Shown here: one piece after another, positions 1-64,000 of the stretch
Layout: every line of letters starts with the position of its first letter
Numbering within the stretch: the first letter of the stretch is position 1
Source: Agathobaculum sp. NTUH-O15-33
GTDB taxonomy: Bacteria > Bacillota > Clostridia > Oscillospirales > Butyricicoccaceae
Length of the DNA: 64,000 nt
Assembly (NCBI RefSeq): GCF_033193315.1
Contig: NZ_CP136187.1
Location: 3,231,501-3,295,500, forward strand
Direction: 5' to 3'
The notes under the pieces: generated by a model
The model's database searches: none
The model's input: only the letters and a program-made list of their open reading frames with translations
What the model was told of the DNA's origin: nothing
Program-made: the position numbers and the translations under genes

Positions 1-2
1 CG

Positions 3-143
3 GCCAATACCCCGGAATGGCAAAAGGCGGGCTTTGAGGCCCTGGTAGAGCGCGGCATCATCAACTCCCCGGACGTGTGGAAGGCGAAGTTCGACCAACC
101 GATCAAGGTCGGGGAAATCCTGGCGATCATCGGCAGGATGTAA
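3..143 (+). CDS. C-terminal fragment of an unidentified phage protein
   Basis: Only the last 46 codons are inside the window; the frame is open from the left edge to TAA at 141-143. It lies 21 bp upstream of the Mor-type activator, where early or lysis genes of Mu-like phages sit. The segment WQKAGFEALVERGII resembles the C-terminal tails of clostridial phage wall hydrolases, but this is a weak impression and no catalytic domain is visible. Function is not assigned. Confidence 0.5.
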   Translation, partial: ANTPEWQKAGFEALVERGIINSPDVWKAKFDQPIKVGEILAIIGRM

Positions 144-164
144 CAGGAAGGGAGGGCACAGGAC

Positions 165-506
165 ATGGATAAACTCGCCGAGGGTTTGACGCTGGAAATG
201 CTCCCCGAAGGGCTCTACCGCATGATCGCCGAGGCGATCGGGACGGATAACTTCTATAAGCTCGCCGAGGTCGTCGGGGGTACGACGGTTTACATCCCGA
301 AGCCCGAGAGCGTCACCCGGCCCGTCCGCGACGCCCGCATCAAAGAGGAGTTCAACGGCTACAATCACCCGGAGCTCGCCCGGAAGTACGGCGTCACAGA
401 GCGATGGGTTCGCCGGATTTGCGGCCCAGGGCAGACGGAGGGGCAGATCGACATCTTCGACTATTTCAACGACCCGGGGCAGGAGGACGACGAGCTCCTC
501 CCGTGA
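165..506 (+). CDS. mor: Mor-family middle/late transcription activator
   Basis: 113 aa, about the length of Mu Mor (129 aa). An N-terminal acidic helical part (EGLTLEMLPEGLYRMIAEAI) is followed by a short beta segment and a C-terminal helix-turn-helix around residues 63-86 (HPELARKYGVTERWVRRI). This is the Mor/C layout: an N-terminal dimerisation part and a C-terminal HTH that binds dyad sites upstream of middle promoters. The start ATG follows a strong GGGAGG ribosome site. The gene is closed by a perfect hairpin terminator, and the late genes follow, so it is likely the activator of the prophage late operon. The family call is confident; its target promoter was not found. Confidence 0.82.
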   Translation: MDKLAEGLTLEMLPEGLYRMIAEAIGTDNFYKLAEVVGGTTVYIPKPESVTRPVRDARIKEEFNGYNHPELARKYGVTERWVRRICGPGQTEGQIDIFDYFNDPGQEDDELLP

Positions 507-559
507 GCGGCAACTCTTAGAACTGCTTTGTATATAAGTTTCCGGGAACGGGATTTAAG

Positions 560-596
560 ATAAGAGTACAAGCTATAGCTTGTACTCTTATTTTTT
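560..596 (+). terminator. Rho-independent terminator after mor
   Basis: A perfect 15-bp stem (560-574 with 577-591) with a 2-base apex, followed by a T run (590-596). It ends the mor transcript. The holin gene begins only 22 bp later, leaving no room for a promoter between them. Confidence 0.85.
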
Positions 597-617
597 GTCC
601 AAAGGAGGCAGACACAC

Positions 618-1127
618 ATGAACATGGAACTCATCCAAAGCGCAGCGAGCGACGCTCTTGTCAACGTCGTTCTCGCGGTCATCGCCCTGGCCGGGGCCTA
701 CGCGGTGTACTACATCCGCCTGGGCGCGGCCAAGCTCAAGGAGCAGACGGCGCAGATCAAGGACGAGGCGGGCCGGAAGGTGCTCGAGGACGCCCTTGAT
801 GACGTCGTCAACCTTGCGACGGTCTCGGTGGGGGCGATGGAGCAGACCACGGCGAAGGCGCTCCGGGACGCGGTCAAGAGCGGCAAGGCAAGCCGGGAGG
901 AGCTGCTCGCCCTGGGGAAACAGGTCTTCGACGAGGTAAAGGCGGCGATCAGCCCCCAGGCGCAGAAGGTCATCACCGACAACCTGGGCAGCTTCGACAA
1001 GTACCTCACCGCCGTCATCGAGGACGCCGTCCTCAAGGTCAAGCAGGAAGACCCCTATCTCACACTCTCCGGGGAACTGATTAAGGACGCCGCGCCGGAA
1101 GACAAGGCCGGAGCCGCCGCGCAGTAA
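618..1127 (+). CDS. Phage holin, LLH family
   Basis: 169 aa. One membrane segment near the N-terminus (about residues 14-34, LVNVVLAVIALAGAYAVYYI) is followed by a long charged alpha-helical, probably coiled-coil tail. This matches the LLH holin family of Gram-positive phages, which form membrane lesions that time lysis. The ribosome site AAAGGAGG precedes ATG. It is the first gene after the mor terminator and is followed 12 bp later by another small membrane-anchored protein, as in a lysis cassette. The matching endolysin is not visible and may be upstream of the window. Confidence 0.72.
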   Translation: MNMELIQSAASDALVNVVLAVIALAGAYAVYYIRLGAAKLKEQTAQIKDEAGRKVLEDALDDVVNLATVSVGAMEQTTAKALRDAVKSGKASREELLALGKQVFDEVKAAISPQAQKVITDNLGSFDKYLTAVIEDAVLKVKQEDPYLTLSGELIKDAAPEDKAGAAAQ

Positions 1128-1139
1128 GGAGGGGCCGAC

Positions 1140-1436
1140 ATGGACGGAGCGACAATCGCGATGTTCGTCTTTCAGACGGTCATCACGGCGATCATCGGGG
1201 TCGCCGCGTGGGGAGTGAAGAACGCGATCGGCGAGATGAAGGCGGCGGTCTCGGAGCTCAAGGCAGCGGACAAGAAGAACGCCGAGGAGATCGCCGCCGT
1301 GCGCGGAGAGCTGGGCGACCTCAAGGCCGACCTCCCCCTCATCTACACGACCCGGGAGGACTTCATCCGGGTCTCGAACAACATCGACCAGAAGCTCGAC
1401 AAGCTCCTATACAGGGGCGCAGCAAAGGAGGGATAA
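1140..1436 (+). CDS. Small membrane-anchored coiled-coil phage protein
   Basis: 98 aa. A hydrophobic N-terminal segment (residues 5-25) is followed by a heptad-rich helix (EMKAAVSELKAADKKNAEEI). It resembles DUF2730/Mu gp25-like or XhlA-like proteins by size, position and layout. It sits between the holin and the Mu gp26-like gene. It could be a holin accessory protein; the exact family is uncertain. Confidence 0.6.
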   Translation: MDGATIAMFVFQTVITAIIGVAAWGVKNAIGEMKAAVSELKAADKKNAEEIAAVRGELGDLKADLPLIYTTREDFIRVSNNIDQKLDKLLYRGAAKEG

Positions 1437-1442
1437 AAGCGT

Positions 1443-1766
1443 ATGGCATACTTTGACGACATGACGGAGCAGGAGATCCGGCAGAACAAGGCGATCCGGG
1501 GCTACATCGTCCGGGCCCTGGCGAAAGGCAATCAGAACTCGCTGCTTGTGCGGCAGATCACGAACGCCCTCCTCGCCGACAACCTCATCACCGTCCCGGA
1601 CATCTCGAAGCAGCTCTCCTATTTGGAGGACGGCGGCTACATCGAGTTCACGGACAAGCGGGCCACGGCCTACAACGCCTACCGCCGCGACGCCGTCATC
1701 CAGCTCACGAAGGCGGGCGTCGACCTTGTGGAAGGCACGAGGGACGACCCGGGCGTCGATGTCTAA
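1443..1766 (+). CDS. Mu-like phage protein (VpaChn25_0724-type, winged-helix-like)
   Basis: 107 aa with a start 16 bp after GGAGGG. The sequence reads like a winged helix: RALAKGNQNSLLVRQITNAL, a turn, DISKQLSYLEDGGYIEF, a basic wing, then a helix. Proteins of this kind occupy the slot between gp25 and the DUF3486 protein in Mu-like prophages. The stop overlaps the next start (ATGTCTAA), implying translational coupling. The molecular role is not known. Confidence 0.68.
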   Translation: MAYFDDMTEQEIRQNKAIRGYIVRALAKGNQNSLLVRQITNALLADNLITVPDISKQLSYLEDGGYIEFTDKRATAYNAYRRDAVIQLTKAGVDLVEGTRDDPGVDV

Positions 1767-2332
1767 GAAAGAGCGCCGGAGGACGCGGATCAGCTCGACG
1801 ATCGACAAGCTCCCGGACGACATCAAGACGGAGCTCGACGTCCGGCTCGCGGACACGGCCAACACCTACGAGGAGCTCTCCGCGTGGCTCAAGGCGGAGG
1901 GCTACGAAATCAGCAAGAGCGCGATCGGGCGCTACGCGATCCGCAGCACCCAGGCGGCGCAGCGGGTCGCCGAGACCCTACAGCGCACCCAGGCTGATCG
2001 CCCAGGCGGTAGAGGCGCACCCCGACCTCGACTACACGAAAGCGGCGTCGATGGTTCTCATGGACGGCCTCATGCAGCGCGTGAGCACGGCGGAGGGCGA
2101 CTTCCAGGAGATGCCGCTTGACAAGGCGGGGCGGCTCATCGCAAGCCTCGCCCGGAACGCCACCTATGAGAAGCGCGTCCGGCAGGACATGAAGAAGAAG
2201 GCCGAGCTTGCCTTCGACCAGCTTGAGGCGGAGCTCATGGCGGCGATCAAGCAGCACCCGGAACTCGCCGGGGAGCTGCACGACGTCCTCTCAAGGGCGA
2301 GGGAGAAGGTGCTCGACGATGGCGAAGATTGA
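1759..2332 (+). CDS. DUF3486 family protein (putative small terminase), frameshifted
   Basis: The N-terminal part, MSKKERRRTRISSTIDKLP, then a helix-turn-helix-like SKSAIGRYAIR, is read in frame 1 to about 1985; the C-terminal helical part (AQAVEAHPDLDYTKAASMVL to the end) continues in frame 2. The two halves together give the normal length of about 190 aa of the DUF3486 (Mu gp27-like) family, thought to be the small terminase subunit. The shift falls at a CCAGG (1989-1993) and needs two missing bases or one extra. Because both halves are well conserved, a sequence error is likelier than a dead gene. It overlaps both neighbours. Confidence 0.75.
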
Positions 2333-4089
2333 CCTCAAGGACTACCTGGAACGGCTCGAGGAGCCGGAAGACCGGGAAGCGGTCGCGAGCCGGGAGTACC
2401 AGCGGGAACTATTTGAGCAGTATGTCCAGAAGGGGACGAACTTCCCCGAGCTCCGGGCGCAGCTCCTCGAGGAGTACCGGGCCGGGGCAGAGCTCACGGG
2501 CCCCAGGGGCTACGCCGGAAGCTCGGGGCGGTTGACCTGGGCTACTTCGGGCGGGCCTACCTCCCCCACTACTTTGTGAGGCCGTCGCCCCCGTTTCACG
2601 AGGAGCTCGACCGCATCTTCCGCGAGGGCGTCATGAAGGGGCTGAACCCCGCCACCGACGCGAAGGAAATCAGCCGGGCGGACGGATGCCGGAGGGCGGT
2701 CGAGGCCCCGCGTGGACACGCCAAGAGCACGAACTTCACCTTCAAGGACTCCATCCACTCGGCGGTGTACGCCTACAAGCACTACGAGATCATCCTCTCG
2801 GACAGCTCGGAACAGGCCGAGGGCTTCCTCTCCGACATCAAAACGGAGCTTGAGGAGAACGCGGCGCTCCGGGAGGACTTCGGGGAGCTTGTGGGCCGCG
2901 TCTGGAAGGCGTCGGTCATCCTCCTCTCGAACGGGGTCAAGATCGAGGCGCTGGGCGCGGGCAAGAAGATCCGCGGACGGCGGCACAAACAATGGAGGCC
3001 CGACCTCATCTTGTGCGACGACCTCGAGAACGACGAGAACGTCAACACAGCCGAGCAAAGAAAGAAGCTCCGGGACTGGTTCTATAAGGCCGTGAGCAAG
3101 GCGGGCGACACCTACACGGACATCGTCTACATCGGAACGCTGCTCCACTACGACGCCCTCCTCGCCAATGTCGCCAAGAACCCCGAGTATGAGGCCGTCC
3201 GCTACAAGGGCGTCATCTCCTTCGCGGCAAACACGGCCTTGTGGGACGCCTGGGAGCGCATCTTCACCGACCTTGAGAACCCCAGGCACAAGGAAGACGC
3301 CGAGGACTTCTTCAAGGCGAACGAGGCCGCGATGCTGGAAGGAACCGCCGTCTTGTGGGAGGAGAAGCTCCCCTACTACGCCCTCATGGTTATGAGGGTA
3401 TCGGAGGGCGAGGCGTCCTTCAGCAGCGAGATCCAGAACGAGCCCATCGACCCGGAGAGCTGCGCGTTTGCCGAGGAGTGGATCGACTACTACGACGACG
3501 GGCAGCTTCCCCCGGACTTCTCCGAGGCGCGGTTCCTGTTCGTCGCGGCGAACGACCCCTCCCTCGGCAAGAACCGCAAGAGCGACACCTCGGCGATCAT
3601 CGCCGTGGCGAAGGACACCTCGACGGGCTACATGTACGTCGTGATTGCCGACATCGCCAAGCGCAAGCCGGACAAAATCATTGAGGACGCGATCGAGGCG
3701 TCCCGCCGTTTGAAGCGGGAGTACAAGAAGCCCCTCTACAAGTTCGGCGTCGAGACGGTTCAGTTTCAATACTACTTTGCCGAGATCATGCGGCAGAAGT
3801 CCGCCGAAATCGGCGAGTACCTCCCCATCGAGGAGATCAACAGCGTCCAGAACAAGGACGCCCGCATCCAGTCCTTGCAGCCCTTCGTGAAGAACGGCTA
3901 CCTCAAGTTCTCCAAGCGGCACAAGGCCCTCCTCGACCAGATGCTCAAGTACCCTATGGGGAAGAACGACGACGGGCCGGATGCGCTGCAAATGGCCGTC
4001 TCCTGGCCCTCTCGGTCAAGGTGGGGCAGCACACGGATTATAAATCAGTTTTGGGCCGCGCTATCAAGTTTCGGCGCGGGGCCTACTAA
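2319..4089 (+). CDS. terL: Terminase large subunit (Mu-like TerL), two apparent frameshifts
   Basis: The packaging motor ATPase and nuclease. The N-terminus (MAKIDLKDYLERLEEPEDRE) is in frame 3 to about 2507; the body is in frame 2. It contains an adenine-motif-like EAPRGHAKST (Walker A), a Walker B-like DLILCDDLEND and the RNase H-like nuclease part starting at VAANDPSLG. Near 4004 (CCTGG) a lost base puts the conserved tail out of frame: restoring it gives ALSVKVGQH and an end at RAIKFRRGAY with TAA at 4087-4089, just before the ribosome site of the next gene. Without correction the reading runs to 4108 with an atypical tail. Both shifts are at CCWGG sites (2503-2507 and 4002-4006). Confidence 0.85.
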
Positions 4090-4103
4090 GGAGGTGAGGC
4101 ATT

Positions 4104-4763
4104 ATTAGTACAGTTATTCATGAGAACACAATCATTCACGGAGATAGCCTCACTGTGCTCCGGCAAATGCCGGACGAGAGTGTGAACGCAATTATCACCG
4201 ATCCGCCCTATGGCATCAACTACGTCTCACAGACCGGGGCAAGGATTAAAAACGACAAAGCCCCATTCATCTGGTTCCTTTATGACGCTTTCCGCGTACT
4301 CAAGTCGGGAGGAACGCTCCTATGCTTCACGCGCTGGGATGTAGAGCAGACCTTCATCGACGCGATTGAACTGGCCGGCTTCCGGGTCAAAAGTGAGGTT
4401 ATTTGGGACAAGGTCTATCACGGTATGGGGGACACGAAAGCAGCCTTTGCCCCGGCACATGAGAACATCGTCTTCGCGATTAAGGGGAAGTACAGCTTCC
4501 CCGGGGGCAGGCCGAAAGATCTCGTCACCTTCAGCAAGCTCGGCAGCGCCCAGATGATCCACCCGACAGAGAAGCCAGTGGGCTTGATTGCAAACCTTAT
4601 TACGGCAGTTACAAAGCCAGACGACCTCATCCTTGACCCGTTTGCCGGAAGCGGCTCTACTCTTGTCGCCGCAAAGAAGTCGGGGCGGCGGTTCATCGGC
4701 GTGGAGCTTGACGACGAGTATTATGAAAAAGCACGGCGGCGCATTGAGGAGGTGGTCGAGTGA
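4104..4763 (+). CDS. Phage DNA methyltransferase, N6_N4_Mtase (beta-group) type
   Basis: Catalytic motif IV DPPYGINY (ITDPPYGINY) comes first and the S-adenosylmethionine motif LDPFAGSGST comes near the C-terminus; this order is the beta group. DPPY favours N6-adenine methylation. The conserved N-terminal strand (ENTIIHGDSLTVL) lies upstream of the first GTG at 4155, so translation must begin upstream: ATT at 4104 or 4101 follows AAGGAGGTG at the right distance, a rare start codon. No restriction enzyme is nearby, so it probably protects or marks phage DNA. It sits between terminase and portal and overlaps the portal start. Confidence 0.78.
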   Translation: MSTVIHENTIIHGDSLTVLRQMPDESVNAIITDPPYGINYVSQTGARIKNDKAPFIWFLYDAFRVLKSGGTLLCFTRWDVEQTFIDAIELAGFRVKSEVIWDKVYHGMGDTKAAFAPAHENIVFAIKGKYSFPGGRPKDLVTFSKLGSAQMIHPTEKPVGLIANLITAVTKPDDLILDPFAGSGSTLVAAKKSGRRFIGVELDDEYYEKARRRIEEVVE

Positions 4764-6358
4764 GCAGCAAGGGAAAGCGGTGGAGCCTTAGAGGTTTGTT
4801 CCAGCGCCGCCCCGAGACGCGGGAGGTCGCAGCCGCCCAGGTAACAGACAAGTACAGCGAGTACCCCTCGGACGGGCTCACCCCCGTCCGGCTGGCGGAG
4901 ATCTTCAAGGAGGCGGACGCCGGGGACGTGCTCCGGCAAGCCGAGCTCTTTGAGGAGATGGAGGAGAAAGACCCGCACCTCTTTTCCCAGCTCCAAACGA
5001 GGAAGAACGCGGTCACGGGCCTCGACTATGAGATCATCCCCTTTGACAGCGACGACCCCAGGGACAAGGAGATCGCCGAGTTTGTGGAAGCGCAGCTCGG
5101 CGGCATCGAGGGCTTTGAGGACATCATGCTCGACCTCCTGGACGCGATCGGGAAGGGCTTCGCGGTCTCGGAAATCATGTGGAGCTACGACGAGGGGCAC
5201 GTTGTCGTCGGCGACATCCGTTCCCGTCATCAAAAGCGGTTCTTTTGGGACAGCGTCGACGACTCCTTCAAGGTGAGAACCCAGGAGGCCCCGGAGGGCA
5301 TCGAGCTCCCGAAGAACAAGTTCATCGTACACAAATACAAGGCCCGCAGCGGCCACCCCTCCCGGGCTGGCGTTTTGCGCGTGGTCGCCTGGATGTACCT
5401 CTTTAAGAACTACACCCTCAAGGATTGGGTCGCGTTTTGCGAGGTCTTCGGGATGCCGCTCCGCCTGGGGAAGTATCAGCCAGGCGCAAGCGAGGACGAC
5501 AAGCGGGCGCTCATGCAAGCCCTCGTCGCAATCGGGGCGGACGCGGCGGGCATCTTCCCGGACGGCACGGCGATCGAGTTCGTGAACACCGAGAAGACCA
5601 GCTCGACCGACCTCTATGAACGGCTGGCCCGCTATTGCGACGAACAGGTCTCGAAGGCAATCCTCGGGCAGACCTTGACCTCGGACTCGGGCGGCGGCAG
5701 CTACGCACAGAGCAAGACGCACAACGACGTCCGCCACGACCTCACCGTCGCGGACTGCAAGGCAATCGCGGCCACCATCCGGCGCGACCTCATCCGCCCC
5801 CTGGTGCTCTACAACTTTGGGGAGGACAAGCGCATCCCGTACCTCCGCTTCGACGCGGAGGAGTCGGAGGATCTCACGCAGACGGCGACCGTCATCGGGA
5901 CGCTCATCCGGGAGGCGGGGCTCAAGGTTCCGACAAGCTACATCTACAAGAAGTTCTCCATCCCGAAGCCCGAGGGCGACGAGGAGGTCGCCACCCCGCC
6001 CGGGCAGACGGCGCAGGGGGCGGGGTTCGGCCCCTTCTCCTTCAAGGCGCAGCCCGGCGAGCCGATCGCGCTCAAGGCCGGGGACGGAGCGGGGCACGGG
6101 ACGCAAGAGCGCGTCGACCGTCTGGCGGCAGCGGCCACCCGGAAAAGCGCCGGGGCCTTCAAGAAAGCGTTCGGCCCGGTTCTCAAAAAGATTGAGAACG
6201 CGGAGAGCCTTGAGGAGCTCCGGGACATGATGGAGGACGAGAAGGCCGTCGCCGAGCTGTTCGGCGAGATGGATGTCTCGGAGGTGGAGGAGCTGCTTCA
6301 AAAGGTCATGCTCTACGCCAACCTCGAAGGGAGGGCGGCGGAAGATGGACGACATTGA
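4760..6358 (+). CDS. Mu-like portal protein (DUF935, gp29)
   Basis: 532 aa, the usual length of the family. Forms the dodecameric head-tail connector through which DNA is packaged. Recognisable stretches are ELFEEMEEKDPHLFSQLQTR, AIGKGFAVSEIMW and the ILGQTLTSD region with GGSYAQSKTH shared by Mu-like portals. The GTG start overlaps the methyltransferase stop (GTGA). The end overlaps the next gene by 14 bp. Confidence 0.88.
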   Translation: MSSKGKRWSLRGLFQRRPETREVAAAQVTDKYSEYPSDGLTPVRLAEIFKEADAGDVLRQAELFEEMEEKDPHLFSQLQTRKNAVTGLDYEIIPFDSDDPRDKEIAEFVEAQLGGIEGFEDIMLDLLDAIGKGFAVSEIMWSYDEGHVVVGDIRSRHQKRFFWDSVDDSFKVRTQEAPEGIELPKNKFIVHKYKARSGHPSRAGVLRVVAWMYLFKNYTLKDWVAFCEVFGMPLRLGKYQPGASEDDKRALMQALVAIGADAAGIFPDGTAIEFVNTEKTSSTDLYERLARYCDEQVSKAILGQTLTSDSGGGSYAQSKTHNDVRHDLTVADCKAIAATIRRDLIRPLVLYNFGEDKRIPYLRFDAEESEDLTQTATVIGTLIREAGLKVPTSYIYKKFSIPKPEGDEEVATPPGQTAQGAGFGPFSFKAQPGEPIALKAGDGAGHGTQERVDRLAAAATRKSAGAFKKAFGPVLKKIENAESLEELRDMMEDEKAVAELFGEMDVSEVEELLQKVMLYANLEGRAAEDGRH

Positions 6359-7055
6359 GGCCGTATTCAACCGAAAGGACATGACCTTCGAGGAGGCCGT
6401 CCAGTATTTCAAGGAGCGCGTCCCGGTCACGGCGTCGGTCTTCTACGGTATCGCGGAGAAGTACCGGGGGCTCGCCTTCACAGTGGGCGGCTACACGAAG
6501 GCGCAGATCCTCAAGCGGTTCTATGAGGAGATCCTCGCGGCGCTGGAACAGGGGAACCCCCTCTCGGAGTTCCGGCGCAATATGAACGAGTTCCTCGAGG
6601 CCGAGGGCTATGAGGGGCTCGACCCGCTGCAAGCCGACCTCATCTTCCGCACCAACATCCAAACGGCCTACAATGTGGGCCACTATGAGCAGATGACAGA
6701 CCCGGGCGTCATGAAGCTCCGCCCCTACTGGCAGTATGACGCCGTCAACGACGCCCACACCCGCCCGAGTCACCTCGCGATGGACGGGCGGGTCTTCCCA
6801 GCAGACAGCGAGGTATGGAATACATGGTTCCCGCCGAACGGGTTCCGATGCCGCTGCACGGTCAAGACGCTCTCAAAGAGACAGGTCGAGGCCCGGGGGC
6901 TCAAGGTGGAACAGACAGCGCCGGAGGGCCTCATGCCCGACCCGCACTTCTCGACCAACCCGGCAAAGGTACGCTTCGAGCCCGACCTCAAGGACTACCC
7001 CGCGCCGCTTGTGAAGGCGTACCAAAACCGGGAAAAAGAGAACCCGGGCAAATAA
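6345..7055 (+). CDS. Mu-like head morphogenesis protein (gpF/gp30, minor head protein)
   Basis: 236 aa from ATG at 6345, which follows GGAGGG and overlaps the end of the portal gene. The phage Mu protein F-like region is clear: QADLIFRTNIQTAYNVGHYE, YDAVNDAHTRPSHLAMDGRV and PPNGFRCRCTVKTLS, with the conserved HTRPSH and RCRC motifs. It is a minor capsid component associated with portal and prohead assembly. Confidence 0.88.
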   Translation: MDDIEAVFNRKDMTFEEAVQYFKERVPVTASVFYGIAEKYRGLAFTVGGYTKAQILKRFYEEILAALEQGNPLSEFRRNMNEFLEAEGYEGLDPLQADLIFRTNIQTAYNVGHYEQMTDPGVMKLRPYWQYDAVNDAHTRPSHLAMDGRVFPADSEVWNTWFPPNGFRCRCTVKTLSKRQVEARGLKVEQTAPEGLMPDPHFSTNPAKVRFEPDLKDYPAPLVKAYQNREKENPGK

Positions 7056-7191
7056 GGCCCACAGAGGCCCCAGGAAGGGCCGAGGGGCCGGGGAGTGTAA
7101 TTCCCGGGGCGCGGCAGGTTCACCCTGTTATAACGCGGAATAACAGCGTTTCCGGGGGCTTCAAGCACCAAGCAAAGGAGACAGGCAGAAA
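7056..7191. other. Intergenic region with two small inverted repeats
   Basis: 136 bp between the early head genes and the protease gene. It holds an imperfect G/C-rich hairpin near 7088-7107 and a 7-bp inverted repeat CTGTTAT/ATAACAG (7125-7131 with 7140-7146). No T run follows either. The region could carry a promoter or an RNA processing site that sets capsid gene dosage; nothing in it proves this. Confidence 0.3.
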
Positions 7192-8236
7192 ATGAGCGAT
7201 TTTCTCACCCTAAAGGGGGGCGAAGTGGATGTCGGAGGAGCGCCGGAGGTCATCTCCGTTTTGCCCTTCGGCCATGTCGTGAGCCAGAAGGGAGAGTTCG
7301 ACGTCGACGAGGAAAGCCTCGCCGCGATGAAGGCGCAGATCGCCGAGCGCGGCGTCGACCTTGTCGTCGACTACGAGCACCAGACCCTAACAGGAGACCG
7401 GGCCCCCGCCGCCGGATGGGTCAAGGAGCTGTTCGCCGAGGACGGGCACATCAAGGCCCGGGTCGAGTGGACGCTCCCGGCGAAGCAGTACCTTGAGAAC
7501 AAGGAATACCGCTACCTCTCCCCGGTCATCACCGTCCGCAAGTCGGACAACAAGGCGACGGGCCTCCACTCCCTCGCCCTCACCAACACCCCAGCGATCG
7601 CGGGCATGACCCCGATTGTAAATTCATCCACATTTGAAGGAGGCAAAACCAACATGAACGAACTCATCAAGAAGCTCGCGGCGGCGCTCGGCCTGGGCGA
7701 AGACGCGGGCGAGGAGCAGATCCTCGAGGCGCTCTCCGCTTGCATCGAGGAGAACAAAGCCCTCAAGGAAGCCGCCGAGGGCAAGAAGCCCGGGGACGGC
7801 AAGCAGCCGCCCGAGGAGGACACCGTCGTCGCGAACAAGGCCGTCTGTGAGCTCCGCAGGGCTCAAGGCCGGGGCTCCCGCCGCCGAGGTCGCCGCCGTC
7901 ATCATGTCCCTCAAGGGCGGCATCGACGGACGCGTCAAGGCCCTTGAGGAGCAGCTCGCCGACCGGGATGCCGAGGAAGCCGTTGAGCTGGCGCTCAAGA
8001 GCGGCAAGATCACCCCGGCACAGAAGGAATGGGCCAAGGGCTACGCCCTCAAGAGCCCGGACGGGTTCAAGTCGTTCCTTGAGAAAGCGCCCCAGGTCGT
8101 CCCCATGAGCGAGGTCGCGGGCGGCGAGACCCTGGCACTCAAGGGCAAAAAGCCCGACGAGGCGACGATGCTCATATGCAAGCAGCTCGGCGTGAGCGCC
8201 GAGGATCTGGAAAAGTACGGCACGAAGGAGGAGTAA
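7192..8236 (+). CDS. Mu-like prohead protease/scaffold (gpI-Z), frameshifted
   Basis: The N-terminal protease domain resembles Mu gpI (LPFGHVVSQKGEFDVDEES; DLVVDYEHQTL; RYLSPVITV; ALTNTPAIAGM). An internal ATG after AAGGAGG (7654) probably starts the separate scaffold protein, as Mu gene Z does inside I. The C-terminal helical part (AGLKAGAPAAEVAAVIM to LEKYGTKEE) continues in frame 2 after a shift near 7853-7860 (sequence CCGCAGGG). Both halves look functional; two missing bases would restore the frame. Confidence 0.8.
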
Positions 8237-8240
8237 CATC

Positions 8241-8672
8241 ATGGCAGCATTGACCAATGTGAGAGACACGTCCGAGCTCGGCGGGAAGTACATCGCCCTC
8301 CCTGTCAAGGGCGCGACCACCATCTATCAGGGGGCGATCGTGGCGGTTGACGCCAACGGCTACGCGATCCCCGGCAAGAAGGCCGCAGACCTCAAGGCAG
8401 CGGGCCGGGCCGAGGAGACCGTCGAGAACAAGGGCGGGGACGGCGACGCCGTCATCCGCGTCAGCCGGGGAACCTTCGTTTTTGAGAACTCCACCAGCGG
8501 CAAGATCACCGCCGCCGACGTGCTGGGCCTCTGCTACATGGAGGACGACCAGACCGTCACCAAGACCGGGACGGGCGCGTCCGTGGCGGGCCTCGTCATC
8601 CGCGTGGACGATGAAGGCGTCGCCGTGGAGATGGGCTTCGGCCTCACCGCCCCCGCAGCCGCCGCAAAGTAA
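8241..8672 (+). CDS. Capsid decoration-like protein (DUF2190-like)
   Basis: 143 aa, beta-rich with many Gly, Ala and Val (YQGAIVAVDANGYAIPGKKA). It lies between the scaffold and the major capsid genes, where Mu-like and other phages encode a small head-stabilising protein. Ribosome site GGAGGAG is 8 bases before ATG. The family call rests on position and composition more than on motifs. Confidence 0.6.
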   Translation: MAALTNVRDTSELGGKYIALPVKGATTIYQGAIVAVDANGYAIPGKKAADLKAAGRAEETVENKGGDGDAVIRVSRGTFVFENSTSGKITAADVLGLCYMEDDQTVTKTGTGASVAGLVIRVDDEGVAVEMGFGLTAPAAAAK

Positions 8673-8693
8673 AACAGAAGGAGGACAAAGAAC

Positions 8694-9584
8694 ATGATTG
8701 TAAACCAGCAGACTTTGAGGGGGATTTACGTCGGCTTCAACACCTTGTTCAACAAGGCGCTTGAGGGCGTGACCCCGCTCTACACCGAGATCGCCACCGT
8801 CACCCCCTCGACCACGGAGTCCGAGACCTACGCATGGCTCGGCGACATCCCGGGGATGAGGGAATGGATCGGCGACCGCGAGATCCAGAACATCAGCGCG
8901 AGCGACTACACCATCAAGAACAAGGACTTCGAGCTGACGATCGGCATTGACCGCAACGCGATCGAGGATGACAAGATCGGCCTCTATAACCCGTCTGTCC
9001 AGATGCTCGGCCAGTCCGCAGCAGCCCACCCCGACGATCTCATCTTCAAGCTGCTCGCGGAGGGCTTCTCCGAAAAGTGCTACGACGGGCAGCCCTTTTT
9101 CTCCGACGCCCACAAGGTCGGCAAGAAGGCCGTCTCCAACAAGACCACGGCCAAGCTCTCGATGGAGTCCTACATCGCCGCCCGCGCCGCTATGATGAGC
9201 CTCACCAACTCGAAGGGCCGGGCGCTGAACCTCATCCCGAATGTGCTCGCCGTCCCGCCCGCCCTGGAAGCGACCGCCCGGGACATCCTGGTCGCCGACT
9301 ACATCAACGGCACCAAGAACACCATGCAGGGTACCGCGAAGCCCCTCGTCATCCCGCAGCTCGCCGGGCATGACTCCAAGTGGTTCTTGCTTTGCACCTC
9401 CCGGCCCATCAAGCCCCTCATCTGGCAGCAGCGCAAGAAGCCGAAGTTCGTCTCCAAGACCCAGGAGACCGACGACAACGTCTTCATGAAGAAGACCTTC
9501 CTCTATGGCGTCGACTCCCGAGGGAACGCGGGCTTCGGGTTCTGGCAGATGGCATACGCCGGAGACGGCACCGCCGAAGCCTAA
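8694..9584 (+). CDS. Mu-like major capsid protein (gpT)
   Basis: 296 aa, the normal size for the Mu gpT family. Typical stretches are LRGIYVGFNTLFNKALEG, WLGDIPGMREWIGDR, LTIGIDRNAIEDDKIG and the C-terminal NAGFGFWQMAY. Forms the icosahedral head. It is preceded by AGAAGGAGG and follows the scaffold and decoration genes in the order expected for Mu. Confidence 0.92.
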   Translation: MIVNQQTLRGIYVGFNTLFNKALEGVTPLYTEIATVTPSTTESETYAWLGDIPGMREWIGDREIQNISASDYTIKNKDFELTIGIDRNAIEDDKIGLYNPSVQMLGQSAAAHPDDLIFKLLAEGFSEKCYDGQPFFSDAHKVGKKAVSNKTTAKLSMESYIAARAAMMSLTNSKGRALNLIPNVLAVPPALEATARDILVADYINGTKNTMQGTAKPLVIPQLAGHDSKWFLLCTSRPIKPLIWQQRKKPKFVSKTQETDDNVFMKKTFLYGVDSRGNAGFGFWQMAYAGDGTAEA

Positions 9585-9616
9585 GCCCGGCCAAGCAGAC
9601 GAAGGGAGGGAACGGC

Positions 9617-10072
9617 GTGAGCTACAGCACGAAAGAGGAAGTCCGGGAGATGCTCAAGGACGACGCCCTCAACGCGATCATCGGGGACACCTTCATCGAA
9701 GACCCCGTCGAGCGTGAGGAGCTCGTCGCGCCGATTATTGAAGGCGCGATCGCCGACGCCGACGCGGAGATCGACGGCTACCTCGCCAAGAGGTACGCCG
9801 TCCCGCTCTCCCCGGCCCCGAAGGTTATCAACAAGTTTTCAAAGGACATCGCGGTCTATAACCTGTTTTCCCGGATCGGCATCGACGAGAGCACCGACCA
9901 AAAGACCTACCTCAACCGCTACAACGCGGCGATCAAGTTCTTTGAGCTTGTGGCCGACGGGAAGGTCTCCATCGGCACGGAAGCCGACGACCCGGCAAGC
10001 GCAGCCGCGACCGGGTTCTCGGCGAAGTCAAACACCCGGCTTTTCACCCGGGGCAGCATGAGGGGGATGTAG
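9617..10072 (+). CDS. DUF1320 head-tail adaptor (Mu gp36-like)
   Basis: 151 aa from a GTG start that follows GGGAGGG. Shows the DUF1320 pattern: a helical N-terminus (YSTKEEVREMLKDDAL), then ADAEIDGYLAKRYAVPLS and DIAVYNLFSRIGID. These proteins sit after the major capsid gene in Mu-like phages and are thought to be head-completion or adaptor proteins. Confidence 0.82.
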   Translation: MSYSTKEEVREMLKDDALNAIIGDTFIEDPVEREELVAPIIEGAIADADAEIDGYLAKRYAVPLSPAPKVINKFSKDIAVYNLFSRIGIDESTDQKTYLNRYNAAIKFFELVADGKVSIGTEADDPASAAATGFSAKSNTRLFTRGSMRGM

Positions 10073-10075
10073 GGC

Positions 10076-10567
10076 GTGTATAGCATCCGACTGCAAGGAG
10101 ACACCGCCGCCCTCCTCCGAAAAATGCGGCGTTATTCGGAGCTTGACAGGAAGGGCCTCAACATCGCCCTCGCCGAAGGCGTCCGGGAGTCTACCCTCGA
10201 ACGGTTCAAGCAAGGCCGGGGGCCGGACGGCAAGCGGTGGAAGACCTCCATCCGGGCGGCAGAGACCGGGGGCAAGACCCTCATCGACTCCTCCCAGCTC
10301 CGCAACTCCATCAAGACGACGGCGGACGCCTCCGGGTTTGCGGTCGGCACAAATGTCAAGCACGCGGCAACCCACCAATTCGGCGACAAGGGCCGCACCA
10401 TCCGGGCAAAGCGGGCGAAGAACCTCCGCTTCCAGGTGGGCGGACAATGGATCAGCAAGAAGAAGGTCAAGGTCAACATCCCCGCCCGGCCCTTCCTCGG
10501 CCTCTCGGACGAGGACATGCAGGAGATCAAGGCCACGACCGAGGAGTTCATCGGGAGGGATGACTAA
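10076..10567 (+). CDS. Phage virion morphogenesis protein (gpG, Tail_S family)
   Basis: 163 aa from GTG at 10076, with GGGGGATGTAG upstream. Characteristic features are FKQGRGPDGKRWKTS, LIDSSQLRNSIKTTADASGF, AATHQFGDKGRTI and IPARPFLGLS. This family acts in tail completion and head-tail joining. It follows the DUF1320 gene directly and its stop overlaps the next start (TAATG). Confidence 0.88.
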   Translation: MYSIRLQGDTAALLRKMRRYSELDRKGLNIALAEGVRESTLERFKQGRGPDGKRWKTSIRAAETGGKTLIDSSQLRNSIKTTADASGFAVGTNVKHAATHQFGDKGRTIRAKRAKNLRFQVGGQWISKKKVKVNIPARPFLGLSDEDMQEIKATTEEFIGRDD

Positions 10568-11088
10568 TGCTCTACAAGGAAAGCAAGGAATACCTCCTCG
10601 ACAAGCTCAAGGCGGCGGGCCTCAAGTCCAAGCCGTACACGACGCAAAAGGCCCTCGAAAAGAGTCAAGAGAGTCACATCGGCGCGGTGCTTTTTGAGTC
10701 GGAGACCCTCCTCCGAAACGGCTCCAAAACACGATATAGAGACCAAGAGGGAGCGCAGAAAAAGAGGAGGAAGGTCTTCGACCGGGCCCTCGCCTTTACC
10801 GTGATAATCGGCGACTATACCGACGAGGCGGTCGAGAGCATGTTCGGGGCGTTCCTCTCAAGCCTCGACCGGGGCATCTACGTCAACGGGGACTTTGTTC
10901 CGATCGAGGTCGAGGGGGCGGACTGGGTCGACAAGGACGACTCTATTCTAAAGGCACAGGTCGCCGTGCAAATCAAGATAAGGTTTGACGGCGGGGTTTA
11001 CAGGGACACAGACTTCGCGAAGGTCTCCGACGTCGCGGTTGAGTCCATCACCAAAAACGAGGGAAAGGAGTTTATAGATGGCGAATAA
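10567..11088 (+). CDS. Mu gp37-like protein (DUF1834-like)
   Basis: 173 aa. Basic N-terminus, then VFDRALAFTVIIGDYTDEAVESMF, and beta strands near the C-terminus. Location between gpG and the sheath fits the Mu gp37 slot (tail terminator-like). The end overlaps the next gene. Moderate confidence because sequence signatures are few. Confidence 0.65.
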   Translation: MLYKESKEYLLDKLKAAGLKSKPYTTQKALEKSQESHIGAVLFESETLLRNGSKTRYRDQEGAQKKRRKVFDRALAFTVIIGDYTDEAVESMFGAFLSSLDRGIYVNGDFVPIEVEGADWVDKDDSILKAQVAVQIKIRFDGGVYRDTDFAKVSDVAVESITKNEGKEFIDGE

Positions 11089-11341
11089 AGCAACATCGGC
11101 CCCCGCAGCTACACAGGCAGCGGGGCCGCAGGAACCGAAAGCTCCGGGGCTCTTTGAGATCGGGGAGCTCCGCAAGAAGCACAAGGTCGGGCGGGCCGTC
11201 TTCGCGGGCGTATGCAGCGCCCAGGGCTGGAAGCCCGGCAGGGCCGTCACCGAGGAGGAGTTCCTCGCAGCGGTCAAGAATTTTGAGAACGCCCCCATGA
11301 ACGGGGCACACACCACAAAGGAAAGCGAGGCGAGACGATAA
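11078..11341 (+). CDS. Small phage protein (gp38-like position)
   Basis: 87 aa; low-complexity Ala/Pro-rich N-terminus (ATSAPAATQAAGPQEP), then a folded part with FEIGELRKKHKVGRAVFAGV. It overlaps the previous gene by 11 bp and its stop TAA shares a base with the ATG of the sheath gene. No function recognised; position equals that of short proteins before the sheath in Mu-like phages. Confidence 0.6.
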   Translation: MANKATSAPAATQAAGPQEPKAPGLFEIGELRKKHKVGRAVFAGVCSAQGWKPGRAVTEEEFLAAVKNFENAPMNGAHTTKESEARR

Positions 11342-12811
11342 TGCTCCGAGATGTCAAGCACACTGTCACGGACGGCCTCCTCGGGTTTGCCACCGCGACG
11401 GGGGACGGAAAGAGCCTCAAGATCGGGGTCTCTCCGATCGTTTCGGACACGCCGATCATCATCACCGGGGATATGGACGCGGCGAAAATCAAGGCCCGCC
11501 TCGGCCTGTCCCCTCTGGCGGATGCCGTCGTGAGCTCCGTGCAGTTCGGCGCGTCGCGGATCTACTGTCTCCCGGTCTCCGCTACCACGGCGGGCAAGCT
11601 GGGAAGCGTTTCTAAGGACGGCGACGGAGGGGGCTCCGTCACCGTGGACGGCTCTCCGACGAACGCCTTCTCGGTGGTCGTCAAGATCACGGCGCAAGGC
11701 GGGCTCAACTCCGCCGCCTTTATCTGCTCCATTGACGGCGGGAACAGCTACACCGACGAGATCACCGTCCCCGTCACCGGGGAATATGAAATCGAGGGGA
11801 CGGGCCTCAAGCTCAAGTTTACGGAGGCGACGGAGTCGGAACAGAAGCCGAGCTCTTTCCTCGTGAACGATGTCTACAGCTTCACGACCACCGCCCCCAC
11901 CATGACGAACGGCGACGTCCTGGCGGCGTTCACCAAGCTCCAGAAGTTCGCCGAGGAGTATGAGTTCATCCACGTCGTCGGCGAGAGCGACCTCCCTCTC
12001 TGGCAGGCCGTGAGCGAGGCGCAAATTGAGCTCCGGGACACCTACCACAAGCCCGTGTTCGTGGTCTTCGAGGCGGCGTTCCCCCAGACGGGGGACGAGG
12101 ACGAGCTCGACTTGCGCGGCAGCGGGGATCTCACCGATTGGGCCCTCGAGATGGAGGCCAAGCGCAAGAAGGTCAAAAACTACGACATCCAGGTCGTCAC
12201 CGCCTGCAGGGCGGCTCGTCATGCTGGACGGCACGACGCAGATCGTCAACCTCGCGGGCCTTGTGTGCGGCCTCTACGCAAAGGCAGCGGTGCAGGAGTC
12301 CATCGGCAAAACCAGGGCGGAGGCCGGGTTCGGCATCCCGAAGACGAAGCTCCTCGAGCTGCTCCCCGCCGGGATGGACAACTCCATCATCGAACTTTTG
12401 GACGTGGCGGGCTACCTCACGTTCCGGGAGTACGACGGGCTCGACGACTTCTTCGTCTACCACACAAAGATGATGAGCCCGGACGGGAGTGACTTCCGCT
12501 ATGCCGAGGATGTCCGGGTCAAGAACAAAATCATCCGGGAGACCCGGAAGGAAGGGCTCCTTCTGCTCAACGACGACATCGACCTCGAGGACGTCCAGGG
12601 CGAGCTTGAGACCCGGGCGAAGTTCATGTTCGTCCCCTTGCAGCGCATGATCGACGCGAAGGAGATCAGCTCCGCTGAGATCACCGTACCCGAGGGGCAG
12701 GAGGAGACCATCCTCGAGGACGAGACAATGCGGGTCAAGATCCGCTATGTGTCCCGGGGCTACATCCGGGAGGTCGAGGTAGACCTCGGCAGGGCGCAGC
12801 CCAGCGACTAA
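11341..12811 (+). CDS. Tail sheath protein (Mu gpL-like), frameshifted
   Basis: The contractile sheath, about 490 aa when joined. Frame 1 covers LRDVKHTVTDGLLGFATATG through QVVTAC (about 12207); frame 2 continues with GRLVMLDGTTQIVNLAGLV to VEVDLGRAQPSD. The shift falls in CCTGCAGGG. Both halves are needed for a sheath (C-terminal VPLQRMIDAKEISSAEI is the typical conserved end). Sequence error is more likely than decay. Confidence 0.82.
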
Positions 12812-12831
12812 GGGAAGGAGGTTAAAGAGCT

Positions 12832-13272
12832 ATGTCCCTAAAAGTAAACGGCCAGACCTACGGATGGGGCGACGTGGACGTCAAGATCCCCGGCCTCGTG
12901 CTCGTGGTGCAGGAAATCAGCTACGACGACGAGCAGGAGATGGAAGAAAGCTACGGCAAGGGCTACCGCCCCCGGGGGTATGGCAAGGGCAATTATAAGG
13001 CGTCCGGCAAGATGTCCATGCTCCGGGACGACTACGACGACGTCCTCGCCTACTGCAAGGCGAAGGGCATCCCGTTCTATGGCATTGAGTGGCCCTCCGT
13101 GGTCGTCTCCTACGCCAACGAAGGGGAGCGCACCCGGATCGACGAGCTCAAGAAGGTCATCCCCACCAAGCGCAGCCACAAGGCCGCGCAGGGCGACAAG
13201 TCCCTCACGGTGGACATTGACCTCATGATCGTCGGCGGCATCGTGGAGGACGGCGTCGAGCCCACAAAATAA
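12832..13272 (+). CDS. Tail tube protein (Mu gpM-like)
   Basis: 146 aa. Begins MSLKVNGQTYGWGDVDVKIPG, and contains a YGKGYRPRGYGKGNYKASG stretch and IDLMIVGGI at the end, typical of Mu-type tail tube proteins. It is encoded right after the sheath, which is the fixed order in contractile tails. Ribosome site AAGGAGG. Confidence 0.85.
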   Translation: MSLKVNGQTYGWGDVDVKIPGLVLVVQEISYDDEQEMEESYGKGYRPRGYGKGNYKASGKMSMLRDDYDDVLAYCKAKGIPFYGIEWPSVVVSYANEGERTRIDELKKVIPTKRSHKAAQGDKSLTVDIDLMIVGGIVEDGVEPTK

Positions 13273-13315
13273 AGGCGTTATCTCAAGATAATCGAGAACA
13301 GGAGGACAAAACACT

Positions 13316-13878
13316 ATGGAAGACATGAAGAAGGAAGTCGCGGGCAAGAGCCGCGCCGAGGAAATGAAAGAGAAATACGGCAAGGTCTACCGCGTCGGCG
13401 CGACGATCGAGGTGGACGACGAGACCGAGAAGACGGTCGAGTTCTACTTCAAGCGCCCCTCCACGGCGAGCTATGACAGATACGTCAAGACTACCGCCCA
13501 GGGCGCGACGAAGGCCCTCAAGACCTTCCTCTTTGACAACGTGGTCGCGGAAAGCGAAGCGGATCTCGAGGCCGACCTTGAGGAGTTCCCGGCCCTGGCG
13601 CTCTCCATCGGCGAGAAGCTGCTCGGGATGCTGGGCCTCTCTAAGCAGACAAATTTGAAGATGCTCTAAAAGAGCAGCTCTCGGAGGTGAAGGGAAACTT
13701 CGTGGAGGCCGGGCTTCTGGAAATCCACCGTTTCCTCCCTCCGGCTCTTTTAGAGGGCTTCGACATTGAGGAGATCGGCCTCGACGAGTTCCTCCGCTAC
13801 GTTGCGAAGGCGCGGTACATCCAGGAGCTCGAGGAGGGCATCGTCGCCCGGGCGATCTCCGAGGTTTTCTCGGAGTAG
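13316..13878 (+). CDS. Tail assembly chaperones made by a -1 frameshift (G and GT-like)
   Basis: The zero-frame product (13316-13669, 117 aa) has a beta strand-rich middle (VEFYFKRPSTASYDRYVK). Just before its stop the heptamer AAATTTG (13651-13657) lies in the zero frame as A AAT TTG. A -1 slip there continues as KFEDALKEQL and runs through EAGLLEIHRFLPPALLEGF to VFSE at 13878. The order tube - G/GT - tape measure and the slip before the stop match the chaperones of tailed phages, which wrap the tape measure during tail assembly. The heptamer ends in G, which usually slips less well. Confidence 0.75.
13651..13657 (+). promoter_or_regulatory. Candidate -1 ribosomal slippery site AAATTTG
   Basis: Heptamer in phase X XXY YYZ with the zero frame, 9 bases before the zero-frame TAA (13667-13669). 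The -1 frame is open both across it and for 67 codons after it. The context (tail chaperone before tape measure) is the classical place for such a signal. Confidence 0.65.
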
Positions 13879-13949
13879 CCGGGCGGCGTCGGTCGCCTTG
13901 ATTAAGAGCACAAGGTCGCCTCCATACGTTAGGAGGTGAAAGGCAAAGC

Positions 13950-16343
13950 ATGAGTTTAGAGTCCGTGTTCCGATTGTCGCTCATTATGAACCTGATCGAC
14001 AACCTAACCGGGCCGATGGCTGGCGTCACGTCCAGCGTCGACGGAACCGTCTCCAAGCTGCAAAAGGTCAATTCAACTCTCGGCAGCGTGGCAAAGACGG
14101 GGGCCGTCATGCAGGAGGTGGGCTCACAGATCACGGGGGCGGTGCTGTCCCCGGTCGAGGCCACCTTCGAGACAAGACGGGCGATCGGCGAGCTGGCCTC
14201 CCTGGGCGTGAAAGACCTCGGGGCGGTCGAAGACGCCGCCCGGGAGTTCTCCGACCAATGGGCCGGAACCACGAAGGCCGACTTCATCGCGGCGGCCTAC
14301 GACATCAAAAGCGGCATCGCGACGCTCTCGGACGAGGGCGTCGCGGAGTTCACAAGCCTCGCGGCCCTGACCGCGAAGGCGACGAAGTCCACGGCGGGCG
14401 AGATGACCTCGCTATTTGCCACGGGCTACGGCATTTATAAGGGCTACTATGACGACATGAGCGATCTCGAGTTCGGCGAGATGTTCTCGGCAGGGATCGC
14501 GAAGTCGGTGCAGCAGTTCAAGACGACGGGCTCCGAGATGGCCTCGAGCATTGAGAGCCTGGGTGCGTCGGCCACGAACGCGAACGTCCCCCTTGAGGAG
14601 CAGCTCACCATCCTCGGCATGTTGCAGGGGACAATGAGCGGCAGCGAGGCGGGCACGAAATACGCCGCCTTCATCCAGTCCGCAGCGAAGGGCGGCGAGG
14701 AGCTGGGCCTCTCGTTCCTGGATGCAAACAACCAGCTCAAGAGCCTCCCCGAGATCCTCGACCAGCTCCGGGGCAAGTACGGCGACACCATCGACGCGAT
14801 GGAGAAGCAGGAGCTCGCCTCCGCCTTCGGCACGGACGAGGCGGTCGACCTCATTGACCTCCTCTACAACAAGACCGAGGACTTGCAGGGGAACATCCTC
14901 ACCATGTACGACGCCCTTGGCTCCGGCACAGGGGTCGCCACGGAGATGGCGAACGCAATCAACGAGACCGAGCCGGAGCGGTTTGAGCGGCTCACGCAGC
15001 GCATCCAGAACGTCAAGGAGTCCATCGGGAACAGTTTACTCCCCACAATCAACGATCTCATGTCGACGGGCGAGCAGGTGCTCACGAAGGTCGGCTCCTG
15101 GGTCGAGGAGAACCAGGAGCTCGTCCGGGTCATCATGCTTGTCGTCCTGGCGATCGGCGGCTTCCTCACCATAGCGGGCACGGTCATCGCCGTCGTCTCC
15201 GGCGTGGGCTTGATTATCACGAAGGTAATCTCCGGGTTCAAGCTCCTCAAGGCCGGGTTCCTATTAGCGAAGGGAGCGCTCACGCCGCTCATATCGAGCG
15301 TGTGGAGCTTTACAGCGGCACTCCTGGCGAACCCTGTCACCTGGATCGTGATCGGCATCGTGGCCCTCATCGCGGCCCTGGTGCTGCTCTACAACAAGTG
15401 CGAGTGGTTCCGAAACGCGGTCAACGCAATCATCGACTTTTTCAAGGAGAAGCTCGGCGCAGCTCTTGAGGTCGCGTCGGCGATCTTCTCCGGCATCGGC
15501 AACGTCATCGGCTCCGTCATGAACGCAGCGAAGGCGACGGTCTCCCAGAACCTCGACAACATGCGATCCGCATACGAGGCGCACGGCGGGGGAATCCGTG
15601 GTGCAGCAGCGGCAGCGGTCGAGGGCGTCAAGGGCATCTATACGGCGGGCTTTACCTTCCTGGATAATCTCACCGGCGGGCGGCTCTCGGCGATCCGTGA
15701 CAAGTTTGTCGGCTTCGTGACGAGCATAGCCTCGGGCGTGTCCGAACGGTTCACAGCCGTCAAAACGGCGTTCTCGAATGGAATCACCGCGATCAAGAAC
15801 ACGGTCACGGGAGCCGTGACGTGGTTCTTTGAGTCGGGCAAGCGCGTCGTCACCACATTCGCGAACGGTATCAAATCGGCGTTCACGGGCGCGGTCGACG
15901 CGGTAAAGGGCGGCTTGCAGCGCATCCGAAATATGCTCCCCTTCTCCGACGCGAAAGAAGGCCCTCTCTCGACGCTGACCCTCTCGGGACAACGCACGAT
16001 GACAACCTACGCCCACGGCCTCGAGCTGGCGCAGGATGCACCCGCCCAGGCAATCGAGAAGGGGCTCGACGGCGCGAAGGCTACGCTCGAACGCGAGCCC
16101 GTCCAGAAGGTCGACCTCACAAGCGGAGGCGGCAAGAAGGAAGGCTCCGAGAGCGGAGGCTCCGGCGAGGGCAGCTCCGGCAAGCAAGTCATCATTCAAA
16201 AGCTGCTCATTCCGGTCGACCTCAAGAAGATCAAAGACCTCGAGCAGCTCCTCGCGATGCTCAAGGAGGTCGAGGACTACGCCGAGGCCAACGGCAGCGA
16301 GGAACCCGCAGACGATCAAGACGCCGAACCGGCACCGGCATAA
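13950..16343 (+). CDS. Tail tape measure protein
   Basis: 797 aa. Sets tail length by acting as a ruler inside the tube. Starts LESVFRLSLIMNLIDNLTGPM, has the TP901-type middle (FIAAAYDIKSGIATLSDEG; LGASATNANVPLEEQLTILG), membrane-like segments at about residues 390-420 and 455-475 (LVVLAIGGFLTIAGTVIAVV; NPVTWIVIGIVALIAALVLL), then helical repeats and a Gly/Ser-rich stretch before the C-terminus. Good ribosome site AGGAGGTG. Single open frame. Confidence 0.9.
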   Translation: MSLESVFRLSLIMNLIDNLTGPMAGVTSSVDGTVSKLQKVNSTLGSVAKTGAVMQEVGSQITGAVLSPVEATFETRRAIGELASLGVKDLGAVEDAAREFSDQWAGTTKADFIAAAYDIKSGIATLSDEGVAEFTSLAALTAKATKSTAGEMTSLFATGYGIYKGYYDDMSDLEFGEMFSAGIAKSVQQFKTTGSEMASSIESLGASATNANVPLEEQLTILGMLQGTMSGSEAGTKYAAFIQSAAKGGEELGLSFLDANNQLKSLPEILDQLRGKYGDTIDAMEKQELASAFGTDEAVDLIDLLYNKTEDLQGNILTMYDALGSGTGVATEMANAINETEPERFERLTQRIQNVKESIGNSLLPTINDLMSTGEQVLTKVGSWVEENQELVRVIMLVVLAIGGFLTIAGTVIAVVSGVGLIITKVISGFKLLKAGFLLAKGALTPLISSVWSFTAALLANPVTWIVIGIVALIAALVLLYNKCEWFRNAVNAIIDFFKEKLGAALEVASAIFSGIGNVIGSVMNAAKATVSQNLDNMRSAYEAHGGGIRGAAAAAVEGVKGIYTAGFTFLDNLTGGRLSAIRDKFVGFVTSIASGVSERFTAVKTAFSNGITAIKNTVTGAVTWFFESGKRVVTTFANGIKSAFTGAVDAVKGGLQRIRNMLPFSDAKEGPLSTLTLSGQRTMTTYAHGLELAQDAPAQAIEKGLDGAKATLEREPVQKVDLTSGGGKKEGSESGGSGEGSSGKQVIIQKLLIPVDLKKIKDLEQLLAMLKEVEDYAEANGSEEPADDQDAEPAPA

Positions 16344-16362
16344 CAAGGAGGGAGAGACGACA

Positions 16363-16962
16363 ATGATTTACACCGAAGACCAGATCGTCAAGGTGAACGG
16401 GGTCGTCCTCCCTGGCCTTGTTAAGAGTATCGAGGTCAAGGAGTCGGCCCAGATCGACGAGCAAGAGGTCGAGGGCAGCGCCACAAAGCCCAAACAGGCG
16501 ACGGGCTACGAGGACGCGAAGGTCAATATCGAACTCATTCTCGACGACACACCAACGCAAACGAAGTACCAGCGGCTCGAGACGCTTCGGGCGATCTTCC
16601 GAACGCCCGGCCAGTCAGTCCCGAAGCCGCTCTCTATTGTCAGCGAAGACACGGCAGCGCACGGCGTCGACAAGGTTCTATTCAAGGGGCTCACTCACAA
16701 AATGGAGAACAAGAAGGAGCAGCTCACCGTCTCCCTTGAGTTCTGGGAGTACGTCCCGCAGACCATACAGACGACGAGCAGCTCGTCGGGATCTTCGTCC
16801 GGCGGCGGCTCCTCTGGCGGGAGCTCCGGCGGAACCCAGCAGCAAACGACCTTGTCTTCTGACTATCAAAAATACTTGCAGACGAGCCGAGGGAAGTCCC
16901 CAGCCGTCGACGATGCAAGCACGGCGGCAGCTCTCGACAAGGTCTCACAGATGCCATACTAA
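16363..16962 (+). CDS. Baseplate/tail connector protein (XkdP-like position)
   Basis: 199 aa from ATG 16363 after AAGGAGGGAG. N-terminal beta-rich domain (QIVKVNGVVLPGLVKSIEVK; FWEYVPQ), then a Ser/Gly-rich linker at residues 141-165 and a short helical C-terminus. No clear LysM remains. Its place between tape measure and hub equals XkdP or Mu gp43-like proteins, which link the tail tube to the hub. Function inferred from order. Confidence 0.55.
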   Translation: MIYTEDQIVKVNGVVLPGLVKSIEVKESAQIDEQEVEGSATKPKQATGYEDAKVNIELILDDTPTQTKYQRLETLRAIFRTPGQSVPKPLSIVSEDTAAHGVDKVLFKGLTHKMENKKEQLTVSLEFWEYVPQTIQTTSSSSGSSSGGGSSGGSSGGTQQQTTLSSDYQKYLQTSRGKSPAVDDASTAAALDKVSQMPY

Positions 16963-16980
16963 CCCGAGAGGAGGAACAGG

Positions 16981-17737
16981 ATGGAAACGCTCGAATTATT
17001 CTACCCTCAAATCGCGGCCCGCGCTGGCCCCTATACCTTCGACAAGGGCATAGAGATCGAGGTTCACTCCTCGAAGTCTTCTTATTTTGATTGGGCGAAG
17101 ATCCGCTTCACGGAGCAGTTTCAACCGAAGATCTCACTCGCCCGGAAAGACCCGGCAGCGATTGAGCTCGGGTATAACAATGTCTTTGAGGAGGTCTTCA
17201 CCGGCTACGTCTCCAAGCCGTACAACGGAGGAGGCTTCACCGACGAAGTGACTCTCAAGGACGAGATGCTTCTCCTCGAGGAGACGCAGATCAACAACAC
17301 ATTCCTCGACACAACTCCGCAGGAGATGATCGCCTACTTTCTCGGGAAGGCCGGGCTCTCGAAGATGAAGCTCTCCTCCAAGGGATACCCGGAACGGAAA
17401 CGGCTTCCCATTCGGCAGATGAACGTCATCGAGGCGATCAATGCCGTACATGCAGCATGGAACATCAAACAGCCGTTTTTCTTCTCTGGGGGCGTGTTCT
17501 ATTGGGGAGAGAAGCCGGAGCAGAACAAGACCTACATCTTCGAGTATGGCGTCAACATCATCGCCCTCACCAGGAAGCGGCGGCTCGTGGGAGCTCGAGA
17601 CGGTCTCGGCCCCCTTTGTCCGACACTCCCACAAAATCAGTGTGAAGCACCCTAAAGTGAGCGGAGAGTTCGAGGTCTCGAAGGTCGTCTCGTCTACCAG
17701 CGAGAACGGCTTCATCCGCACGAAGATTTATTTCTAA
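16981..17737 (+). CDS. Baseplate hub protein (late control D / Mu gp44-like), frameshifted
   Basis: Frame 1: METLELFYPQIAARAGPYTF to YIFEYGVNIIALT (about 17570). Frame 2 continues GGSWELETVSAPFVRHSHKI to SENGFIRTKIYF. Together about 252 aa. Features such as VTLKDEMLLLEETQI and TPQEMIAYFLGKAGL fit the gpD-type hub that closes the tail tube and carries the spike. The shift coincides with CCAGG at 17570-17574. Short for a D protein but plausible for the Mu-like family. Confidence 0.7.
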
Positions 17738-17755
17738 GAAAGGAGGGGGCGGGAA

Positions 17756-18114
17756 ATGCTTGAGCAGATGATGAGGGCGGTCGCGAGGAAGATCATCGCG
17801 CAGGATTACCCCCACGCAAAGAGCCCCGCCGTGGTCTACGCCACCGTCAGCAAGGCGACGCAGCTCGGCGAGACGTTCGATCTCGAGGATCTTGTCATTC
17901 ATAACGACGAGACCGGGAGCAGCTTCAAGGGCCACATAACGGCGCATTGGAACGAATACACCCTCACCGTCGTCGATCGCTGGGGGAACGAGGACGAGAG
18001 CTTCCCTCCTCTCCTGGCGTCAGATCCAAAGGACAATATAAGGCCGGGGCCTTCGTGGCCGTTGCGATGGCATACGGGGACAGCCCGGCGATCATTGGGG
18101 AGGTGCAGCTATGA
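17756..18114 (+). CDS. Baseplate spike/assembly-like protein, frameshifted
   Basis: N-terminus MLEQMMRAVARKIIAQDYP, then an OB-like beta domain (AVVYATVSKATQLGETFDLE). After a shift at CCTGG (18013-18017) the -1 frame reads PGVRSKGQYKAGAFVAVAMA and GDSPAIIGEVQL, ending at TGA 18112-18114. The end AxxxGxxAIIGE is common in small baseplate spike proteins (gp45-like). The stop overlaps the next ATG (ATGA). Without correction the reading drifts to 18148. Confidence 0.62.
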
Positions 18115-18521
18115 CAGGGTTACACGACACCGACATCCGACTCAATGATGAATGGGCCCTCACGCAAGCGGCAGACGGAGACGCGCCCCTCTGTTCGGGG
18201 CTTGAATGTCTATATCAGAACATCATCCTCGAAGCGCTCACACAGCCCGGGGATCTCTTTTATGACGCTTCGTTCGGCTGGGGGCTATACGACTTCATTC
18301 AATCCGAAGACGACGATCTTGTGCGGCTTGAAATCGCGCAGCGGGCGCGGCTGGGCCTTCAAAAGCGGGAGGTCATCGTGCCCGAGAGCATAGAGATCGA
18401 CGTCGGATTTTCGGACGACACCTTCCGGCTCCGCTGCTCCTTTCAGTTTGCGGACGAGGAGGAGCCCCGGGAGCTCAATGTCGTCATTAGTGCGGTCGGC
18501 GTGGAGGTGATAACAACATGA
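18111..18521 (+). CDS. Baseplate protein (Mu gp46 / gp25-like)
   Basis: 136 aa. Pattern DIRLNDEWALTQAADGD, DLFYDASFGWGLYDFIQSE, LEIAQRARLGLQKREVIVPE matches the short gp46/GPW-gp25-like baseplate wedge proteins, always encoded before the baseplate J protein. Overlaps its neighbours by 4 bases at both ends, so translation is probably coupled. Confidence 0.78.
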   Translation: MTGLHDTDIRLNDEWALTQAADGDAPLCSGLECLYQNIILEALTQPGDLFYDASFGWGLYDFIQSEDDDLVRLEIAQRARLGLQKREVIVPESIEIDVGFSDDTFRLRCSFQFADEEEPRELNVVISAVGVEVITT

Positions 18522-19652
18522 TCGACAAAGCAATACTCGACGAAGTTCTCCCGGTTCCCGAGCTTGAAACGCTCAAAGAGGAGAAGATCGCCGAGCTGAA
18601 AGAAGAAGGCTTCGCAATCACGAACTTCCATTCGGGCGGCGTCTTCTATACGCTGCTCTTGATAGTCCTCCGCATTAAGATCGAGTTCACGGAGTTACTA
18701 CGGGCCATTCTGAACAATATGACCCTCACACACTCCACCGGCGCATGGCTCGACATTAAGGCGGCAGACTACGGGAAGAAGCGCAAGAAGGCCCAGAAGG
18801 CGCAGGGCCTCGTCACACTGTCCAGGACGAACGACCAGGGCGAGGCCGTGAAGATCGAGAAGGGCCACATCTTCAAGACGCAAAAGGACATCAACGGAGA
18901 GGAGCTTCGCTTCTTTGCCATAGAGGCGGCGGTTCTGCAAAAAGGGAGCCGGTCGGTGGATGTCCTGGAGAGAAGCGGAGAAAGAGGGCTCTCGGTACAA
19001 TGTGCCGGAAGGACAGATCACCCGGAGCCTCACGTTCCTCAATGGGATCGACGGCATCTCAAACGGCGAGGACTGGATCGTCCGGGAAGGAAGCGACACC
19101 GAGGACGACGAGGGGCTCCGAACGCGGGCGCTCCGATCCTGGTCGGAGCTCGCGGCCCGGTCTATTGAGGACACATTCATCAATGCAGCGGAGGCCGTCC
19201 AGGGCGTCCTATTTGCACAGGCTGACTGTGACCACCCGAGAGGGCAAGGGACGGTCGACGTGATTGTAACAGGGACGGCGGGAGAGGCGACGGAAGGACT
19301 TCTCGACGAAGTTCGGGATGCCGTTGACAAGATTGCCGGGCCATACGATAATGTTCTTGTGAAGTCTTCTACAACGGTTTCCCAGGACATCGAGGTCACG
19401 GTCTCGACCTCTGACGTGTCGGAGAACGAGGACATCAAGAACGGGATCTCCGCGATCCTTGCCGAGCTGCTCGCCGTCCGAAAGGGCCGGAGGTTCAACG
19501 AGCTCCGGCGCTCCGACATCAACTTTGCAATCCGCAGCAACTACAGCGCCGCCACGAACGCGGAGATCATCACCCCCGCCGAGGACGTGGTGCTCGAGAA
19601 GGACAAGGTCATCACTCTCGGCTCCGTCTCTGTGACAGTGAGAAGGGAGTGA
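18518..19652 (+). CDS. Baseplate J-like protein (Mu gp47), frameshifted
   Basis: About 378 aa joined. Frame 2: MIDKAILDEVLPVPELETLK, STGAWLDIKAADYGKKRKKA, FFAIEAAVLQKGSRS. Frame 3 after about 18966: AEKEGSRYNVPEGQITRSL, EGLRTRALRSWSELA, then the conserved late part (VLFAQADCDHPRGQGTVDVI). The shift is at CCTGG 18964-18968. Baseplate J forms the wedge ring that triggers contraction. Nearly all conserved blocks are intact, so a sequence error is likely. Confidence 0.82.
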
Positions 19653-19656
19653 TCGG

Positions 19657-20550
19657 ATGAAACGGTTCGACACCTTCGGCGAGTATATGTTCGACCTTCT
19701 CTTTGCCCCGTTGAAACGAGGGAAGCGGGCGGCGAATCAGTTCTTCATCTTCTTCAAGGTCATCGGACGCATTTTCGACGGCATGAAGAAGGACGCCTTC
19801 CGGCTTCGGGATGAGCTCAATGTCGCGACCGCGAGCCCGGTCATGCTTCCGGTACACGGACAGGATCGGGACATGCCGAGGCTTGAGGGCGAGAGCATTG
19901 AAAACTATCGGACCCGCCTATCCATGAAGGGGATCATCTCTGAATGGGGCGGAACAAAGAGCGGCATCCTCTATGCGTTGACCTCTCTCGGATACGAGCA
20001 GAGCACGATCGAGCCGTTCTCCTATCAAGATCCCGAACGCTGGGCCGAGTTCATTGTATTCCTCAAAGGCTCAAAGCAAAGCGGCGTCAACAATCTCGCA
20101 GTTATCGACGCCGAAGTTCGGAAGGTCAAGGAGGGCAGCTCGAAGCCCTCTTACGGGGCCGAGTCTGGCGGGGTCATCGAGATCCACTCCGAGACGATTT
20201 CCGGGTTCTCGCGGTATCCCCGTTGCGGGGAAATAGTTTGCGGCGTGTGGCCTCATGTTGTCAGCATCGGCCACCTGTTGAGCTCCGAAGTCCAGGCCGT
20301 CAGCACCCACGACTCCGGCGAGGTAGAGTTCCCCAAGGTGGGAACGATCGCAGCCTCCGAAAAATTCTATCAGCCGTGCGCGTTCGTCATGTATGAGGCC
20401 CTGTCCTCCGAAATTGAGGCGGGCTCCGCATTTGACCACGGCGCGAAGATCTACCCTGTTTGCTCTCCGGGGCTCCGGTGCTCCGGCGTGACACTTATGA
20501 CGGAAGGAGGGGAAAAACATGCCGAAGACGATCACATCACTCGGGATTGA
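19657..20550 (+). CDS. Tail protein gpI/gp48-like (baseplate edge)
   Basis: 297 aa. N-terminal helical part with MKRFDTFGEYMFDLLFAPLK and FKVIGRIFDGMKKDAFRLRD; a central ESIENYRTRLSMKGIISEW; the C-terminal third is beta-rich. Position after baseplate J matches the P2 gpI / Mu gp48 class that links the baseplate to the fibre. The start follows AAGGGAGTG. Unusual Cys residues occur in the C-terminal third. Confidence 0.65.
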   Translation: MKRFDTFGEYMFDLLFAPLKRGKRAANQFFIFFKVIGRIFDGMKKDAFRLRDELNVATASPVMLPVHGQDRDMPRLEGESIENYRTRLSMKGIISEWGGTKSGILYALTSLGYEQSTIEPFSYQDPERWAEFIVFLKGSKQSGVNNLAVIDAEVRKVKEGSSKPSYGAESGGVIEIHSETISGFSRYPRCGEIVCGVWPHVVSIGHLLSSEVQAVSTHDSGEVEFPKVGTIAASEKFYQPCAFVMYEALSSEIEAGSAFDHGAKIYPVCSPGLRCSGVTLMTEGGEKHAEDDHITRD

Positions 20551-20854
20551 GAAAATCGGGCGTCGCTTTGCCGACTCGGTCGACCATGCGGCCTATACGC
20601 TGAACGGAGCGCCGAAGACGGTCGCGCCGTTCCGAAAAATCGTTGAAGCGGAGTCCGTGAAGATCTACATCTACTTCGACGACACAATCTCCGGCAATGT
20701 GGCGAACGTGCAGCTCGTCGACGCAGACGGCGACGTCGTCGCACAGTCTGACCGGGAGTTTGAAAAACCGCCGAGCAAGGGACTCTATGTAGCCTTCAAG
20801 TACACAATCATCGAAAAAGAAACGGAGGTACAGATCGAAAGTGAACAGTTATGA
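20519..20854 (+). CDS. Small beta-rich tail-associated protein
   Basis: 111 aa, starts at ATG 20519 after GGAAGGAGG and overlaps the previous gene by 32 bp. Contains VKIYIYFDDTISGNVANVQL followed by VDADGDVVAQ; looks like a single beta-sandwich. Not recognised. Its place between baseplate and fibre genes suggests a structural adaptor. Confidence 0.55.
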   Translation: MPKTITSLGIEKIGRRFADSVDHAAYTLNGAPKTVAPFRKIVEAESVKIYIYFDDTISGNVANVQLVDADGDVVAQSDREFEKPPSKGLYVAFKYTIIEKETEVQIESEQL

Positions 20855-21152
20855 AAAAATCGGATGGCTTGACCACGTCGAGGATGTCGCGACGGGCGAG
20901 GTCATCCAGGAAGGAACGCCGGTCAGTCAGACGAACATGAACCACATGGACGAGGGCATCTATCAGAACCGAGAAGCTGTCATTCTCCATGAGGCCCAGA
21001 TCGCCGACGCGCAGAAAGAGATCAAAGTGCTGAAAGACGCCACCCTCAACAACATGACGAACAACGTCTTTCTCATCAATTTTGACTCCGTGAACTCGGT
21101 CGCGATCACCTCTGGTATCTATGACCCCGTCGCGCGGAAACTCTATGTATAG
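20841..21152 (+). CDS. Small fibre-associated phage protein
   Basis: 103 aa. N-terminus WLDHVEDVATGEVIQEGTPV followed by NMNHMDEGIYQNREAV: a pattern often seen at the N-termini of phage fibre or fibre-linker proteins of Clostridia. A helical coiled region and a short beta end follow. Overlaps the preceding gene by 14 bp. Confidence 0.6.
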   Translation: MNSYEKIGWLDHVEDVATGEVIQEGTPVSQTNMNHMDEGIYQNREAVILHEAQIADAQKEIKVLKDATLNNMTNNVFLINFDSVNSVAITSGIYDPVARKLYV

Positions 21153-21468
21153 GGCGGCTTGCACCCTAAAAGAAACAAGCTGCATACTCGGGAATTTTTT
21201 CGGTGAGCTTTGCCCGATATGCGAAAAGTGCCGAGACCTCTCGGAGGACGAGCTCGTTATTATGACCGCGAGCGGCCTCACCCTCGAAGGGGAGTCCGTC
21301 CTTGTTATCGAGGGGCACAGCTCCATCACGGGGAAGCCCGCGAAGGTAAAGCTCACCGAATTCGGCTTCGAGTTCTTCGGGGATGACGTCACCGAGGAGG
21401 AGGTCGCTCGCGTTAGAAATGCGAGGTGCTGCTACATTGGAACCGTCGATACTTCAAAAGAAAGCTGA
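21145..21468 (+). CDS. Uncharacterised protein upstream of Avd
   Basis: 107 aa from ATG 21145, overlapping the previous stop. Contains CPICEKCRDLSEDELVIMTA, a possible zinc-binding Cys cluster (C-x2-C), then LTEFGFEFFGDDVTEEEVAR. No family recognised. It overlaps the Avd reading frame by 50 bp and may be co-translated with the DGR. Confidence 0.5.
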   Translation: MYRAACTLKETSCILGNFFGELCPICEKCRDLSEDELVIMTASGLTLEGESVLVIEGHSSITGKPAKVKLTEFGFEFFGDDVTEEEVARVRNARCCYIGTVDTSKES

Positions 21469-21790
21469 AATCTTTCTTGAGAGAGATGTCTACCCCTTGC
21501 TCAAGAATTTCCCCCAGGCCGAAAAGTTTAGTTTGTCGCAAGAGATCAAGCAATCGTGCTTCCGGCTGATCCGCGCGGCGGTCATGGCGAACAACCTCAC
21601 CGTCGTCAAGAAGCGGCTCGAATGGCTGGACGAGGCGGACGCCGAGAAGACGCTCCTCCTTGTGCTGTTTGGAGTCGCCCGGACGCAGAAGTACATCACC
21701 GAGAAGAAAGTCCACGAGCTGCAAACCAAACTCAACGAACTGGGGCGCATAATTGGAGGCTTGCAAAAGCACTTCATCAACAACCGATAA
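21419..21790 (+). CDS. avd: DGR accessory variability determinant (Avd, four-helix bundle)
   Basis: 123 aa from ATG 21419; TTG at 21437 after GAGGTG is an alternative start. The whole protein is helical: KKAEIFLERDVYPLLKNFP, FSLSQEIKQSCFRLIRAAVM, KKRLEWLDEADAEKTLLLVL and LQTKLNELGRIIGGLQKHF make four amphipathic helices, rich in basic residues. This is the Avd fold, a pentameric RNA-binding partner of DGR reverse transcriptases. The template repeat begins 39 bp after its stop, as in known DGRs where the avd 3' end is part of the template RNA. Confidence 0.85.
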   Translation: MRGAATLEPSILQKKAEIFLERDVYPLLKNFPQAEKFSLSQEIKQSCFRLIRAAVMANNLTVVKKRLEWLDEADAEKTLLLVLFGVARTQKYITEKKVHELQTKLNELGRIIGGLQKHFINNR

Positions 21791-21828
21791 AAAAGTAAAC
21801 CGCACCTACTTAGGGTTATCTCTGTATG

Positions 21829-21922
21829 GCGTCGAACCGCGCGAACCGTGGGTACAATTCGGCCCGCAACTGGAACAACAACTCGTCCGGCAATCGGAAC
21901 GTGAACGTCGGTTTCCGCCCCG
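21829..21922 (+). repeat. DGR template repeat (TR)
   Basis: 94 bp aligned without gaps to 23858-23951. The 12 differences are all at TR adenines; the 73 other positions are identical. TR contains ten AAY (Asn) codons in the phase of the target gene and all ten differ in VR. It ends with the G/C-rich block GTCGGTTTCCGCCCCG that is identical in VR. In the same phase TR reads NVGFRPAL at its end, the commonest end of DGR templates. Confidence 0.97.
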
Positions 21923-22143
21923 CCTTGTAGGTTATTACGTCATTCGCGGCTACGGCTTCGAGTGCGTGTCCTTGTTATACTTCAAGGGAGAGGTAATCCT
22001 TCGCCTTGTCTCTGACGGCGTAAAAACAGTGACGAGCGCCCGGCCCGCCCTCTCGTATTGGGAGGCTGGGGGTGAGTCTGCAATGTGGGTAAAAACCCGC
22101 GTCATAGGTGCCAAGCCGTTTCTGAAAAGGAAAGGATGCCACG
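21923..22143 (+). ncRNA. Presumed DGR RNA spacer between TR and RT
   Basis: 221 bp with no convincing gene. In characterised DGRs the RNA downstream of TR folds with the RT and Avd and primes cDNA synthesis; this stretch is of the right size and place. The open frames here run through TR and lack ribosome sites. No structure was computed. Confidence 0.5.
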
Positions 22144-23370
22144 ATGACGAAATTCCCCTTTTTTGTAAAGACCATTCACAATATAAAGCGCCCGGTCGTC
22201 CCTCCTCCACTTCCGGCCTCTCCGTATGAGAAAGTAATCGACTACGAGAACCTCAAGGAAGGCTACAGGAAAGCGACGCGCGGGCAAAGGAAGTACACCC
22301 GGGAGGCCGTCAAGTATGACCTCCTACGAGAGAAGAACAATGTCGACCTATGGCGAGAGCTCAAGAACTCGAAGTACACCCCGGGGCCGTATCATTCTAC
22401 GGTCATAACGGAGCCCAAACGGAGAGAGCTCTCAATCCCTGGACTCCGCGACAAGGTGGTGCAGCTCGTCATCCATAAGGAGCTGCAAAACATCTTCCGG
22501 CCCGTGTTCATCGACGGATCGTTCGCTTGTCAGTACGGGAGAGGCCCGATCCGCGCCGCCCTCAAGGTGCAGCACGACATGAGGGTCGCCCGCATGAAGT
22601 GGGGCGACGATGTGGCCGTCATTAAAATAGACGCCCGGAAGTTCTTCTACTCCATCGACCGCGACCTGCTCAAGAAAATCCTTGCGAAGCGGTTCAAGAA
22701 GCTCAAGAAGAAGCGCCCCGACATGTACGGGGATCTCCTTCGGTTTTACCGGCTTCTTTGCAAAGTGATTGATAGCTCGCCGGAGGGAGAGCGAGGCATC
22801 CCACTCGGGAATGTCAGCTCCCAGGACTTCGCGAACATCTACCTCAACGAGCTCGATCAATTTTGTGTCCGCTTCCTCGGGGCGAAGCTCTACACCCGGT
22901 ACATGGACGACGTCGTCATCGTTGCGCCGAGCAAAGAGATCGCCCGGGAGTGGCTGGCAAAGATCAAGGAGTTCCTCCAAGTGAGGCTACACCTTGACAC
23001 CAACAAGAAGACAAAGGTTTTCTACATGCGGCAGGGCGTGAACGCCTACGGCTTCAAAATCCGAGCTACCCACATGATGCTCCGCACCGAGTCCAAACGG
23101 CGAGAGAAGCGGCGTATCAAAGCGATGGTTCGGAAGATGAGGGAAGGCAAGATCACGCGGGCGGCGGTCGTCCAGGCGGTCAACTCGTGGATCGGGTTCG
23201 CCCGGTGGGCCAGTTCCTACAATCTCGCGAAGAAGATATTCGCGCCCTACCGCTTTATCAAAACGGAAGGAGAGATCCCTTATGGCGCAATATCTCGGAA
23301 CCGTCAAGCTCGGCGGATTCTACAACAACGGCGCAATTCTCAAGCGGCCCACAAAGCCGTGGCGGCCTGA
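22144..23370 (+). CDS. DGR reverse transcriptase
   Basis: 408 aa. The palm motif RYMDDVVIV carries the catalytic YMDD, and RGIPLGNVSSQDFANIYL is the DGR-type motif 4 (I/LGxxxSQ) that separates these enzymes from group II intron RTs. Also IKIDARKFFYSIDRDLL (first catalytic Asp) and NAYGFKIR. It converts the TR RNA into adenine-mutated cDNA that replaces VR. Good ribosome site AAAGGATG then ATG. The C-terminus overlaps the target gene by 89 bp. No maturase or endonuclease domain is present. Confidence 0.96.
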   Translation: MTKFPFFVKTIHNIKRPVVPPPLPASPYEKVIDYENLKEGYRKATRGQRKYTREAVKYDLLREKNNVDLWRELKNSKYTPGPYHSTVITEPKRRELSIPGLRDKVVQLVIHKELQNIFRPVFIDGSFACQYGRGPIRAALKVQHDMRVARMKWGDDVAVIKIDARKFFYSIDRDLLKKILAKRFKKLKKKRPDMYGDLLRFYRLLCKVIDSSPEGERGIPLGNVSSQDFANIYLNELDQFCVRFLGAKLYTRYMDDVVIVAPSKEIAREWLAKIKEFLQVRLHLDTNKKTKVFYMRQGVNAYGFKIRATHMMLRTESKRREKRRIKAMVRKMREGKITRAAVVQAVNSWIGFARWASSYNLAKKIFAPYRFIKTEGEIPYGAISRNRQARRILQQRRNSQAAHKAVAA

Positions 23371-25138
23371 CGACTCCGCAGGTGGGAACAGCGGCTACGG
23401 AGACATCCCGCAGATGTCCGGCAGCATGGCGAACTACACCTTCGGAGACACTCCCAGCGCGGACGCGAACAAGCTCCAATGGGTCAAGATCAAGGACGGG
23501 GACAAAACCCTCCTCATTTGCGACCGCGTCATTCTGGTCAGCGTCTCGTGGGATGACTTGAACGGGCAGGGCTATGTCACCGGCAAGACCATCACCATCG
23601 ACGGGACAAAGTACAAGTGCCGCCTCCTCACCGGAGGCAGCAACCGGCGGAATAACGACTGGTATGCCGGAGGAACACCTACCAATAACGAGTGGGACAG
23701 GTTCATCACCCGCGAGGAAGTCATCACCGGACTCCCTGCCCCGGTTTCCTCTGACCTGGACACCAACCTCAACACGACCGATCACAACAGTACCCATAAT
23801 CAGCTTTGGCATTGGGTGGGCGTGTATTCCTGGTGTCAAGAGACCTGGGCGGAGAACGCGTCGTACCGCGCGTACCGTGGGTACTTTTCGGCCCGCCTCT
23901 GGTACTACATCTCGTCCGGCTATCGGTACGTGACCGTCGGTTTCCGCCCCGTCCTTGAAGTCCTGAACACTGACCCTCTGATCTCTGACAGTGACCGCAA
24001 CCTCGGAGATAAGAACCAGGACTTCACGATCGAGTACACCGTCAACGACTCCGACTCCGGCGACGTCTTGACGGCGACGGAGTCGATTGATGGGCGAACG
24101 ACGAAGTCGTTCGCCCCGACGCGAAATTTCAAAAACACGATCACGGTCAACGTCCGCGAACTGTCCCTCGGCCCCCACACGGTCAAGGTCGTCGTCACTG
24201 ACGGACAGGGCGGAACGGCGACTCGGACGTGGACTTTCAACCGCGTCAACTCCGCCCCGACCATCTCCGGCACGGACACCAACCTCGGGGACAAGAACAT
24301 CGGCTTCACCTACAACTACACCGTCAACGACGCGGACGGGGACGCCGTGACGGTCGTCGAGATGCTGAACGACGAAACGCTCCGCACCATCAACAACGCC
24401 CCGAAGGGAGAGCAGCTCTCGGTCTCTATCACCTCGGAAAAGCTCTACGCCCTGGGCCTCAATACGGTCAACAACCTCGTCATCACCGCCACCGATGGGC
24501 AGGGCGGCACAACCTACCGCCGCCTCACCTTTAAGCGGACGAACTCGGCTCCGGCTATCTCTGGGCAGGACGAAGACCTCGGCCAGCAGACGGGCAGCTT
24601 CGCCGAGAAGTACACCGTCACCGACGTCGAGGGCGACAACGTGGTCGTCACCGAGTTCGTCGACGACAAGCAGATCCGCAGCTATCAAGCTACGCTCGGC
24701 CAGGAGGAGACGATCGAGCTCTCCCGTGAGAATTGGCTCGTCCTCGCAAATGGGGATCACCAGCTCCGCGTCGAGGCCGTTGATGGCAACTTCGCGACGA
24801 GTGTGAGGGTCTGGAACTTCTCCAAGAAGGAGACCGTCATCGCCTTCCAGTTCGCGCAGCCGGAGGAGACGGACGCCCGGGCGACGAAGATCCTCATCAC
24901 GCCTACATGGCATATTGAGGGATCGGTCGCCAAGGTCGAAGCGTGTAACAATGCCTTCGACGACTCCCCGGCCTGGGAGGACATCACGGCGCAGGTCGCG
25001 ATCAATCGGGTCTACAACTTCCTCAACGAGTCCAAGACCGCCGAAAAGTGGGGCGTGAATGTCCGCTTCACTATCACGAAGAACGAGGGCTATGAGGAGG
25101 AGGTTTCGATCTCTGGGTTTGGAGGTGCTTACGAATGA
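23282..25138 (+). CDS. DGR target: receptor-binding protein with C-type-lectin-like domain and Ig-like repeats
   Basis: 618 aa. N-terminal domain of about 225 residues starts MAQYLGTVKLGGFYNNGAIL and includes NEWDRFITREEVITGLPAPV and HNQLWHWVGVYSWCQETWAE, then the VR (residues 193-224) ending VGFRPVLEVLN, the end of a formylglycine-enzyme/CLec fold. Three related repeats of about 85 aa follow from residue 226 (SDSDRNLGDK; APTISGTDTNLGDK; APAISGQDEDLGQQ), each with a Y-T-V-x-D-x-D/E core and an xDGxGG-like end, then a C-terminal beta domain. ATG follows GGAAGGAG. Probably the tail tip adhesin whose binding face is rewritten by the DGR. Confidence 0.93.
   Translation: MAQYLGTVKLGGFYNNGAILKRPTKPWRPDDSAGGNSGYGDIPQMSGSMANYTFGDTPSADANKLQWVKIKDGDKTLLICDRVILVSVSWDDLNGQGYVTGKTITIDGTKYKCRLLTGGSNRRNNDWYAGGTPTNNEWDRFITREEVITGLPAPVSSDLDTNLNTTDHNSTHNQLWHWVGVYSWCQETWAENASYRAYRGYFSARLWYYISSGYRYVTVGFRPVLEVLNTDPLISDSDRNLGDKNQDFTIEYTVNDSDSGDVLTATESIDGRTTKSFAPTRNFKNTITVNVRELSLGPHTVKVVVTDGQGGTATRTWTFNRVNSAPTISGTDTNLGDKNIGFTYNYTVNDADGDAVTVVEMLNDETLRTINNAPKGEQLSVSITSEKLYALGLNTVNNLVITATDGQGGTTYRRLTFKRTNSAPAISGQDEDLGQQTGSFAEKYTVTDVEGDNVVVTEFVDDKQIRSYQATLGQEETIELSRENWLVLANGDHQLRVEAVDGNFATSVRVWNFSKKETVIAFQFAQPEETDARATKILITPTWHIEGSVAKVEACNNAFDDSPAWEDITAQVAINRVYNFLNESKTAEKWGVNVRFTITKNEGYEEEVSISGFGGAYE
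23858..23951 (+). repeat. DGR variable repeat (VR)
   Basis: 94-bp copy of the template inside the target gene. Asn codons of the template have become Tyr (six), Phe, Leu, Ile and Thr. The last 16 bases are unchanged and are the likely site where homing starts. It sits about one third of the way into the gene rather than at its 3' end. Confidence 0.97.
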
Positions 25139-25335
25139 ACCAGAGCATGAAGTATCTGACCCCTAAGATGCCGATCACCGAGATCGAGCGTCAGAGGGCG
25201 GAAGAAGCGGAGGAGCAGAACATCGACCTCTATGAGGCGATCGCCGGTCTCTTCGAGGAGGTCATGGGGCTCACGGAGAAGGTCTCGAGCCTCGAAAGTA
25301 AGATCAAGCAGATTGAAGGAGGACAAGCAAAATGA
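25135..25335 (+). CDS. Small coiled-coil phage protein
   Basis: 66 aa; overlaps the target stop (ATGA). Mostly helical: TEIERQRAEEAEEQNIDLYE, then GLTEKVSSLESKIKQIEGG with a heptad pattern. Such proteins follow the fibre gene in clostridial phages; possibly a fibre chaperone. No firm family. Confidence 0.6.
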   Translation: MNQSMKYLTPKMPITEIERQRAEEAEEQNIDLYEAIAGLFEEVMGLTEKVSSLESKIKQIEGGQAK

Positions 25336-25481
25336 AAGTGAAAGAGTACATGATTTCCGTCTATGCCGTTCTGGTGAAGAACAGCAAGCGCGATATTGAG
25401 TCCCTGCCCGAGGAGTACATCATCCCCGTCGCCGAGTATCTGGCGGCGCAGGAGGAAGGCACTCTCGAGCCGGAGGAGTAA
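25332..25481 (+). CDS. CD1375/XkdX-like small phage protein
   Basis: 49 aa; ATG at 25332 overlaps the previous stop and follows GAAGGAGG. Sequence YMISVYAVLVKNSKRDIESL matches the short XkdX/CD1375-type proteins that end tail modules of Gram-positive phages. Last recognisable gene of the Mu-like prophage. Confidence 0.7.
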   Translation: MKVKEYMISVYAVLVKNSKRDIESLPEEYIIPVAEYLAAQEEGTLEPEE

Positions 25482-25561
25482 CGCCCCAGGGACACCCACC
25501 GAAGGGCCGTAGAGGCCCGCAAAACGGCCCGTAAAGGGCCGGTAGTAACCTAACCCACAAG

Positions 25562-25620
25562 AGGGCAAAAAGCACGGGAGGGGCGGCTATTCGTCGCTCC
25601 TCCCGTATGCTTTGAGCCCG
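25562..25620. terminator. Long imperfect hairpin at the prophage right end
   Basis: Arms of about 20 bases (GGGCAAAAAGCACGGGAGG with CCTCCCGTATGCTTTGAGCCC) around a short loop. It can stop transcription from both sides, although T runs are weak. The inner motif AGCACGGGAG recurs inverted at 25639-25648, so these may also be transposase-binding end sites of the Mu-like element. The rest of 25482-25807 contains no gene; the exact prophage end was not located. Confidence 0.55.
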
Positions 25621-25807
25621 CCCTCTTGCGTGTGCCGCTCCCGTGCTTCTGGGGGGCGGTTGACGCAAGCGAGCAGGCTCGGAAATGCTTCTAAGATTGG
25701 CCCGTTTTTTCTCAAGTATGCTGTCCCAATTTCTCAAAAAACTTGTCGCGCTACAGGCGCCGGTGCATCCATGGTACGGTATAGGCAGGCAGAAAGGGGG
25801 CCGCGCA

Positions 25808-27646
25808 GTGAAGAAATTTGATACAAAAACATACCGCTCCGTTCTAGGGAGCGTGCTTCTGCTCGCCCTTTTCGCGCTGCTTTTGGCCCTAACCTTCCGC
25901 TACGACAACAAGTACACCGCCGGTCCGCCCTATGGGGAGAACGGCGTTTTCTCCTTTTCCGAAGCCGATCTTGATCGCCCGCTGTTCCTCATCGACGGGT
26001 GGAAGCTGAACGGTCAGACGGTGTTTATCGGACAATACTCCAATTTTTCTTTCCTGCCCGGCGGCGGTTCTCCATTTGGCGATGGGCGCTACCGCTTGAC
26101 CCTGCGCTATGACGGCGCGCCGCGCATTCTCCTTTTGGAACTGCCGCCGATTTTTACGGAATACACCCTTCGCATCAACGGCGCGCCCGCCGCCGCAACA
26201 GGCGCGGGCGTAGTCAGCGTGCCCGTTTCCGGCGAAACCGTGCTGGAACTGGATACCGTCAACCGTTCACACTATTACAGCGGATTGACCTATCCCCCCG
26301 CCCTCGCCGCCCCGGCGGTGATGGACCGGCTGCTGCTCACGCGCACGCTCACCTACGCGGTGCTGTGCGTCGCGGCGCTCACGCTCGCCCTGTTTTCGCT
26401 CAGCTTGTGGCTGACCCGCTCGCGCGATCGGTTGTTTTTCCACTTTGGCTTATTGTGCCTTGCGTTTGCCGTGCACTGCGTTCATCCCTTTGTCTGGCGG
26501 TTCTGTGGCTATTCGCGGCTGTGGTACGCCGTAGAGGATGCTTCGTGGCTGCTGGTGCTGGCGCAAGCCGCGGCGCTGGCCGCGATCGCTGCGGGTGTCG
26601 ATCATCGTATCTGGCACCGGCGGTTTTTCCGCCCGCTCTCGTTGTTGCTTTGCCTTCTTTGTTTTGCCGCCGTAATCTGTATCTTACCGCACGCGGCCGG
26701 GCTGATCGGCCTATATGGCGCGCTGGTCGATGGGTACAAAATAGCCGTATGGGCCGGTCTCGCGCTGTGCGCGGCGTTCGGCCTAGCGCGCGGCGGCGGG
26801 GGCACGGTGTTTTTCGTCCTCTCCGCCTGCGGCGTGCTCGGCGTGAGCTTGCTCGCGGGTATCGGCGACTCCAACACCTTTGAACCGATCTACGGCGCTT
26901 GGCAAAATGAATACGCCGGGTTCGCACTGGTTCTGCTGTTCGGCGCACTAATGGTGCGGCGCAACGCCGACCTATTGCGGGAAAGCGCCGACCTGCGCGC
27001 CGAAGCGCTGCAAAACCGTTTTGCCGCCGAAAGCGCGGCCCAAATGCGGCGCGGCATCGACGAGGTACGCACGCTGGGGCACGAATTGAGACATCATGTG
27101 GACACGCTGTCCGCACTCTATCAAGCGGGGGAAGAGGCGCGGCTCGGCGCTTACCTCGCTTCGCTCCGGCGCGAAAGGGACGCGCTGCCGCCCCTGTACT
27201 ACGCGGAGAACTTTCTGGTGAACGATATTTTGGCCGCGCGCCTAGGTCCCGCGCGCGATCGCGGAATCCGCGTGCGCTGTCACGCCCATGTGCCGGAGGT
27301 TCTCGGCATGGCGGACGCCGACCTATGCACCCTGCTCACAAACGCGGTGGATAACGCTATCGAGGCCTGCGACCGGCTCCCCAAAGACCAAGATCGGTTC
27401 ATAGAGCTTTCCCTCGCGGTCAAAAAAGGGCTTTTCATCCTTTCGTGCAGCAATTCCGCCCTCTTGCACACCGGAGACAACTTCTCCACCACGAAAACTG
27501 ATCCAGACAGCCACGGTCTCGGTATCCCCGCCATGCGCCGCGTAGCCGAGCGCTACGACGGCGCGCTCGATGTCCGGCAGGACGGCGCCGTTTTCACCCT
27601 GCGCGCCGCGCTCAAATTATCCACACCCTGTGCAAAGGGGCTGTAA
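25808..27646 (+). CDS. Membrane sensor histidine kinase, GHKL type with 7TM-DISM-like sensor
   Basis: 612 aa from GTG 25808, which follows AGAAAGGGGG; the frame is open further upstream. One TM helix at residues 10-30, an extracellular beta-rich domain (about 40-190), then about seven TM helices (215-420), then a kinase core with GHELRHHVDTL as the probable phospho-His region, N box TNAVDNAIEACDRL and a GLGIPAMRRV G box. Such kinases pair with LytTR regulators, and one lies next to it in the opposite direction. Signal unknown. Confidence 0.82.
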   Translation: MKKFDTKTYRSVLGSVLLLALFALLLALTFRYDNKYTAGPPYGENGVFSFSEADLDRPLFLIDGWKLNGQTVFIGQYSNFSFLPGGGSPFGDGRYRLTLRYDGAPRILLLELPPIFTEYTLRINGAPAAATGAGVVSVPVSGETVLELDTVNRSHYYSGLTYPPALAAPAVMDRLLLTRTLTYAVLCVAALTLALFSLSLWLTRSRDRLFFHFGLLCLAFAVHCVHPFVWRFCGYSRLWYAVEDASWLLVLAQAAALAAIAAGVDHRIWHRRFFRPLSLLLCLLCFAAVICILPHAAGLIGLYGALVDGYKIAVWAGLALCAAFGLARGGGGTVFFVLSACGVLGVSLLAGIGDSNTFEPIYGAWQNEYAGFALVLLFGALMVRRNADLLRESADLRAEALQNRFAAESAAQMRRGIDEVRTLGHELRHHVDTLSALYQAGEEARLGAYLASLRRERDALPPLYYAENFLVNDILAARLGPARDRGIRVRCHAHVPEVLGMADADLCTLLTNAVDNAIEACDRLPKDQDRFIELSLAVKKGLFILSCSNSALLHTGDNFSTTKTDPDSHGLGIPAMRRVAERYDGALDVRQDGAVFTLRAALKLSTPCAKGL

Positions 27647-27673
27647 AATTAGTTCTTACAAATGAATATAAAA

Positions 27674-27766
27674 CTGTTGCAAAGCGAAGAATGCTACCAA
27701 TTTTGTCATTCTGAACGAAGTGAAGAATGACATTTGGGTATTCTTCTGTTTGCAACAGGTTTTTTA
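27674..27766. terminator. Nested inverted repeat and terminator between convergent genes
   Basis: Outer arms CTGTTGCAAA (27674-27683) and TTTGCAACAG (27749-27758) followed by a T run; inner arms TGTCATTCT (27704-27712) and AGAATGACA (27724-27732). It serves both the kinase and the facing regulator gene. The TCATTCTGAAC core resembles short palindromes dispersed in many Clostridia genomes. Confidence 0.75.
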
Positions 27767-27777
27767 CAGCTCCTTTG

Positions 27778-28488
27778 CTATTCTGTTTCCACATAAGCGA
27801 GCCAGCGTTTTTGCGCCTCCGGATACTCCCGCATCGCTACGGGCACGGTGCCGCCGCTGCGGAGCAAAAAACAGTATTTCCGAATGCCGTTCACATACGC
27901 CAGATTGACCACAAAGCTGCGGTGACAGCGGTAAAAACACTCCCCCGGCAGCCGCTCTAGCGCCGCCGACAAACTGCCCGCGCAAGATACGCGGTCCACG
28001 CCGCAGTGCACGACCAGCTCACGCCGGAAAACTTCGATAAAGGAAATATTCCGCAGGGGAAAAGCCGCTTTGCCGCCCTCCATCGCGTCCAGCGTCAGCG
28101 TGGGCACGCGCCAATGCGCTTCCAGACAGCGCCGGAGCACCGGGCGCAGCGCGTCCCGCGTCAGTGGCTTCATCAAATAGCTCACCGGATAGCTCCGGTA
28201 GCCCGCAAGCGCGTATTCCGGGCTTGCGGTGATGAAAACAAGATCGGTCTCGTCCCCCGCCTCGCGCAGCGCATCGGCCAACTCAATACCGTCCTGTTCA
28301 TCCATCATGATGTCCAGCAGGATCAGGTCCCAGCTCCCGCCTAGCCGCTTTGCGCGCAGCAGCTCCCGCGCCGCGTGAAAGCGGTCGACCGCGCATTCGA
28401 CCCGCTCCTCCTTCAGGAGCGATACCGCCAGCCCCGTCATCTGCTCCAAATCCCGCTCCACATCATCACAAATCGCCACCCGATACAC
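27778..28488 (-). CDS. LytTR-family response regulator
   Basis: 236 aa from GTG (28486-28488) preceded by GGGGG; ATG at 28509 is an alternative with a weaker site. Receiver domain: VAICDDVERD with the acidic pair, LILLDIMMDEQDG with the phosphoacceptor Asp, VFITAS and SYLMKPL (Lys). C-terminal LytTR DNA-binding domain: FPLRNISFIEVFRRELVVHC and CFYRCHRSFVVNLAYVNGI. It probably takes phosphate from the facing kinase. An extended -10 (TGCTATATT) lies upstream near 28520. Confidence 0.88.
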   Translation of the reverse strand: MYRVAICDDVERDLEQMTGLAVSLLKEERVECAVDRFHAARELLRAKRLGGSWDLILLDIMMDEQDGIELADALREAGDETDLVFITASPEYALAGYRSYPVSYLMKPLTRDALRPVLRRCLEAHWRVPTLTLDAMEGGKAAFPLRNISFIEVFRRELVVHCGVDRVSCAGSLSAALERLPGECFYRCHRSFVVNLAYVNGIRKYCFLLRSGGTVPVAMREYPEAQKRWLAYVETE

Positions 28489-28638
28489 CCTCGCACCCCC
28501 GCCGCTCATAAATCTGTACCCAATATAGCACATTCGGCGTTTTTTGTATAGGGGACAGTCGTACTCCCTATATACACGCATAGCAAAAACACCTGAGCCC
28601 TTTACAATCACCCAGATGTCTGTTTTCCTTTGTATCCG

Positions 28639-29610
28639 TTAAGCTACGGCTACGATCTTCTCGTATTCATATTTCACGGTTCTTGGTGACAGCTCCGCGT
28701 AAATCAGCGTTGTTTTGGGATCTGTATGCCCCAGCAGACGCTGGATCACCGCCAGATCCATACCGCCATTGATCGCATTACTCGCAAAGGTATGGCGCAT
28801 TAAATGCGGATGCACCCTACGCGGTTCTTTTGCCCGCTCTCCGATCTTCTGCATCGCTTTTTGCACCGCCCGCGCTTTCATTGGGCCATATGGCGTTCGT
28901 GAACTGGCAAACAGAGCATCTCCACCCTTCCGCTTATTTAAGTACTCCTGCAGCATTAGCTTTGCGCGCACGGAAAAATAAACGATCCGCTCCTTGTTCC
29001 CCTTGCCGAGCACCGTAACACTGCGGCCCTGCCAATCGATCTGATCTAACTTGATCCGCACGATTTCTCCCAAACGGCAGCCGCTTGATACCAAAAACTC
29101 TAACAACGCTTTTTCTTTATAGGTGCGGCAGCCATCTCGCAGCTTTTCCAGTTCTTCCGGTGTCAGCGGCATACGCGTCTTTTTACGGTCTAATTTGAAG
29201 GATTTTATTTTACGCATGGGATTTTTCTTAATAATATCTTCAACATCCAGCCATGAAAAAAAGGATCGCAGCGTGGTCAGATGGGTCTGAATGCTGCTGT
29301 TTTTCAGCTTTCGCTCATCAGATAAGTAGCCCACGTAGCTTCTGATATCATCGCTATTGATTTGCGCAACATGCTTATCCACCTGCTTTGCAAAGCACAT
29401 AAGCATTTCCTTATAATTTTTCAACGTTTTAGGCGATAATCCGTCAATCCTCTTTGCCGATAGAAATGATAAAATTCGTTTTTTCAAGTTGCTCCGTCGG
29501 TGATCCGTTTCCCGTTGAATAACAAACCCATCCATTACCGATTCAATTTGTTCCGCATTAGCACAAAAAACAGCACACAATCTTTCTTTCAGCTCCATTT
29601 TTGCATCCAT
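28639..29610 (-). CDS. Tyrosine recombinase, probable shufflon (multiple inversion) recombinase
   Basis: 323 aa from ATG 29610 behind AAGGAGGTG. N-terminal SAM-like core-binding domain (GLSPKTLKNYKEMLMCFAKQ; LTTLRSFFSWLDVED). Catalytic domain with the Arg in SGCRLGEIVRI, Lys in LGKGNKERIVYF, H-x-x-R in HPHLMRHTFA, LLGHTDPKTT and the nucleophilic Tyr in LIYAEL. It is XerC/D-like in length. Its promoter side abuts a recombination site and the stack of alternative fibre ends, so inversion of these cassettes is the likely job rather than prophage integration. A TATAAT box lies at 29633-29638 on the minus strand. Confidence 0.88.
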   Translation of the reverse strand: MDAKMELKERLCAVFCANAEQIESVMDGFVIQRETDHRRSNLKKRILSFLSAKRIDGLSPKTLKNYKEMLMCFAKQVDKHVAQINSDDIRSYVGYLSDERKLKNSSIQTHLTTLRSFFSWLDVEDIIKKNPMRKIKSFKLDRKKTRMPLTPEELEKLRDGCRTYKEKALLEFLVSSGCRLGEIVRIKLDQIDWQGRSVTVLGKGNKERIVYFSVRAKLMLQEYLNKRKGGDALFASSRTPYGPMKARAVQKAMQKIGERAKEPRRVHPHLMRHTFASNAINGGMDLAVIQRLLGHTDPKTTLIYAELSPRTVKYEYEKIVAVA

Positions 29611-29664
29611 ATCGAACACCTCCTTACCGCCATTATATCATGGCGGCAAAGAGATGTCGGTTCG

Positions 29665-29683
29665 CCTTAGGCGAATAAGGTGG
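29665..29683 (+). repeat. Shufflon site 1
   Basis: CCTTAGGCGAATAAGGTGG. Inverted arms CCTTA/TAAGG flank a 6-base centre GGCGAA, a tyrosine-recombinase site layout. It precedes silent cassette D on the plus strand. In the fibre phase TAG lies directly before GCG-AAT-AAG. Confidence 0.85.
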
Positions 29684-30264
29684 ACTCCGTTGTCCATAAT
29701 GTCGCGTCAAAAGCTGAATTACATACGCTTGCTGCAACCACGCACGAAATTGCTTTTTTTACAGATTGGAGCGATGCAACCCCAGAAACATATGGTTCAG
29801 GTATCATCGTCGGTGGGCTTGATAGTAGCGACGCGCGCATCTTCTATCGAGGATATACTAAATTTTATACAGGTTATTTCAGGGCGAATATGCCCGAAAT
29901 CGTATGGACAGAATACGCCACCGCCACCCCTCCCGCCGTGTACGATTTGCCGCTGGCGGCGGGATTTACTGCTTATGTTCCATGCCAATATTGGAAAACG
30001 CAAGAAGGCGAAGTGAAAACATGTTGTCGAATTAGGTTTTATAATGGTATAGCGTCACCAATCCGCCTCTTCTCTTTACCCGAAGGCTATCGCCCCCGCA
30101 ATCCGATGTCTGTGTTAACCAAAGTTGACGTAAACGGAATGCAATATTTTGCGCATGTAGATTTAGGTCAAAATGGCGATGCAACAATGTATATGGCTAC
30201 AAACGATTCGCTTGGGGGCGAAGGAATTATAACTATGGATCAATTTGTGTTTGTAGCAGCTTAG
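29674..30264 (+). CDS. Silent fibre C-terminal cassette D
   Basis: About 197 codons from the site (Asn-Lys-Val) to TAG at 30262-30264. It has no ribosome site or start of its own. Begins DSVVHNVASKAELHTLAATT; the middle carries ATPPAVYDLPLAAG shared with the three other cassettes; the end is LPEGYRPRNP then a beta region and FVFVAA. Inversion between site 1 and site 4 would join it in frame to the expressed fibre N-terminus. Confidence 0.85.
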   Translation, partial: NKVDSVVHNVASKAELHTLAATTHEIAFFTDWSDATPETYGSGIIVGGLDSSDARIFYRGYTKFYTGYFRANMPEIVWTEYATATPPAVYDLPLAAGFTAYVPCQYWKTQEGEVKTCCRIRFYNGIASPIRLFSLPEGYRPRNPMSVLTKVDVNGMQYFAHVDLGQNGDATMYMATNDSLGGEGIITMDQFVFVAA

Positions 30265-30272
30265 AGCTCTAA
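30261..30272. repeat. Palindrome joining convergent cassettes D and C
   Basis: TTAGAGCTCTAA, a perfect 12-bp palindrome that supplies the stop codon TAG to both facing cassettes. The same 12 bases occur at 31654-31665 between cassettes B and A. Confidence 0.9.
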
Positions 30273-30889
30273 GCTGCCATAAAGTTAATTTGAGTACAGT
30301 ACAAGACCAATACTGTTTGCGATCCGTTATAATTATCTAACCACAGTTTAATAGCACCATCACCACCAACATCTACATGTCCCACTCCGTGGCTGTAGTC
30401 AGAAAAGATAACTGCGCATACAGCATGTCGGCTTTTTGCTGGACGGTATCCCTCCGGGAGTGTTGCAAGTGTCATGCCAGACGTTGGAGCAACGGTCGAT
30501 CTCAGCGTAAATTCAACAAAAACTTCTTTAAACTGATTTTTCCTGTATTCACTCGCGCTCCATTGGTCAGCTACGCTCCACCCCGCCGCCAGCGGCAGAT
30601 CGTACACGGCGGGAGGGGTGGCGGTGGCAAGTGGTTTCCAACCTTTCCAAATCCCAGACTCCGTGCTGTTAATCCACATGATTGATGTATATGTATCTAT
30701 TAGCCGAAGCGTCCAAGCAGATGTAGCTATATTTACTTCTAGCGTACCTGCGTACCACCGTTGTGAAATAGGCGTTCCGGTAGCGTCAGGAGGCACCGAG
30801 AACGAACACCCGATGTTTTTGCTGACAGCCCAATCCAAGAGGTTGGAACCATCAACGAGGATTAATCCCGCGCTGTTTTCCACCTTATT
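30269..30889 (-). CDS. Silent fibre C-terminal cassette C
   Basis: About 206 codons on the minus strand from Asn-Lys-Val of site 2 to TAG. Starts ENSAGLILVDGSNLLDWAV; contains ATPPAVYDLPLAAGWSVAD and LPEGYRPAKS; ends INFMAA. It lies between cassette D and the AT-rich spacer and has no ribosome site. Two successive inversions would be needed to express it. Confidence 0.85.
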   Translation of the reverse strand, partial: NKVENSAGLILVDGSNLLDWAVSKNIGCSFSVPPDATGTPISQRWYAGTLEVNIATSAWTLRLIDTYTSIMWINSTESGIWKGWKPLATATPPAVYDLPLAAGWSVADQWSASEYRKNQFKEVFVEFTLRSTVAPTSGMTLATLPEGYRPAKSRHAVCAVIFSDYSHGVGHVDVGGDGAIKLWLDNYNGSQTVLVLYCTQINFMAA

Positions 30890-30898
30890 CGCCAAAGG
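30880..30898 (-). repeat. Shufflon site 2
   Basis: On the minus strand CCTTTGGCGAATAAGGTGG; one base from sites 1 and 3, with the same centre GGCGAA. Precedes cassette C. Confidence 0.85.
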
Positions 30899-31060
30899 CG
30901 AATATTTTTAGGCGTAGATATATTTTAACGCTTTTGGGTATTATCTAAAACACATCAATTTTAATTACTGCTATAGCCTCTTTAATTATAGGATTGCTAA
31001 AACCATGTATAATTGCTCATTTATGCAATTATATGCAATAATCTTTTAGCGGTTAGTACA
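30899..31060. other. AT-rich spacer between sites 2 and 3
   Basis: 162 bp, much richer in A/T than anything around it, without a gene. It separates the two back-to-back cassettes C and B. It may mark the position where cassette pairs were duplicated, or bind an accessory protein; neither can be shown here. Confidence 0.5.
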
Positions 31061-31079
31061 CCTTAGGCGAATAAGGTGG
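31061..31079 (+). repeat. Shufflon site 3
   Basis: CCTTAGGCGAATAAGGTGG, identical to site 1, on the plus strand before cassette B. The extended arms CACCTTA/TAAGGTG are perfect here (from 31059). Confidence 0.85.
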
Positions 31080-31657
31080 CCTACATAGCCCCAGAAGAGG
31101 CTGATTTACAAAAACCAAATTATCCAACCGCCTATATTGGTGATATTGATGAATCAGCAATGATGCCTAACTCGGATTGGCATCACGTGTTGCATATGCC
31201 GCACAGATATCCGGCGGTGGGTTACAGCGCTCTTATGGCGCTATCGTTCGGCTTGCAGCCAAGGCTTTCTATTCGGGGGGCCTATTCTGGCGAATGGGGC
31301 GATTGGATACCTATTGCCACCGCCACCAAACCCGCCGTGTACGATCTGCCGCTGGCGGCAGGAATAACCGCCACAGATGCCGGGTGCAAATATTTTAAGA
31401 CGCAAGATCATGTCTGTACCATAGCTGTTGACTGCGTGATGCCTAACAACGGATTGACAAGCGAGGATGTCATTTTTACATTGCCAGAGGGCTATCGACC
31501 AGCACAATATATCATAATTCCAGCGATTGCTGTAACGACAGATGGCGGTACATACTGCGCATCATTACGAATTTGGGAAAATGGGATCGCAAAGATATGG
31601 ATGCCTGTAGTACACGCTAATCAGTTCATTGCGCACGCCAGTTTTATTGCGTCTTAG
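31070..31657 (+). CDS. Silent fibre C-terminal cassette B
   Basis: About 195 codons from Asn-Lys-Val to TAG 31655-31657. Starts AYIAPEEADLQKPNYPTAYI; contains ATKPAVYDLPLAAGITATD and LPEGYRPAQY; ends HASFIAS. It faces the expressed cassette A tail to tail, so one inversion between sites 3 and 4 exchanges them. Confidence 0.85.
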   Translation, partial: NKVAYIAPEEADLQKPNYPTAYIGDIDESAMMPNSDWHHVLHMPHRYPAVGYSALMALSFGLQPRLSIRGAYSGEWGDWIPIATATKPAVYDLPLAAGITATDAGCKYFKTQDHVCTIAVDCVMPNNGLTSEDVIFTLPEGYRPAQYIIIPAIAVTTDGGTYCASLRIWENGIAKIWMPVVHANQFIAHASFIAS

Positions 31658-31665
31658 AGCTCTAA
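31654..31665. repeat. Palindrome joining convergent cassettes B and A
   Basis: TTAGAGCTCTAA again, giving stop codons to both directions. Conservation of all 12 bases at the two junctions suggests a common origin of the cassette pairs. Confidence 0.9.
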
Positions 31666-32567
31666 GCAGAAGGAAGGACAATCCCGCCCAAAAAGTATGC
31701 GCTGGTGATTGCTACCCGTATTTCAATAACCCCGTTTTTAAACACTTTAATATAGGGATCGTTTGAACCTCCTCCCCATGCGACATCACGACGCGGTCTA
31801 AAACCTTCTGGAAGTGTTGCGATAGTGTAAAATCCCGGATCAATGGTCGTGTTTTCTCCTTTCCAGATGTTCGCTGTTACGTACACAAATCCCTCCTGCG
31901 TCTTATAATATTCAGCCGAGTGATCTGGATAAACGCTCCACCCTGCCGCCAGTGGCAGATCATACACGGCGGGTTTGATGGCGGTGGCTTGCAGTACCCA
32001 CTGCGTATAGCCTGTGGCATAATAACTTGTACGTTTTAGCGTCAGCCCAGCATTTTCGGCGGGATATGTACATGTGATTGTTTGCACGATGCTTGGCGTG
32101 TTGTAGTTCGTGTATGTAGGCGCATCTACAGTTAGTGTAAAAAGCGCATTCGTGCCGCATCCAAACGCATTGTCTGTGTCTATCCATGTATATGCTCCCG
32201 GAGCTATATCATCGTTAATATTGGCTATAACACCGCCGTCCACAGGCATCTTATTCGCCAAAGCCGCACCAAGCGCGTCGACTTCCTCCATGGAATGCGT
32301 ATGTTGCAGTCCAGCGAACACTTTACCTAGCGCTGTTTTGACACCGGTCCACGACAGCCGCTTTTTTATACCATTTGCCGTGCTGTCCGTTAGAATCAGG
32401 CTATCCGAATCCGCAGGGCTTTCTTTTTCTCCACTCGGTGAAAGTTGTTGTGCGTGTTCCTCTAACGCGGTATCCACCGCATCCCAGTTATCGTTCTGCA
32501 CACCAATATCGTAAAAATCATCTATACCCGGCTTAATCAAGCCATAATTATCTGTTGTCGTTGCCAT
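31662..32567 (-). CDS. Tail fibre protein with shufflon-exchanged C-terminus (expressed form A)
   Basis: 301 aa. Constant N-terminus (about 105 residues) begins MATTTDNYGLIKPGIDDFYD and contains NWDAVDTALEEHAQQ, the usual baseplate-attachment end of clostridial contractile tail fibres. Site 4 falls at LGAALANKMP. The variable part (about 195 residues) carries ATAIKPAVYDLPLAAGWSV and LPEGFRPRRD and ends LGGIVLPSA. It follows the XkdU-like gene by one base pair and is the last gene of the tail operon, hence the likely receptor-binding protein. Confidence 0.88.
   Translation of the reverse strand: MATTTDNYGLIKPGIDDFYDIGVQNDNWDAVDTALEEHAQQLSPSGEKESPADSDSLILTDSTANGIKKRLSWTGVKTALGKVFAGLQHTHSMEEVDALGAALANKMPVDGGVIANINDDIAPGAYTWIDTDNAFGCGTNALFTLTVDAPTYTNYNTPSIVQTITCTYPAENAGLTLKRTSYYATGYTQWVLQATAIKPAVYDLPLAAGWSVYPDHSAEYYKTQEGFVYVTANIWKGENTTIDPGFYTIATLPEGFRPRRDVAWGGGSNDPYIKVFKNGVIEIRVAITSAYFLGGIVLPSA
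32246..32264 (-). repeat. Shufflon site 4 (inside the expressed fibre gene)
   Basis: On the minus strand GCTTTGGCGAATAAGATGC; the centre GGCGAA is conserved and the arms are less perfect than in sites 1-3. In frame it encodes Leu-Ala-Asn-Lys-Met. Confidence 0.82.
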
Positions 32568-32568
32568 A

Positions 32569-33112
32569 TCAGGGTAAAACCTCCTCTCTCAGCTGCGCGT
32601 TCGTATAATTCGCGAGCTGACTGTGCGTAAATTTCGTAATTGTTTGATGTTGATTATATTTGAGCATACATACAGTATCCATATTTGCCGGAACGATCTG
32701 CTTCAGCAAATCGCCGACTGCCTGAAAATTGTTTTTTGCCGTCAAAGCGACCTTGACAAGAAGATGATACGCCGAGTTATCCAACTCCACATCATATCCG
32801 TCCGTGCCGCAAAGCGTTTCCAACTGTCGCTTCCAGCATGCGTACTGTATACGGTAGTTGGGCGTTGATTTTAGATAGCACGCGAAAGCGACGCTCCTCC
32901 AACGTTTCTGTATCCTTTGGCACGATCTTGTATATTTTTTCATAGCGTTCTACTGCCTGCTCAGGCGCGGTGTGAATAAACTGTGCATCCAACACCTCGT
33001 CCGCACAGGCAAACAGGGCATCTAACTCGGGATCCTCCACACTACAAAGCAGCTGAAAAGCCTGCGTTTGCAATAAAATCGGCGGTAAATAGAGCGAAAG
33101 TTCCTTTCTCAT
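32569..33112 (-). CDS. xkdU: XkdU-like tail protein (DUF2313), frameshifted
   Basis: N-terminal reading: MRKELSLYLPPILLQTQAFQ, EERRFRVLSKINAQLPYTVR; after a shift near 32831-32836 the other frame continues RQLETLCGTDGYDVELDNSA to LREEVLP. Together about 180 aa, the normal size of XkdU. It sits between XkdT and the fibre gene as in PBSX. Likely adaptor between baseplate and fibre. The break is a single site and may be a sequence error. Confidence 0.75.
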
Positions 33113-34191
33113 ACAACCACCTCAATTTTCTTAAGCGACGGAATGTGGTCAGTTGTGATCTGCACATTTTTTGTTTGACCGTTCAGCGCCGTATCCGCAA
33201 TATCCAGCACGCAGGAAAGCGCTAAAATTCGGGTCTCGATTTGCGCAATTCGGATGACTGTTGCATCCGCATCGGCCCATGCGGCGGCAAGCTCGGCAAA
33301 ATAATCCCTCACAGCCAACTCGACCTGCTCCCGCGCGTCCTCCCATCTCCAGCCGTCAATAAAGGTAAGGCGTGTTGTGATAGACACGGGTTCGTCTTTG
33401 ACGCCCGCTACCGTTACGGAGTGCCCGATCGGCGCCAGCCCCAACCCTTCCCCTTGGTTTGCCTGTGGATCAATCTCCTGCTGTACCGCCGCAATTAGCT
33501 CCTCGGATGGCACCGTATAATCAGAGGATATAACCGTTAACTTTACCGTTCCGCCGCCGTTCCACACCGGGTAAACCTTGACACCGCCAACACCGTGCAG
33601 GGCATTAACCGTTTCCTTGTAGTCGGCCACATTGCCGCCAAATGATTCACCATCGATAGAAGCATAATAGCGCTCGCGCAGCGTCTCTGTCGTATCTCCA
33701 TTCTCGCCGGGGATAAGCACGCCCTTGATTTCAGCGCTTTGCAGTCCGTTCACGGACTGAATCGGGATCAGTGTGCCCGTATATTGGTTCCCTTCTGTAC
33801 CCGGCGTTTCTGATTCCAGCCGATACAAGCCGGGCGACATTTTTTCCTTTACTGCGTAATTTACTGCGCCGCAGCGAAAGCGTGTGCCCACCTGTAATTC
33901 GAGCATAACCGGTCTGGTCTCCGCTTGGATGATTGCAGCCGTTTCACCTAGAACGGGCACGCCGCGCTCCTTGCAGCGCAGTATCAAATATTGCAGCGAC
34001 GCTGTATCGACAAAAGTCTCGTCCATCACCACATCCAGTTCCATGTACGTCTTCGCCAACTCGGCGGCAGCCGGCGCCAGCGCGTCGTAAATAACCGATC
34101 CCTCACGCTTATCGACAGAATTCGGCACCCGTGCGAGCATTCGTTTTAGGATCACGTCAAACGTCATCCGGTCCGCATATCTTCCGATCAC
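33109..34191 (-). CDS. xkdT: Baseplate J-like protein XkdT
   Basis: 360 aa. MTFDVILKRMLARVPNSVDK, EGSVIYDALAPAAAELAKTY and GENGDTTETLRERYYASIDG are the signature of XkdT/baseplate J. Wedge component of contractile tails. ATGA-type overlaps with XkdS upstream and XkdU downstream. Confidence 0.92.
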   Translation of the reverse strand: MIGRYADRMTFDVILKRMLARVPNSVDKREGSVIYDALAPAAAELAKTYMELDVVMDETFVDTASLQYLILRCKERGVPVLGETAAIIQAETRPVMLELQVGTRFRCGAVNYAVKEKMSPGLYRLESETPGTEGNQYTGTLIPIQSVNGLQSAEIKGVLIPGENGDTTETLRERYYASIDGESFGGNVADYKETVNALHGVGGVKVYPVWNGGGTVKLTVISSDYTVPSEELIAAVQQEIDPQANQGEGLGLAPIGHSVTVAGVKDEPVSITTRLTFIDGWRWEDAREQVELAVRDYFAELAAAWADADATVIRIAQIETRILALSCVLDIADTALNGQTKNVQITTDHIPSLKKIEVVV

Positions 34192-34607
34192 GCCGCTTCA
34201 CCTCCCCAATTCAGCTCTGATGGGACATCGCCTTGCGTGGTGTGCACGATAAAGCTCGTCCGTAGTTCGTCCCGCCCGGCTCGCACACAGGTAAAACCGG
34301 TCACTTGCAAAATTCGATCGTCCTGTAACAGAGCCTCCTCTACTACGTGCTGCAAGCGCGCCTGCAAGTACGGCGTTATGCCTTGACCGAACAGGCTCCG
34401 CAGCTCGATGCCATAATTCCATGAATAGATGGCATAGGTGAACCGCTCGGTGTTCAGCGCCAGAAGGATCGCCTGTCGCATCGCCTCCACTCCGTCAATC
34501 TTACCGGATGCAGGTGCACCGTCAAAGTCCAGACGATAGGTCTGTGTCGGCTGCTCAGCAATCGTAAAATCACCTTTCAGCCCGTCGTTGAAATCGTTGG
34601 GTAGCAT
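34188..34607 (-). CDS. xkdS: XkdS-like baseplate protein (DUF2634)
   Basis: 139 aa. TYRLDFDGAPASGKIDGVEA, LNTERFTYAIYSWNYGIEL and LLQDDRILQVTGF are typical for DUF2634/XkdS, the gp25-like wedge protein. Overlaps XkdR and XkdT by one to four bases. Confidence 0.9.
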   Translation of the reverse strand: MLPNDFNDGLKGDFTIAEQPTQTYRLDFDGAPASGKIDGVEAMRQAILLALNTERFTYAIYSWNYGIELRSLFGQGITPYLQARLQHVVEEALLQDDRILQVTGFTCVRAGRDELRTSFIVHTTQGDVPSELNWGGEAA

Positions 34608-34870
34608 TATAATCCTCCCTTTTTGTCATAGATCAAATACTGTTGTCCGCCCTGCATACGAAATAAGATCAGCTTGTCACCCACCTTGAACGACTGCGTG
34701 GTCACTCCCTGCCGTACGATAAAAAATTCTTTTTCCAGTACCAGCTTTTGCGATAGCCGTACCGTCAATGGCGCGGTCGACTGCACCGTGCCAAAGCATA
34801 TCTCAACCGGCCTTCGCGCTTCCACCGCGCTTACGGCAATCGTTTTAATCAGTTCAAACAGATCAGGCAT
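34607..34870 (-). CDS. xkdR: XkdR-like protein (DUF2577)
   Basis: 87 aa. IKTIAVSAVEARRPVEICFG, RLSQKLVLEKEFFIVR and VGDKLILFRMQGGQQYLIYD match DUF2577, a short OB-like baseplate protein found between the hub and XkdS in PBSX-type tails; possibly the spike. Confidence 0.88.
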   Translation of the reverse strand: MPDLFELIKTIAVSAVEARRPVEICFGTVQSTAPLTVRLSQKLVLEKEFFIVRQGVTTQSFKVGDKLILFRMQGGQQYLIYDKKGGL

Positions 34871-36716
34871 GGAACTCCCCCCTTATGCCGCTTAGCGTTA
34901 AATCCATCGTGTGCAGCCCAAAGGAAAAAGTATGCCGTGCTTTTTCGATGCACATGTAGTTCGAGATATTGATGTCCCCCAGCCCCATGCCGACCGCGAC
35001 TGATGCCCCCGCGCGGGCACGCACGTCGCCGAATACCTTTTTGATCGACAGCTCGCGCTGCTTCACGTTATAGTAATCCAAAAGCACCTTTGCCTTTGTT
35101 TGCATATCCGCCGATGAAAGAGCGCTGTCCAGCTTCGCATAATATTGCAGCACGCCCCATCGGCCTTGTGAAGCTGTATCGTTCGTTACATATATCTCGC
35201 GCTCGCCTGTTTCTCCGTTGTCATAGGCCAGCTTAACACGATCATAAACCTCGTTGTCAATAGAAGATGCATAGCTGTATTCCTGTGCGGTATTCTGATC
35301 AATCCAGATGGGCAACAGCATGCTCTCATAGGGTTTCAACATCAACTTTCCAAAGTCATCGTACAACACGTATATTTTCCCGGTGTTTACCAGCGTTTCA
35401 TCTGCGGCGTTTCCACAAATATCGAACAGTGTCGTTTCCTCTATGCGCTGTGGTATCTTATACTTAGTATCCACGATTGTCCCGCAGGTCAAGCCGTAAT
35501 CCTTTGCTAACACTCTAAGCAACTCGCTGTACGTCCAATCCGCATAGGAGATCGAATCTTTGTTTTTGAAATAACGTAGCTGGTCGTAACAGGTCACTTG
35601 GATCAAGCGACTGTCGCTGCGTTCCTTTTTAAACACATATCCGTAAAACACCGGCTCGCCGTTAAAGCGGAACGCTACCGGATTTCCTTCATGAAAGCTT
35701 AGGATATCATCTTTGACAACCGTAAATTTGAGCGAGGCGGGTGAGCCGGTTCTCGTTGTCTCCCAAACGATATCGCCCTCCACCATCGGATTTTGCAGCT
35801 CCATTTTACTGTTTTGCAACAGTAGTTCAGCACCTGCCAACAAATACGGTTCGGCCTTTCGTAAAATCTCCTTGCGCGTGCCCGCCACACCAGTGATCGA
35901 CTTGACCACAACTCTGGTTATCTCTTTGGAGCTTTGTCCCGCATCGATTTCTTCACCGTCGCCGTCTAAGATCGCCGTGCCATATTTGACACCCCAGCGG
36001 TTACATTCCTCGTTCGTGCTCATCAGCAAATCGAAGTGATAGACGCCGTTTTGAATATTGATCGCACCACCCCGGTCATTCACCGTATAGGTCACGCCAT
36101 CTAGCTCGCTGCCGGTCCCCTGCACCGTGATCTTGGTGCCGAAGGGCACGCTCGCCGGCGCCGCGCAGGTCCGCTTGGACGTATCCAGCGGGTTGCCCAG
36201 CGCATCTAGGAAACCGCCTTCCATGGCGTTATTCGCCGGATAATAAGCAGTAAACATGGCCTTGACAACATTTTTTGCGCCGGCACCCGCCTTGCCGGTG
36301 TAGTTGGATACCGTGTCGCTGTCTTTGACGAAATTCAAGGGGTCTCGGGCTACCCCGTTAACCCGAATTTCAAAATGCAGATGACACCCCGACGAAGTTC
36401 CAGTGGTACCAACGAGTGCGATCGTCTGTCCAGCCGATACTTTTGCACCGGCTGAAACCAGACGTTTGCTCGCATGCGCGTAACGCGTCGTAATACCGCC
36501 GCCGTGATCCAGCTCGATCCAGTTTCCGTAACCTTGCTTTTCATAGTCTGAGATACTTACTGTACCATTACCGGCTGCAATGATCGGCACGCCGTCTGCG
36601 GCCGCCAGATCAACGCCCTTATGATAACGGGACGCGCCGGGAGTGGAGATATTACGCGGCCCAAATGGGCTTGAAACATAGCTGTAGCTCGGACACGGCC
36701 AAACGTATTTACCCAT
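34863..36716 (-). CDS. xkdQ: Baseplate hub XkdQ fused to M23 peptidase and 3D domains
   Basis: 617 aa, about twice the usual XkdQ length. Residues 1-130: M23 peptidase (RYHKGVDLAAADGVPIIAAG; GCHLHFEIRVNG) with the His/Asp/HxH zinc ligands. Residues 150-260: 3D domain (MFTAYYP, VPFGTKITVQGTG, YTVNDRGGAI, YHFDLLMSTNEE) as in lytic transglycosylases. Residues 265-617: XkdQ hub (ILRKAEPYLLAGAELLLQNS; PVAFRFNGEPVFYGYVFKKE; YAKLDSALSSADMQTKAKVL). It would form the tail tip and cut peptidoglycan on contraction. The frame is continuous. Confidence 0.88.
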   Translation of the reverse strand: MGKYVWPCPSYSYVSSPFGPRNISTPGASRYHKGVDLAAADGVPIIAAGNGTVSISDYEKQGYGNWIELDHGGGITTRYAHASKRLVSAGAKVSAGQTIALVGTTGTSSGCHLHFEIRVNGVARDPLNFVKDSDTVSNYTGKAGAGAKNVVKAMFTAYYPANNAMEGGFLDALGNPLDTSKRTCAAPASVPFGTKITVQGTGSELDGVTYTVNDRGGAINIQNGVYHFDLLMSTNEECNRWGVKYGTAILDGDGEEIDAGQSSKEITRVVVKSITGVAGTRKEILRKAEPYLLAGAELLLQNSKMELQNPMVEGDIVWETTRTGSPASLKFTVVKDDILSFHEGNPVAFRFNGEPVFYGYVFKKERSDSRLIQVTCYDQLRYFKNKDSISYADWTYSELLRVLAKDYGLTCGTIVDTKYKIPQRIEETTLFDICGNAADETLVNTGKIYVLYDDFGKLMLKPYESMLLPIWIDQNTAQEYSYASSIDNEVYDRVKLAYDNGETGEREIYVTNDTASQGRWGVLQYYAKLDSALSSADMQTKAKVLLDYYNVKQRELSIKKVFGDVRARAGASVAVGMGLGDINISNYMCIEKARHTFSFGLHTMDLTLSGIRGEFHA

Positions 36717-36730
36717 TTGTTATATCCTCC

Positions 36731-37435
36731 TTATCCCGGCAGCATCAAAACGGTGCCGGGATAAATCCAGTGTCCGTTTGATGAACTTGCTAACCCATGT
36801 TTTTTTGCTTCCGCCTCGATCGTGTCTTGATTCAGCCGATATATTTCGCTCATACGCATACCGTCTCCCAGCTTGATACGCGCGATCTCCCAAAGATTGT
36901 CCCCGGGCTGAACAGTGTACACGGGCGCGGAAGGCGCCGTGGTCGTTTCACGCTGCTCAGTCACTTCCGCGACCGTCCCATCCTCAGCCTGCTGAAATTC
37001 CACCCGTGCGGTCTTACAGGCCCGCCATTGCCGGAGATCGATCTTGGCCAGCACATCGGTCCCGTGCCGGTCTGCGTCCTCCAGCAGCTCGTACGCTTCC
37101 AGAGATACCTGCATGGATCTCGCTTCGATCAGCACCGTGCCCCTATCATCCATGCGGATCACTTCAAACATAAACGGCGCACAGCCGGTCTTTAGGTTTT
37201 CCAGCAGGGATAGAAAGTACTGGGCGCTTTGGAAGCCGCTTTGATATTGCGCAAACGAATACTTCCGATTTGGCAGCAGCGCTTCAAAAGAGATTTTGCT
37301 CAGGCCGGGCCGTTTGAGTACGCTCACCTCCCCCTCGTTAATCAAGGTGATCGTGTCGTTCTGATTTGCAACCTTTAGCGTCATGGACGAAGGCGTAACA
37401 GGCAACAGCACGCCGTCCAAAAAGAATTGATACAT
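36731..37435 (-). CDS. xkdP: XkdP-like LysM tail protein
   Basis: 234 aa. N-terminal beta domain (YQFFLDGVLLPVTPSSMTLK; PGLSKISFEALLPNRKY) followed by a Thr/Pro-rich linker and a C-terminal LysM (VYTVQPGDNLWEIARIKLGD to NGHWIYPGTVLMLPG). LysM binds peptidoglycan or packs against the hub. The start overlaps the tape-measure stop. Confidence 0.9.
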   Translation of the reverse strand: MYQFFLDGVLLPVTPSSMTLKVANQNDTITLINEGEVSVLKRPGLSKISFEALLPNRKYSFAQYQSGFQSAQYFLSLLENLKTGCAPFMFEVIRMDDRGTVLIEARSMQVSLEAYELLEDADRHGTDVLAKIDLRQWRACKTARVEFQQAEDGTVAEVTEQRETTTAPSAPVYTVQPGDNLWEIARIKLGDGMRMSEIYRLNQDTIEAEAKKHGLASSSNGHWIYPGTVLMLPG

Positions 37436-39544
37436 CAGCTATGCACCCCCTCGGCACATACCGCCATCTTTTCCGCGACCTTAGCCTCGAGAACATTCAC
37501 AACGCCGTCAATATCCATGTCGGAGGCGATCGAGTTATGGTTCACCATATCTACCTTAATTTCGGCAGTGGTAAACTGGTTGATCGCCTGCCGTTCCGCG
37601 ATATCACGCAGCAACTGGATATCTTCGCTCGACATGGCCAGCGATTCAGCCATGATACCGGTATTTTCCGCAGTTGTATTAATATCCTGCGCGGGGTCGT
37701 AAGAACCGCTCCCGCTGTACATGCCACTATATAGTCCGCTGGGAGCAATGCCTGACACTCCATCTGGCACCTCTCCCGTCGCGCCGCCGGGCAAGCTGTT
37801 TCCCAATAACTCGTCATAAGGCAGGCCATTGAGCGGATTTGATGCGCCGCCAAAAATATTATCTGTACTAAAGGCGTTCTCAAAATTCGCACCCGCATCA
37901 TAGCCATTTTTATTTGCTTGTTCGGTGTCTAGCGCATGTCCCTGCTGTACAAACTCAGTCCAGCCGGTCTCATCCTTCACCTTATTGATCTGATCGGTAT
38001 AACCGTCATAAAAACGGTCTAATCCCGATGTGATATCAATCGTTACGCCGGGAATCTTGTTGATCAGGGTTTCAATGGACCGCGCCATCTTCAGCATGGT
38101 GCCGACTACCTTCTGGTTCAACTGTAAAAACAAAATATAAATAGATGCTACCGGATTCTTAAACACATTCCCAAAAAAGTTTGCAATATCAGCAAAAAGG
38201 TTCCAAATAGGCAGGGCAAAGTTGTTGTATATATAAGCAAACAGCCTCATAAAGTTGCCTGCGATCAGACCGGTCGCGCTGACAGAGGTTCCTTTAAATT
38301 TGTTGATCGCCGCTACGACCGCATAAAACACCGCGATTAATGCAACAACGGCGATAATGATCCAAGTGATTGGGGACATCGCCATCGCCGCGTTCAGCTG
38401 TAGTTGTGCTGCCGTGGCTATTTTTCTTGCGCCCGTCAATATTGCTTCGATGCCGGCTGGAAGCCAAGGTAGCCGTTTTATATATTCCGATTGCCGCCGC
38501 AACGCCTAAAATAATCGGTACCAGCCAACTCCAATTATCAGTAACCCATTCGGCCAAGCCTACCAGTGTATTGAACGTCTCGGTCACTAGAGGCGCCACT
38601 ACCTGCAATGCGCCAATTACACCGGAGATCATATTTTGTACCATATCGCTATTCGCCAGATCGCTCAGCGCCTGCATGATCGGACCGAAGGCGTGCAACG
38701 CATAATCCGAAAAGGTTTGCCATACCTGTCCCCACGTCATCGGCATGGCCGCTAGTTTCTCATCCGTTTCTGCCGTAGCCGATAGCAGCGCGTTCTTAAA
38801 GACCGCTGCCGAAAGCTGTCCCTGTGTTGCCAGATCGCGCACCGCTTCCACAGGCTTGCCCATATAATCCGCGACGGTTTGTATCGCGTTCGGCGCGGCA
38901 TCCATCAGTGCATTAAAATCCTCTCCGCGTATGACACCCGTGGCAAGCGCCTGTGTCAATTTGCTCGTTGCCGCAGCTGACTTGTCTTGCGACGTGCCCG
39001 CGAGCACAAACTGCTTGTTCAGCTGCTCGGCAAAAGCCACGGTTTCCGCACTGCTGGAAAACGCGTTCCCCGCGTTCTGTCCCAGCTTAGCCACGGTTTC
39101 TGCCGTTTGCAGATAAGCGGTGCGCGAACGCTGCGCCGCTGCATACACCATATCTTGTAGTTGGCCGGTCGACTGCAGACCATCGTTCATCTGATTCAAT
39201 CGCGCCGTTGTCTGAGCCATGCCGTCTGCTAAATCTGTAACGGACTTGATACTCTTGAGTGCCGAGGATATGCTTTTTATGCGACCGCTCAGGCTCTCAG
39301 CATGCGGCTTTGTTTCTTTTAGTTTATTTCCCAGTTGCTCCTGCTGCTGGCTTGCCGCCTCAGCCTGTGCTCCCATACTGTGTAGCTGCTCATTAGCTGC
39401 TGCCAGCTCCACAACCGGTACTGCTGGCCCAGCCGTTAGTTGTAGTTGGCGAAATCCGCTATTAGTCACCGTCAGCGCCTGATTTATGCTTGCTAACGCG
39501 CTCGCCGTGCCATCATACAGCTGTAGGCTTTTCTCCATTACCAC
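37435..39544 (-). CDS. xkdO: Tail tape measure protein XkdO-like, frameshifted
   Basis: About 700 aa. N-terminal part [20 protein letters not shown], coiled coil ([20 protein letters not shown]), tape-measure core [20 protein letters not shown] and [16 protein letters not shown], then TM-like segment [20 protein letters not shown]. After a shift near 38460 the other frame continues [40 protein letters not shown] and a C-terminal domain to 37435. The GTG at 39544 is best spaced from GGAGG; ATG 39538 is possible. The frame break can be restored by two missing bases at TTCCAGCC. Confidence 0.82.
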
Positions 39545-39609
39545 CGGCAATCCTCCTTCCTAAAAAAACTCCAAGGTAACCGCGCCGCCCCGCAGCGCGG
39601 CGCGGTCCC

Positions 39610-40214
39610 TTACTTCCGCTTTGCCTCCCGTTCCGCTTTGCGCTCAGCCTCGATCCGCAACTCGATAGCGGCGGTGAGGAAGGCCCGCTCGTTTACGGGC
39701 AGGGCAAGGAACTGAGAAGGCAACAGGTGGAGCTTGTGGAGGCAATAGTAAGCAAGGTTCGCATCACTGTCGCCCCCCTCTATTAGTTTTTTGCTTCTTC
39801 CACCTTGTCCGCCATCGAAACGTCAAAGCCGCAGTGCTCCTGCACCTCAGCGGCAAGATCGCCCAGCTCGCCGGGGGTCAGCATGGCGCGCAGGAGCGCT
39901 TCCGCGTCCTTCACCTTGTAGCTGTCCTGCAACGCGGCGTCATTCAGATTGGGGTAGACCACACAGGCCGCGCACAAAGCGGACATATAGCCCGGACCGT
40001 CAAAATCCTGCACATACTGGCCGCGCTTGCCCGCCTTGCCCGGAGCCGGAACGCGTCGCATAAAGGTCTTGCGCAGCGTTTCGTCCTCGTCGTTGGTGAT
40101 CGCGCGGATCTCCCACGGAATGGCCTTGCCGTCCTTTACAAAGCGCTTTGATACCGTTACCTTGCGGTTTTCCACCGGCAAGGCGTTGCCCAGCATAAAT
40201 TCCTGAAAATCCAT
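39610..40214 (-). CDS. xkdN: Tail assembly chaperone XkdN and its -1 frameshift extension
   Basis: Zero-frame product 40214-39783, 143 aa: MDFQEFMLGNALPVENRKVT, VYPNLNDAALQDSYKVKDAE, MLTPGELGDLAAEVQEHCGF, ending VEEAKN. The last sense codons AAA AAC form A AAA AAC, the strongest slippery heptamer. A -1 slip gives a product of about 201 aa with YYCLHKLHLLPSQFLALPVN and a charged end EAERKAEREAKRK, stopping at 39610-39612. This is the G/GT arrangement of tailed phages, placed before the tape measure. Confidence 0.88.
39786..39792 (-). promoter_or_regulatory. Slippery heptamer AAAAAAC for -1 frameshift
   Basis: In the minus strand it is phased as A AAA AAC in the XkdN frame, with the zero-frame TAA immediately after it (39783-39785). 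The -1 frame is open for 58 more codons. Confidence 0.85.
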
Positions 40215-40687
40215 TATCGCATGCCCTCCAGTTCTTCAAAGGTCTCGGGCAGCTCAAACTTGTCGAAGGTGCCCGATAGCTCTTCGTCCAGTAGATTTTC
40301 GCCCGCCGCGAACTTGGCGACCACCACGCTGTCCAGCAGGCAGCCCTTTAGGATGGTCGACTGGCGGCCCACCGCCGCCGAGGGGTCTTCGTTTTCGATC
40401 TGGATTTCAAGCTCCGGCATATAGCCGGTATCCTGATAGGTCTTCATCACCCGGCGCAGCACGGACTGGTTGTAGTGCGCCTTACCGGAAAATTCGCCTG
40501 TGCCCCCCACCGTCTTGTGGCCCTTGTTAACGCGGCCGAGAATGGGCACGTCAACAATGTTTGGCTTATAAGTCGCGCTAAACTCGGTCATTTGTAAAAA
40601 CTTATAGCGGCTGCCGTCGATGGTGACAAAGCAGCTTGCCAGCGAACCGGAGATCGCGTCTCTTGCGTCAAGTACCGTATCGTTCAA
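40214..40687 (-). CDS. xkdM: Tail tube protein XkdM
   Basis: 157 aa. LDARDAISGSLASCFVTIDG, DVPILGRVNKGHKTVGGTGE and FSGKAHYNQSVLRRVMKTYQ are typical for XkdM, the inner tube subunit. It follows the sheath and ends in an overlap with XkdN. Confidence 0.92.
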   Translation of the reverse strand: MNDTVLDARDAISGSLASCFVTIDGSRYKFLQMTEFSATYKPNIVDVPILGRVNKGHKTVGGTGEFSGKAHYNQSVLRRVMKTYQDTGYMPELEIQIENEDPSAAVGRQSTILKGCLLDSVVVAKFAAGENLLDEELSGTFDKFELPETFEELEGMR

Positions 40688-40700
40688 TTTCTGTCCCTCC

Positions 40701-42011
40701 TTAATTTACCGTTACCGTCATATACAGCTTGCTCATCGCGTTGACCGGGGTCACCGATGCGCCGCATACGACCGCCTTTTTGCTTTCCCCCTGCGCCACC
40801 GTCACATCGTCTGAAACGAAGTTTTCGATTGCGCGCATGGCCTGTAATTTCTCCAAAAGCGATACAACGTCGCTCCAGAAGCTCACGCGGCCCGCGTTGT
40901 CGTTCGGGATCGCGCCCAGATATTTATCGCTGAACAGCACGGCCACATCGTTGCCGATCTGGTCGAGCACGCGCACAGTCTGATTGGCCGCGAAATCTTC
41001 TCCCTTGCCCTCCGTAAAGGAAACAAAGGTGTTGATATCGTCCAGCACGCGCGTTTCGTCGCCCACGCGGTGCATCACAAACTGACCCTTTGCCAACGCA
41101 TCGGCCAGTTGTTCTTGGCTGAGTGCCGCGTCCACGGTAAATTCGCCGTTGTATTTGGCGTTCTGCACGCTCCTGTTAACCGCGCAGCCGGCCTCTGCGC
41201 CGGTCACCCAGTAAACAAGGGACGATTCCGGCCAGCCTTCGTCTGTCACCTCGTTCTGCACGCCGATGACGCCCTCGTGATCGACCGCGCCGGGGCGGTA
41301 CAGCACGGTCTGAAACTTGACGCCCTGCTCGTCGCGCAGGCGCTTGGTGAACTGAACGAACAGCGCTTTTACCGCCTCATCCGTGGTCGCGCAGCCCAAT
41401 GTGTTAAAGCTGTACGGCTCCACCTTATCCAAAAACGCCTGATAATCGTCGCCGGTTAATGCCGCCGCGTCCGCGCCCTCGGTCAGTGGCGTACCCGCCG
41501 TTGCCGCAAGCGTGGCGCTCGTCTTCCAAGTGACAAGATCGTTGTTTTTCAGCTCGCCTGCCGCCGCTACCGTTTGCTGATCGCGCACACGGCCGTCCAG
41601 CAGGGTGGAAACGTCAAACTTGTCCGCGTCCGCCGCGTTTTTCGCAATCGCGATTTGGATATCGTTGCCGCGCGTGCCGGTGTATTTCGCGGTAGCGAAA
41701 TCGTTCGCCGCCTTCACGCCCGTGCCCAAGCGATAAAAATACGCCTTGCGGATGTTGGAAAACAGATCGCGTAGACCCTTCATTTTTTCATGCGTGTAAT
41801 CGTATCCGAAGCGTGAAAGCGAATCCTTCTGGAAAGCCTCCGCCGTTACCTCGAACACCTCGCCTTCCGGGCCCCAGCCCCAGACAAGGGGCATGGCCGC
41901 CACGCCGCGGTCGGACAGTGCCGCCGTCGCGCGGGAAGCCGATACAAAGTTGATGTAGCTGCCGGGCAGAGGCTTATTCTGCGTCTGCCAAGTTCCGCCG
42001 CCAAGTGCCAT
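40701..42011 (-). CDS. xkdK: Tail sheath protein XkdK
   Basis: 436 aa, the usual XkdK length. MALGGGTWQTQNKPLPGSYI, RGVAAMPLVWGWGPEGEVFE, FSNIRKAYFYRLGTGVKAAN and DINTFVSFTEGKGEDFAANQ mark the sheath family. Contraction of this sheath drives the tube through the envelope. Unbroken frame. Confidence 0.94.
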   Translation of the reverse strand: MALGGGTWQTQNKPLPGSYINFVSASRATAALSDRGVAAMPLVWGWGPEGEVFEVTAEAFQKDSLSRFGYDYTHEKMKGLRDLFSNIRKAYFYRLGTGVKAANDFATAKYTGTRGNDIQIAIAKNAADADKFDVSTLLDGRVRDQQTVAAAGELKNNDLVTWKTSATLAATAGTPLTEGADAAALTGDDYQAFLDKVEPYSFNTLGCATTDEAVKALFVQFTKRLRDEQGVKFQTVLYRPGAVDHEGVIGVQNEVTDEGWPESSLVYWVTGAEAGCAVNRSVQNAKYNGEFTVDAALSQEQLADALAKGQFVMHRVGDETRVLDDINTFVSFTEGKGEDFAANQTVRVLDQIGNDVAVLFSDKYLGAIPNDNAGRVSFWSDVVSLLEKLQAMRAIENFVSDDVTVAQGESKKAVVCGASVTPVNAMSKLYMTVTVN

Positions 42012-42013
42012 GT

Positions 42014-42082
42014 TTACTTCACCGTTCCTTTCAAACCATTCCTGTTGTTTTGTTGTTTTTCAATCCGGGTTATGTTTTTCAT
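42014..42082 (-). CDS. Possible 22-residue peptide between XkdJ-like and XkdK genes
   Basis: ATG overlaps the preceding stop (ATGA) and the stop is 2 bases before the sheath ATG. It reads MKNITRIEKQQNNRNGLKGT then two residues. It may only couple translation of the sheath to the upstream gene. Confidence 0.35.
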   Translation of the reverse strand: MKNITRIEKQQNNRNGLKGTVK

Positions 42083-42486
42083 GCTTTCACGTCCTGCGTC
42101 TGGCGAAGCGTGTCCATCGGCTCCGCCTCGCGCGCCGTGCGGACAAAGTGAGAGTAGGCCGCCGTAAAGTAAAGCGCTCCCTCCGTCACCTCCCAGTTCA
42201 TAGCCGCCGCACGCACACCGGGGAGTACGCCAAGCAGGCCGAAAAGCGTTTGCGCCGCTTGTACGCATTCCGCATACGGGCCCATCTCGCCGGGATAGTA
42301 CCGCACCGCGAATTGCTCTTCCAGCAACAGCCGCTCCCCGGGATACGGCTGCGCGCCGCCCTTTATCGGCGCAATGACAAAGCAAGGCTTTGCAAAGCCC
42401 GTTTCCGGCTCCTCGGTGTACAGGCCGCAGCTTTCCGCCGGATAAACCGTGCGGATCGCGTCCGCGATTTTCTGTGTGATGTTCAT
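42079..42486 (-). CDS. XkdJ-region tail protein (DUF6838-like, tail terminator candidate)
   Basis: 135 aa. MNITQKIADAIRTVYPAESC, CFVIAPIKGGAQPYPGERLL and FAVRYYPGEMGPYAECVQAA. Proteins of this type precede the sheath in PBSX-like tails and are thought to cap the tail. GGGAGG lies before ATG. This is the first recognisable gene of the tail operon; 42487-42640 shows no convincing gene. Confidence 0.7.
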   Translation of the reverse strand: MNITQKIADAIRTVYPAESCGLYTEEPETGFAKPCFVIAPIKGGAQPYPGERLLLEEQFAVRYYPGEMGPYAECVQAAQTLFGLLGVLPGVRAAAMNWEVTEGALYFTAAYSHFVRTAREAEPMDTLRQTQDVKA

Positions 42487-42686
42487 TTACCGCCTCCCAA
42501 AACTGCCGCGCATGTTTTCTGTCGGGGATCTTTCCGCGTGTCCCGCCGCCGGCCGGCCTAGGCGGGGCGCGTTCCCCACGGGGCCGTGATCGGCCGCTCG
42601 TTTTCATGGTCATTTTGTTTTTCTCCTCTCTTTTGTCATGCATGTTTACCCTTTCTTTGGCAAACGCTAGGGATGAGGTGATTTTT

Positions 42687-42893
42687 ATGTCTTTGAAAAA
42701 CGTTCATTTCCAATGCGTCGGCACGCCGGACGACCCCGCGCTGAAAACCCAGCTCAGCTCAATCCCGGGTGTTGTCGAAATGGATATCGACGCCAAGAGC
42801 CACGCGGTCGATGTCCTGTATGACGACACTCGCGTGTCTAACATCCGCATCGAAGCATGCCTGAACAATGAAAACTACCGCATGCAGAGCTAA
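42687..42893 (+). CDS. Small HMA-like domain protein
   Basis: 68 aa from ATG 42687 after GAGGTG. KNVHFQCVGTPDDPALKTQL, VEMDIDAKSHAVDVLYDD and IRIEACLNNENYRM read like the beta-alpha-beta heavy-metal-associated fold, but the metal-binding CxxC is absent. Divergent from the tail operon. Function unknown. Confidence 0.6.
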   Translation: MSLKNVHFQCVGTPDDPALKTQLSSIPGVVEMDIDAKSHAVDVLYDDTRVSNIRIEACLNNENYRMQS

Positions 42894-42910
42894 AACAGGA
42901 GGTTATCGCT

Positions 42911-43141
42911 ATGGCTAAAGCAGGTATGCGCCGTCCCGATCCGGAGGCGCCGCACGGCACGGAAGCGCACCAGCGCAACCATTTTGCAAAGAACGCTACC
43001 GCGCCCGTTCCGGAATTACAGGGGCATGCAAAGCATGGACACGAAAAGGCTCGCCCCATTATAGAAAACGGCGACCGAACCCCGCTCAAGGTCTTTCATG
43101 AGCTCAAGGGCGACGGCTCCGTCGGCGACGCAACCCCTTAA
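42911..43141 (+). CDS. Conserved small basic protein
   Basis: 76 aa, hydrophilic; MAKAGMRRPDPEAPHGTEAH is a start I associate with small proteins conserved in spore-forming Firmicutes, though no function is known to me. Good GGAGG site. It follows the HMA-like gene by 17 bp and is closed by a terminator. Confidence 0.6.
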   Translation: MAKAGMRRPDPEAPHGTEAHQRNHFAKNATAPVPELQGHAKHGHEKARPIIENGDRTPLKVFHELKGDGSVGDATP

Positions 43142-43144
43142 ATC

Positions 43145-43171
43145 ACCGCCCCCTCGGGGGCGGTTTTTTAT
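43145..43171 (+). terminator. Rho-independent terminator
   Basis: Stem ACCGCCCC/GGGGCGGT with a three-base loop and a run of six T, 3 bases after the stop of the small basic protein. Confidence 0.88.
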
Positions 43172-43264
43172 CGCCTCGCTGTTCTGCAAGTCCCGATTAA
43201 CGGACTTGTTCTGTGGTATCATGGAATTATCCCCCTATACTGTGCTTCTTTTGGTCAAAATCCG

Positions 43265-43393
43265 TTGACAGGTACGCATAATCGTACTATTATAAGGTTA
43301 TACCAACCGCATGAACGCTATTGCGTACTTTCTGTATTCATGATAGTACTTATTTCAGTACTTGTCAATGCAAAAGAGCGTTTTTCAGTACTT
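43265..43393 (+). promoter_or_regulatory. Promoter and operator repeats of the Xre regulator
   Basis: TTGACA (43265-43270), 17-base spacing, TATTAT (43288-43293) gives a near-consensus sigma-A promoter. Downstream, AGTACTT occurs at 43345-43351, 43357-43363 and 43387-43393, with GTAC cores also inside the promoter spacer. These repeats between promoter and gene look like operators for the Xre protein itself. Confidence 0.65.
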
Positions 43394-43425
43394 TCAGCGT
43401 TGTGCACAAAAAGGAGCATACGTTT

Positions 43426-43782
43426 ATGACCGATCTGTACACAAATATTAAAGCCGCCTGCGCGGCACAGGGCATATCGCCCAGCGCCATGTGCCTGCGG
43501 CTTGGCATGAGCAAAAGCACCATGTCCGATCTAAAGGCGGGCAGAAAGAAATCGCTCACCTCGGAAACGCTCACAAGGATCGCTGAATTTCTGCATGTCA
43601 CGGCGGACGAACTGCTTTGCGGCACGGCACAAGAGAAGCCCGCCGGTAAACCGGCGGGCCTTCGGCGAGAAGATATCAAGTTCGCGGTCTTCGGTGACCC
43701 GGATGTGGACGACGACCTAATGGAAGACGTTATGGCGCTGGCGCGCACCATGATGGAGCAGCGGAAAAAGAAAGGAAAATAG
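43426..43782 (+). CDS. Xre-type HTH repressor (candidate tailocin repressor)
   Basis: 118 aa from ATG 43426 after AAGGAG. HTH: NIKAACAAQGISPSAMCLRL, MSKSTMSDLKAGRKKSLTSE, then a linker and a helical C-terminus rich in acidic residues. It is directly followed by an ImmA-like metallopeptidase (3-bp gap), the pair that controls many Gram-positive prophages and conjugative elements: the peptidase destroys the repressor on DNA damage. It lies beside the tail cluster, so it is the best candidate switch. Confidence 0.78.
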   Translation: MTDLYTNIKAACAAQGISPSAMCLRLGMSKSTMSDLKAGRKKSLTSETLTRIAEFLHVTADELLCGTAQEKPAGKPAGLRREDIKFAVFGDPDVDDDLMEDVMALARTMMEQRKKKGK

Positions 43783-43785
43783 CTC

Positions 43786-44217
43786 ATGACCCAGCGGGAG
43801 AAGCTTCGCGCGCTGGCGCGCGCGCAAGAGATCGACATCTATGAAACGCCCATGAAAAAAGCGGAAGCGCTGGCCGCCCAAGTGGGGGATACGTGCGCCA
43901 TCGCGCTCGATCCCGCCATGCTTCGCTCACAGGCGGATGAAACGGTTAAGCTCGCGCACGAGCTGGGCCACTGCATGCGCGGCGCGTTTTACACGGAGCT
44001 ATGCCCGTTGGAGACCCGCGGCCGGCACGAACACCGCGCCAACGTATGGGCGGCGCGGCGGCTGATCCCTTGGCCCCAGCTTCGCGCGGCGGTCGCTGCG
44101 GGCCTTACCGACCCGTGGGAGCTTGCCGAGCACTTCGGCGTAACCGAGTCCTTTCTCAACTGGACCGTCGCCTACTACACCGGCCAAAAGGGCTACCGCT
44201 TCACAAACGAACTATAG
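43786..44217 (+). CDS. ImmA/IrrE-type metallopeptidase (anti-repressor)
   Basis: 143 aa. The zinc motif HELGH (KLAHELGHCMRG) with a downstream EHRANVWAARRLIP fits the ImmA/IrrE family, soluble peptidases that cleave Xre-type repressors. Helical C-terminal half (ELAEHFGVTESFLNWTVAYY) is also typical. Co-transcribed with the preceding repressor. Confidence 0.85.
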   Translation: MTQREKLRALARAQEIDIYETPMKKAEALAAQVGDTCAIALDPAMLRSQADETVKLAHELGHCMRGAFYTELCPLETRGRHEHRANVWAARRLIPWPQLRAAVAAGLTDPWELAEHFGVTESFLNWTVAYYTGQKGYRFTNEL

Positions 44218-44247
44218 TATCCCGCGCAGCGACATCGCCTCGACGCT

Positions 44248-45063
44248 TTACTCGTCCGGCGTTGGAATAAACTGATTAATCTCTTTGGCCTGTTTGATCG
44301 CGTCCTTCAATATTTTCATCTGCTTCTCATCGAGTGGCGGTAACGATTTCAGCGTTTGCTGTGTTACCATATAAGTTTTCCACAATTTATTTTGGATCGC
44401 TTCCCGCTCTGCGCGCTCTTCCGGCGTCGCAACCGTGTCCCGCGCATCCTGCGTCTCCCGCTTATCCGCCAAGAAATAGCATTGTTTTACATCAGACAGT
44501 TCCTTTTTCAGTTCACGTACCGCGCCCATGATGCTGTTGAGCATTACCTCGTTCATCTCGTTTTTGCTTAAGCCCTCCTCGGGCATTTTTGCGCTCGATA
44601 ATTTAAGTAGCTTGATCAGTGAGTTGTAGCGCGGCTTGCTCTCGGTCTCTAAGATCGCCCGCCGGATGCAGTCCTGACTTTTCAGCACCTCGCTATATAG
44701 CAAACGGGGGTCATAGTCCAAACAGGAAATACCGTTGATATCAAAAATGCGCTCGGTCCCCTTTTCCTGCACAAGCACCACGGGCTTATCAAACGCCTGA
44801 CGGATGCCCAGCTCGAACAAAACGTTTGGGTTGCGCGTGCTCAGATCACAGACCGCCATCGGTGCTTGGATCAAATTTTCAATGATTTTAGCTTGAATCA
44901 GTCCACTGCTGGAATCCTCGTCCACTCGGTGCGGCTCATAGCCCGCTGACTCTATCGCGGGCCGGAAAATGTCGCGATAAATGCTTGCAAAATGTCCCTC
45001 GTCATAACCCGACGGGTCGCTGATCGGCATAATGACAAAGCACATGCCCTTCTTTTCCTCCAT
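44248..45063 (-). CDS. TIR-like / nucleoside 2-deoxyribosyltransferase-like fold protein
   Basis: 271 aa. N-terminal Rossmann-like domain: CFVIMPISDPSGYDEGHFAS, IYRDIFRPAIESAGYEPHRV, IENLIQAPMAVCDLSTRNPN, VLFELGIRQAFDKPVVLVQE. The conserved Glu in LFELG aligns with the catalytic Glu of this superfamily. The C-terminal half is helical. Relatives act as NAD- or nucleotide-cleaving effectors in some immune systems, but no sensor gene is adjacent, so a defence role is only a possibility. Confidence 0.65.
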   Translation of the reverse strand: MEEKKGMCFVIMPISDPSGYDEGHFASIYRDIFRPAIESAGYEPHRVDEDSSSGLIQAKIIENLIQAPMAVCDLSTRNPNVLFELGIRQAFDKPVVLVQEKGTERIFDINGISCLDYDPRLLYSEVLKSQDCIRRAILETESKPRYNSLIKLLKLSSAKMPEEGLSKNEMNEVMLNSIMGAVRELKKELSDVKQCYFLADKRETQDARDTVATPEERAEREAIQNKLWKTYMVTQQTLKSLPPLDEKQMKILKDAIKQAKEINQFIPTPDE

Positions 45064-45128
45064 CTATGCCACCCCATCTTTCTGTTTTTTTCATCATAGC
45101 ACAGCGCGCTGTATTTTCAAGCGCATAA

Positions 45129-45157
45129 AAGCGCCCGGATGGCAAAGTCCGGGCGCT
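45129..45157. terminator. Hairpin after the Xre gene
   Basis: AGCGCCCGGA/TCCGGGCGCT stem, 10 bp, loop of 8 bases. Placed between the ends of the Xre-like gene and the start side of the TIR-like gene; poor T run in either direction. Confidence 0.6.
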
Positions 45158-45160
45158 TCC

Positions 45161-45499
45161 TTATTTCTCCTCGCGGGCTTTCAGCATGATATTCGCGATC
45201 GCGTATAGCGATTCCGCGGCAAATTCGCGCTGGTCGGCATTGAGCGAAGCGATCGCTTCCGCGGCCAGCATGACCGGATCGAGCCGCTCGGTGCCGGTCA
45301 GCAGGTAATCGGTGCTCACTTGCAGCCCCTGCGCCAGACCGAGCGCGGTCTTTGCCGATATCCCCCGCGCACCATTCTCCACATTAGCCAAAAATTGGGG
45401 CGATATGTTCGCGGCTTCCGCCAATTCTTCCCTCGTCATATTTCGTTTTTCGCGCAGCGCACGGACGCGTCCACCTACAATTTGATAAAATTCTGCCAT
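45161..45499 (-). CDS. Xre-family transcriptional regulator
   Basis: 112 aa from ATG 45499 after AGGTG. HTH: VGGRVRALREKRNMTREELA, ANISPQFLANVENGARGISA, LAQGLQVSTDYLLTG. Short C-terminal helix. Divergent from the AbrB-like gene; the shared upstream region has a perfect 10-bp inverted repeat. Confidence 0.85.
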   Translation of the reverse strand: MAEFYQIVGGRVRALREKRNMTREELAEAANISPQFLANVENGARGISAKTALGLAQGLQVSTDYLLTGTERLDPVMLAAEAIASLNADQREFAAESLYAIANIMLKAREEK

Positions 45500-45570
45500 T
45501 TTATACACCTATTTAACCTATCGAATAAATCATTATTACTATAGTATATTTCCATAAGAACAAGTGAAAT

Positions 45571-45625
45571 AATCAATAGAATGCAATTATAATCTATTGA
45601 TTCAGTTGTCGAATCATGGTACAAT
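45571..45625 (+). promoter_or_regulatory. Promoter of the AbrB-like gene with overlapping operator
   Basis: Arms AATCAATAGA (45571-45580) and TCTATTGATT (45593-45602) form a perfect inverted repeat. The -35 TTGATT (45597-45602) is inside the second arm; 17 bases later comes TACAAT (45620-45625). A protein bound at the repeat would block this promoter. Confidence 0.65.
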
Positions 45626-45653
45626 TTGAGAAAAGATGGATGAAAGAGTGATA

Positions 45654-45905
45654 ATGATGAAAAGTACCGGTATTGTTAGGAAAGTAGATGAACTTGGCAG
45701 AATCGTGCTCCCTATGGAATTGCGCAGAACGCTGGATATCAGCGTGAGGGATTCTCTGGAAATTTATGTGGACGGCGACCAGATCGTTCTGAAAAAGTAT
45801 GAGCCCGCCTGTGTCTTTTGCGGAAACGCGAAATACGTCATCCATTATAAGAACAAAAATGTATGTAAGGGCTGCATGTATGATATTGCAAAAATCGCCG
45901 AGTAA
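45654..45905 (+). CDS. AbrB/SpoVT-like transition-state regulator with Cys-rich tail
   Basis: 83 aa from ATG 45654 (45636 and 45657 are alternatives). Swapped-hairpin AbrB domain: KSTGIVRKVDELGRIVLPME, LRRTLDISVRDSLEIYVDGD. The C-terminal CVFCGNAKY and VCKGCMYDI make a possible zinc site, typical of many clostridial AbrB-like proteins. DNA-binding global regulator. Confidence 0.88.
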   Translation: MMKSTGIVRKVDELGRIVLPMELRRTLDISVRDSLEIYVDGDQIVLKKYEPACVFCGNAKYVIHYKNKNVCKGCMYDIAKIAE

Positions 45906-45922
45906 ACCAAATACAGAGTAAG

Positions 45923-45959
45923 AGCGCGTTGCTTTCCGCTGCAACGCGCTTATTTTTTT
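45923..45959 (+). terminator. Rho-independent terminator
   Basis: Stem AGCGCGTTGC/GCAACGCGCT with an 8-base loop and a T-rich run; ends the AbrB-like transcript. Confidence 0.88.
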
Positions 45960-46133
45960 GCGAAAACGCCGCTCTGTCAACCATATATACAAAACGCATG
46001 GGCTTTATTTAGACAGAATTCATAGTTACAAACGCCAGATTTGCGTAACCTGTTTCATAACTTATATTTTATATTTACGCTGCGTCGGCAACAAGATATA
46101 CTGAGAGCACCACAAAAGAAAGGGAGAAAGAGT

Positions 46134-46937
46134 ATGAAGAAACTGATACTCAACGCGGATGATTTCGGCTATTCCTACGGCGTCAACTACGGTATTCTGG
46201 AAAGTCATCTGCGCGGTATTTTGACATCGACCACACTCATGGCGGGTATGCCGGGGTTTGACCATGCGGTTTCACTCGCGAAAGCCCATCCGACGCTCGG
46301 TATCGGCGTACACCTGACGCTCACCTGCGGCCGTCCGGTGCTTGGCGGCCACAAAACGCTCACGGAAGCAAACGGGACCTTCCACAGCCTTTCCTTCTAC
46401 AAACAGGAGGACACGGTGCTGGACCCAAACGAAGTCTACGACGAATGGAAGGCGCAGATCGAAAAGGTGCTCGTCTCCGGTATTGAACCGACTCACTTCG
46501 ATTCGCACCACCACGTACACATTTTCAAGGGGCTGGAATCCGTGTTCGTGCGCTTGGCCAAGGAATACGGCCTGCCGGTGCGCAATTCCAAGCCGAGCCG
46601 CACGGATGGCGATATCGAAGGCGTGCCGTGCCCGAACTGCCTGATCGATTTTATTGAAAGCTCAAACGTCCATTTTCACACCCCGCTGCCCGAATACGCG
46701 GTAGGCATTTGGGACTGCATGCAGCGCATCGTACGCGAAGCGTTTGAAACCATGGACACGGTGGAGGTCATGTGCCACCCTGCCTATCTTGATACGGACG
46801 TGATGCTCACCTCGTCTTTCAACCTGCACCGCATGTGCGAGGTCGACCTGCTCGTAAGCCCCGATACCCGGGCCTATGTGGAGCGGTTGGGCGTATCCCT
46901 TGCAAGCTATAAAGGATTATGGGAGGAACAGAAATGA
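46134..46937 (+). CDS. ChbG/YdjC-family carbohydrate deacetylase
   Basis: 267 aa from ATG 46134 after AAAGGGAG. LILNADDFGYSYGVNYGILE holds the metal-binding Asp pair, GIGVHLTLTCGRPVL and FDSHHHVHIFKGL the metal His residues. YdjC/ChbG enzymes remove acetyl groups from (phospho)chitooligosaccharides. Overlaps the PTS gene by 4 bp, and so is in one operon with an alpha-glucoside-type PTS and GH4 enzyme. Confidence 0.85.
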   Translation: MKKLILNADDFGYSYGVNYGILESHLRGILTSTTLMAGMPGFDHAVSLAKAHPTLGIGVHLTLTCGRPVLGGHKTLTEANGTFHSLSFYKQEDTVLDPNEVYDEWKAQIEKVLVSGIEPTHFDSHHHVHIFKGLESVFVRLAKEYGLPVRNSKPSRTDGDIEGVPCPNCLIDFIESSNVHFHTPLPEYAVGIWDCMQRIVREAFETMDTVEVMCHPAYLDTDVMLTSSFNLHRMCEVDLLVSPDTRAYVERLGVSLASYKGLWEEQK

Positions 46938-48353
46938 AAGCGGCACTGAACAGTTTAAAAAAGAAATTAGCGCAGCTTGGGCGCTCCATGCTTGTCCCGG
47001 TCACGGCTATGCCGGTCGCGGGCATTCTTTCCCGCATCGCGTCCGACGACATGCTGAACATTCCGCTGCTCAAGACGGCGGGCGACATCGTATTCGGCAA
47101 TATGGATATCTTGTTTGCGCTTGGCGCGGTGGTTGCGTTTGCCAAGGCAAAGGACAAAGTCTCACCCATGGTGGCGAGCTTGCTGTCCATCCTCGTACTG
47201 AAGGCCACCTTCGCTTCGCTGGATGATACCATCAACATGGGTATTTTCGCCGGCATCGTCGTGGGCTGCTTCACCGCGTGGATCTTTAACCACAGTAAGG
47301 AATGGAACACCCCTAAAATCTTTGACTTCTTTACGGGTGAAAAGTTCGTCATTACCTTAGCGCCCATCTTCACCGTCGCGCTCGGTTATGCGCTCAGCTA
47401 TATCTGGCCACCCATCCAGCTGCTGCTCGACGGCTTCGCCATCGGCATCGCCAGACTCGGCGCAATCGGCGTGTTTATCTTTGGTTTCTTGAACCGTCTG
47501 CTCATCCCGGTCGGCCTGCATCACGTGTTCAACTCGTACATTTACTTTAACCTTGGCTCCTATACCCAGCCGGACGGCACCGTCGTCACCGGCGAAATGA
47601 CCCGCTTCCTCGCGGGCGACCCGACCGCGGGCCTGTTCCTGTCCATGTTCTTCGTCGTCATGATGTTCGGCCTGCCCGGCGCGGCGCTCGCCATGTACAA
47701 GTGCGCCAAAAAGCGCAAAAGCGAGGTAAAGGGCCTGATGACCTCGTCCGCGATCACCTCGTTCGTCACCGGTATCACCGAGCCGCTCGAATTTTCCTTC
47801 ATGTTCGTCGCGCCGCAGCTTTATTTTGTGCACGCGCTGTATACCGGCCTTGCGGGCGCGGTGTGCTATCTGCTCCATATCCGGCTCGGCTTTTCCTCAG
47901 GCGGCAATATCATCGATATGACGCTCAACTGGGGCCTTGGCAGCAATGTGATTTTAATGATCCCGGTCGGTATCGTTTTCTTCCTGCTCTACTTCTTTAC
48001 CTTCCGTTTTCTTATCAACAAGTACGATCTGAAAACGCTTGGACGCGAGGATGATTTCATCGACTCACAGGAGATCACCGAGGAAGAAAAAGACCGCGAC
48101 CCTTTCCAACAAGAACTACGCCTACATGGCCAAGAAGATCGTCGAGAACCTTGGCGGAGCGGGCAATATCGAAAACATCGGCAAGTGTATGACCCGCCTG
48201 CGCGTCGAAACTCGCGACGCTTCTCTGATGAATCTGGACAAGATCAAGCAGATGGGCGTCAAGGGCGTGGTCACGCTATCGGATACAAGCATTCAGATCA
48301 TCATCGGCTCCGAGGTGCACAACGTCATGTCCGAGATCGAGCAGATCATTTAA
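46934..48353 (+). CDS. PTS EIICB, glucose/alpha-glucoside family, frameshifted
   Basis: EIIC (frame 2): KKKLAQLGRSMLVPVTAMPV, about ten TM helices, FLNRLLIPVGLHHVFNSYIY, SFVTGITEPLEFSFMFVAP. EIIB (frame 3): NKNYAYMAKKIVENLGGAGN, IENIGKCMTRLRVETRD with the phosphorylated Cys. The frames join after removal of one A from the run of five at 48087-48091 (giving EEEKTATLSNKN). Transports and phosphorylates a sugar, with EIIA supplied from elsewhere. Probably a homopolymer error. Confidence 0.85.
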
Positions 48354-48390
48354 ATCACCGTTTTCCTTGCTGTTTAGGAGGCATTATAGT

Positions 48391-49719
48391 ATGAAAAAGA
48401 ATAAATTTGTAGTCGTGGGCGCGGGCTCGTCCTACACCCCCGCGATCGTGGCCGTGCTGCTGTCCCGCAAGGACGACCTGAAGCTTAGCGAGATCGCCCT
48501 TTACGATATTGACGAAAAGCGCGTGCAGCGCACCGGCCGTTTCTGCGAGATGTACGCCGCCGAGCGCGCGGACGGCGTGCCCGTTACCTACACCACCGAT
48601 ATGGAAGAGGCGTTTCGCGGCGCGAACTTCCTCTTCGTTCAGATCCGCCCGGGCTGCAACCAGCAGCGCGAGAAGGACGAAAAGATCCCTCTCAGCCATA
48701 ATATCCTCGGGCAAGAGACCTGCGGCCTCGGCGGCTTCTCGTTCGCATTGCGCTGCATCCCCGCTATTCTCGATATTGTAGGCAAGGCGCAGGAGATCTG
48801 CCCGGACGCGTGGATCCTGAACTACTCCAACCCGGAGGCCATGATCTCGGAAGCGATCTACCGCACCTATCCGAACGCCAAGGCCCTATGCATCTGCGAT
48901 ATGCCGATCTCGCAGGAGGAGACCATCGCGGACTTCCTGCAGGTGCCCCATAAGGAATTGACCTTTCAGTACTTCGGCCTGAACCACTTCGGCTGGTTCA
49001 CCCATATTTACGATAAGGAAGGGCGCGACCTGCTGCCCGCCCTGCGCGAGCGGGTGCTCTCGGGCGAAAAAGTCAGCCTTGTCAACGCGGAGGCTGAGGA
49101 AAAGCACGATAACTACTGGGGCGAAATGTACGAGCATGCGATCGACGGTTTCCGCGCCTTCCCGGAGTTTTTCCCGTTGGTCTACATGTCCTATTACTAC
49201 TTCCACAATGAGATCGTATCTCACATGGACAAGGGCTATACCCGCGCCAATTACGTGCTCGATGTACGTGAAAAGGTTGTGTTTGACGACTGCGAGCGCT
49301 GCATCGAAGCCGGCACCACGAAGGGCAGCGCGCTGCACACCGGCGTGCACGGCAACTATATCGTCGATATTGCGAATGCGATCATCAACAACACCCGCGA
49401 ACGCTTCATCATCAATACGATGAACCGCGGCGCGATCGGCAACTTCAACCACGACGCGGTGGTCGAGATCCCCTGCTATGTCGGCTCGGCCGGCATCGAG
49501 CCGGTATCGGTCGGCTACATCCCGCAGTTCCATAAGTCCCTGATGGAAGCGCAGAAGGGCTATGAGAAGCTCGCGGTCGAAGCCGCGCTCACAGGTTCCT
49601 ACCAAAAGGCGCTCGAAGCGGTCCTGCTCAACCGTACGGTCCCCTCCTATGCGGTCGGCAAGGCTGTTTTGGACGAACTGATAGAGGCCAACAAGGGTTA
49701 CTGGAACGAATTAAAATAA
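48391..49719 (+). CDS. GH4 6-phospho-alpha-glucosidase
   Basis: 442 aa from ATG 48391 after TAGGAGG. N-terminal NAD-binding GAGSSYTPAIV, LNYSNPEAMISEAIY, and the subtype motif CDMP (LCICDMPIS), which marks 6-phospho-alpha-glucosidases of family GH4 (GlvA/MalH type), NAD and Mn dependent. It hydrolyses the phosphorylated alpha-glucoside delivered by the adjoining PTS. FGLNHFGWF is also conserved. Confidence 0.9.
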   Translation: MKKNKFVVVGAGSSYTPAIVAVLLSRKDDLKLSEIALYDIDEKRVQRTGRFCEMYAAERADGVPVTYTTDMEEAFRGANFLFVQIRPGCNQQREKDEKIPLSHNILGQETCGLGGFSFALRCIPAILDIVGKAQEICPDAWILNYSNPEAMISEAIYRTYPNAKALCICDMPISQEETIADFLQVPHKELTFQYFGLNHFGWFTHIYDKEGRDLLPALRERVLSGEKVSLVNAEAEEKHDNYWGEMYEHAIDGFRAFPEFFPLVYMSYYYFHNEIVSHMDKGYTRANYVLDVREKVVFDDCERCIEAGTTKGSALHTGVHGNYIVDIANAIINNTRERFIINTMNRGAIGNFNHDAVVEIPCYVGSAGIEPVSVGYIPQFHKSLMEAQKGYEKLAVEAALTGSYQKALEAVLLNRTVPSYAVGKAVLDELIEANKGYWNELK

Positions 49720-49742
49720 TTTCCCAAAGCCTCTATCGGAAT

Positions 49743-49778
49743 AAAAAAATCAGCTGCAAAGCCCGCAGCTGATTTTTT
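49743..49778. terminator. Bidirectional terminator
   Basis: TCAGCTGC/GCAGCTGA stem flanked by A and T runs on both sides; serves the GH4 operon and the facing acetyltransferase gene. Confidence 0.88.
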
Positions 49779-49878
49779 TATTTCTTTTTTATTATCAAAA
49801 GGACAACACAGGCGCAAAGAATGGCCGCGCCGACCGCGATCCAACGAGCGGTGTTCCTGTAAAACGCTTTCCTATGCT

Positions 49879-50466
49879 TTATCCCCCCATTTGCCCGCGA
49901 GCTCCGAAAAAGGGGATCAGGGGCGCGGGAACGTCCGGATGTTCGCCCAATAGCTTCTCCATCCAAACCATATCGTACCATGTGCCGAATTTGTAGCCGC
50001 ATTTGTGGAACCTTCCCACGATGGCGTATCCCAAATGCGTATGGAACTGCACGCTGTTTTGGGTCAGGTATGTATCCTCGTGTTCCGGATAGCCGATGCA
50101 CGCGTTCAGATTCAGGATATGCTGTGCTTTTGATAGTTCCTCCAATGCCCCGTACAGCTTTCGTCCAAGTCCGATCCCTCTTCTGCTCTCTTTCAGATAA
50201 ATGGAAACCTCCGCCGCCCAGTCGTAAGCCGCCCTGCCGACGAACGCGCCGGTGTAGGCATAGCCCAGTATCTCGCCGTTTTTCTCCGCCACGATGTACG
50301 GATACCGCTTAAGCGTGTTCTCTATTCTCTCCTGAAATGCGGCGAGACTCGGCGTCTCATATTCAAACGTAATGGCGGTCTTGCTGACATACGGCGCGTA
50401 GATCGCCAGTAGCTGCTCCGCGTCGGCCGTCGTTGCCGCGCGGATACGGATATCGTCGCTTTGCAT
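49879..50466 (-). CDS. GNAT acetyltransferase, phosphinothricin-acetyltransferase-like
   Basis: 195 aa from ATG 50466. IRIRAATTADAEQLLAIYAP, TAITFEYETPSLAAFQERIE, EVSIYLKESRRGIGLGRKLY (acetyl-CoA loop) and HTHLGYAIVGRFHKCGYKFG are the Pat/Bar-like pattern; substrates are small amines. Lies 17 bp after the RpiR gene and so is likely in its operon. A short hydrophobic reading follows it (ending 49778) but lacks a start codon. Confidence 0.85.
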   Translation of the reverse strand: MQSDDIRIRAATTADAEQLLAIYAPYVSKTAITFEYETPSLAAFQERIENTLKRYPYIVAEKNGEILGYAYTGAFVGRAAYDWAAEVSIYLKESRRGIGLGRKLYGALEELSKAQHILNLNACIGYPEHEDTYLTQNSVQFHTHLGYAIVGRFHKCGYKFGTWYDMVWMEKLLGEHPDVPAPLIPFFGARGQMGG

Positions 50467-50482
50467 CTTTTTGTTCTCCCGG

Positions 50483-51214
50483 TCAGGTGCGGTTGTGGTA
50501 AATCTCGAACATCTCTTCAAACGCTAAAATGCAGTAACCGAAAAAGTAATTGGACTGCGCGTTTTCAATATCGAACGGATGGTTGTCCTTAATGACGAAA
50601 ACCGTGTTGCAAAACTTTTTCAGATCGCTCTGCGGGTTGCCCGTGAACACGATCGTCGGGATCTTGGCCTGCTGGCAAAGCTTGGCCGCCTCGAGTGCAA
50701 ACGGATTGTTTCCGGATTTCGAGATGATGATCATCGTATCCAGCTTGTGATGGAAATTGCGAACGATGGTGTCGGCCTCTAAATAGTCCTGCGAGATCGC
50801 GGTGCACGCGCTGCTGATGAGCTTTTTCTCCAAATATTCCGCAATCAGGCGGGAGTAGCCTTGCCCATGTACGCAGATAAAGCCCTTGCGGTCCAGAATG
50901 TCAAAGAAATGCGCTACATCCTTTCTGTCGAAAACAAAATGCATTTCCTCTCGCAGCGCGTCCGGCAGTTGGCCGGACGCGGAGGAAAGCGTGTTTTTAA
51001 GCGAGTAGGTCATTTCCTTAAAACCGTCGAAGCCCAGCTTTTTGGATAAACGTATCACCGTCGCGGTCGAGGTGTAGCCCTTTTGGGCCACGCCCCGAAT
51101 GCCGATTTTGATCGCCTCGTCGATGTGGTTGACGAGGTACTCCATCACTTCGTTTTCCGTCTGCGACAGCTTGACCCCTTTATACAGTTTATCGATTATG
51201 GCACGATCGATCAT
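50483..51214 (-). CDS. RpiR-family sugar-phosphate regulator
   Basis: 243 aa from ATG 51214 after GAGGGG. N-terminal HTH (LSQTENEVMEYLVNHIDEAI; GYTSTATVIRLSKKLGFDGF) and C-terminal SIS domain (FICVHGQGYSRLIAEYLEKK; MIIISKSGNNPFALEAAKLC) that binds a phosphosugar. By analogy with the Bacillus malA-glvR-malP locus it likely controls the PTS/GH4 operon that faces it. Confidence 0.88.
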   Translation of the reverse strand: MIDRAIIDKLYKGVKLSQTENEVMEYLVNHIDEAIKIGIRGVAQKGYTSTATVIRLSKKLGFDGFKEMTYSLKNTLSSASGQLPDALREEMHFVFDRKDVAHFFDILDRKGFICVHGQGYSRLIAEYLEKKLISSACTAISQDYLEADTIVRNFHHKLDTMIIISKSGNNPFALEAAKLCQQAKIPTIVFTGNPQSDLKKFCNTVFVIKDNHPFDIENAQSNYFFGYCILAFEEMFEIYHNRT

Positions 51215-51344
51215 AAAGCCCCTCATATTCCCCGAAAGCGTTAGAAACAGCTGTTAAAATCATTGTAATACACCTTTCGCCGCAATTCAATAGCAAAAGG
51301 AAAGAAGGGTCTGCCCGAAAAAGCCAAGACCCTTAGTTATGCCC

Positions 51345-52808
51345 TTATCCCTTTATCCTCTTCAGTTCAAACCAAAAAATGCTTCCCTGCCCCCATTCGC
51401 TCTCCGCGCCAAATTCCGCGCCGTGCGCCTTTAAGATCTCTTTCGAGATGGCTAGCCCTAGTCCAGACCCTTGTTCGTTGCGTTTTTGCTGCTTCAGGGT
51501 AAAATATCGTTCCCATATATGTGGCAGATCTTCCGGTGAAATGCCCGCCCCAAAGTCGCGCACTTCGGCGCGCACACCCGCGCCCACGGCTTTTACCGTC
51601 ACCTGAACTGCCTTGTTTTCTCCGGCATGGCTGACCGCGTTGTCGATTAAATTATACAGCACCCGCGCAAGCTGCCGCCGGTCACCATATACCGCTAATC
51701 CCGGCTCCACACGCGCGTCTATGTGATAGCCTCCCCGCGCGCATAGCGGTTCAAATTGCGCAAGGACTTCGCGCGCCGCCACGCTGAGATCGATCGCTTC
51801 ATACGCGTTCTCCCGCGTGCCCGCTTGCAGGGCGGTATAGTCCAGTATTTCGCCCACCAGCCCGGAAAGCCGGTCCGCTTCGCGAATAATGACGGTTAAA
51901 TCGGTTTCCCGCTGTTTTTCGTCCTCCCACGATATGTCCCGCACCATTTCGGCATAACCACGGATCATGGTAAGCGGGGTGCGCAGGTCGTGGGATATGT
52001 TGGCGAGAAATTCCCGCCGAAAGTTTTCGGTCCTCGCAAGCGTGGCGGCGGTCTGCTCCAACGTGTCCGCCAGCTCGTCCAGCTCGGCGCAAAAGCCCTT
52101 TTCAAAGCCGCGCGCAAGCTCCCCTTGCGCCATGTGCCCGGCCTGCGCGGAAAGAACGGCAACCGGCCGCGCAAAGCGCCGCGCGATGAAATACGCGATG
52201 ATGAACGCAAGCAGCAACGAAGCCGCCGTGATCCAGATGAGCTGCGTGCGCAGGATGGCAACGGTAGCGCCCACAGCGCCGAGCGGCGTGCTGATATAAA
52301 GCGCCGACTCCCCAAGCGTCATTCCATACACATAAGCGGAGCCGTTATCGACCGGATAGCCGACCGTCCCGTCCCCACTTTCCTCCAGCCTCTGCAAAAA
52401 AACGCCGTACTCCTGCGGCAGGCTTAAATTGCGCTTCGCCCCGATCTGCCAGCCCAGCAATTCCTCGGAGCCACCGTGCTGATCGTCCGTTTGACGCGTC
52501 TTGTCCACGCCCGCGTAGGCATGGCTGTGCTCATCGGTGCTGTAAAGGATCGCGCCCCGTCGGTCGGTCAGGAAGATCAGCAAGGAGTTTTCAGAAGCGA
52601 GGCTGTCCAAATACCCGCCAAGCTCCGTATCGTCCTGTTGCGCGGCGATCTGTTCAGCCACCGCTTCCACGTTCCGAATCACCATGCCGTTATAAAAGCT
52701 TTGCAGGAAGACCGTTTGCAGCAGCCAAAGCGCCGCAAAAACGATCGCGGCGAACAAGGCAAAATAGCGCCAAAGCTTTGCGCCAAAGGCATTACGCTTC
52801 CACTTCAA
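51345..52808 (-). CDS. Sensor histidine kinase (HAMP, HisKA, HATPase)
   Basis: 487 aa from TTG 52808, which follows GGGGTGGG; GTG 52826 is an alternative. Two TM helices (about residues 11-35 and 187-210) enclose an extracellular sensor. HAMP follows (RRFARPVAVLSAQAGHMAQG), then FLANISHDLRTPLTMIRGYA with the phospho-His, N box LYNLIDNAVSHAGE, DFGAGISPEDLPHIWERYF and GLGLAISKEILKAHG. Overlaps the regulator gene upstream. Confidence 0.92.
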   Translation of the reverse strand: MKWKRNAFGAKLWRYFALFAAIVFAALWLLQTVFLQSFYNGMVIRNVEAVAEQIAAQQDDTELGGYLDSLASENSLLIFLTDRRGAILYSTDEHSHAYAGVDKTRQTDDQHGGSEELLGWQIGAKRNLSLPQEYGVFLQRLEESGDGTVGYPVDNGSAYVYGMTLGESALYISTPLGAVGATVAILRTQLIWITAASLLLAFIIAYFIARRFARPVAVLSAQAGHMAQGELARGFEKGFCAELDELADTLEQTAATLARTENFRREFLANISHDLRTPLTMIRGYAEMVRDISWEDEKQRETDLTVIIREADRLSGLVGEILDYTALQAGTRENAYEAIDLSVAAREVLAQFEPLCARGGYHIDARVEPGLAVYGDRRQLARVLYNLIDNAVSHAGENKAVQVTVKAVGAGVRAEVRDFGAGISPEDLPHIWERYFTLKQQKRNEQGSGLGLAISKEILKAHGAEFGAESEWGQGSIFWFELKRIKG

Positions 52809-53472
52809 ATTTATATCCCACCCCACGCATTGTCACAATGCAGCCGCGGCAAGCCCCCAGCTTTGCCCGCAGCAGCTTGATCTGCCAATCCACCGTCCGT
52901 TCTTCCCCGCAGTAATCATATCCCCATACGGCATTCAGGATCGCTTCTCTCGTCAGGACGATCCCTTTGTTTTGGACAAAATACAGCAGCAGGTCGTATT
53001 CCTTGGCGGTCAGCTCGGTCTTTGCTCCGCCTACATACACATTCCGCCCCAGCGGATCGATCCATAGCGCGCCCAGCGTGATCGGCTGCTCCGCCGCCGG
53101 ACCGGCGCAGGGCCGGTGCCGGTCTACGATCACATGGGCCCGCGCCATCAGCTCCTTTGGAGAAAAGGGCTTGACCATATAGTCGTCTATCCCGATCTCA
53201 AAGCCGAGCAATTTGTCGTATTCCTCGCCGCGTGCCGAAAGCATCAAAACAGGGATATCCTTTATTTTCTTAATTTGTTTGCAGGCCGTAAAGCCGTCCA
53301 TATCCGGCATCATAACATCCATAACGATCATGTCGTAATCGTTTTCACGACATAGGGCGACGGCTTCCACACCGTCAGCGGCCCGCGTCGTTTCGTGTCC
53401 CTCATGCTCCGCGTACCGGCGAATGAGCTGATAAATATCCGGTTCATCGTCCACGATCAGGATCTTGGCCAA
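52792..53472 (-). CDS. OmpR/PhoB-type response regulator
   Basis: 226 aa from TTG 53472, 7 bases after GGGAGG; ATG 53493 is possible. Receiver: ILIVDDEPDIYQLIRRYAEH, DYDMIVMDVMMPDMDGFTAC (phospho-Asp), VKPFSPKELMARAHV. Winged helix: TELTAKEYDLLLYFVQNKG, ILNAVWGYDYCGEERTVDWQ, MRGVGYKFE. Forms a two-component system with the overlapping kinase gene. Confidence 0.92.
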   Translation of the reverse strand: MAKILIVDDEPDIYQLIRRYAEHEGHETTRAADGVEAVALCRENDYDMIVMDVMMPDMDGFTACKQIKKIKDIPVLMLSARGEEYDKLLGFEIGIDDYMVKPFSPKELMARAHVIVDRHRPCAGPAAEQPITLGALWIDPLGRNVYVGGAKTELTAKEYDLLLYFVQNKGIVLTREAILNAVWGYDYCGEERTVDWQIKLLRAKLGACRGCIVTMRGVGYKFEVEA

Positions 53473-53518
53473 TCTTAGCGCCTCCCTTTGCATTTGATAT
53501 GTTCTATTATACACGAAA

Positions 53519-53564
53519 ACATCAAGCCGGCGCAGCATAAAAACTGTGCCGGCTTGATGTTTTG
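53519..53564. terminator. Bidirectional terminator
   Basis: Stem ACATCAAGCCGGC with GCCGGCTTGATGT; short T runs on both sides. Ends the secreted-protein gene; the regulator gene begins beyond it. Confidence 0.75.
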
Positions 53565-53569
53565 CCGTT

Positions 53570-54070
53570 TTATTCGCCAAGAAAGGCATCAATCGCGTCC
53601 GCTTGTGCCTGCGTGATCACGCCCGCGTTCAAAAGGTCTTCCACCGAATCGCCGTCCGCGCCGTCCTTTGCATAGCTTGCATAGCGCGCGTGACGTTCCT
53701 CCGGCGTCATGTCGGACATATCGCCGCTGTACCTGTCGTGGATCAGGTCGTGCCAGTCGGAAGCATACGCCTCGATCTTGCCGGCCGTCACCTGATCGAT
53801 CACACCGGCCTCGGCCAGCGTCTCGGCATCCAAATGCCGCGAACCGCCGTACTGCCCGCCGCCAATGCCCTGCGCTTCCAAGTAGGCTTCGCGCTCCGCG
53901 TTGCTCGTCAGTCCCGCCGCATGTTCAAACTGCGCATGCCGGGCGCTGTTCTGTTCCTGCCCATACAAGTAGCCATACGCCGTGGCATCCTCCGCCGCGA
54001 ACGCTGTTACCGCACTGCCCGCCAGCAAAGCGACCGCCAGCACGGAACCCAGAATCGACTGTAGTTTCAT
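53570..54070 (-). CDS. Small secreted protein of unknown function
   Basis: 166 aa. Signal peptide MKLQSILGSVLAVALLAGSA then VTAFAAED, likely cleaved after AFA. The mature part is hydrophilic and helical with two similar segments: LAEAGVIDQVTAGKIEAYAS and LLNAGVITQAQADAIDAFLG, a repeated GVI-x-Q-x-x-A-x-x-I unit seen in secreted clostridial proteins. ATG follows GAGAGGAGG. Function unknown. Confidence 0.75.
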   Translation of the reverse strand: MKLQSILGSVLAVALLAGSAVTAFAAEDATAYGYLYGQEQNSARHAQFEHAAGLTSNAEREAYLEAQGIGGGQYGGSRHLDAETLAEAGVIDQVTAGKIEAYASDWHDLIHDRYSGDMSDMTPEERHARYASYAKDGADGDSVEDLLNAGVITQAQADAIDAFLGE

Positions 54071-54179
54071 TTGTCATACCTCCTCTCCTTTGGTATGGCT
54101 CTATGATACCGCACAACCTTGGAAACCCGATGGGCGCTTTTAGGAATTCCTGTGGAATTTTTGTTTCTGCGTGGCTCTC

Positions 54180-57100
54180 TTACCGTTCCAAATATCGCAT
54201 CAGCATCGCCGCTGTTTCCGCGCGGGTGGCGTTGCCGGTCGGGTCCAGTACGCCGCCGCCCTTGCCGGAGAGCAGCCCCGCGCCCACGGCCCAACGCACC
54301 GGCTCCGCGGCCCAGCCGGAAGGCTGGTCGGCAAACACAGACAGGTCGCCCGCCTTCGCGGTATCCTGCCCCTTGACCTGTGCATAGCGGTACAGGATGG
54401 CCGCGAGCTGTTCACGCGTGGCCGGGTCGTTCGGGCCAAACCGGTTGTCGCCATACCCCTTGATAATGCCGTTTTCCGCGGCCCAAACCGCGGCTTCCGC
54501 ATAGTAAGCGCTCGCCGTCACGTCGATAAAGGGCGCGGCGCCGTTACCGGCAGGCTGGCCCGCCAACCGCCAGAGCATAGCGACGAGCATGGCCCGGCTG
54601 GTGCTCTGCGCGGGGCTGAAGCGGTCGCTATCCGTGCCGTTCATCAGGCCCTTTTCATAAACGTACCGAACGCTTTCATAGAACCAATCGCCCGCCTTCA
54701 CATCCGCAAAGGGGTTCCACGCCGCTTTCTCGTCCTCGGCGCGAAAGCTTGCCGCTATCGCGTGCTCCTTCGTGACCTTTTTTTCGGTGTAGCTTGTCAC
54801 CGCGCCCACGCTCTTGCCGTCCACCGTCACGTCCGCGATTGCAAAGCCCTCGTTCGGGGTGATCGTAAAGGTCTTGTCGTCGTTCCGGGCCACGCGAACC
54901 TTGCCGCTGGGCGAGATCGTACCGCCCTCTCCCGCCGTGGCGGTCAGGGTGTAATAGGTCGTGGACGAACCGCCGCTTCTGGATGGCGTTGGCTCCGCAG
55001 TATAGGCGACCGCGTAGGTCGAGAATTTACTGGCGTAAATATGGATGTATCCGTTTTGCGTGTCCGCCCAGAAGGTACCGTCCTCCGGGGTATCGGGCGC
55101 GGCATACAAGGCTTTCAGCGCGCCGGCGGGGTCGTCTCCGTGTTTGCGGTAAACCGTCACATCCGTTCTGCCGGTAAACGTATAGGGAACGACCACCTCA
55201 AGTACATTCTCTCCGGTATCGGTAATAGCGGAAGCTTCGCCGCCCTCCATTTGCTTGGAAAGGCGCAGATCCAAAAACAGCTCAACGGTCTGCCCCACGG
55301 CGATGGCCTTAATAGCCTCCTGCTCCGCAGGCGTTTCCTGCTTGCCCACGTCGAAGGTCACGTTCGCCCCTTCCGTCTCGGCCACAGCGTCCACGCCGCC
55401 GACCGCCACGGCGGGCAGACCGGGCGCCACTTCGACAATGCTTTCCTTGTTTGCTCCAGACAGCAAGATGTCTTTCACCACCGGTCCGCTGCCGGTCAAC
55501 GTCACCATAACGGTCTTAGCGCCTTGAAAGCTCGAAACCACGATGTTATAAACACCGACAGCAGCGCCGTCGAAGTTGTAAGCGCCCTGTTCACCCGTTT
55601 GGGTCTCCGCCACGCACGTGCCGCCTTGCTTCAGGCTGACCGTAGCGCCCTTTACCGGGAGTTTGCCGTAGTACACCGTGCCGCTGATCGTGCCCGTCAC
55701 AGGTTGCGTGCCGCCCGCGTCGACGACGCTGATCGATTGTCCGGAGCAATAAACTACGATCCCGTCATTTCCAGTGATTTCCGAATTTGCTGTCTCCAGC
55801 GGCGCGCTGAAGGTCTTGCCCTCGGGTAAGGTAGCCAGCAGCGCCGCCTTGGCCGCCTCCGAATCAGTCAGATTGGTCTCGTAAGTGATACCGCCTGAGC
55901 CAAACGTTCCTTCCTCTATGGAGAGCACGGGTTCATCCAGTTCGCCAAACGCTTGCGTCAGGAAACCATGCGCATACAGCCCGCTAAACGTGCCGTTTTT
56001 AATCGTCAGCTTGCCGCCCATCTGATAGAGCATCCCTCTGAAAATTCCGTTGCCCGTTATGGTCAGACCGCCCTTGCCCAGAGCCAATCCGCTTGTGCTC
56101 ACGGTCTTACCGTTCAGGTCGAGCGTCAGACTTAGGGAGGCGGCACCTGCTAAAGTTATTTGCATCTCCTCTGCGCAGTCCTTTTTCTACTCGAATCGTA
56201 CCCCCGTCCGGCGCGGCGGCAAAGGCCGCAGTCAGCGTGACGTATCCACCCAGCAGTTTACCCTCCGCGTCCAAAACGGATACGTTGTTTGCGCTGCTGT
56301 TTAAATCTGTCACCGTACCGTAATTGGTGTTCCCGGTTTGAGCGCCGACGCTCTCGTTTTGGGTATCACCGGCAATACCGCCCACATAGCCGCCGTAGAT
56401 CTGCCAGTTGGTGCTGCCCCAGAGGTCGCCTACAGAAGTGGTGTTATACGTGACCCCACCGGAAACATCGCCGTTATTTGTGCAATTTGTGATCGTGCCA
56501 TGGTTGGACCCGGCAATGCCGCCCACATATATCTCAGTAGTGCCCTTGCCCTCGATCATTCCATCATTGGTGCAGCCGGTTATGGTGCCGTTATTTAATC
56601 CGGCAATGCCGCCGACACACTGATTATCTCCCTTTGTTTGAATAATGCCGCCGTCAAAGGTGCAATTGCTGATCGTGCCCTCATTTATTCCGGCAATGCC
56701 GCCGACCCGGCTGCTGCCACGATATGTGTCAACGACCGTGCCGCTCACTGTCAAATCCTTCACCGTGGCTGATTGTGCCAGATTGCCAAAAAGCCCTGCC
56801 GTTCCGTTTTGGGTGTCAACGGCCATGCCCTCAATTTTCTTGTGGTTCCCATCGAACGTACCGGCATACACGCTGTAATAATTGCCGATTGGCGTCCATG
56901 GGTAATCACCCAAATCGATATCGTTTTCCAGCGTCACGGTCTTGCCGATGCAGTTATTTTGTTTCTCTGTCACTTGATCCGCGAACCACGCCAAACCGCA
57001 CGCGGTTTTGATCGTAATATTTGTGTCTTGAGCGATCTCATAATCAGTGCCCTTTTCAGCATTACCCGCCACGGTACTCCACGCCTGCCCCTCGGCAGGC

Positions 57101-57264
57101 GTTTTGCTCTTGGGTTCCCCCGTATCATCCGCGCCCAGCGCGCGCACCGGCAGCACACCCAGCGCCATGCACAGGGTCAGCCCCAGCGCCAAAGCCCGCC
57201 GCGCCACGGTTCCGTACTGCGCGCTACCCTTTGCGTCCAATCTTCCAAGCCATTGTTTTAGCAT
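54180..57264 (-). CDS. Surface protein with GLUG repeats and three SLH domains, frameshifted
   Basis: About 1027 aa. From ATG 57264 (AAGGAGG upstream): signal peptide ARRALALGLTLCMALGVLPV ending near ALGADD; GLUG-type repeats (VGGIAGINEGTISNCTFDGG and two or more copies). After a shift near 56180-56186 (one extra base in the A/G run) the other frame reads CAEEMQITLAGAASLSLTLD, a carboxypeptidase-like repeat domain (GTISGTVYYGKLPVKGATVS), a Gly-rich linker and three SLH domains (FADVKAGDWFYESVRYVYEK; FIDVTASAYYAEAAVWAAEN; SVFADQPSGWAAEPVRWAVG). SLH domains anchor it to secondary wall polymer. Confidence 0.85.
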
Positions 57265-57446
57265 GTTGTTTTCCTCCTTGCGTATCTTTGCGCCCGACTC
57301 ATCCATAGCCCCAGACATATCGCCATTGAATTACGATAACCTTATCACGCCGTCCCCCGTCCCATCTGCCGAAAGGATAAACGACGTGTTTTTCGGGACG
57401 ATCAGCAAAAAAGCCGCCACACGAAACCCTATCCCGGAAAACAACA

Positions 57447-57480
57447 AAATCCCGTCCAAACATTGGTTTGGACGGGATTT
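57447..57480. terminator. Perfect hairpin terminator at the edge of the mobile element
   Basis: AAATCCCGTCCAAA (57447-57460) and TTTGGACGGGATTT (57467-57480), a 14-bp perfect stem. It ends the serine recombinase transcript. The rest of 57265-57446 holds no gene, only the SLH protein promoter region. Confidence 0.82.
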
Positions 57481-58945
57481 ATCTTGGTGAACTGCTTTTA
57501 CACAAATCCGAACCTTGGAAAAGATCGAAGGAGATGGTTTCACTACCGTCTTTATAATTGAAGATCAAAACGAGTTTATCATCATAAAGATAAAGTGCAT
57601 TGACAAAGCAGTCGATCAGGCGCTTCTGATAGCCTTTGTCGCTGACATCACCTTGCCGAAATTGCATAAGCCAGAAAACAATCTGCTCACGGGTGAGCAC
57701 GGTCCGCCGAAGCGATTCGTGCGCAATATCGGCCTCTAATTGTGATTTCCGCTGCTCAAGTTCGCCAAGCCGTTCTTTGGTTGCAGGCGTAAACAGCCCT
57801 TGCTCAATGGCGCTTAGCAGGTGCTTTAGGCGGGAATCAACATCTTTTAAATCAGCATTCAGCTTTGGCAATGTCGTGTTTTCCTGCGCCAGAGCCGTTA
57901 TTACTGCATCTGCGATACGGGCGATCACATCATCACACATAACGAGAGACACGGTTTGCTGCACAATGAGCTTCTCTATCCAGTTCTTGTGAACAGTCTT
58001 TTTGTAACAGTGCTTACCGCGTTTTCTTCCCATGCATTTATAGTAGTAATGGATTACGCCTGTATGGCTTTTTCCACTTTCACCCGCCATCGCCTTACCG
58101 CACAGTCCACAAAATAGTTTACCCGTCAGCAAGTACTCTTCTTTGGCTTTCGTGTGCGCAGGCGCACGTTTGTTTTTTTCAAGCCGTTTTTGCGCACGGT
58201 TAAAAAGCACAGGTTCGATAACCGCGGGAACGCCATTCGGTATCATCACATCACCATAATGGTATTCGCCGATATAGTGACGGTTACGTAAAAGACTATG
58301 TAAGCTATTTTTGTTAAATTTGCAGCCGCGCGCACTGGTCAAGCCACGTGCGTTGAGAGAATTGGTAATCAGAGCAGCAGATTCGCCATCAGCGTAGCGA
58401 GTGAAAATTTCTTGTACAATGGGAGCGGTCACGGGATCGATCTGATAGTGTCCATCCGTATCGATTTGATAACCGAGCGCAAGTGCACCACCATTCCAAC
58501 GACATTTTTTTGCATTATCGTGCTGCCCACGTCGAATTTTCTGCGCAAGTTCCGCTGAATAGTATTCAGCCATACCCTCAAGCAAGGATTCAAGCAGAAT
58601 TCCGTCAGGACCGTCCGAAATGGCTTCGGTTGCAGAAATAAGCTTTACGCCGTTTTTTTGCAGGATATGCCTATAATGAGCCGAATCAAATCGGTTTCGC
58701 GCAAAACGATCCAGCTTCCAAACTAAAACGGTATCGAAATGTCCCTGCGCGCTGTCCGCTATCAACTGCTGAAAAGAAGGCCGCGCATCTGTCTTGGCGG
58801 AAAAGGCGCGATCTGTGTACTCTTTGATGACGCACATATCGTGCTGCTTCGCATAAGCATAGCATTCACGCAACTGTCCCTCAATCGATTCTTCGCGTTG
58901 CTTGTCCGAGGAATAACGCGCGTATATCACGACTTTTTCGCCCAT
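57479..58945 (-). CDS. Large serine recombinase (integrase of the mobile element)
   Basis: 488 aa from ATG 58945. Resolvase-like N-terminus KVVIYARYSSDKQREESIEG with the catalytic Ser in YSS, LVWKLDRFARNRFDSAHYRH; recombinase domain (FTRYADGESAALITNSLNAR); zinc ribbon CGLCGKAM ... YKCMGRKRGKHC; long coiled coil near residues 370-420. Such enzymes integrate and excise mobilizable elements and phages. Confidence 0.92.
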   Translation of the reverse strand: MGEKVVIYARYSSDKQREESIEGQLRECYAYAKQHDMCVIKEYTDRAFSAKTDARPSFQQLIADSAQGHFDTVLVWKLDRFARNRFDSAHYRHILQKNGVKLISATEAISDGPDGILLESLLEGMAEYYSAELAQKIRRGQHDNAKKCRWNGGALALGYQIDTDGHYQIDPVTAPIVQEIFTRYADGESAALITNSLNARGLTSARGCKFNKNSLHSLLRNRHYIGEYHYGDVMIPNGVPAVIEPVLFNRAQKRLEKNKRAPAHTKAKEEYLLTGKLFCGLCGKAMAGESGKSHTGVIHYYYKCMGRKRGKHCYKKTVHKNWIEKLIVQQTVSLVMCDDVIARIADAVITALAQENTTLPKLNADLKDVDSRLKHLLSAIEQGLFTPATKERLGELEQRKSQLEADIAHESLRRTVLTREQIVFWLMQFRQGDVSDKGYQKRLIDCFVNALYLYDDKLVLIFNYKDGSETISFDLFQGSDLCKSSSPR

Positions 58946-58949
58946 ATTT

Positions 58950-60020
58950 TCACGTCCTTTGTGTTGTTTCATCCAACCAATGACGAAAGCTTTCTACTGT
59001 AATTTCACCATTGTAGCATTTTCTCCGCATGGCCCTTGCTTCTTTTCCCCAGTTCTTTACTTTGGGAGCAAGGTGCTTTAACTGCCGCTTGCGAGAATCC
59101 ATGCGGCGATAAGCTTTCAAATAAAGCTGCTGGATTTCGTCGTCCTTATGCAACGCTTCAAAACGTAGTGTTGCACCAATTTCAGAGCACCGCTTGCCGC
59201 TTTCAGTAAAGCGGTCGCAGTATTCCGTGTCCGAACGACCGCGTGGAGAAAACCAACGTCCGCAATGCAGGCAGCGTTTAACGACAGAATTTGACATGGC
59301 CAACATAAAAATATCGAATGCAATGAGATCGGTCACGCGCGTCAACGCATAGGCCGGAAGCAGGTGCGTCTGTCCGGCAGACAGCGCTTCGGCTTGCTCA
59401 TCTTTGTCTCTGCCCGCAAGCAACTTGTCCGGCTGAACGGTAAAGGCGAAGCCGCCGGGGGGCGCGCAGTGATGCAACTCGGAAGTCCCCAGTAAATAGT
59501 ACCGCTGCAGACAAGTGTTATTGGGGTATTGCTCGCGCGAGGCTTCAAAGAGCTTATCTAGATCTTCACGCAACCGCCGCTGAGCCGTTAGCATTGCGTC
59601 CAACACGATTCGACCGATCCATAGCTTCCAATCGGACGGGATTGTAAGCTCTGCGTGAAATACTTTGGCATCGGGCAGCACATTACGTAAATAATTTAGA
59701 GCCGCATAAAAGTCCTCGTATTGTTGAGCTGCACGCACAGTTTGCGCAAACAGAAAAAGATAAACATTTAGTTTGGCATGTATATGCGCAGATGCGTCAA
59801 TCCACGCCTGAAGCTCATCCGAATGTGAAAATGTGCATTCTTCCATCGTCATACTGTCAAATATAGCGCGCAATCCTTCTGCGTCCATATATGCATACTC
59901 CAATAGCGATGCGCCGGGTGCGAAGACAACTTGTATGGGTTCACGCAGCAACTGAAAATCCGGCAATAGGTTTAGCAACAATTCTTTGCTTGCAAGCACA
60001 TGAACGTAACCGATTTGCAT
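58950..60020 (-). CDS. DUF6076 family protein
   Basis: 356 aa from ATG 60020 after GAGGAGAG. Helical N-terminal two thirds; the C-terminal third has a zinc-like CLHCGRWFSPRGRSDTEYCD and GKRCSEIGATLRFEALHKDD, then a basic end. Typically found next to serine recombinases and relaxases of clostridial mobile elements; function unknown. Stops 4 bases before the recombinase start. Confidence 0.8.
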   Translation of the reverse strand: MQIGYVHVLASKELLLNLLPDFQLLREPIQVVFAPGASLLEYAYMDAEGLRAIFDSMTMEECTFSHSDELQAWIDASAHIHAKLNVYLFLFAQTVRAAQQYEDFYAALNYLRNVLPDAKVFHAELTIPSDWKLWIGRIVLDAMLTAQRRLREDLDKLFEASREQYPNNTCLQRYYLLGTSELHHCAPPGGFAFTVQPDKLLAGRDKDEQAEALSAGQTHLLPAYALTRVTDLIAFDIFMLAMSNSVVKRCLHCGRWFSPRGRSDTEYCDRFTESGKRCSEIGATLRFEALHKDDEIQQLYLKAYRRMDSRKRQLKHLAPKVKNWGKEARAMRRKCYNGEITVESFRHWLDETTQRT

Positions 60021-60141
60021 GATATGACTCTCCTCGTTTTATTTGTTTAACGATTATTGCTTGATTATATATCAATACTCGTGACATGTCAATCCCTTTC
60101 TGCTATGATTAGAACAGAAAAACGGAGAGGAGGTGCGTGCC

Positions 60142-60306
60142 GTGGAGATGGATACCAAAGAGCATATCCCAGATGATGTGATCGCATCGCTGGCACGCGC
60201 CGCCGCGCCCGCAATCCTTGCCTATTTCAGCACCGATGCCGGATGTGCAGATTATACCGCATGGCGGCAAATGCGCAGCGTTACAAACCCTACCGAAACG
60301 GCATAA
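60142..60306 (+). CDS. Small mobile-element protein
   Basis: 54 aa from GTG 60142 (or ATG 60148) after GGAGGTG. MDTKEHIPDDVIASLARAAA and PAILAYFSTDAGCADYTAWR. Short proteins of this pattern precede the mobilisation genes in gut Clostridia elements. No function known. Confidence 0.6.
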   Translation: MEMDTKEHIPDDVIASLARAAAPAILAYFSTDAGCADYTAWRQMRSVTNPTETA

Positions 60307-60318
60307 CGCCCGCCGCCC

Positions 60319-60418
60319 GCTCCTGTTCCGATCTGCAACCACATTGCGTTGCGGATCGGGACAGGAGCAGGTATATAGCGAGGAACGCAAGTGGCTAGCC
60401 ACTTGCCCCTCGTTGGGG
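60319..60418 (+). other. Candidate origin of transfer (oriT) region
   Basis: Three structured blocks in 100 bp: a 21-bp stem with few mismatches (60319-60339 with 60348-60368), a perfect 20-bp palindrome GCAAGTGGCTAGCCACTTGC (60387-60406), and CCCCTCGTTGGGG (60406-60418). They lie directly before mobC and the relaxase, the usual position of oriT. The nick site is not identified. Confidence 0.6.
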
Positions 60419-60483
60419 ACACCCCAAACCCCGGCAGAGGTCGCGCGCGTCCCCTGCACCCCTCGGAAAGGAGGTACGGTGAA

Positions 60484-60843
60484 ATGACCGATCCACTCAA
60501 AACACAGCCAAAGCGCGTTCGCAGCGAGCAACTCGCCTTTCGCCTGACCCCAGAGGAAAAGGCCCGGTGGGATGCCGTCTGCGCGCGCAGCGGTATTTCA
60601 AATGCGGCGCTGCTCATGCGGCTGATTGACGGCAATCGAATTATTGTTTTGGACTTACAAGCAGTCTTAGGTGAACTGCGCCGCCAAGGAAATAATCTCA
60701 ATCAGGCCGTGCGTCACATGCACCAGTGCTCCTCAGGGACGGAGCGTGAGTTGCTCGCTGCACTCCAAGAGAACCGAGAATGCAGTCGACAGCTCATGCA
60801 GCTGCTTTCAAAAGGAACGCCGTCCAGAAAGAAGGAACTGTAA
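60484..60843 (+). CDS. mobC: MobC-like relaxosome accessory protein
   Basis: 119 aa from ATG 60484 after AAGGAGGT. Ribbon-helix-helix-like N-terminus (EQLAFRLTPEEKARWDAVCA, NAALLMRLIDGN) and the MobC signature LGELRRQGNNLNQAVRHMH. It binds oriT and assists nicking. Its stop overlaps the relaxase start (TAATG). Confidence 0.85.
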   Translation: MTDPLKTQPKRVRSEQLAFRLTPEEKARWDAVCARSGISNAALLMRLIDGNRIIVLDLQAVLGELRRQGNNLNQAVRHMHQCSSGTERELLAALQENRECSRQLMQLLSKGTPSRKKEL

Positions 60844-61775
60844 TGCCGCTTTTCAAATGCACCGCCTGTAAATCCACGCCGTATAAGGTAGTCAAATATG
60901 TACTTGATAAACAAAAAGTTGGCGCGATCAGCTCTCAATACTTAGACGATAACCGCAGTTACGCCCACCAGTTTACGGAAACAGTGCGCGCATGGGGCAA
61001 ACTGCCCACCTATGAAAGCCGGAAGTACTACCATGCAAAATTATCCTTTGACTCTGGAGATAACCCAGAAAACGGTGGAAAGCTGACGATAGCTCTTGCG
61101 GATAAAATCGCCCGGCGTTTGGCGAGGCGCTTCTGGCCGGGACACGAAGTGGTCATTGTAACGCACATTGATAGGACACACATCCATGTGCATTTTATTG
61201 TCAATGCCGTCAGTATCAAAACCGGGAAGATGCTGCACATCAGCGATAAAGATTATCGCTTTCAAAAGGACTACGTCAACCAATTTGCGGAAAAATGCGG
61301 TCTGTCCGCGTTGGATTGGCGCGAAGCTACTCGCAAGAAGCGAGAGAAAGAACGCACCGACTCAACAAAGGACGCACAAACCATCGCAGAAGAGCGCATC
61401 CGCGCACGCGGCGGGGAATGCTGGAAGGATGGGCTGCGTGCAATCATTGATGAAGCCAAGCAAGGTGCTACAGACCGCAAGGCGTTTGAACAAACGCTTG
61501 CGCAAAACGAGGTCGTTCTGTCCCGCAACACGGCACAGACGATATCCTATATCTACAAAAATCACAAGGCGGTGCGCGGCAATAAGCTGGGCGATGCCTA
61601 TACGCCGCAAGCGGTGGATATCGCGCTCCATGAGAATTCACGGTGCGTGCAGGCCGAGCAGGTGCCGGTGCGCAAGCCGGGACTTGGGGATTTGATCGGC
61701 GCGGCAGAAAGCAAGAAAACGGCGCGCGAAGCAAGCCGCTTAACCCGCCGCCAGAAGATCGAACAGGAGCGTTAG
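60843..61775 (+). CDS. Relaxase (MobA/VirD2-like mobilisation nuclease)
   Basis: 310 aa. The HUH motif is HIHVHFIVNAVSIKTGK after IVTHIDRTH; an N-terminal YVLDKQKVGAISSQYLDDN region and AHQFTETV follow the family pattern. It nicks oriT and pilots the strand into a conjugation channel supplied by another element. On the short side for the family; the basic C-terminus LTRRQKIEQER ends at TAG and overlaps the convergent neighbour. Confidence 0.85.
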   Translation: MPLFKCTACKSTPYKVVKYVLDKQKVGAISSQYLDDNRSYAHQFTETVRAWGKLPTYESRKYYHAKLSFDSGDNPENGGKLTIALADKIARRLARRFWPGHEVVIVTHIDRTHIHVHFIVNAVSIKTGKMLHISDKDYRFQKDYVNQFAEKCGLSALDWREATRKKREKERTDSTKDAQTIAEERIRARGGECWKDGLRAIIDEAKQGATDRKAFEQTLAQNEVVLSRNTAQTISYIYKNHKAVRGNKLGDAYTPQAVDIALHENSRCVQAEQVPVRKPGLGDLIGAAESKKTAREASRLTRRQKIEQER

Positions 61776-62269
61776 CGCAGCTGACTGCGCAGCGATTCAG
61801 CGTTGGGCAGTTGCCCTTCGTTGACGAGGAAGAGCAAGACGGCGCGGGCCATGTGTTCCGCGGGCGGGGAATCGCCTGCTAGCGGGCGGTAGCGCTGCCG
61901 GAAGCGTCGCGGCGTGTAGCGGGCGGCTTGGAGCACACAGCGAAAGCTATCCGGCGGCAGCGCGGCGAGACGCAGCAGATTGCCGAAGGTTTGATCATCC
62001 GGGTTACATTCGTACTGTAAAAACGTCAGGGATGCGAGCGAGCGCACCTTGCACACGCGCAGCTCACCCGGGCCAGCCTCCGGGTTCACCCCCGCGTAGC
62101 AGAACATCAGTCGTGCGGCGAGCGAGCAGATATGATCCGTCTGTTCGGCGCGTGTGCTCTCGCCGAGCGGCAGCACGCAGGGGGTATCCCCGCACAGCGC
62201 ACGGCAGCGCAGCTTGTCCAGTAAACGATCCACCAGTTCTATACGGTTCTCAACCACGCTTACGTCCAC
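61772..62269 (-). CDS. Unidentified mobile-element protein
   Basis: 165 aa from GTG 62269, overlapping the ClpX-like gene end by 20 bp. Cys-containing N-terminus (LDKLRCRALCGDTPCVLPLG), a helical middle and VLQAARYTPRRFRQRYRPLA. Not recognised. Same operon as the ClpX-like ATPase and GIY-YIG-like protein, so it probably belongs to the same function. Confidence 0.6.
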   Translation of the reverse strand: MDVSVVENRIELVDRLLDKLRCRALCGDTPCVLPLGESTRAEQTDHICSLAARLMFCYAGVNPEAGPGELRVCKVRSLASLTFLQYECNPDDQTFGNLLRLAALPPDSFRCVLQAARYTPRRFRQRYRPLAGDSPPAEHMARAVLLFLVNEGQLPNAESLRSQLR

Positions 62270-63428
62270 GCGATCCGCCCCCTTCCAATTGCTCGACGGT
62301 GATGCGAATGCTCTTGCTCTCCGACATATCGAACAGCTGGCTTGCGATCAGCTGTTCCAGCCATCCGCGCAGACCACGCGCGCCCGTACTGGTTTCGTGG
62401 GCGAGTTCAGCTAATTTCGCGGCGGCGGCGGGCTCTAAGGTGAGATCTATGCCGAGCTGACTGAAAAACGCGCCGTACTGAGCCGCTACTGAGCCGTCTG
62501 CTTCCGTCAGGATGCGTACGAGGTCGGGAGCGCCCAGCGGAAGAATCGGTGCAAGCACTGAGATTCTGCCAATCAGCTCTGGTTCAACGCCGTAGGTCAT
62601 GAAATCAGCGGAAACGGCCTGCGTAATCAAGTTTTTCGTGTTTTCCTGCGCCTTGCCGAGCGGCTGACTGCCGAAACCGATCGCGCGCTCACCGCTGTGC
62701 AGCCGCGTGGAGATCACCTCGTCCAGCCCGGGAAACGCACCCGCGAAGATGAAAAGCAGGCCGGACACGTCAAGCTCTGCAGTTTCCTGCTTGTTTTCCA
62801 CCGTCACCACGCCGCCCTCCAGCATCGTCAAAAAGGCGTGCTGCGTACCGCGCTGGTACGCCTGCCGGTCGCCGCCGCCGTGCGCGGACAGCTTGTCAAA
62901 CTCGTCCACGAACACGACCGCGTGTTCTGCTTGGCTGCGGGTTTTGGCGGCGTGCAGTACATTGAAAACAATCTCCTGCACATCACGCCCCTTATAGCCG
63001 GTTTCAGAGAACGTTGTCGCGTCCACGCGGACGAAGGGCACGTCCAGCAGCTTTGCTGCGCATTGCGCGAGATAGGTCTTGCCGCAACCGGTCGGGCCGT
63101 ATAGCAGCACATGCGCGGGTGGTACAGCGGTGTTGCCGCGCAGCCGCTGCGCGTGCTTCCAAAGCGCGACGGACAGCGCCTTCTTCGCTTCTCTCTGACC
63201 GATGACCGACTTGTCCAACTCCTCCGCGAATTCACGCGGGGTTTGGGGAGCGGACATGGCTGGCTGCACTGCAGCTGGAACGGGCTTAGCGGAAAAACAG
63301 CGCAGCGCGGTTTCTGCGCAGGACTTGCACAGATAGATGTCTTTTCCACACTCCACTAGATTACCCATACCCGGCAATGCTGCCACCTTGCAGACCGCGC
63401 ACTGCTTGGGACGGCGCGCGCGGCTCAT
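62250..63428 (-). CDS. ClpX-like AAA+ ATPase
   Basis: 392 aa from ATG 63428. N-terminal zinc finger (CAVCKVAALPG then CKSCAETAL), AAA+ core with Walker A GPTGCGKTYLAQ, TFSETGYKGRDVQEIVFNVL (ClpX-type), Walker B VVFVDEFDKLSAHGG, sensor region LLFIFAGAFPGLDEVI, and a C-terminal small domain with GARGLRGWLEQLI. Like ClpX an unfoldase, but with a degenerate IGF-loop region, so partnership with ClpP is uncertain. Its stop and start overlap both neighbours. Confidence 0.82.
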   Translation of the reverse strand: MSRARRPKQCAVCKVAALPGMGNLVECGKDIYLCKSCAETALRCFSAKPVPAAVQPAMSAPQTPREFAEELDKSVIGQREAKKALSVALWKHAQRLRGNTAVPPAHVLLYGPTGCGKTYLAQCAAKLLDVPFVRVDATTFSETGYKGRDVQEIVFNVLHAAKTRSQAEHAVVFVDEFDKLSAHGGGDRQAYQRGTQHAFLTMLEGGVVTVENKQETAELDVSGLLFIFAGAFPGLDEVISTRLHSGERAIGFGSQPLGKAQENTKNLITQAVSADFMTYGVEPELIGRISVLAPILPLGAPDLVRILTEADGSVAAQYGAFFSQLGIDLTLEPAAAAKLAELAHETSTGARGLRGWLEQLIASQLFDMSESKSIRITVEQLEGGGSRGRKRG

Positions 63429-63952
63429 ATCGCCGCCTGCTTTCCTCGATGCGTCTTTTCGTAGGCGGATTCGAGGTATTTCTCCGGAATACCGTCCAGC
63501 AAGCACAGGCGCAGAGTTTCGGACACCTCGGTGTCGTGATCAAAGGCGTAGGCCTTCAAAGCGGCGATGAGCACGTTGTTTAAGTAGTAGGTGCGCCGGA
63601 TCATATCCGCTTCAGCGTATTTATGCACGCGGTCTATAGGCAAATCGAGACCAGCGACAGCCTGTAGGATCATCTCGCGGCTAATGCTGCTGAGCTGGGA
63701 CAGGCTGCCGTTGAACAGGCCGCGCGTACCAAGCAGATTCATGAGCGCCTGCTCGTTGGCGAGCGCGATCTCTTTGCTCGGCGAATGGTACAGAAAAGCC
63801 ACATCAAATGAAACACGCGCAGCGTGCGTGCTCATGCGGTGCGCCACATCAGCAGTGTAGCCGACATAGAAGGGCAGCAGTCCCATGTCATCGTCCAGCG
63901 CACAGAGCACATAGTTGTAAAATGGCGCATCCTGCGTGTCCAGAAACGACAA
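63425..63952 (-). CDS. GIY-YIG-like nuclease domain protein
   Basis: 175 aa. FYNYVLCALDDDMGLLPFYV and GYTADVAHRMSTHAAR follow the GIY-YIG pattern (YVL ... FYVGYT ... R ... H), and the Glu in EIALANEQALMN could be the metal ligand. Helical C-terminus. The stop overlaps the ClpX-like start (ATGA). GIY-YIG enzymes cut DNA; on this element the target is unknown. Confidence 0.6.
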   Translation of the reverse strand: MSFLDTQDAPFYNYVLCALDDDMGLLPFYVGYTADVAHRMSTHAARVSFDVAFLYHSPSKEIALANEQALMNLLGTRGLFNGSLSQLSSISREMILQAVAGLDLPIDRVHKYAEADMIRRTYYLNNVLIAALKAYAFDHDTEVSETLRLCLLDGIPEKYLESAYEKTHRGKQAAI

Positions 63953-64000
63953 TAACGAGCTGTTGTCCTTAACACTGTCGCGCTCAATACTGCAAATGTA
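63953..64000. other. Window edge, upstream region of the GIY-YIG gene
   Basis: 48 bases without a recognisable gene; CAGGACGATTG-like promoter elements could not be identified in so short a piece. Confidence 0.3.

What the first reader, a model, noticed from the sequence alone, without database searches (positions are those of the whole stretch)
28639..32567. Shufflon that exchanges tail fibre C-termini next to its own tyrosine recombinase
Seen: one expressed fibre gene with a site at its constant/variable border, and three silent cassettes in alternating orientation, each starting with the same site in the same codon phase and ending at a stop. A tyrosine recombinase is adjacent. Known: R64-type shufflons switch pilus adhesin ends this way. 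Inference: this cluster can make at least four fibre types.
Basis: partly seen in the sequence, partly recalled or inferred. Interest (0 to 1): 0.95.

Follow-up and report, generated by a model that had tools for sequence, protein, structure and literature searches.

The report
Self-shuffling tail fibre of phage-like element
In a bacterium related to Butyricicoccus faecihominis, a set of phage-tail genes with no recognised head genes carries one open tail-fibre gene and three silent fibre ends, each marked by the same short site, next to a recombinase gene that likely flips them into use, so the tail is predicted to switch the part that would recognise other cells.

Summary
Confirmed: one fibre gene (31662-32567, -) and three silent 3' cassettes carry four sites fitting one 17-base pattern, in alternating orientation and one codon phase, beside an Xer-like tyrosine recombinase with its six catalytic residues. 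Comparison supports a shufflon. In a same-species genome the flanks and spacer are 97-99% identical, the alignment edges lie at the sites, and all four cassettes differ; the recombinase shows 8 synonymous and 0 non-synonymous changes. Relatives with 58%-identical recombinases show natural inversions at equivalent sites, one with a 563-bp block 100% identical but inverted. Beyond the finding: (1) the carrier is a contractile-tail element without recognised head genes (tailocin-like, or a remnant), while a 68% paralogue in the same genome lies in a prophage with head genes; (2) cassettes have two modules split by a conserved linker, the distal one with a predicted phage receptor-binding-head fold, and some are chimeric there (P0004: 98% this strain's expressed N-half, 99% the relative's expressed C-half). 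Tyrosine-recombinase shufflons of phage receptor-binding proteins are known (Rin), so this is a new variant of a known kind. No reads were available; flipping in this strain is inferred.

The parts
28639..29619 (-). Xer-like tyrosine recombinase (326 aa), predicted invertase of the shufflon
   Evidence: PF00589 129 bits; NF040815 224.2 bits against a cut-off of 220; R182 K206 H272 R275 H298 Y307 present; 8 synonymous and 0 non-synonymous changes against L009
29663..29683 (+). recombination site S1, CGCCTTA-GGCGAA-TAAGGTGG
29671..30264 (+). silent cassette C1 (197 aa from Ala-Asn-Lys to the stop); in-frame TAG one codon upstream
29917..29963 (+). linker of C1 (ATATPPAVYDLPLAAG), join of proximal and distal module
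   Evidence: (I2)
30259..30274 (.). palindrome GCTTAGAGCTCTAAGC at the ends of C1 and C2
30269..30892 (-). silent cassette C2 (207 aa); in-frame TAA six codons upstream
30582..30628 (-). linker of C2, 98% complementary to that of C1 over 47 nt
   Evidence: I2
30880..30900 (-). recombination site S2, CGCCTTT-GGCGAA-TAAGGTGG
30901..31058 (.). spacer between the two invertible segments; 30880-31079 is 98.5% identical and lies in the same sense as the flanks in L009
31059..31079 (+). recombination site S3, CACCTTA-GGCGAA-TAAGGTGG (perfect inverted arms around a 6-bp spacer)
31067..31657 (+). silent cassette C3 (196 aa); in-frame TAG one codon upstream
31316..31362 (+). linker of C3
   Evidence: I4
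31653..31666 (.). palindrome CTTAGAGCTCTAAG between C3 and the expressed gene
31662..32567 (-). open tail fibre gene (301 aa); variable part C4 31662-32258, constant part 32259-32567
   Evidence: first 105 aa 98% identical in L009; weak PHROG tail match, 17.8 bits
31942..31988 (-). linker of C4; the predicted RBP-head-like domain starts here (residue about 195)
32246..32266 (-). recombination site S4 in the open gene, CGGCTTT-GGCGAA-TAAGATGC
32569..33112 (-). tail protein at the YmfQ position (name recalled, by position); two ORFs here, one 180-aa ORF in L009
33109..34191 (-). Baseplate J-like protein
   Evidence: PF04865 158 bits
34188..34607 (-). sheath initiator (gp25-like)
   Evidence: PF10934 80 bits
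34863..36716 (-). YQBQ-like tail protein with M23 peptidase domain
   Evidence: PF24032, PF01551
37435..39550 (-). tape measure protein; two overlapping ORFs here, one 661-aa ORF in L072
   Evidence: PF20155 on 38294-39550
39783..40687 (-). XkdN-like tail assembly chaperone and tail tube
   Evidence: PF08890, PF09393
40701..42011 (-). contractile tail sheath
   Evidence: PF04984 and three further sheath domains
42079..42486 (-). tail terminator, last recognised tail gene of the element
   Evidence: PF20765
43321..44217 (+). HTH-like gene and IrrE-like peptidase gene, possible regulators of the element
   Evidence: HTH by inspection only; PF06114 34.7 bits

Best explanation
It is most likely a shufflon: four copies of one short site divide a tail-fibre locus into one open fibre gene and three silent 3' cassettes, and the adjacent tyrosine recombinase likely inverts DNA between oppositely oriented copies so that another cassette would become the fibre's C-terminus. 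Shown by sequence: the sites, their shared codon phase, the stops that close the silent copies, and the catalytic residues. Shown by comparison: the edges of identity between two same-species genomes lie at the sites, the open position holds different cassettes in them, and homologous loci occur in inverted arrangements. Inferred: that this protein does the recombination, within the GGCGAA spacer between arms CNCCTTA and TAAGGTG, in this strain. Inferred: a second exchange at the linker, probably homologous recombination between cassettes or strains, which swaps only the distal module. Predicted: the product changes which cells a contractile tail-only particle, or its phage ancestor, binds.
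For: Four sites that fit one 17-base pattern. Twelve of 12 cassettes in three loci (window, L009, L013) start Ala-Asn-Lys in phase and are 582-624 nt long. A stop lies 1-17 codons upstream in 9 of 9 silent copies, against 107-149 open codons in 3 of 3 open ones. L009: flanks 97.3% and 98.9%, spacer 98.5%, alignment edges at 29684, 30880/31079 and 32250, each within 4 bases of the cassette-side end of a site; the cassettes align only in short conserved stretches. Recombinase 8 synonymous, 0 non-synonymous. Among 253 pairs of 23 viral loci, 7 pairs share more than 700 nt and 6 of those 7 hold inverted blocks. In L043/L042, 1454 bp (to the end of the stretch compared) are identical in the same sense and 563 bp identical but inverted, with the junctions in GGAAAATAARGCGAAC. 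An inverted pair of AATAAGGYG lies within 5 kb upstream of the recombinase in 10 of 15 loci at 53% identity or more, and in 0 of 21 at 49% or less (one of these has a single copy); background 0.07 per 5 kb. Linker chimeras: W4/P0004 N 98% C 36%, K4/P0004 N 28% C 99%. Distal half predicted to have an RBP-head-like fold.
Against: No reads and no isogenic inverted copy of this exact locus were available. The same-species copy differs in cassette content, not merely in order, so exchange between strains is also needed. C2 and the open site are direct repeats, so deletion would be possible unless something prevents it. The AATAAGGYG motif was read off some of the loci that were then counted; two of the 15 are the window's own kin (L009, L013); 4 of the 15 (L047-L050) lack the motif and L042 has one copy, although L042, L047 and L048 hold under 2 kb upstream. 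One of the 7 comparable pairs (L061/L062) shows no inversion. Concerted evolution of linkers within convergent pairs was tested and not found: mean identity 0.784 within pairs, 0.797 with the other pair.
Confidence: 0.86

Rival explanations
1. The locus is a reservoir of fibre cassettes changed only by homologous recombination between strains or between cassettes; the recombinase is the integrase of a former prophage and the sites are conserved coding sequence.
For: Cassette content differs wholly between two same-species genomes, and chimeras at the linker point to homologous exchange. No other integrase was recognised among the ORFs of the tail-only element that were scanned.
Against: Edges of identity lie at the sites rather than spread over homologous DNA. 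Silent sites carry in-frame stops, so coding does not explain their conservation. Related loci with 58% recombinases are inverted at the equivalent sites, one at 100% identity. Terrisporobacter phage TPELB_ph1 has a separate annotated integrase besides its tail-adjacent relative (41% identity); an integrase-like ORF apart from the relative is also seen by inspection in L038 at 12344-13528.
Confidence: 0.08
2. The shufflon is a fossil: the element is a decaying prophage remnant, two tail genes are split, no lysis genes are recognised, and inversion no longer has an effect. (This can hold together with the best explanation's account of origin.)
For: The tape measure and YmfQ-position genes are split in the window but single ORFs in the relative. 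No holin or endolysin was recognised near the tail genes. Related tail modules in three other genomes lie beside genes that look like head genes by inspection. The sheath has 32 non-synonymous against 61 synonymous changes, so constraint on it is not strict.
Against: Recombinase 8 synonymous to 0 non-synonymous and tube 14 to 1, and uninterrupted copies of the split genes in L009/L072, suggest selection in the species. The splits may be assembly errors or private to this strain.
Confidence: 0.3
3. The inverted cassettes change by phase variation an adhesin unrelated to tails.
For: None beyond the general use of inversion for adhesins (recalled).
Against: The gene lies directly after baseplate and sheath genes, and its distal domain is predicted to match phage receptor-binding heads.
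Confidence: 0.02

Closest known systems
Rin shufflon of Bifidobacterium and Eggerthella lenta prophages (PMC6109161, PMC8778435; passages read)
   Same: Tyrosine recombinase beside a constant receptor-binding-protein gene and several silent 3' parts, with a short crossover site inside the gene
   Different: Rin sites are given as 11 bp (Bifidobacterium) and 8 bp (E. lenta), and the bifidophage variable parts as 95-100 residues; here the site has two arms and a 6-bp spacer, cassettes are about 200 residues in convergent pairs and consist of two modules. Rin sits in prophages with head genes, this in a tail-only element.
R64 shufflon with Rci (recalled, not read)
   Same: Tyrosine recombinase; sites in both orientations at the constant/variable border; conserved right arm and variable left arm
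   Different: R64 changes the pilus tip protein PilV of a plasmid; here it is a tail fibre, and the recombinase is Xer-like (NF040815). No homology to Rci or PilV was tested.
XerA-type recombinases beside hsdS genes of Lactobacillaceae type I restriction loci
   Same: Four of the 8 plasmid hits listed (the four highest; 36-41% identity) are annotated with a neighbouring restriction subunit S; the two opened (H26, H27) lie among whole and short hsdS genes, also two-module specificity genes (recalled)
   Different: The target is a restriction specificity subunit rather than a tail fibre; inversion there is recalled, not tested. A third hit opened (H33) lies beside phage-like genes, not hsdS.
Carotovoricin tail fibre inversion by Ein (Nguyen 2001; seen only as cited in passages of PMC13195805 and PMC12090994)
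   Same: A phage-tail-like bacteriocin whose fibre is switched by DNA inversion
   Different: Ein is a DNA invertase (of the serine type by recall) of Gram-negative bacteria; here it is a tyrosine recombinase, four cassettes and a Clostridia-type host. Tailocin function here is not shown.
Min of p15B and Gin/Cin of phages Mu and P1 (as described in passages of PMC6109161)
   Same: Inversion of tail-fibre C-termini
   Different: Serine recombinases; a different enzyme class by that description

Membership tests
Phage tail-fibre (RBP) shufflon, Rin type | Tyrosine recombinase gene adjacent to the cassettes | tested here: met
   PF00589 and catalytic residues
Phage tail-fibre (RBP) shufflon, Rin type | One full gene and several silent 3' parts sharing a crossover site in both orientations | tested here: met
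Phage tail-fibre (RBP) shufflon, Rin type | Inverted arrangements seen between near-identical copies | tested here: inconclusive
   Met for relatives with 58% recombinases; for this locus only cassette replacement with edges at the sites
Phage tail-fibre (RBP) shufflon, Rin type | Recombinase orthologous to Rin | not tested
   Rin sequences were not fetched
R64/Rci shufflon | Rci-family recombinase and PilV-type pilus adhesin | tested here: inconclusive
   The switched gene follows contractile-tail genes and has no Pfam match at E 0.1; no direct comparison with Rci or PilV was run
Tailocin (phage-tail-like bacteriocin) | Complete contractile tail genes without head or packaging genes | tested here: inconclusive
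   Sheath, tube, chaperone, tape measure, baseplate and terminator found, and no capsid, portal or terminase among 17 ORFs scanned between 31.6 and 46 kb; five further ORFs there were not scanned against families, and two tail genes are split in this strain
Tailocin (phage-tail-like bacteriocin) | Own lysis genes for release | tested here: inconclusive
   No holin or endolysin among the ORFs scanned; short ORFs were inspected only from 41.9 to 46.05 kb
Tailocin (phage-tail-like bacteriocin) | Particles that kill related strains | not testable with these tools
   needs a bench test

The most novel reading that the evidence does not exclude
A self-diversifying tailocin of a gut commensal: a head-less contractile-tail weapon whose fibre is shuffled at two joints. 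An Xer-like recombinase, kin to those beside hsdS genes, swaps neck plus head at the Ala-Asn-Lys site, and recombination at the linker swaps the receptor-binding head alone, so four cassettes can give up to 16 fibres and the killing range changes within one clone.
Probability: 0.27. Interest if true: 0.8.

Novelty: new variant of a known kind. Interest (0 to 1): 0.6.

Why it matters
It ties a set of Xer-like recombinases (53-70% identical members in viral contigs) to a recognisable site in 10 of the 15 closest loci, so that tail-fibre shufflons of this kind could be found by sequence. It suggests that variable ends are built of two exchangeable modules, which multiplies the number of possible fibres. 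If the tail-only element is a working tailocin, a commensal could vary the targets of its own weapon, and killing range could be tested against cassette order.

Tried and rejected
Concerted evolution of linkers within convergent pairs, which would indicate inversion at the linker, was tested and not supported (0.784 against 0.797). In this window pairs C1/C2 and C3/C4 did look closest (98% and 94% over 47 nt), but the other two loci do not follow. By inspection the linker holds no copy of the site, so I do not claim that the recombinase acts there.

Papers: no held paper contains both 'shufflon' and 'tailocin'. The other searches gave the Rin and carotovoricin papers as the nearest that I opened; one search was on the Terrisporobacter phage. 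Five papers were opened, each by passages only. The library lacks most subscription journals.
Full report
What is there. The window is G000:C1:3231501-3295500, a 4.0-Mb one-contig genome; the genome search labels G004 the same species. G004's stretch is letter for letter L009, a contig of Butyricicoccus faecihominis DFI.6.109. The four sites fit one pattern and share a core GGCGAA with a right arm TAAGRTG and a more variable left arm. In S3 the arms are perfect inverted repeats (CACCTTA...TAAGGTG), the usual layout of a tyrosine-recombinase crossover site (general knowledge). Read in frame, the core gives Ala-Asn-Lys in every cassette. The left arm or what lies before it decides silence: S1 and S3 carry TAG in frame, S2 is stopped six codons upstream, and only S4 is open back to the fibre's start. 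Strand exchange in the core would leave the left arms in place, so the open position would stay open whatever cassette arrives. This last step is inference.

Geometry. C1 and C2 converge in one segment, C3 and the expressed end C4 in another, with a spacer of about 160 bp between. Inversions S3/S4 and S1/S4 would bring C3 or C1 into frame; S1/S2 followed by inversion with S4 would bring C2. Four fibres are therefore possible without deletion.

Same-species comparison. Against L009 the flanks 32250-38601 (97.3%) and 27724-29684 (98.9%) and the spacer 30880-31079 (98.5%) align. The cassettes between them match only in short conserved pieces. Each edge lies within 4 bases of the cassette-side end of a site. 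Synonymous and non-synonymous changes (counted by codon): recombinase 8 and 0, fibre constant part 5 and 2, baseplate J 24 and 6, tube 14 and 1, sheath 61 and 32, neighbouring LytTR gene 4 and 6.

A third copy and chimeras. The homologue search with the fibre returned P0003, whose first 106 residues (constant part plus Ala-Asn-Lys) equal the window's, followed by a different variable part. It also returned two cassette-sized proteins without the constant part, P0004 and P0034. The longest contig of all three is 6283 bases; that this is one contig, and that P0004 and P0034 are silent cassettes, is inferred. P0034 is L009's silent cassette K3 (N-half 100%, C-half 99%). P0004 has the N-half of the window's expressed C4 (98%) and the C-half of L009's expressed K4 (99%), with 28% to K4 and 36% to C4 in the other halves. 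D2 of the own-genome paralogue shares its C-half with K1 (72%) and its N-half with K3 (45%) and P0005 (64%). Over 120 pairs of 16 cassettes the medians are 22% (N) and 29% (C). Of the 9 pairs with a half at 45% or more, 8 share one half only, though K3 and P0034 are near duplicates and count twice. Material appears to move between expressed and silent positions, and the two halves move apart. The join is the linker ATATPPAVYDLPLAAG. A within-pair excess of linker identity was looked for and not found, so the process at the linker is left as probable homologous recombination.

Natural inversions in the family. An alignment of four recombinases found 31 loci in viral contigs. Among 253 pairs of 23 of these loci (L041-L063), 7 pairs share more than 700 nt; 6 contain inverted blocks and 1 (L061/L062) does not. 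L042, L043 and L044 (58% recombinases) join three different cassettes to one flank. L043/L042 share 563 bp inverted at 100% beside 1454 bp in the same sense at 100%, the latter up to the end of the stretch compared; their whole same-sense block is 98.5% over 2521 bp. L045 and L046 hold the DNA between two sites in opposite sense (94% over the best block), with only the recombinase-side flank aligned, at 88%. In L043/L044 a small segment of about 145 bp just before the recombinase is itself inverted. The motif AATAAGGYG occurs as an inverted pair in 10 of 15 loci with 53% identity or more and in 0 of 21 at 49% or less. It was derived partly from these loci; L047-L050 lack it and show other inverted repeats. 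More distant recombinases (about 45%) in L038 and L039 also stand near a fibre gene with a convergent second cassette, with sites that I did not determine.

The carrier. From 32.5 to 42.5 kb all recognised genes are contractile-tail genes. Beyond lie an HTH-like and an IrrE-like gene, a gene of unknown function, an HTH repressor gene and, from 46 kb, genes resembling sugar-use genes below NCBI's cut-offs. No capsid, portal or terminase was recognised among the 17 ORFs scanned; ORFs at 32569-33112, 34607-34870, 36731-37435, 42606-42893 and 43321-43782 were not scanned against families. The same stretch aligns at 96-97% in L072 of the relative. Related tail modules in G026, G027 and G003 lie beside further genes that look like head or packaging genes by inspection (not scanned). 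The paralogue in the own genome (recombinase 68%) is in a prophage with TerL, portal, capsid and amidase. So a shufflon of a phage kind sits on an element without recognised head genes. Tailocin and remnant both remain open: whole copies of the two split genes in L009/L072 favour the first; the two splits here and no recognised lysis genes favour the second.

Recombinase family. It exceeds the NF040815 cut-off (224.2 against 220). In plasmids the 8 listed of 4668 matching records include 4, the highest, annotated with a neighbouring hsdS gene; of three opened, two lie in type I restriction loci and one (H33) beside phage-like genes. That such recombinases invert hsdS modules is recalled.

Novelty. 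Rin shufflons (PMC6109161, PMC8778435, passages) already show or predict phage tyrosine invertases acting on receptor-binding proteins. Carotovoricin (cited in PMC13195805, PMC12090994) and xenorhabdicin loci (PMC13280938, passages) show inversion on tailocins. What I did not meet in the searches is the combination here: two-module cassettes with exchange at both joints, this site and recombinase set, and a tail-only carrier.

Noticed in passing
window 21829-25138 (+): A diversity-generating retroelement in the neighbouring phage-like region: template 21829-21922, variable repeat 23858-23951, 94 nt with 12 differences, all at template A; reverse transcriptase 22144-23370; target gene 23282-25138, which PHROGs likens to a Hoc-like head decoration protein. 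Two different diversifying systems thus lie about 3.5 kb apart.
   Followed up: partly
G000:C1:1130000-1149000 (L013): Second shufflon-like locus in the same genome, in a prophage with head genes and a 68% identical recombinase; between its segments lies an extra gene (7948-8547, -) with a hydrophobic stretch and a fibre-like end, by inspection.
   Followed up: partly
L043 8694-8838, L044 2767-2911: A segment of about 145 bp between two site-like sequences just upstream of the recombinase is inverted between near-identical prophages; it could switch the recombinase's own transcription.
   Followed up: no
window 32569-33112 and 37435-39550: Two tail genes are split into overlapping ORFs here but are single ORFs in the same-species genome; window 39215-39541 also finds no alignment in L072. 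Strain-specific damage, divergence or assembly error.
   Followed up: partly
plasmids NZ_CP047413.1, NC_004942.1: Recombinase relatives (36-41%) inside type I restriction loci with whole and short hsdS genes.
   Followed up: partly
L047, L050, L048, L049: Recombinases at 54-55% with inverted blocks in a repeat-rich region (30-base repeats) and no AATAAGGYG site.
   Followed up: no
L022 10964-12145: Another tail locus (Baseplate J 67% identical) with a fibre gene, a convergent fibre-like piece and inverted repeats of a different sequence around them; no recombinase seen in the 12.2 kb held.
   Followed up: no
L084 (Terrisporobacter phage TPELB_ph1): A tail-adjacent integrase, 41% identical to this recombinase, besides a separate integrase; no silent cassettes annotated.
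   Followed up: no
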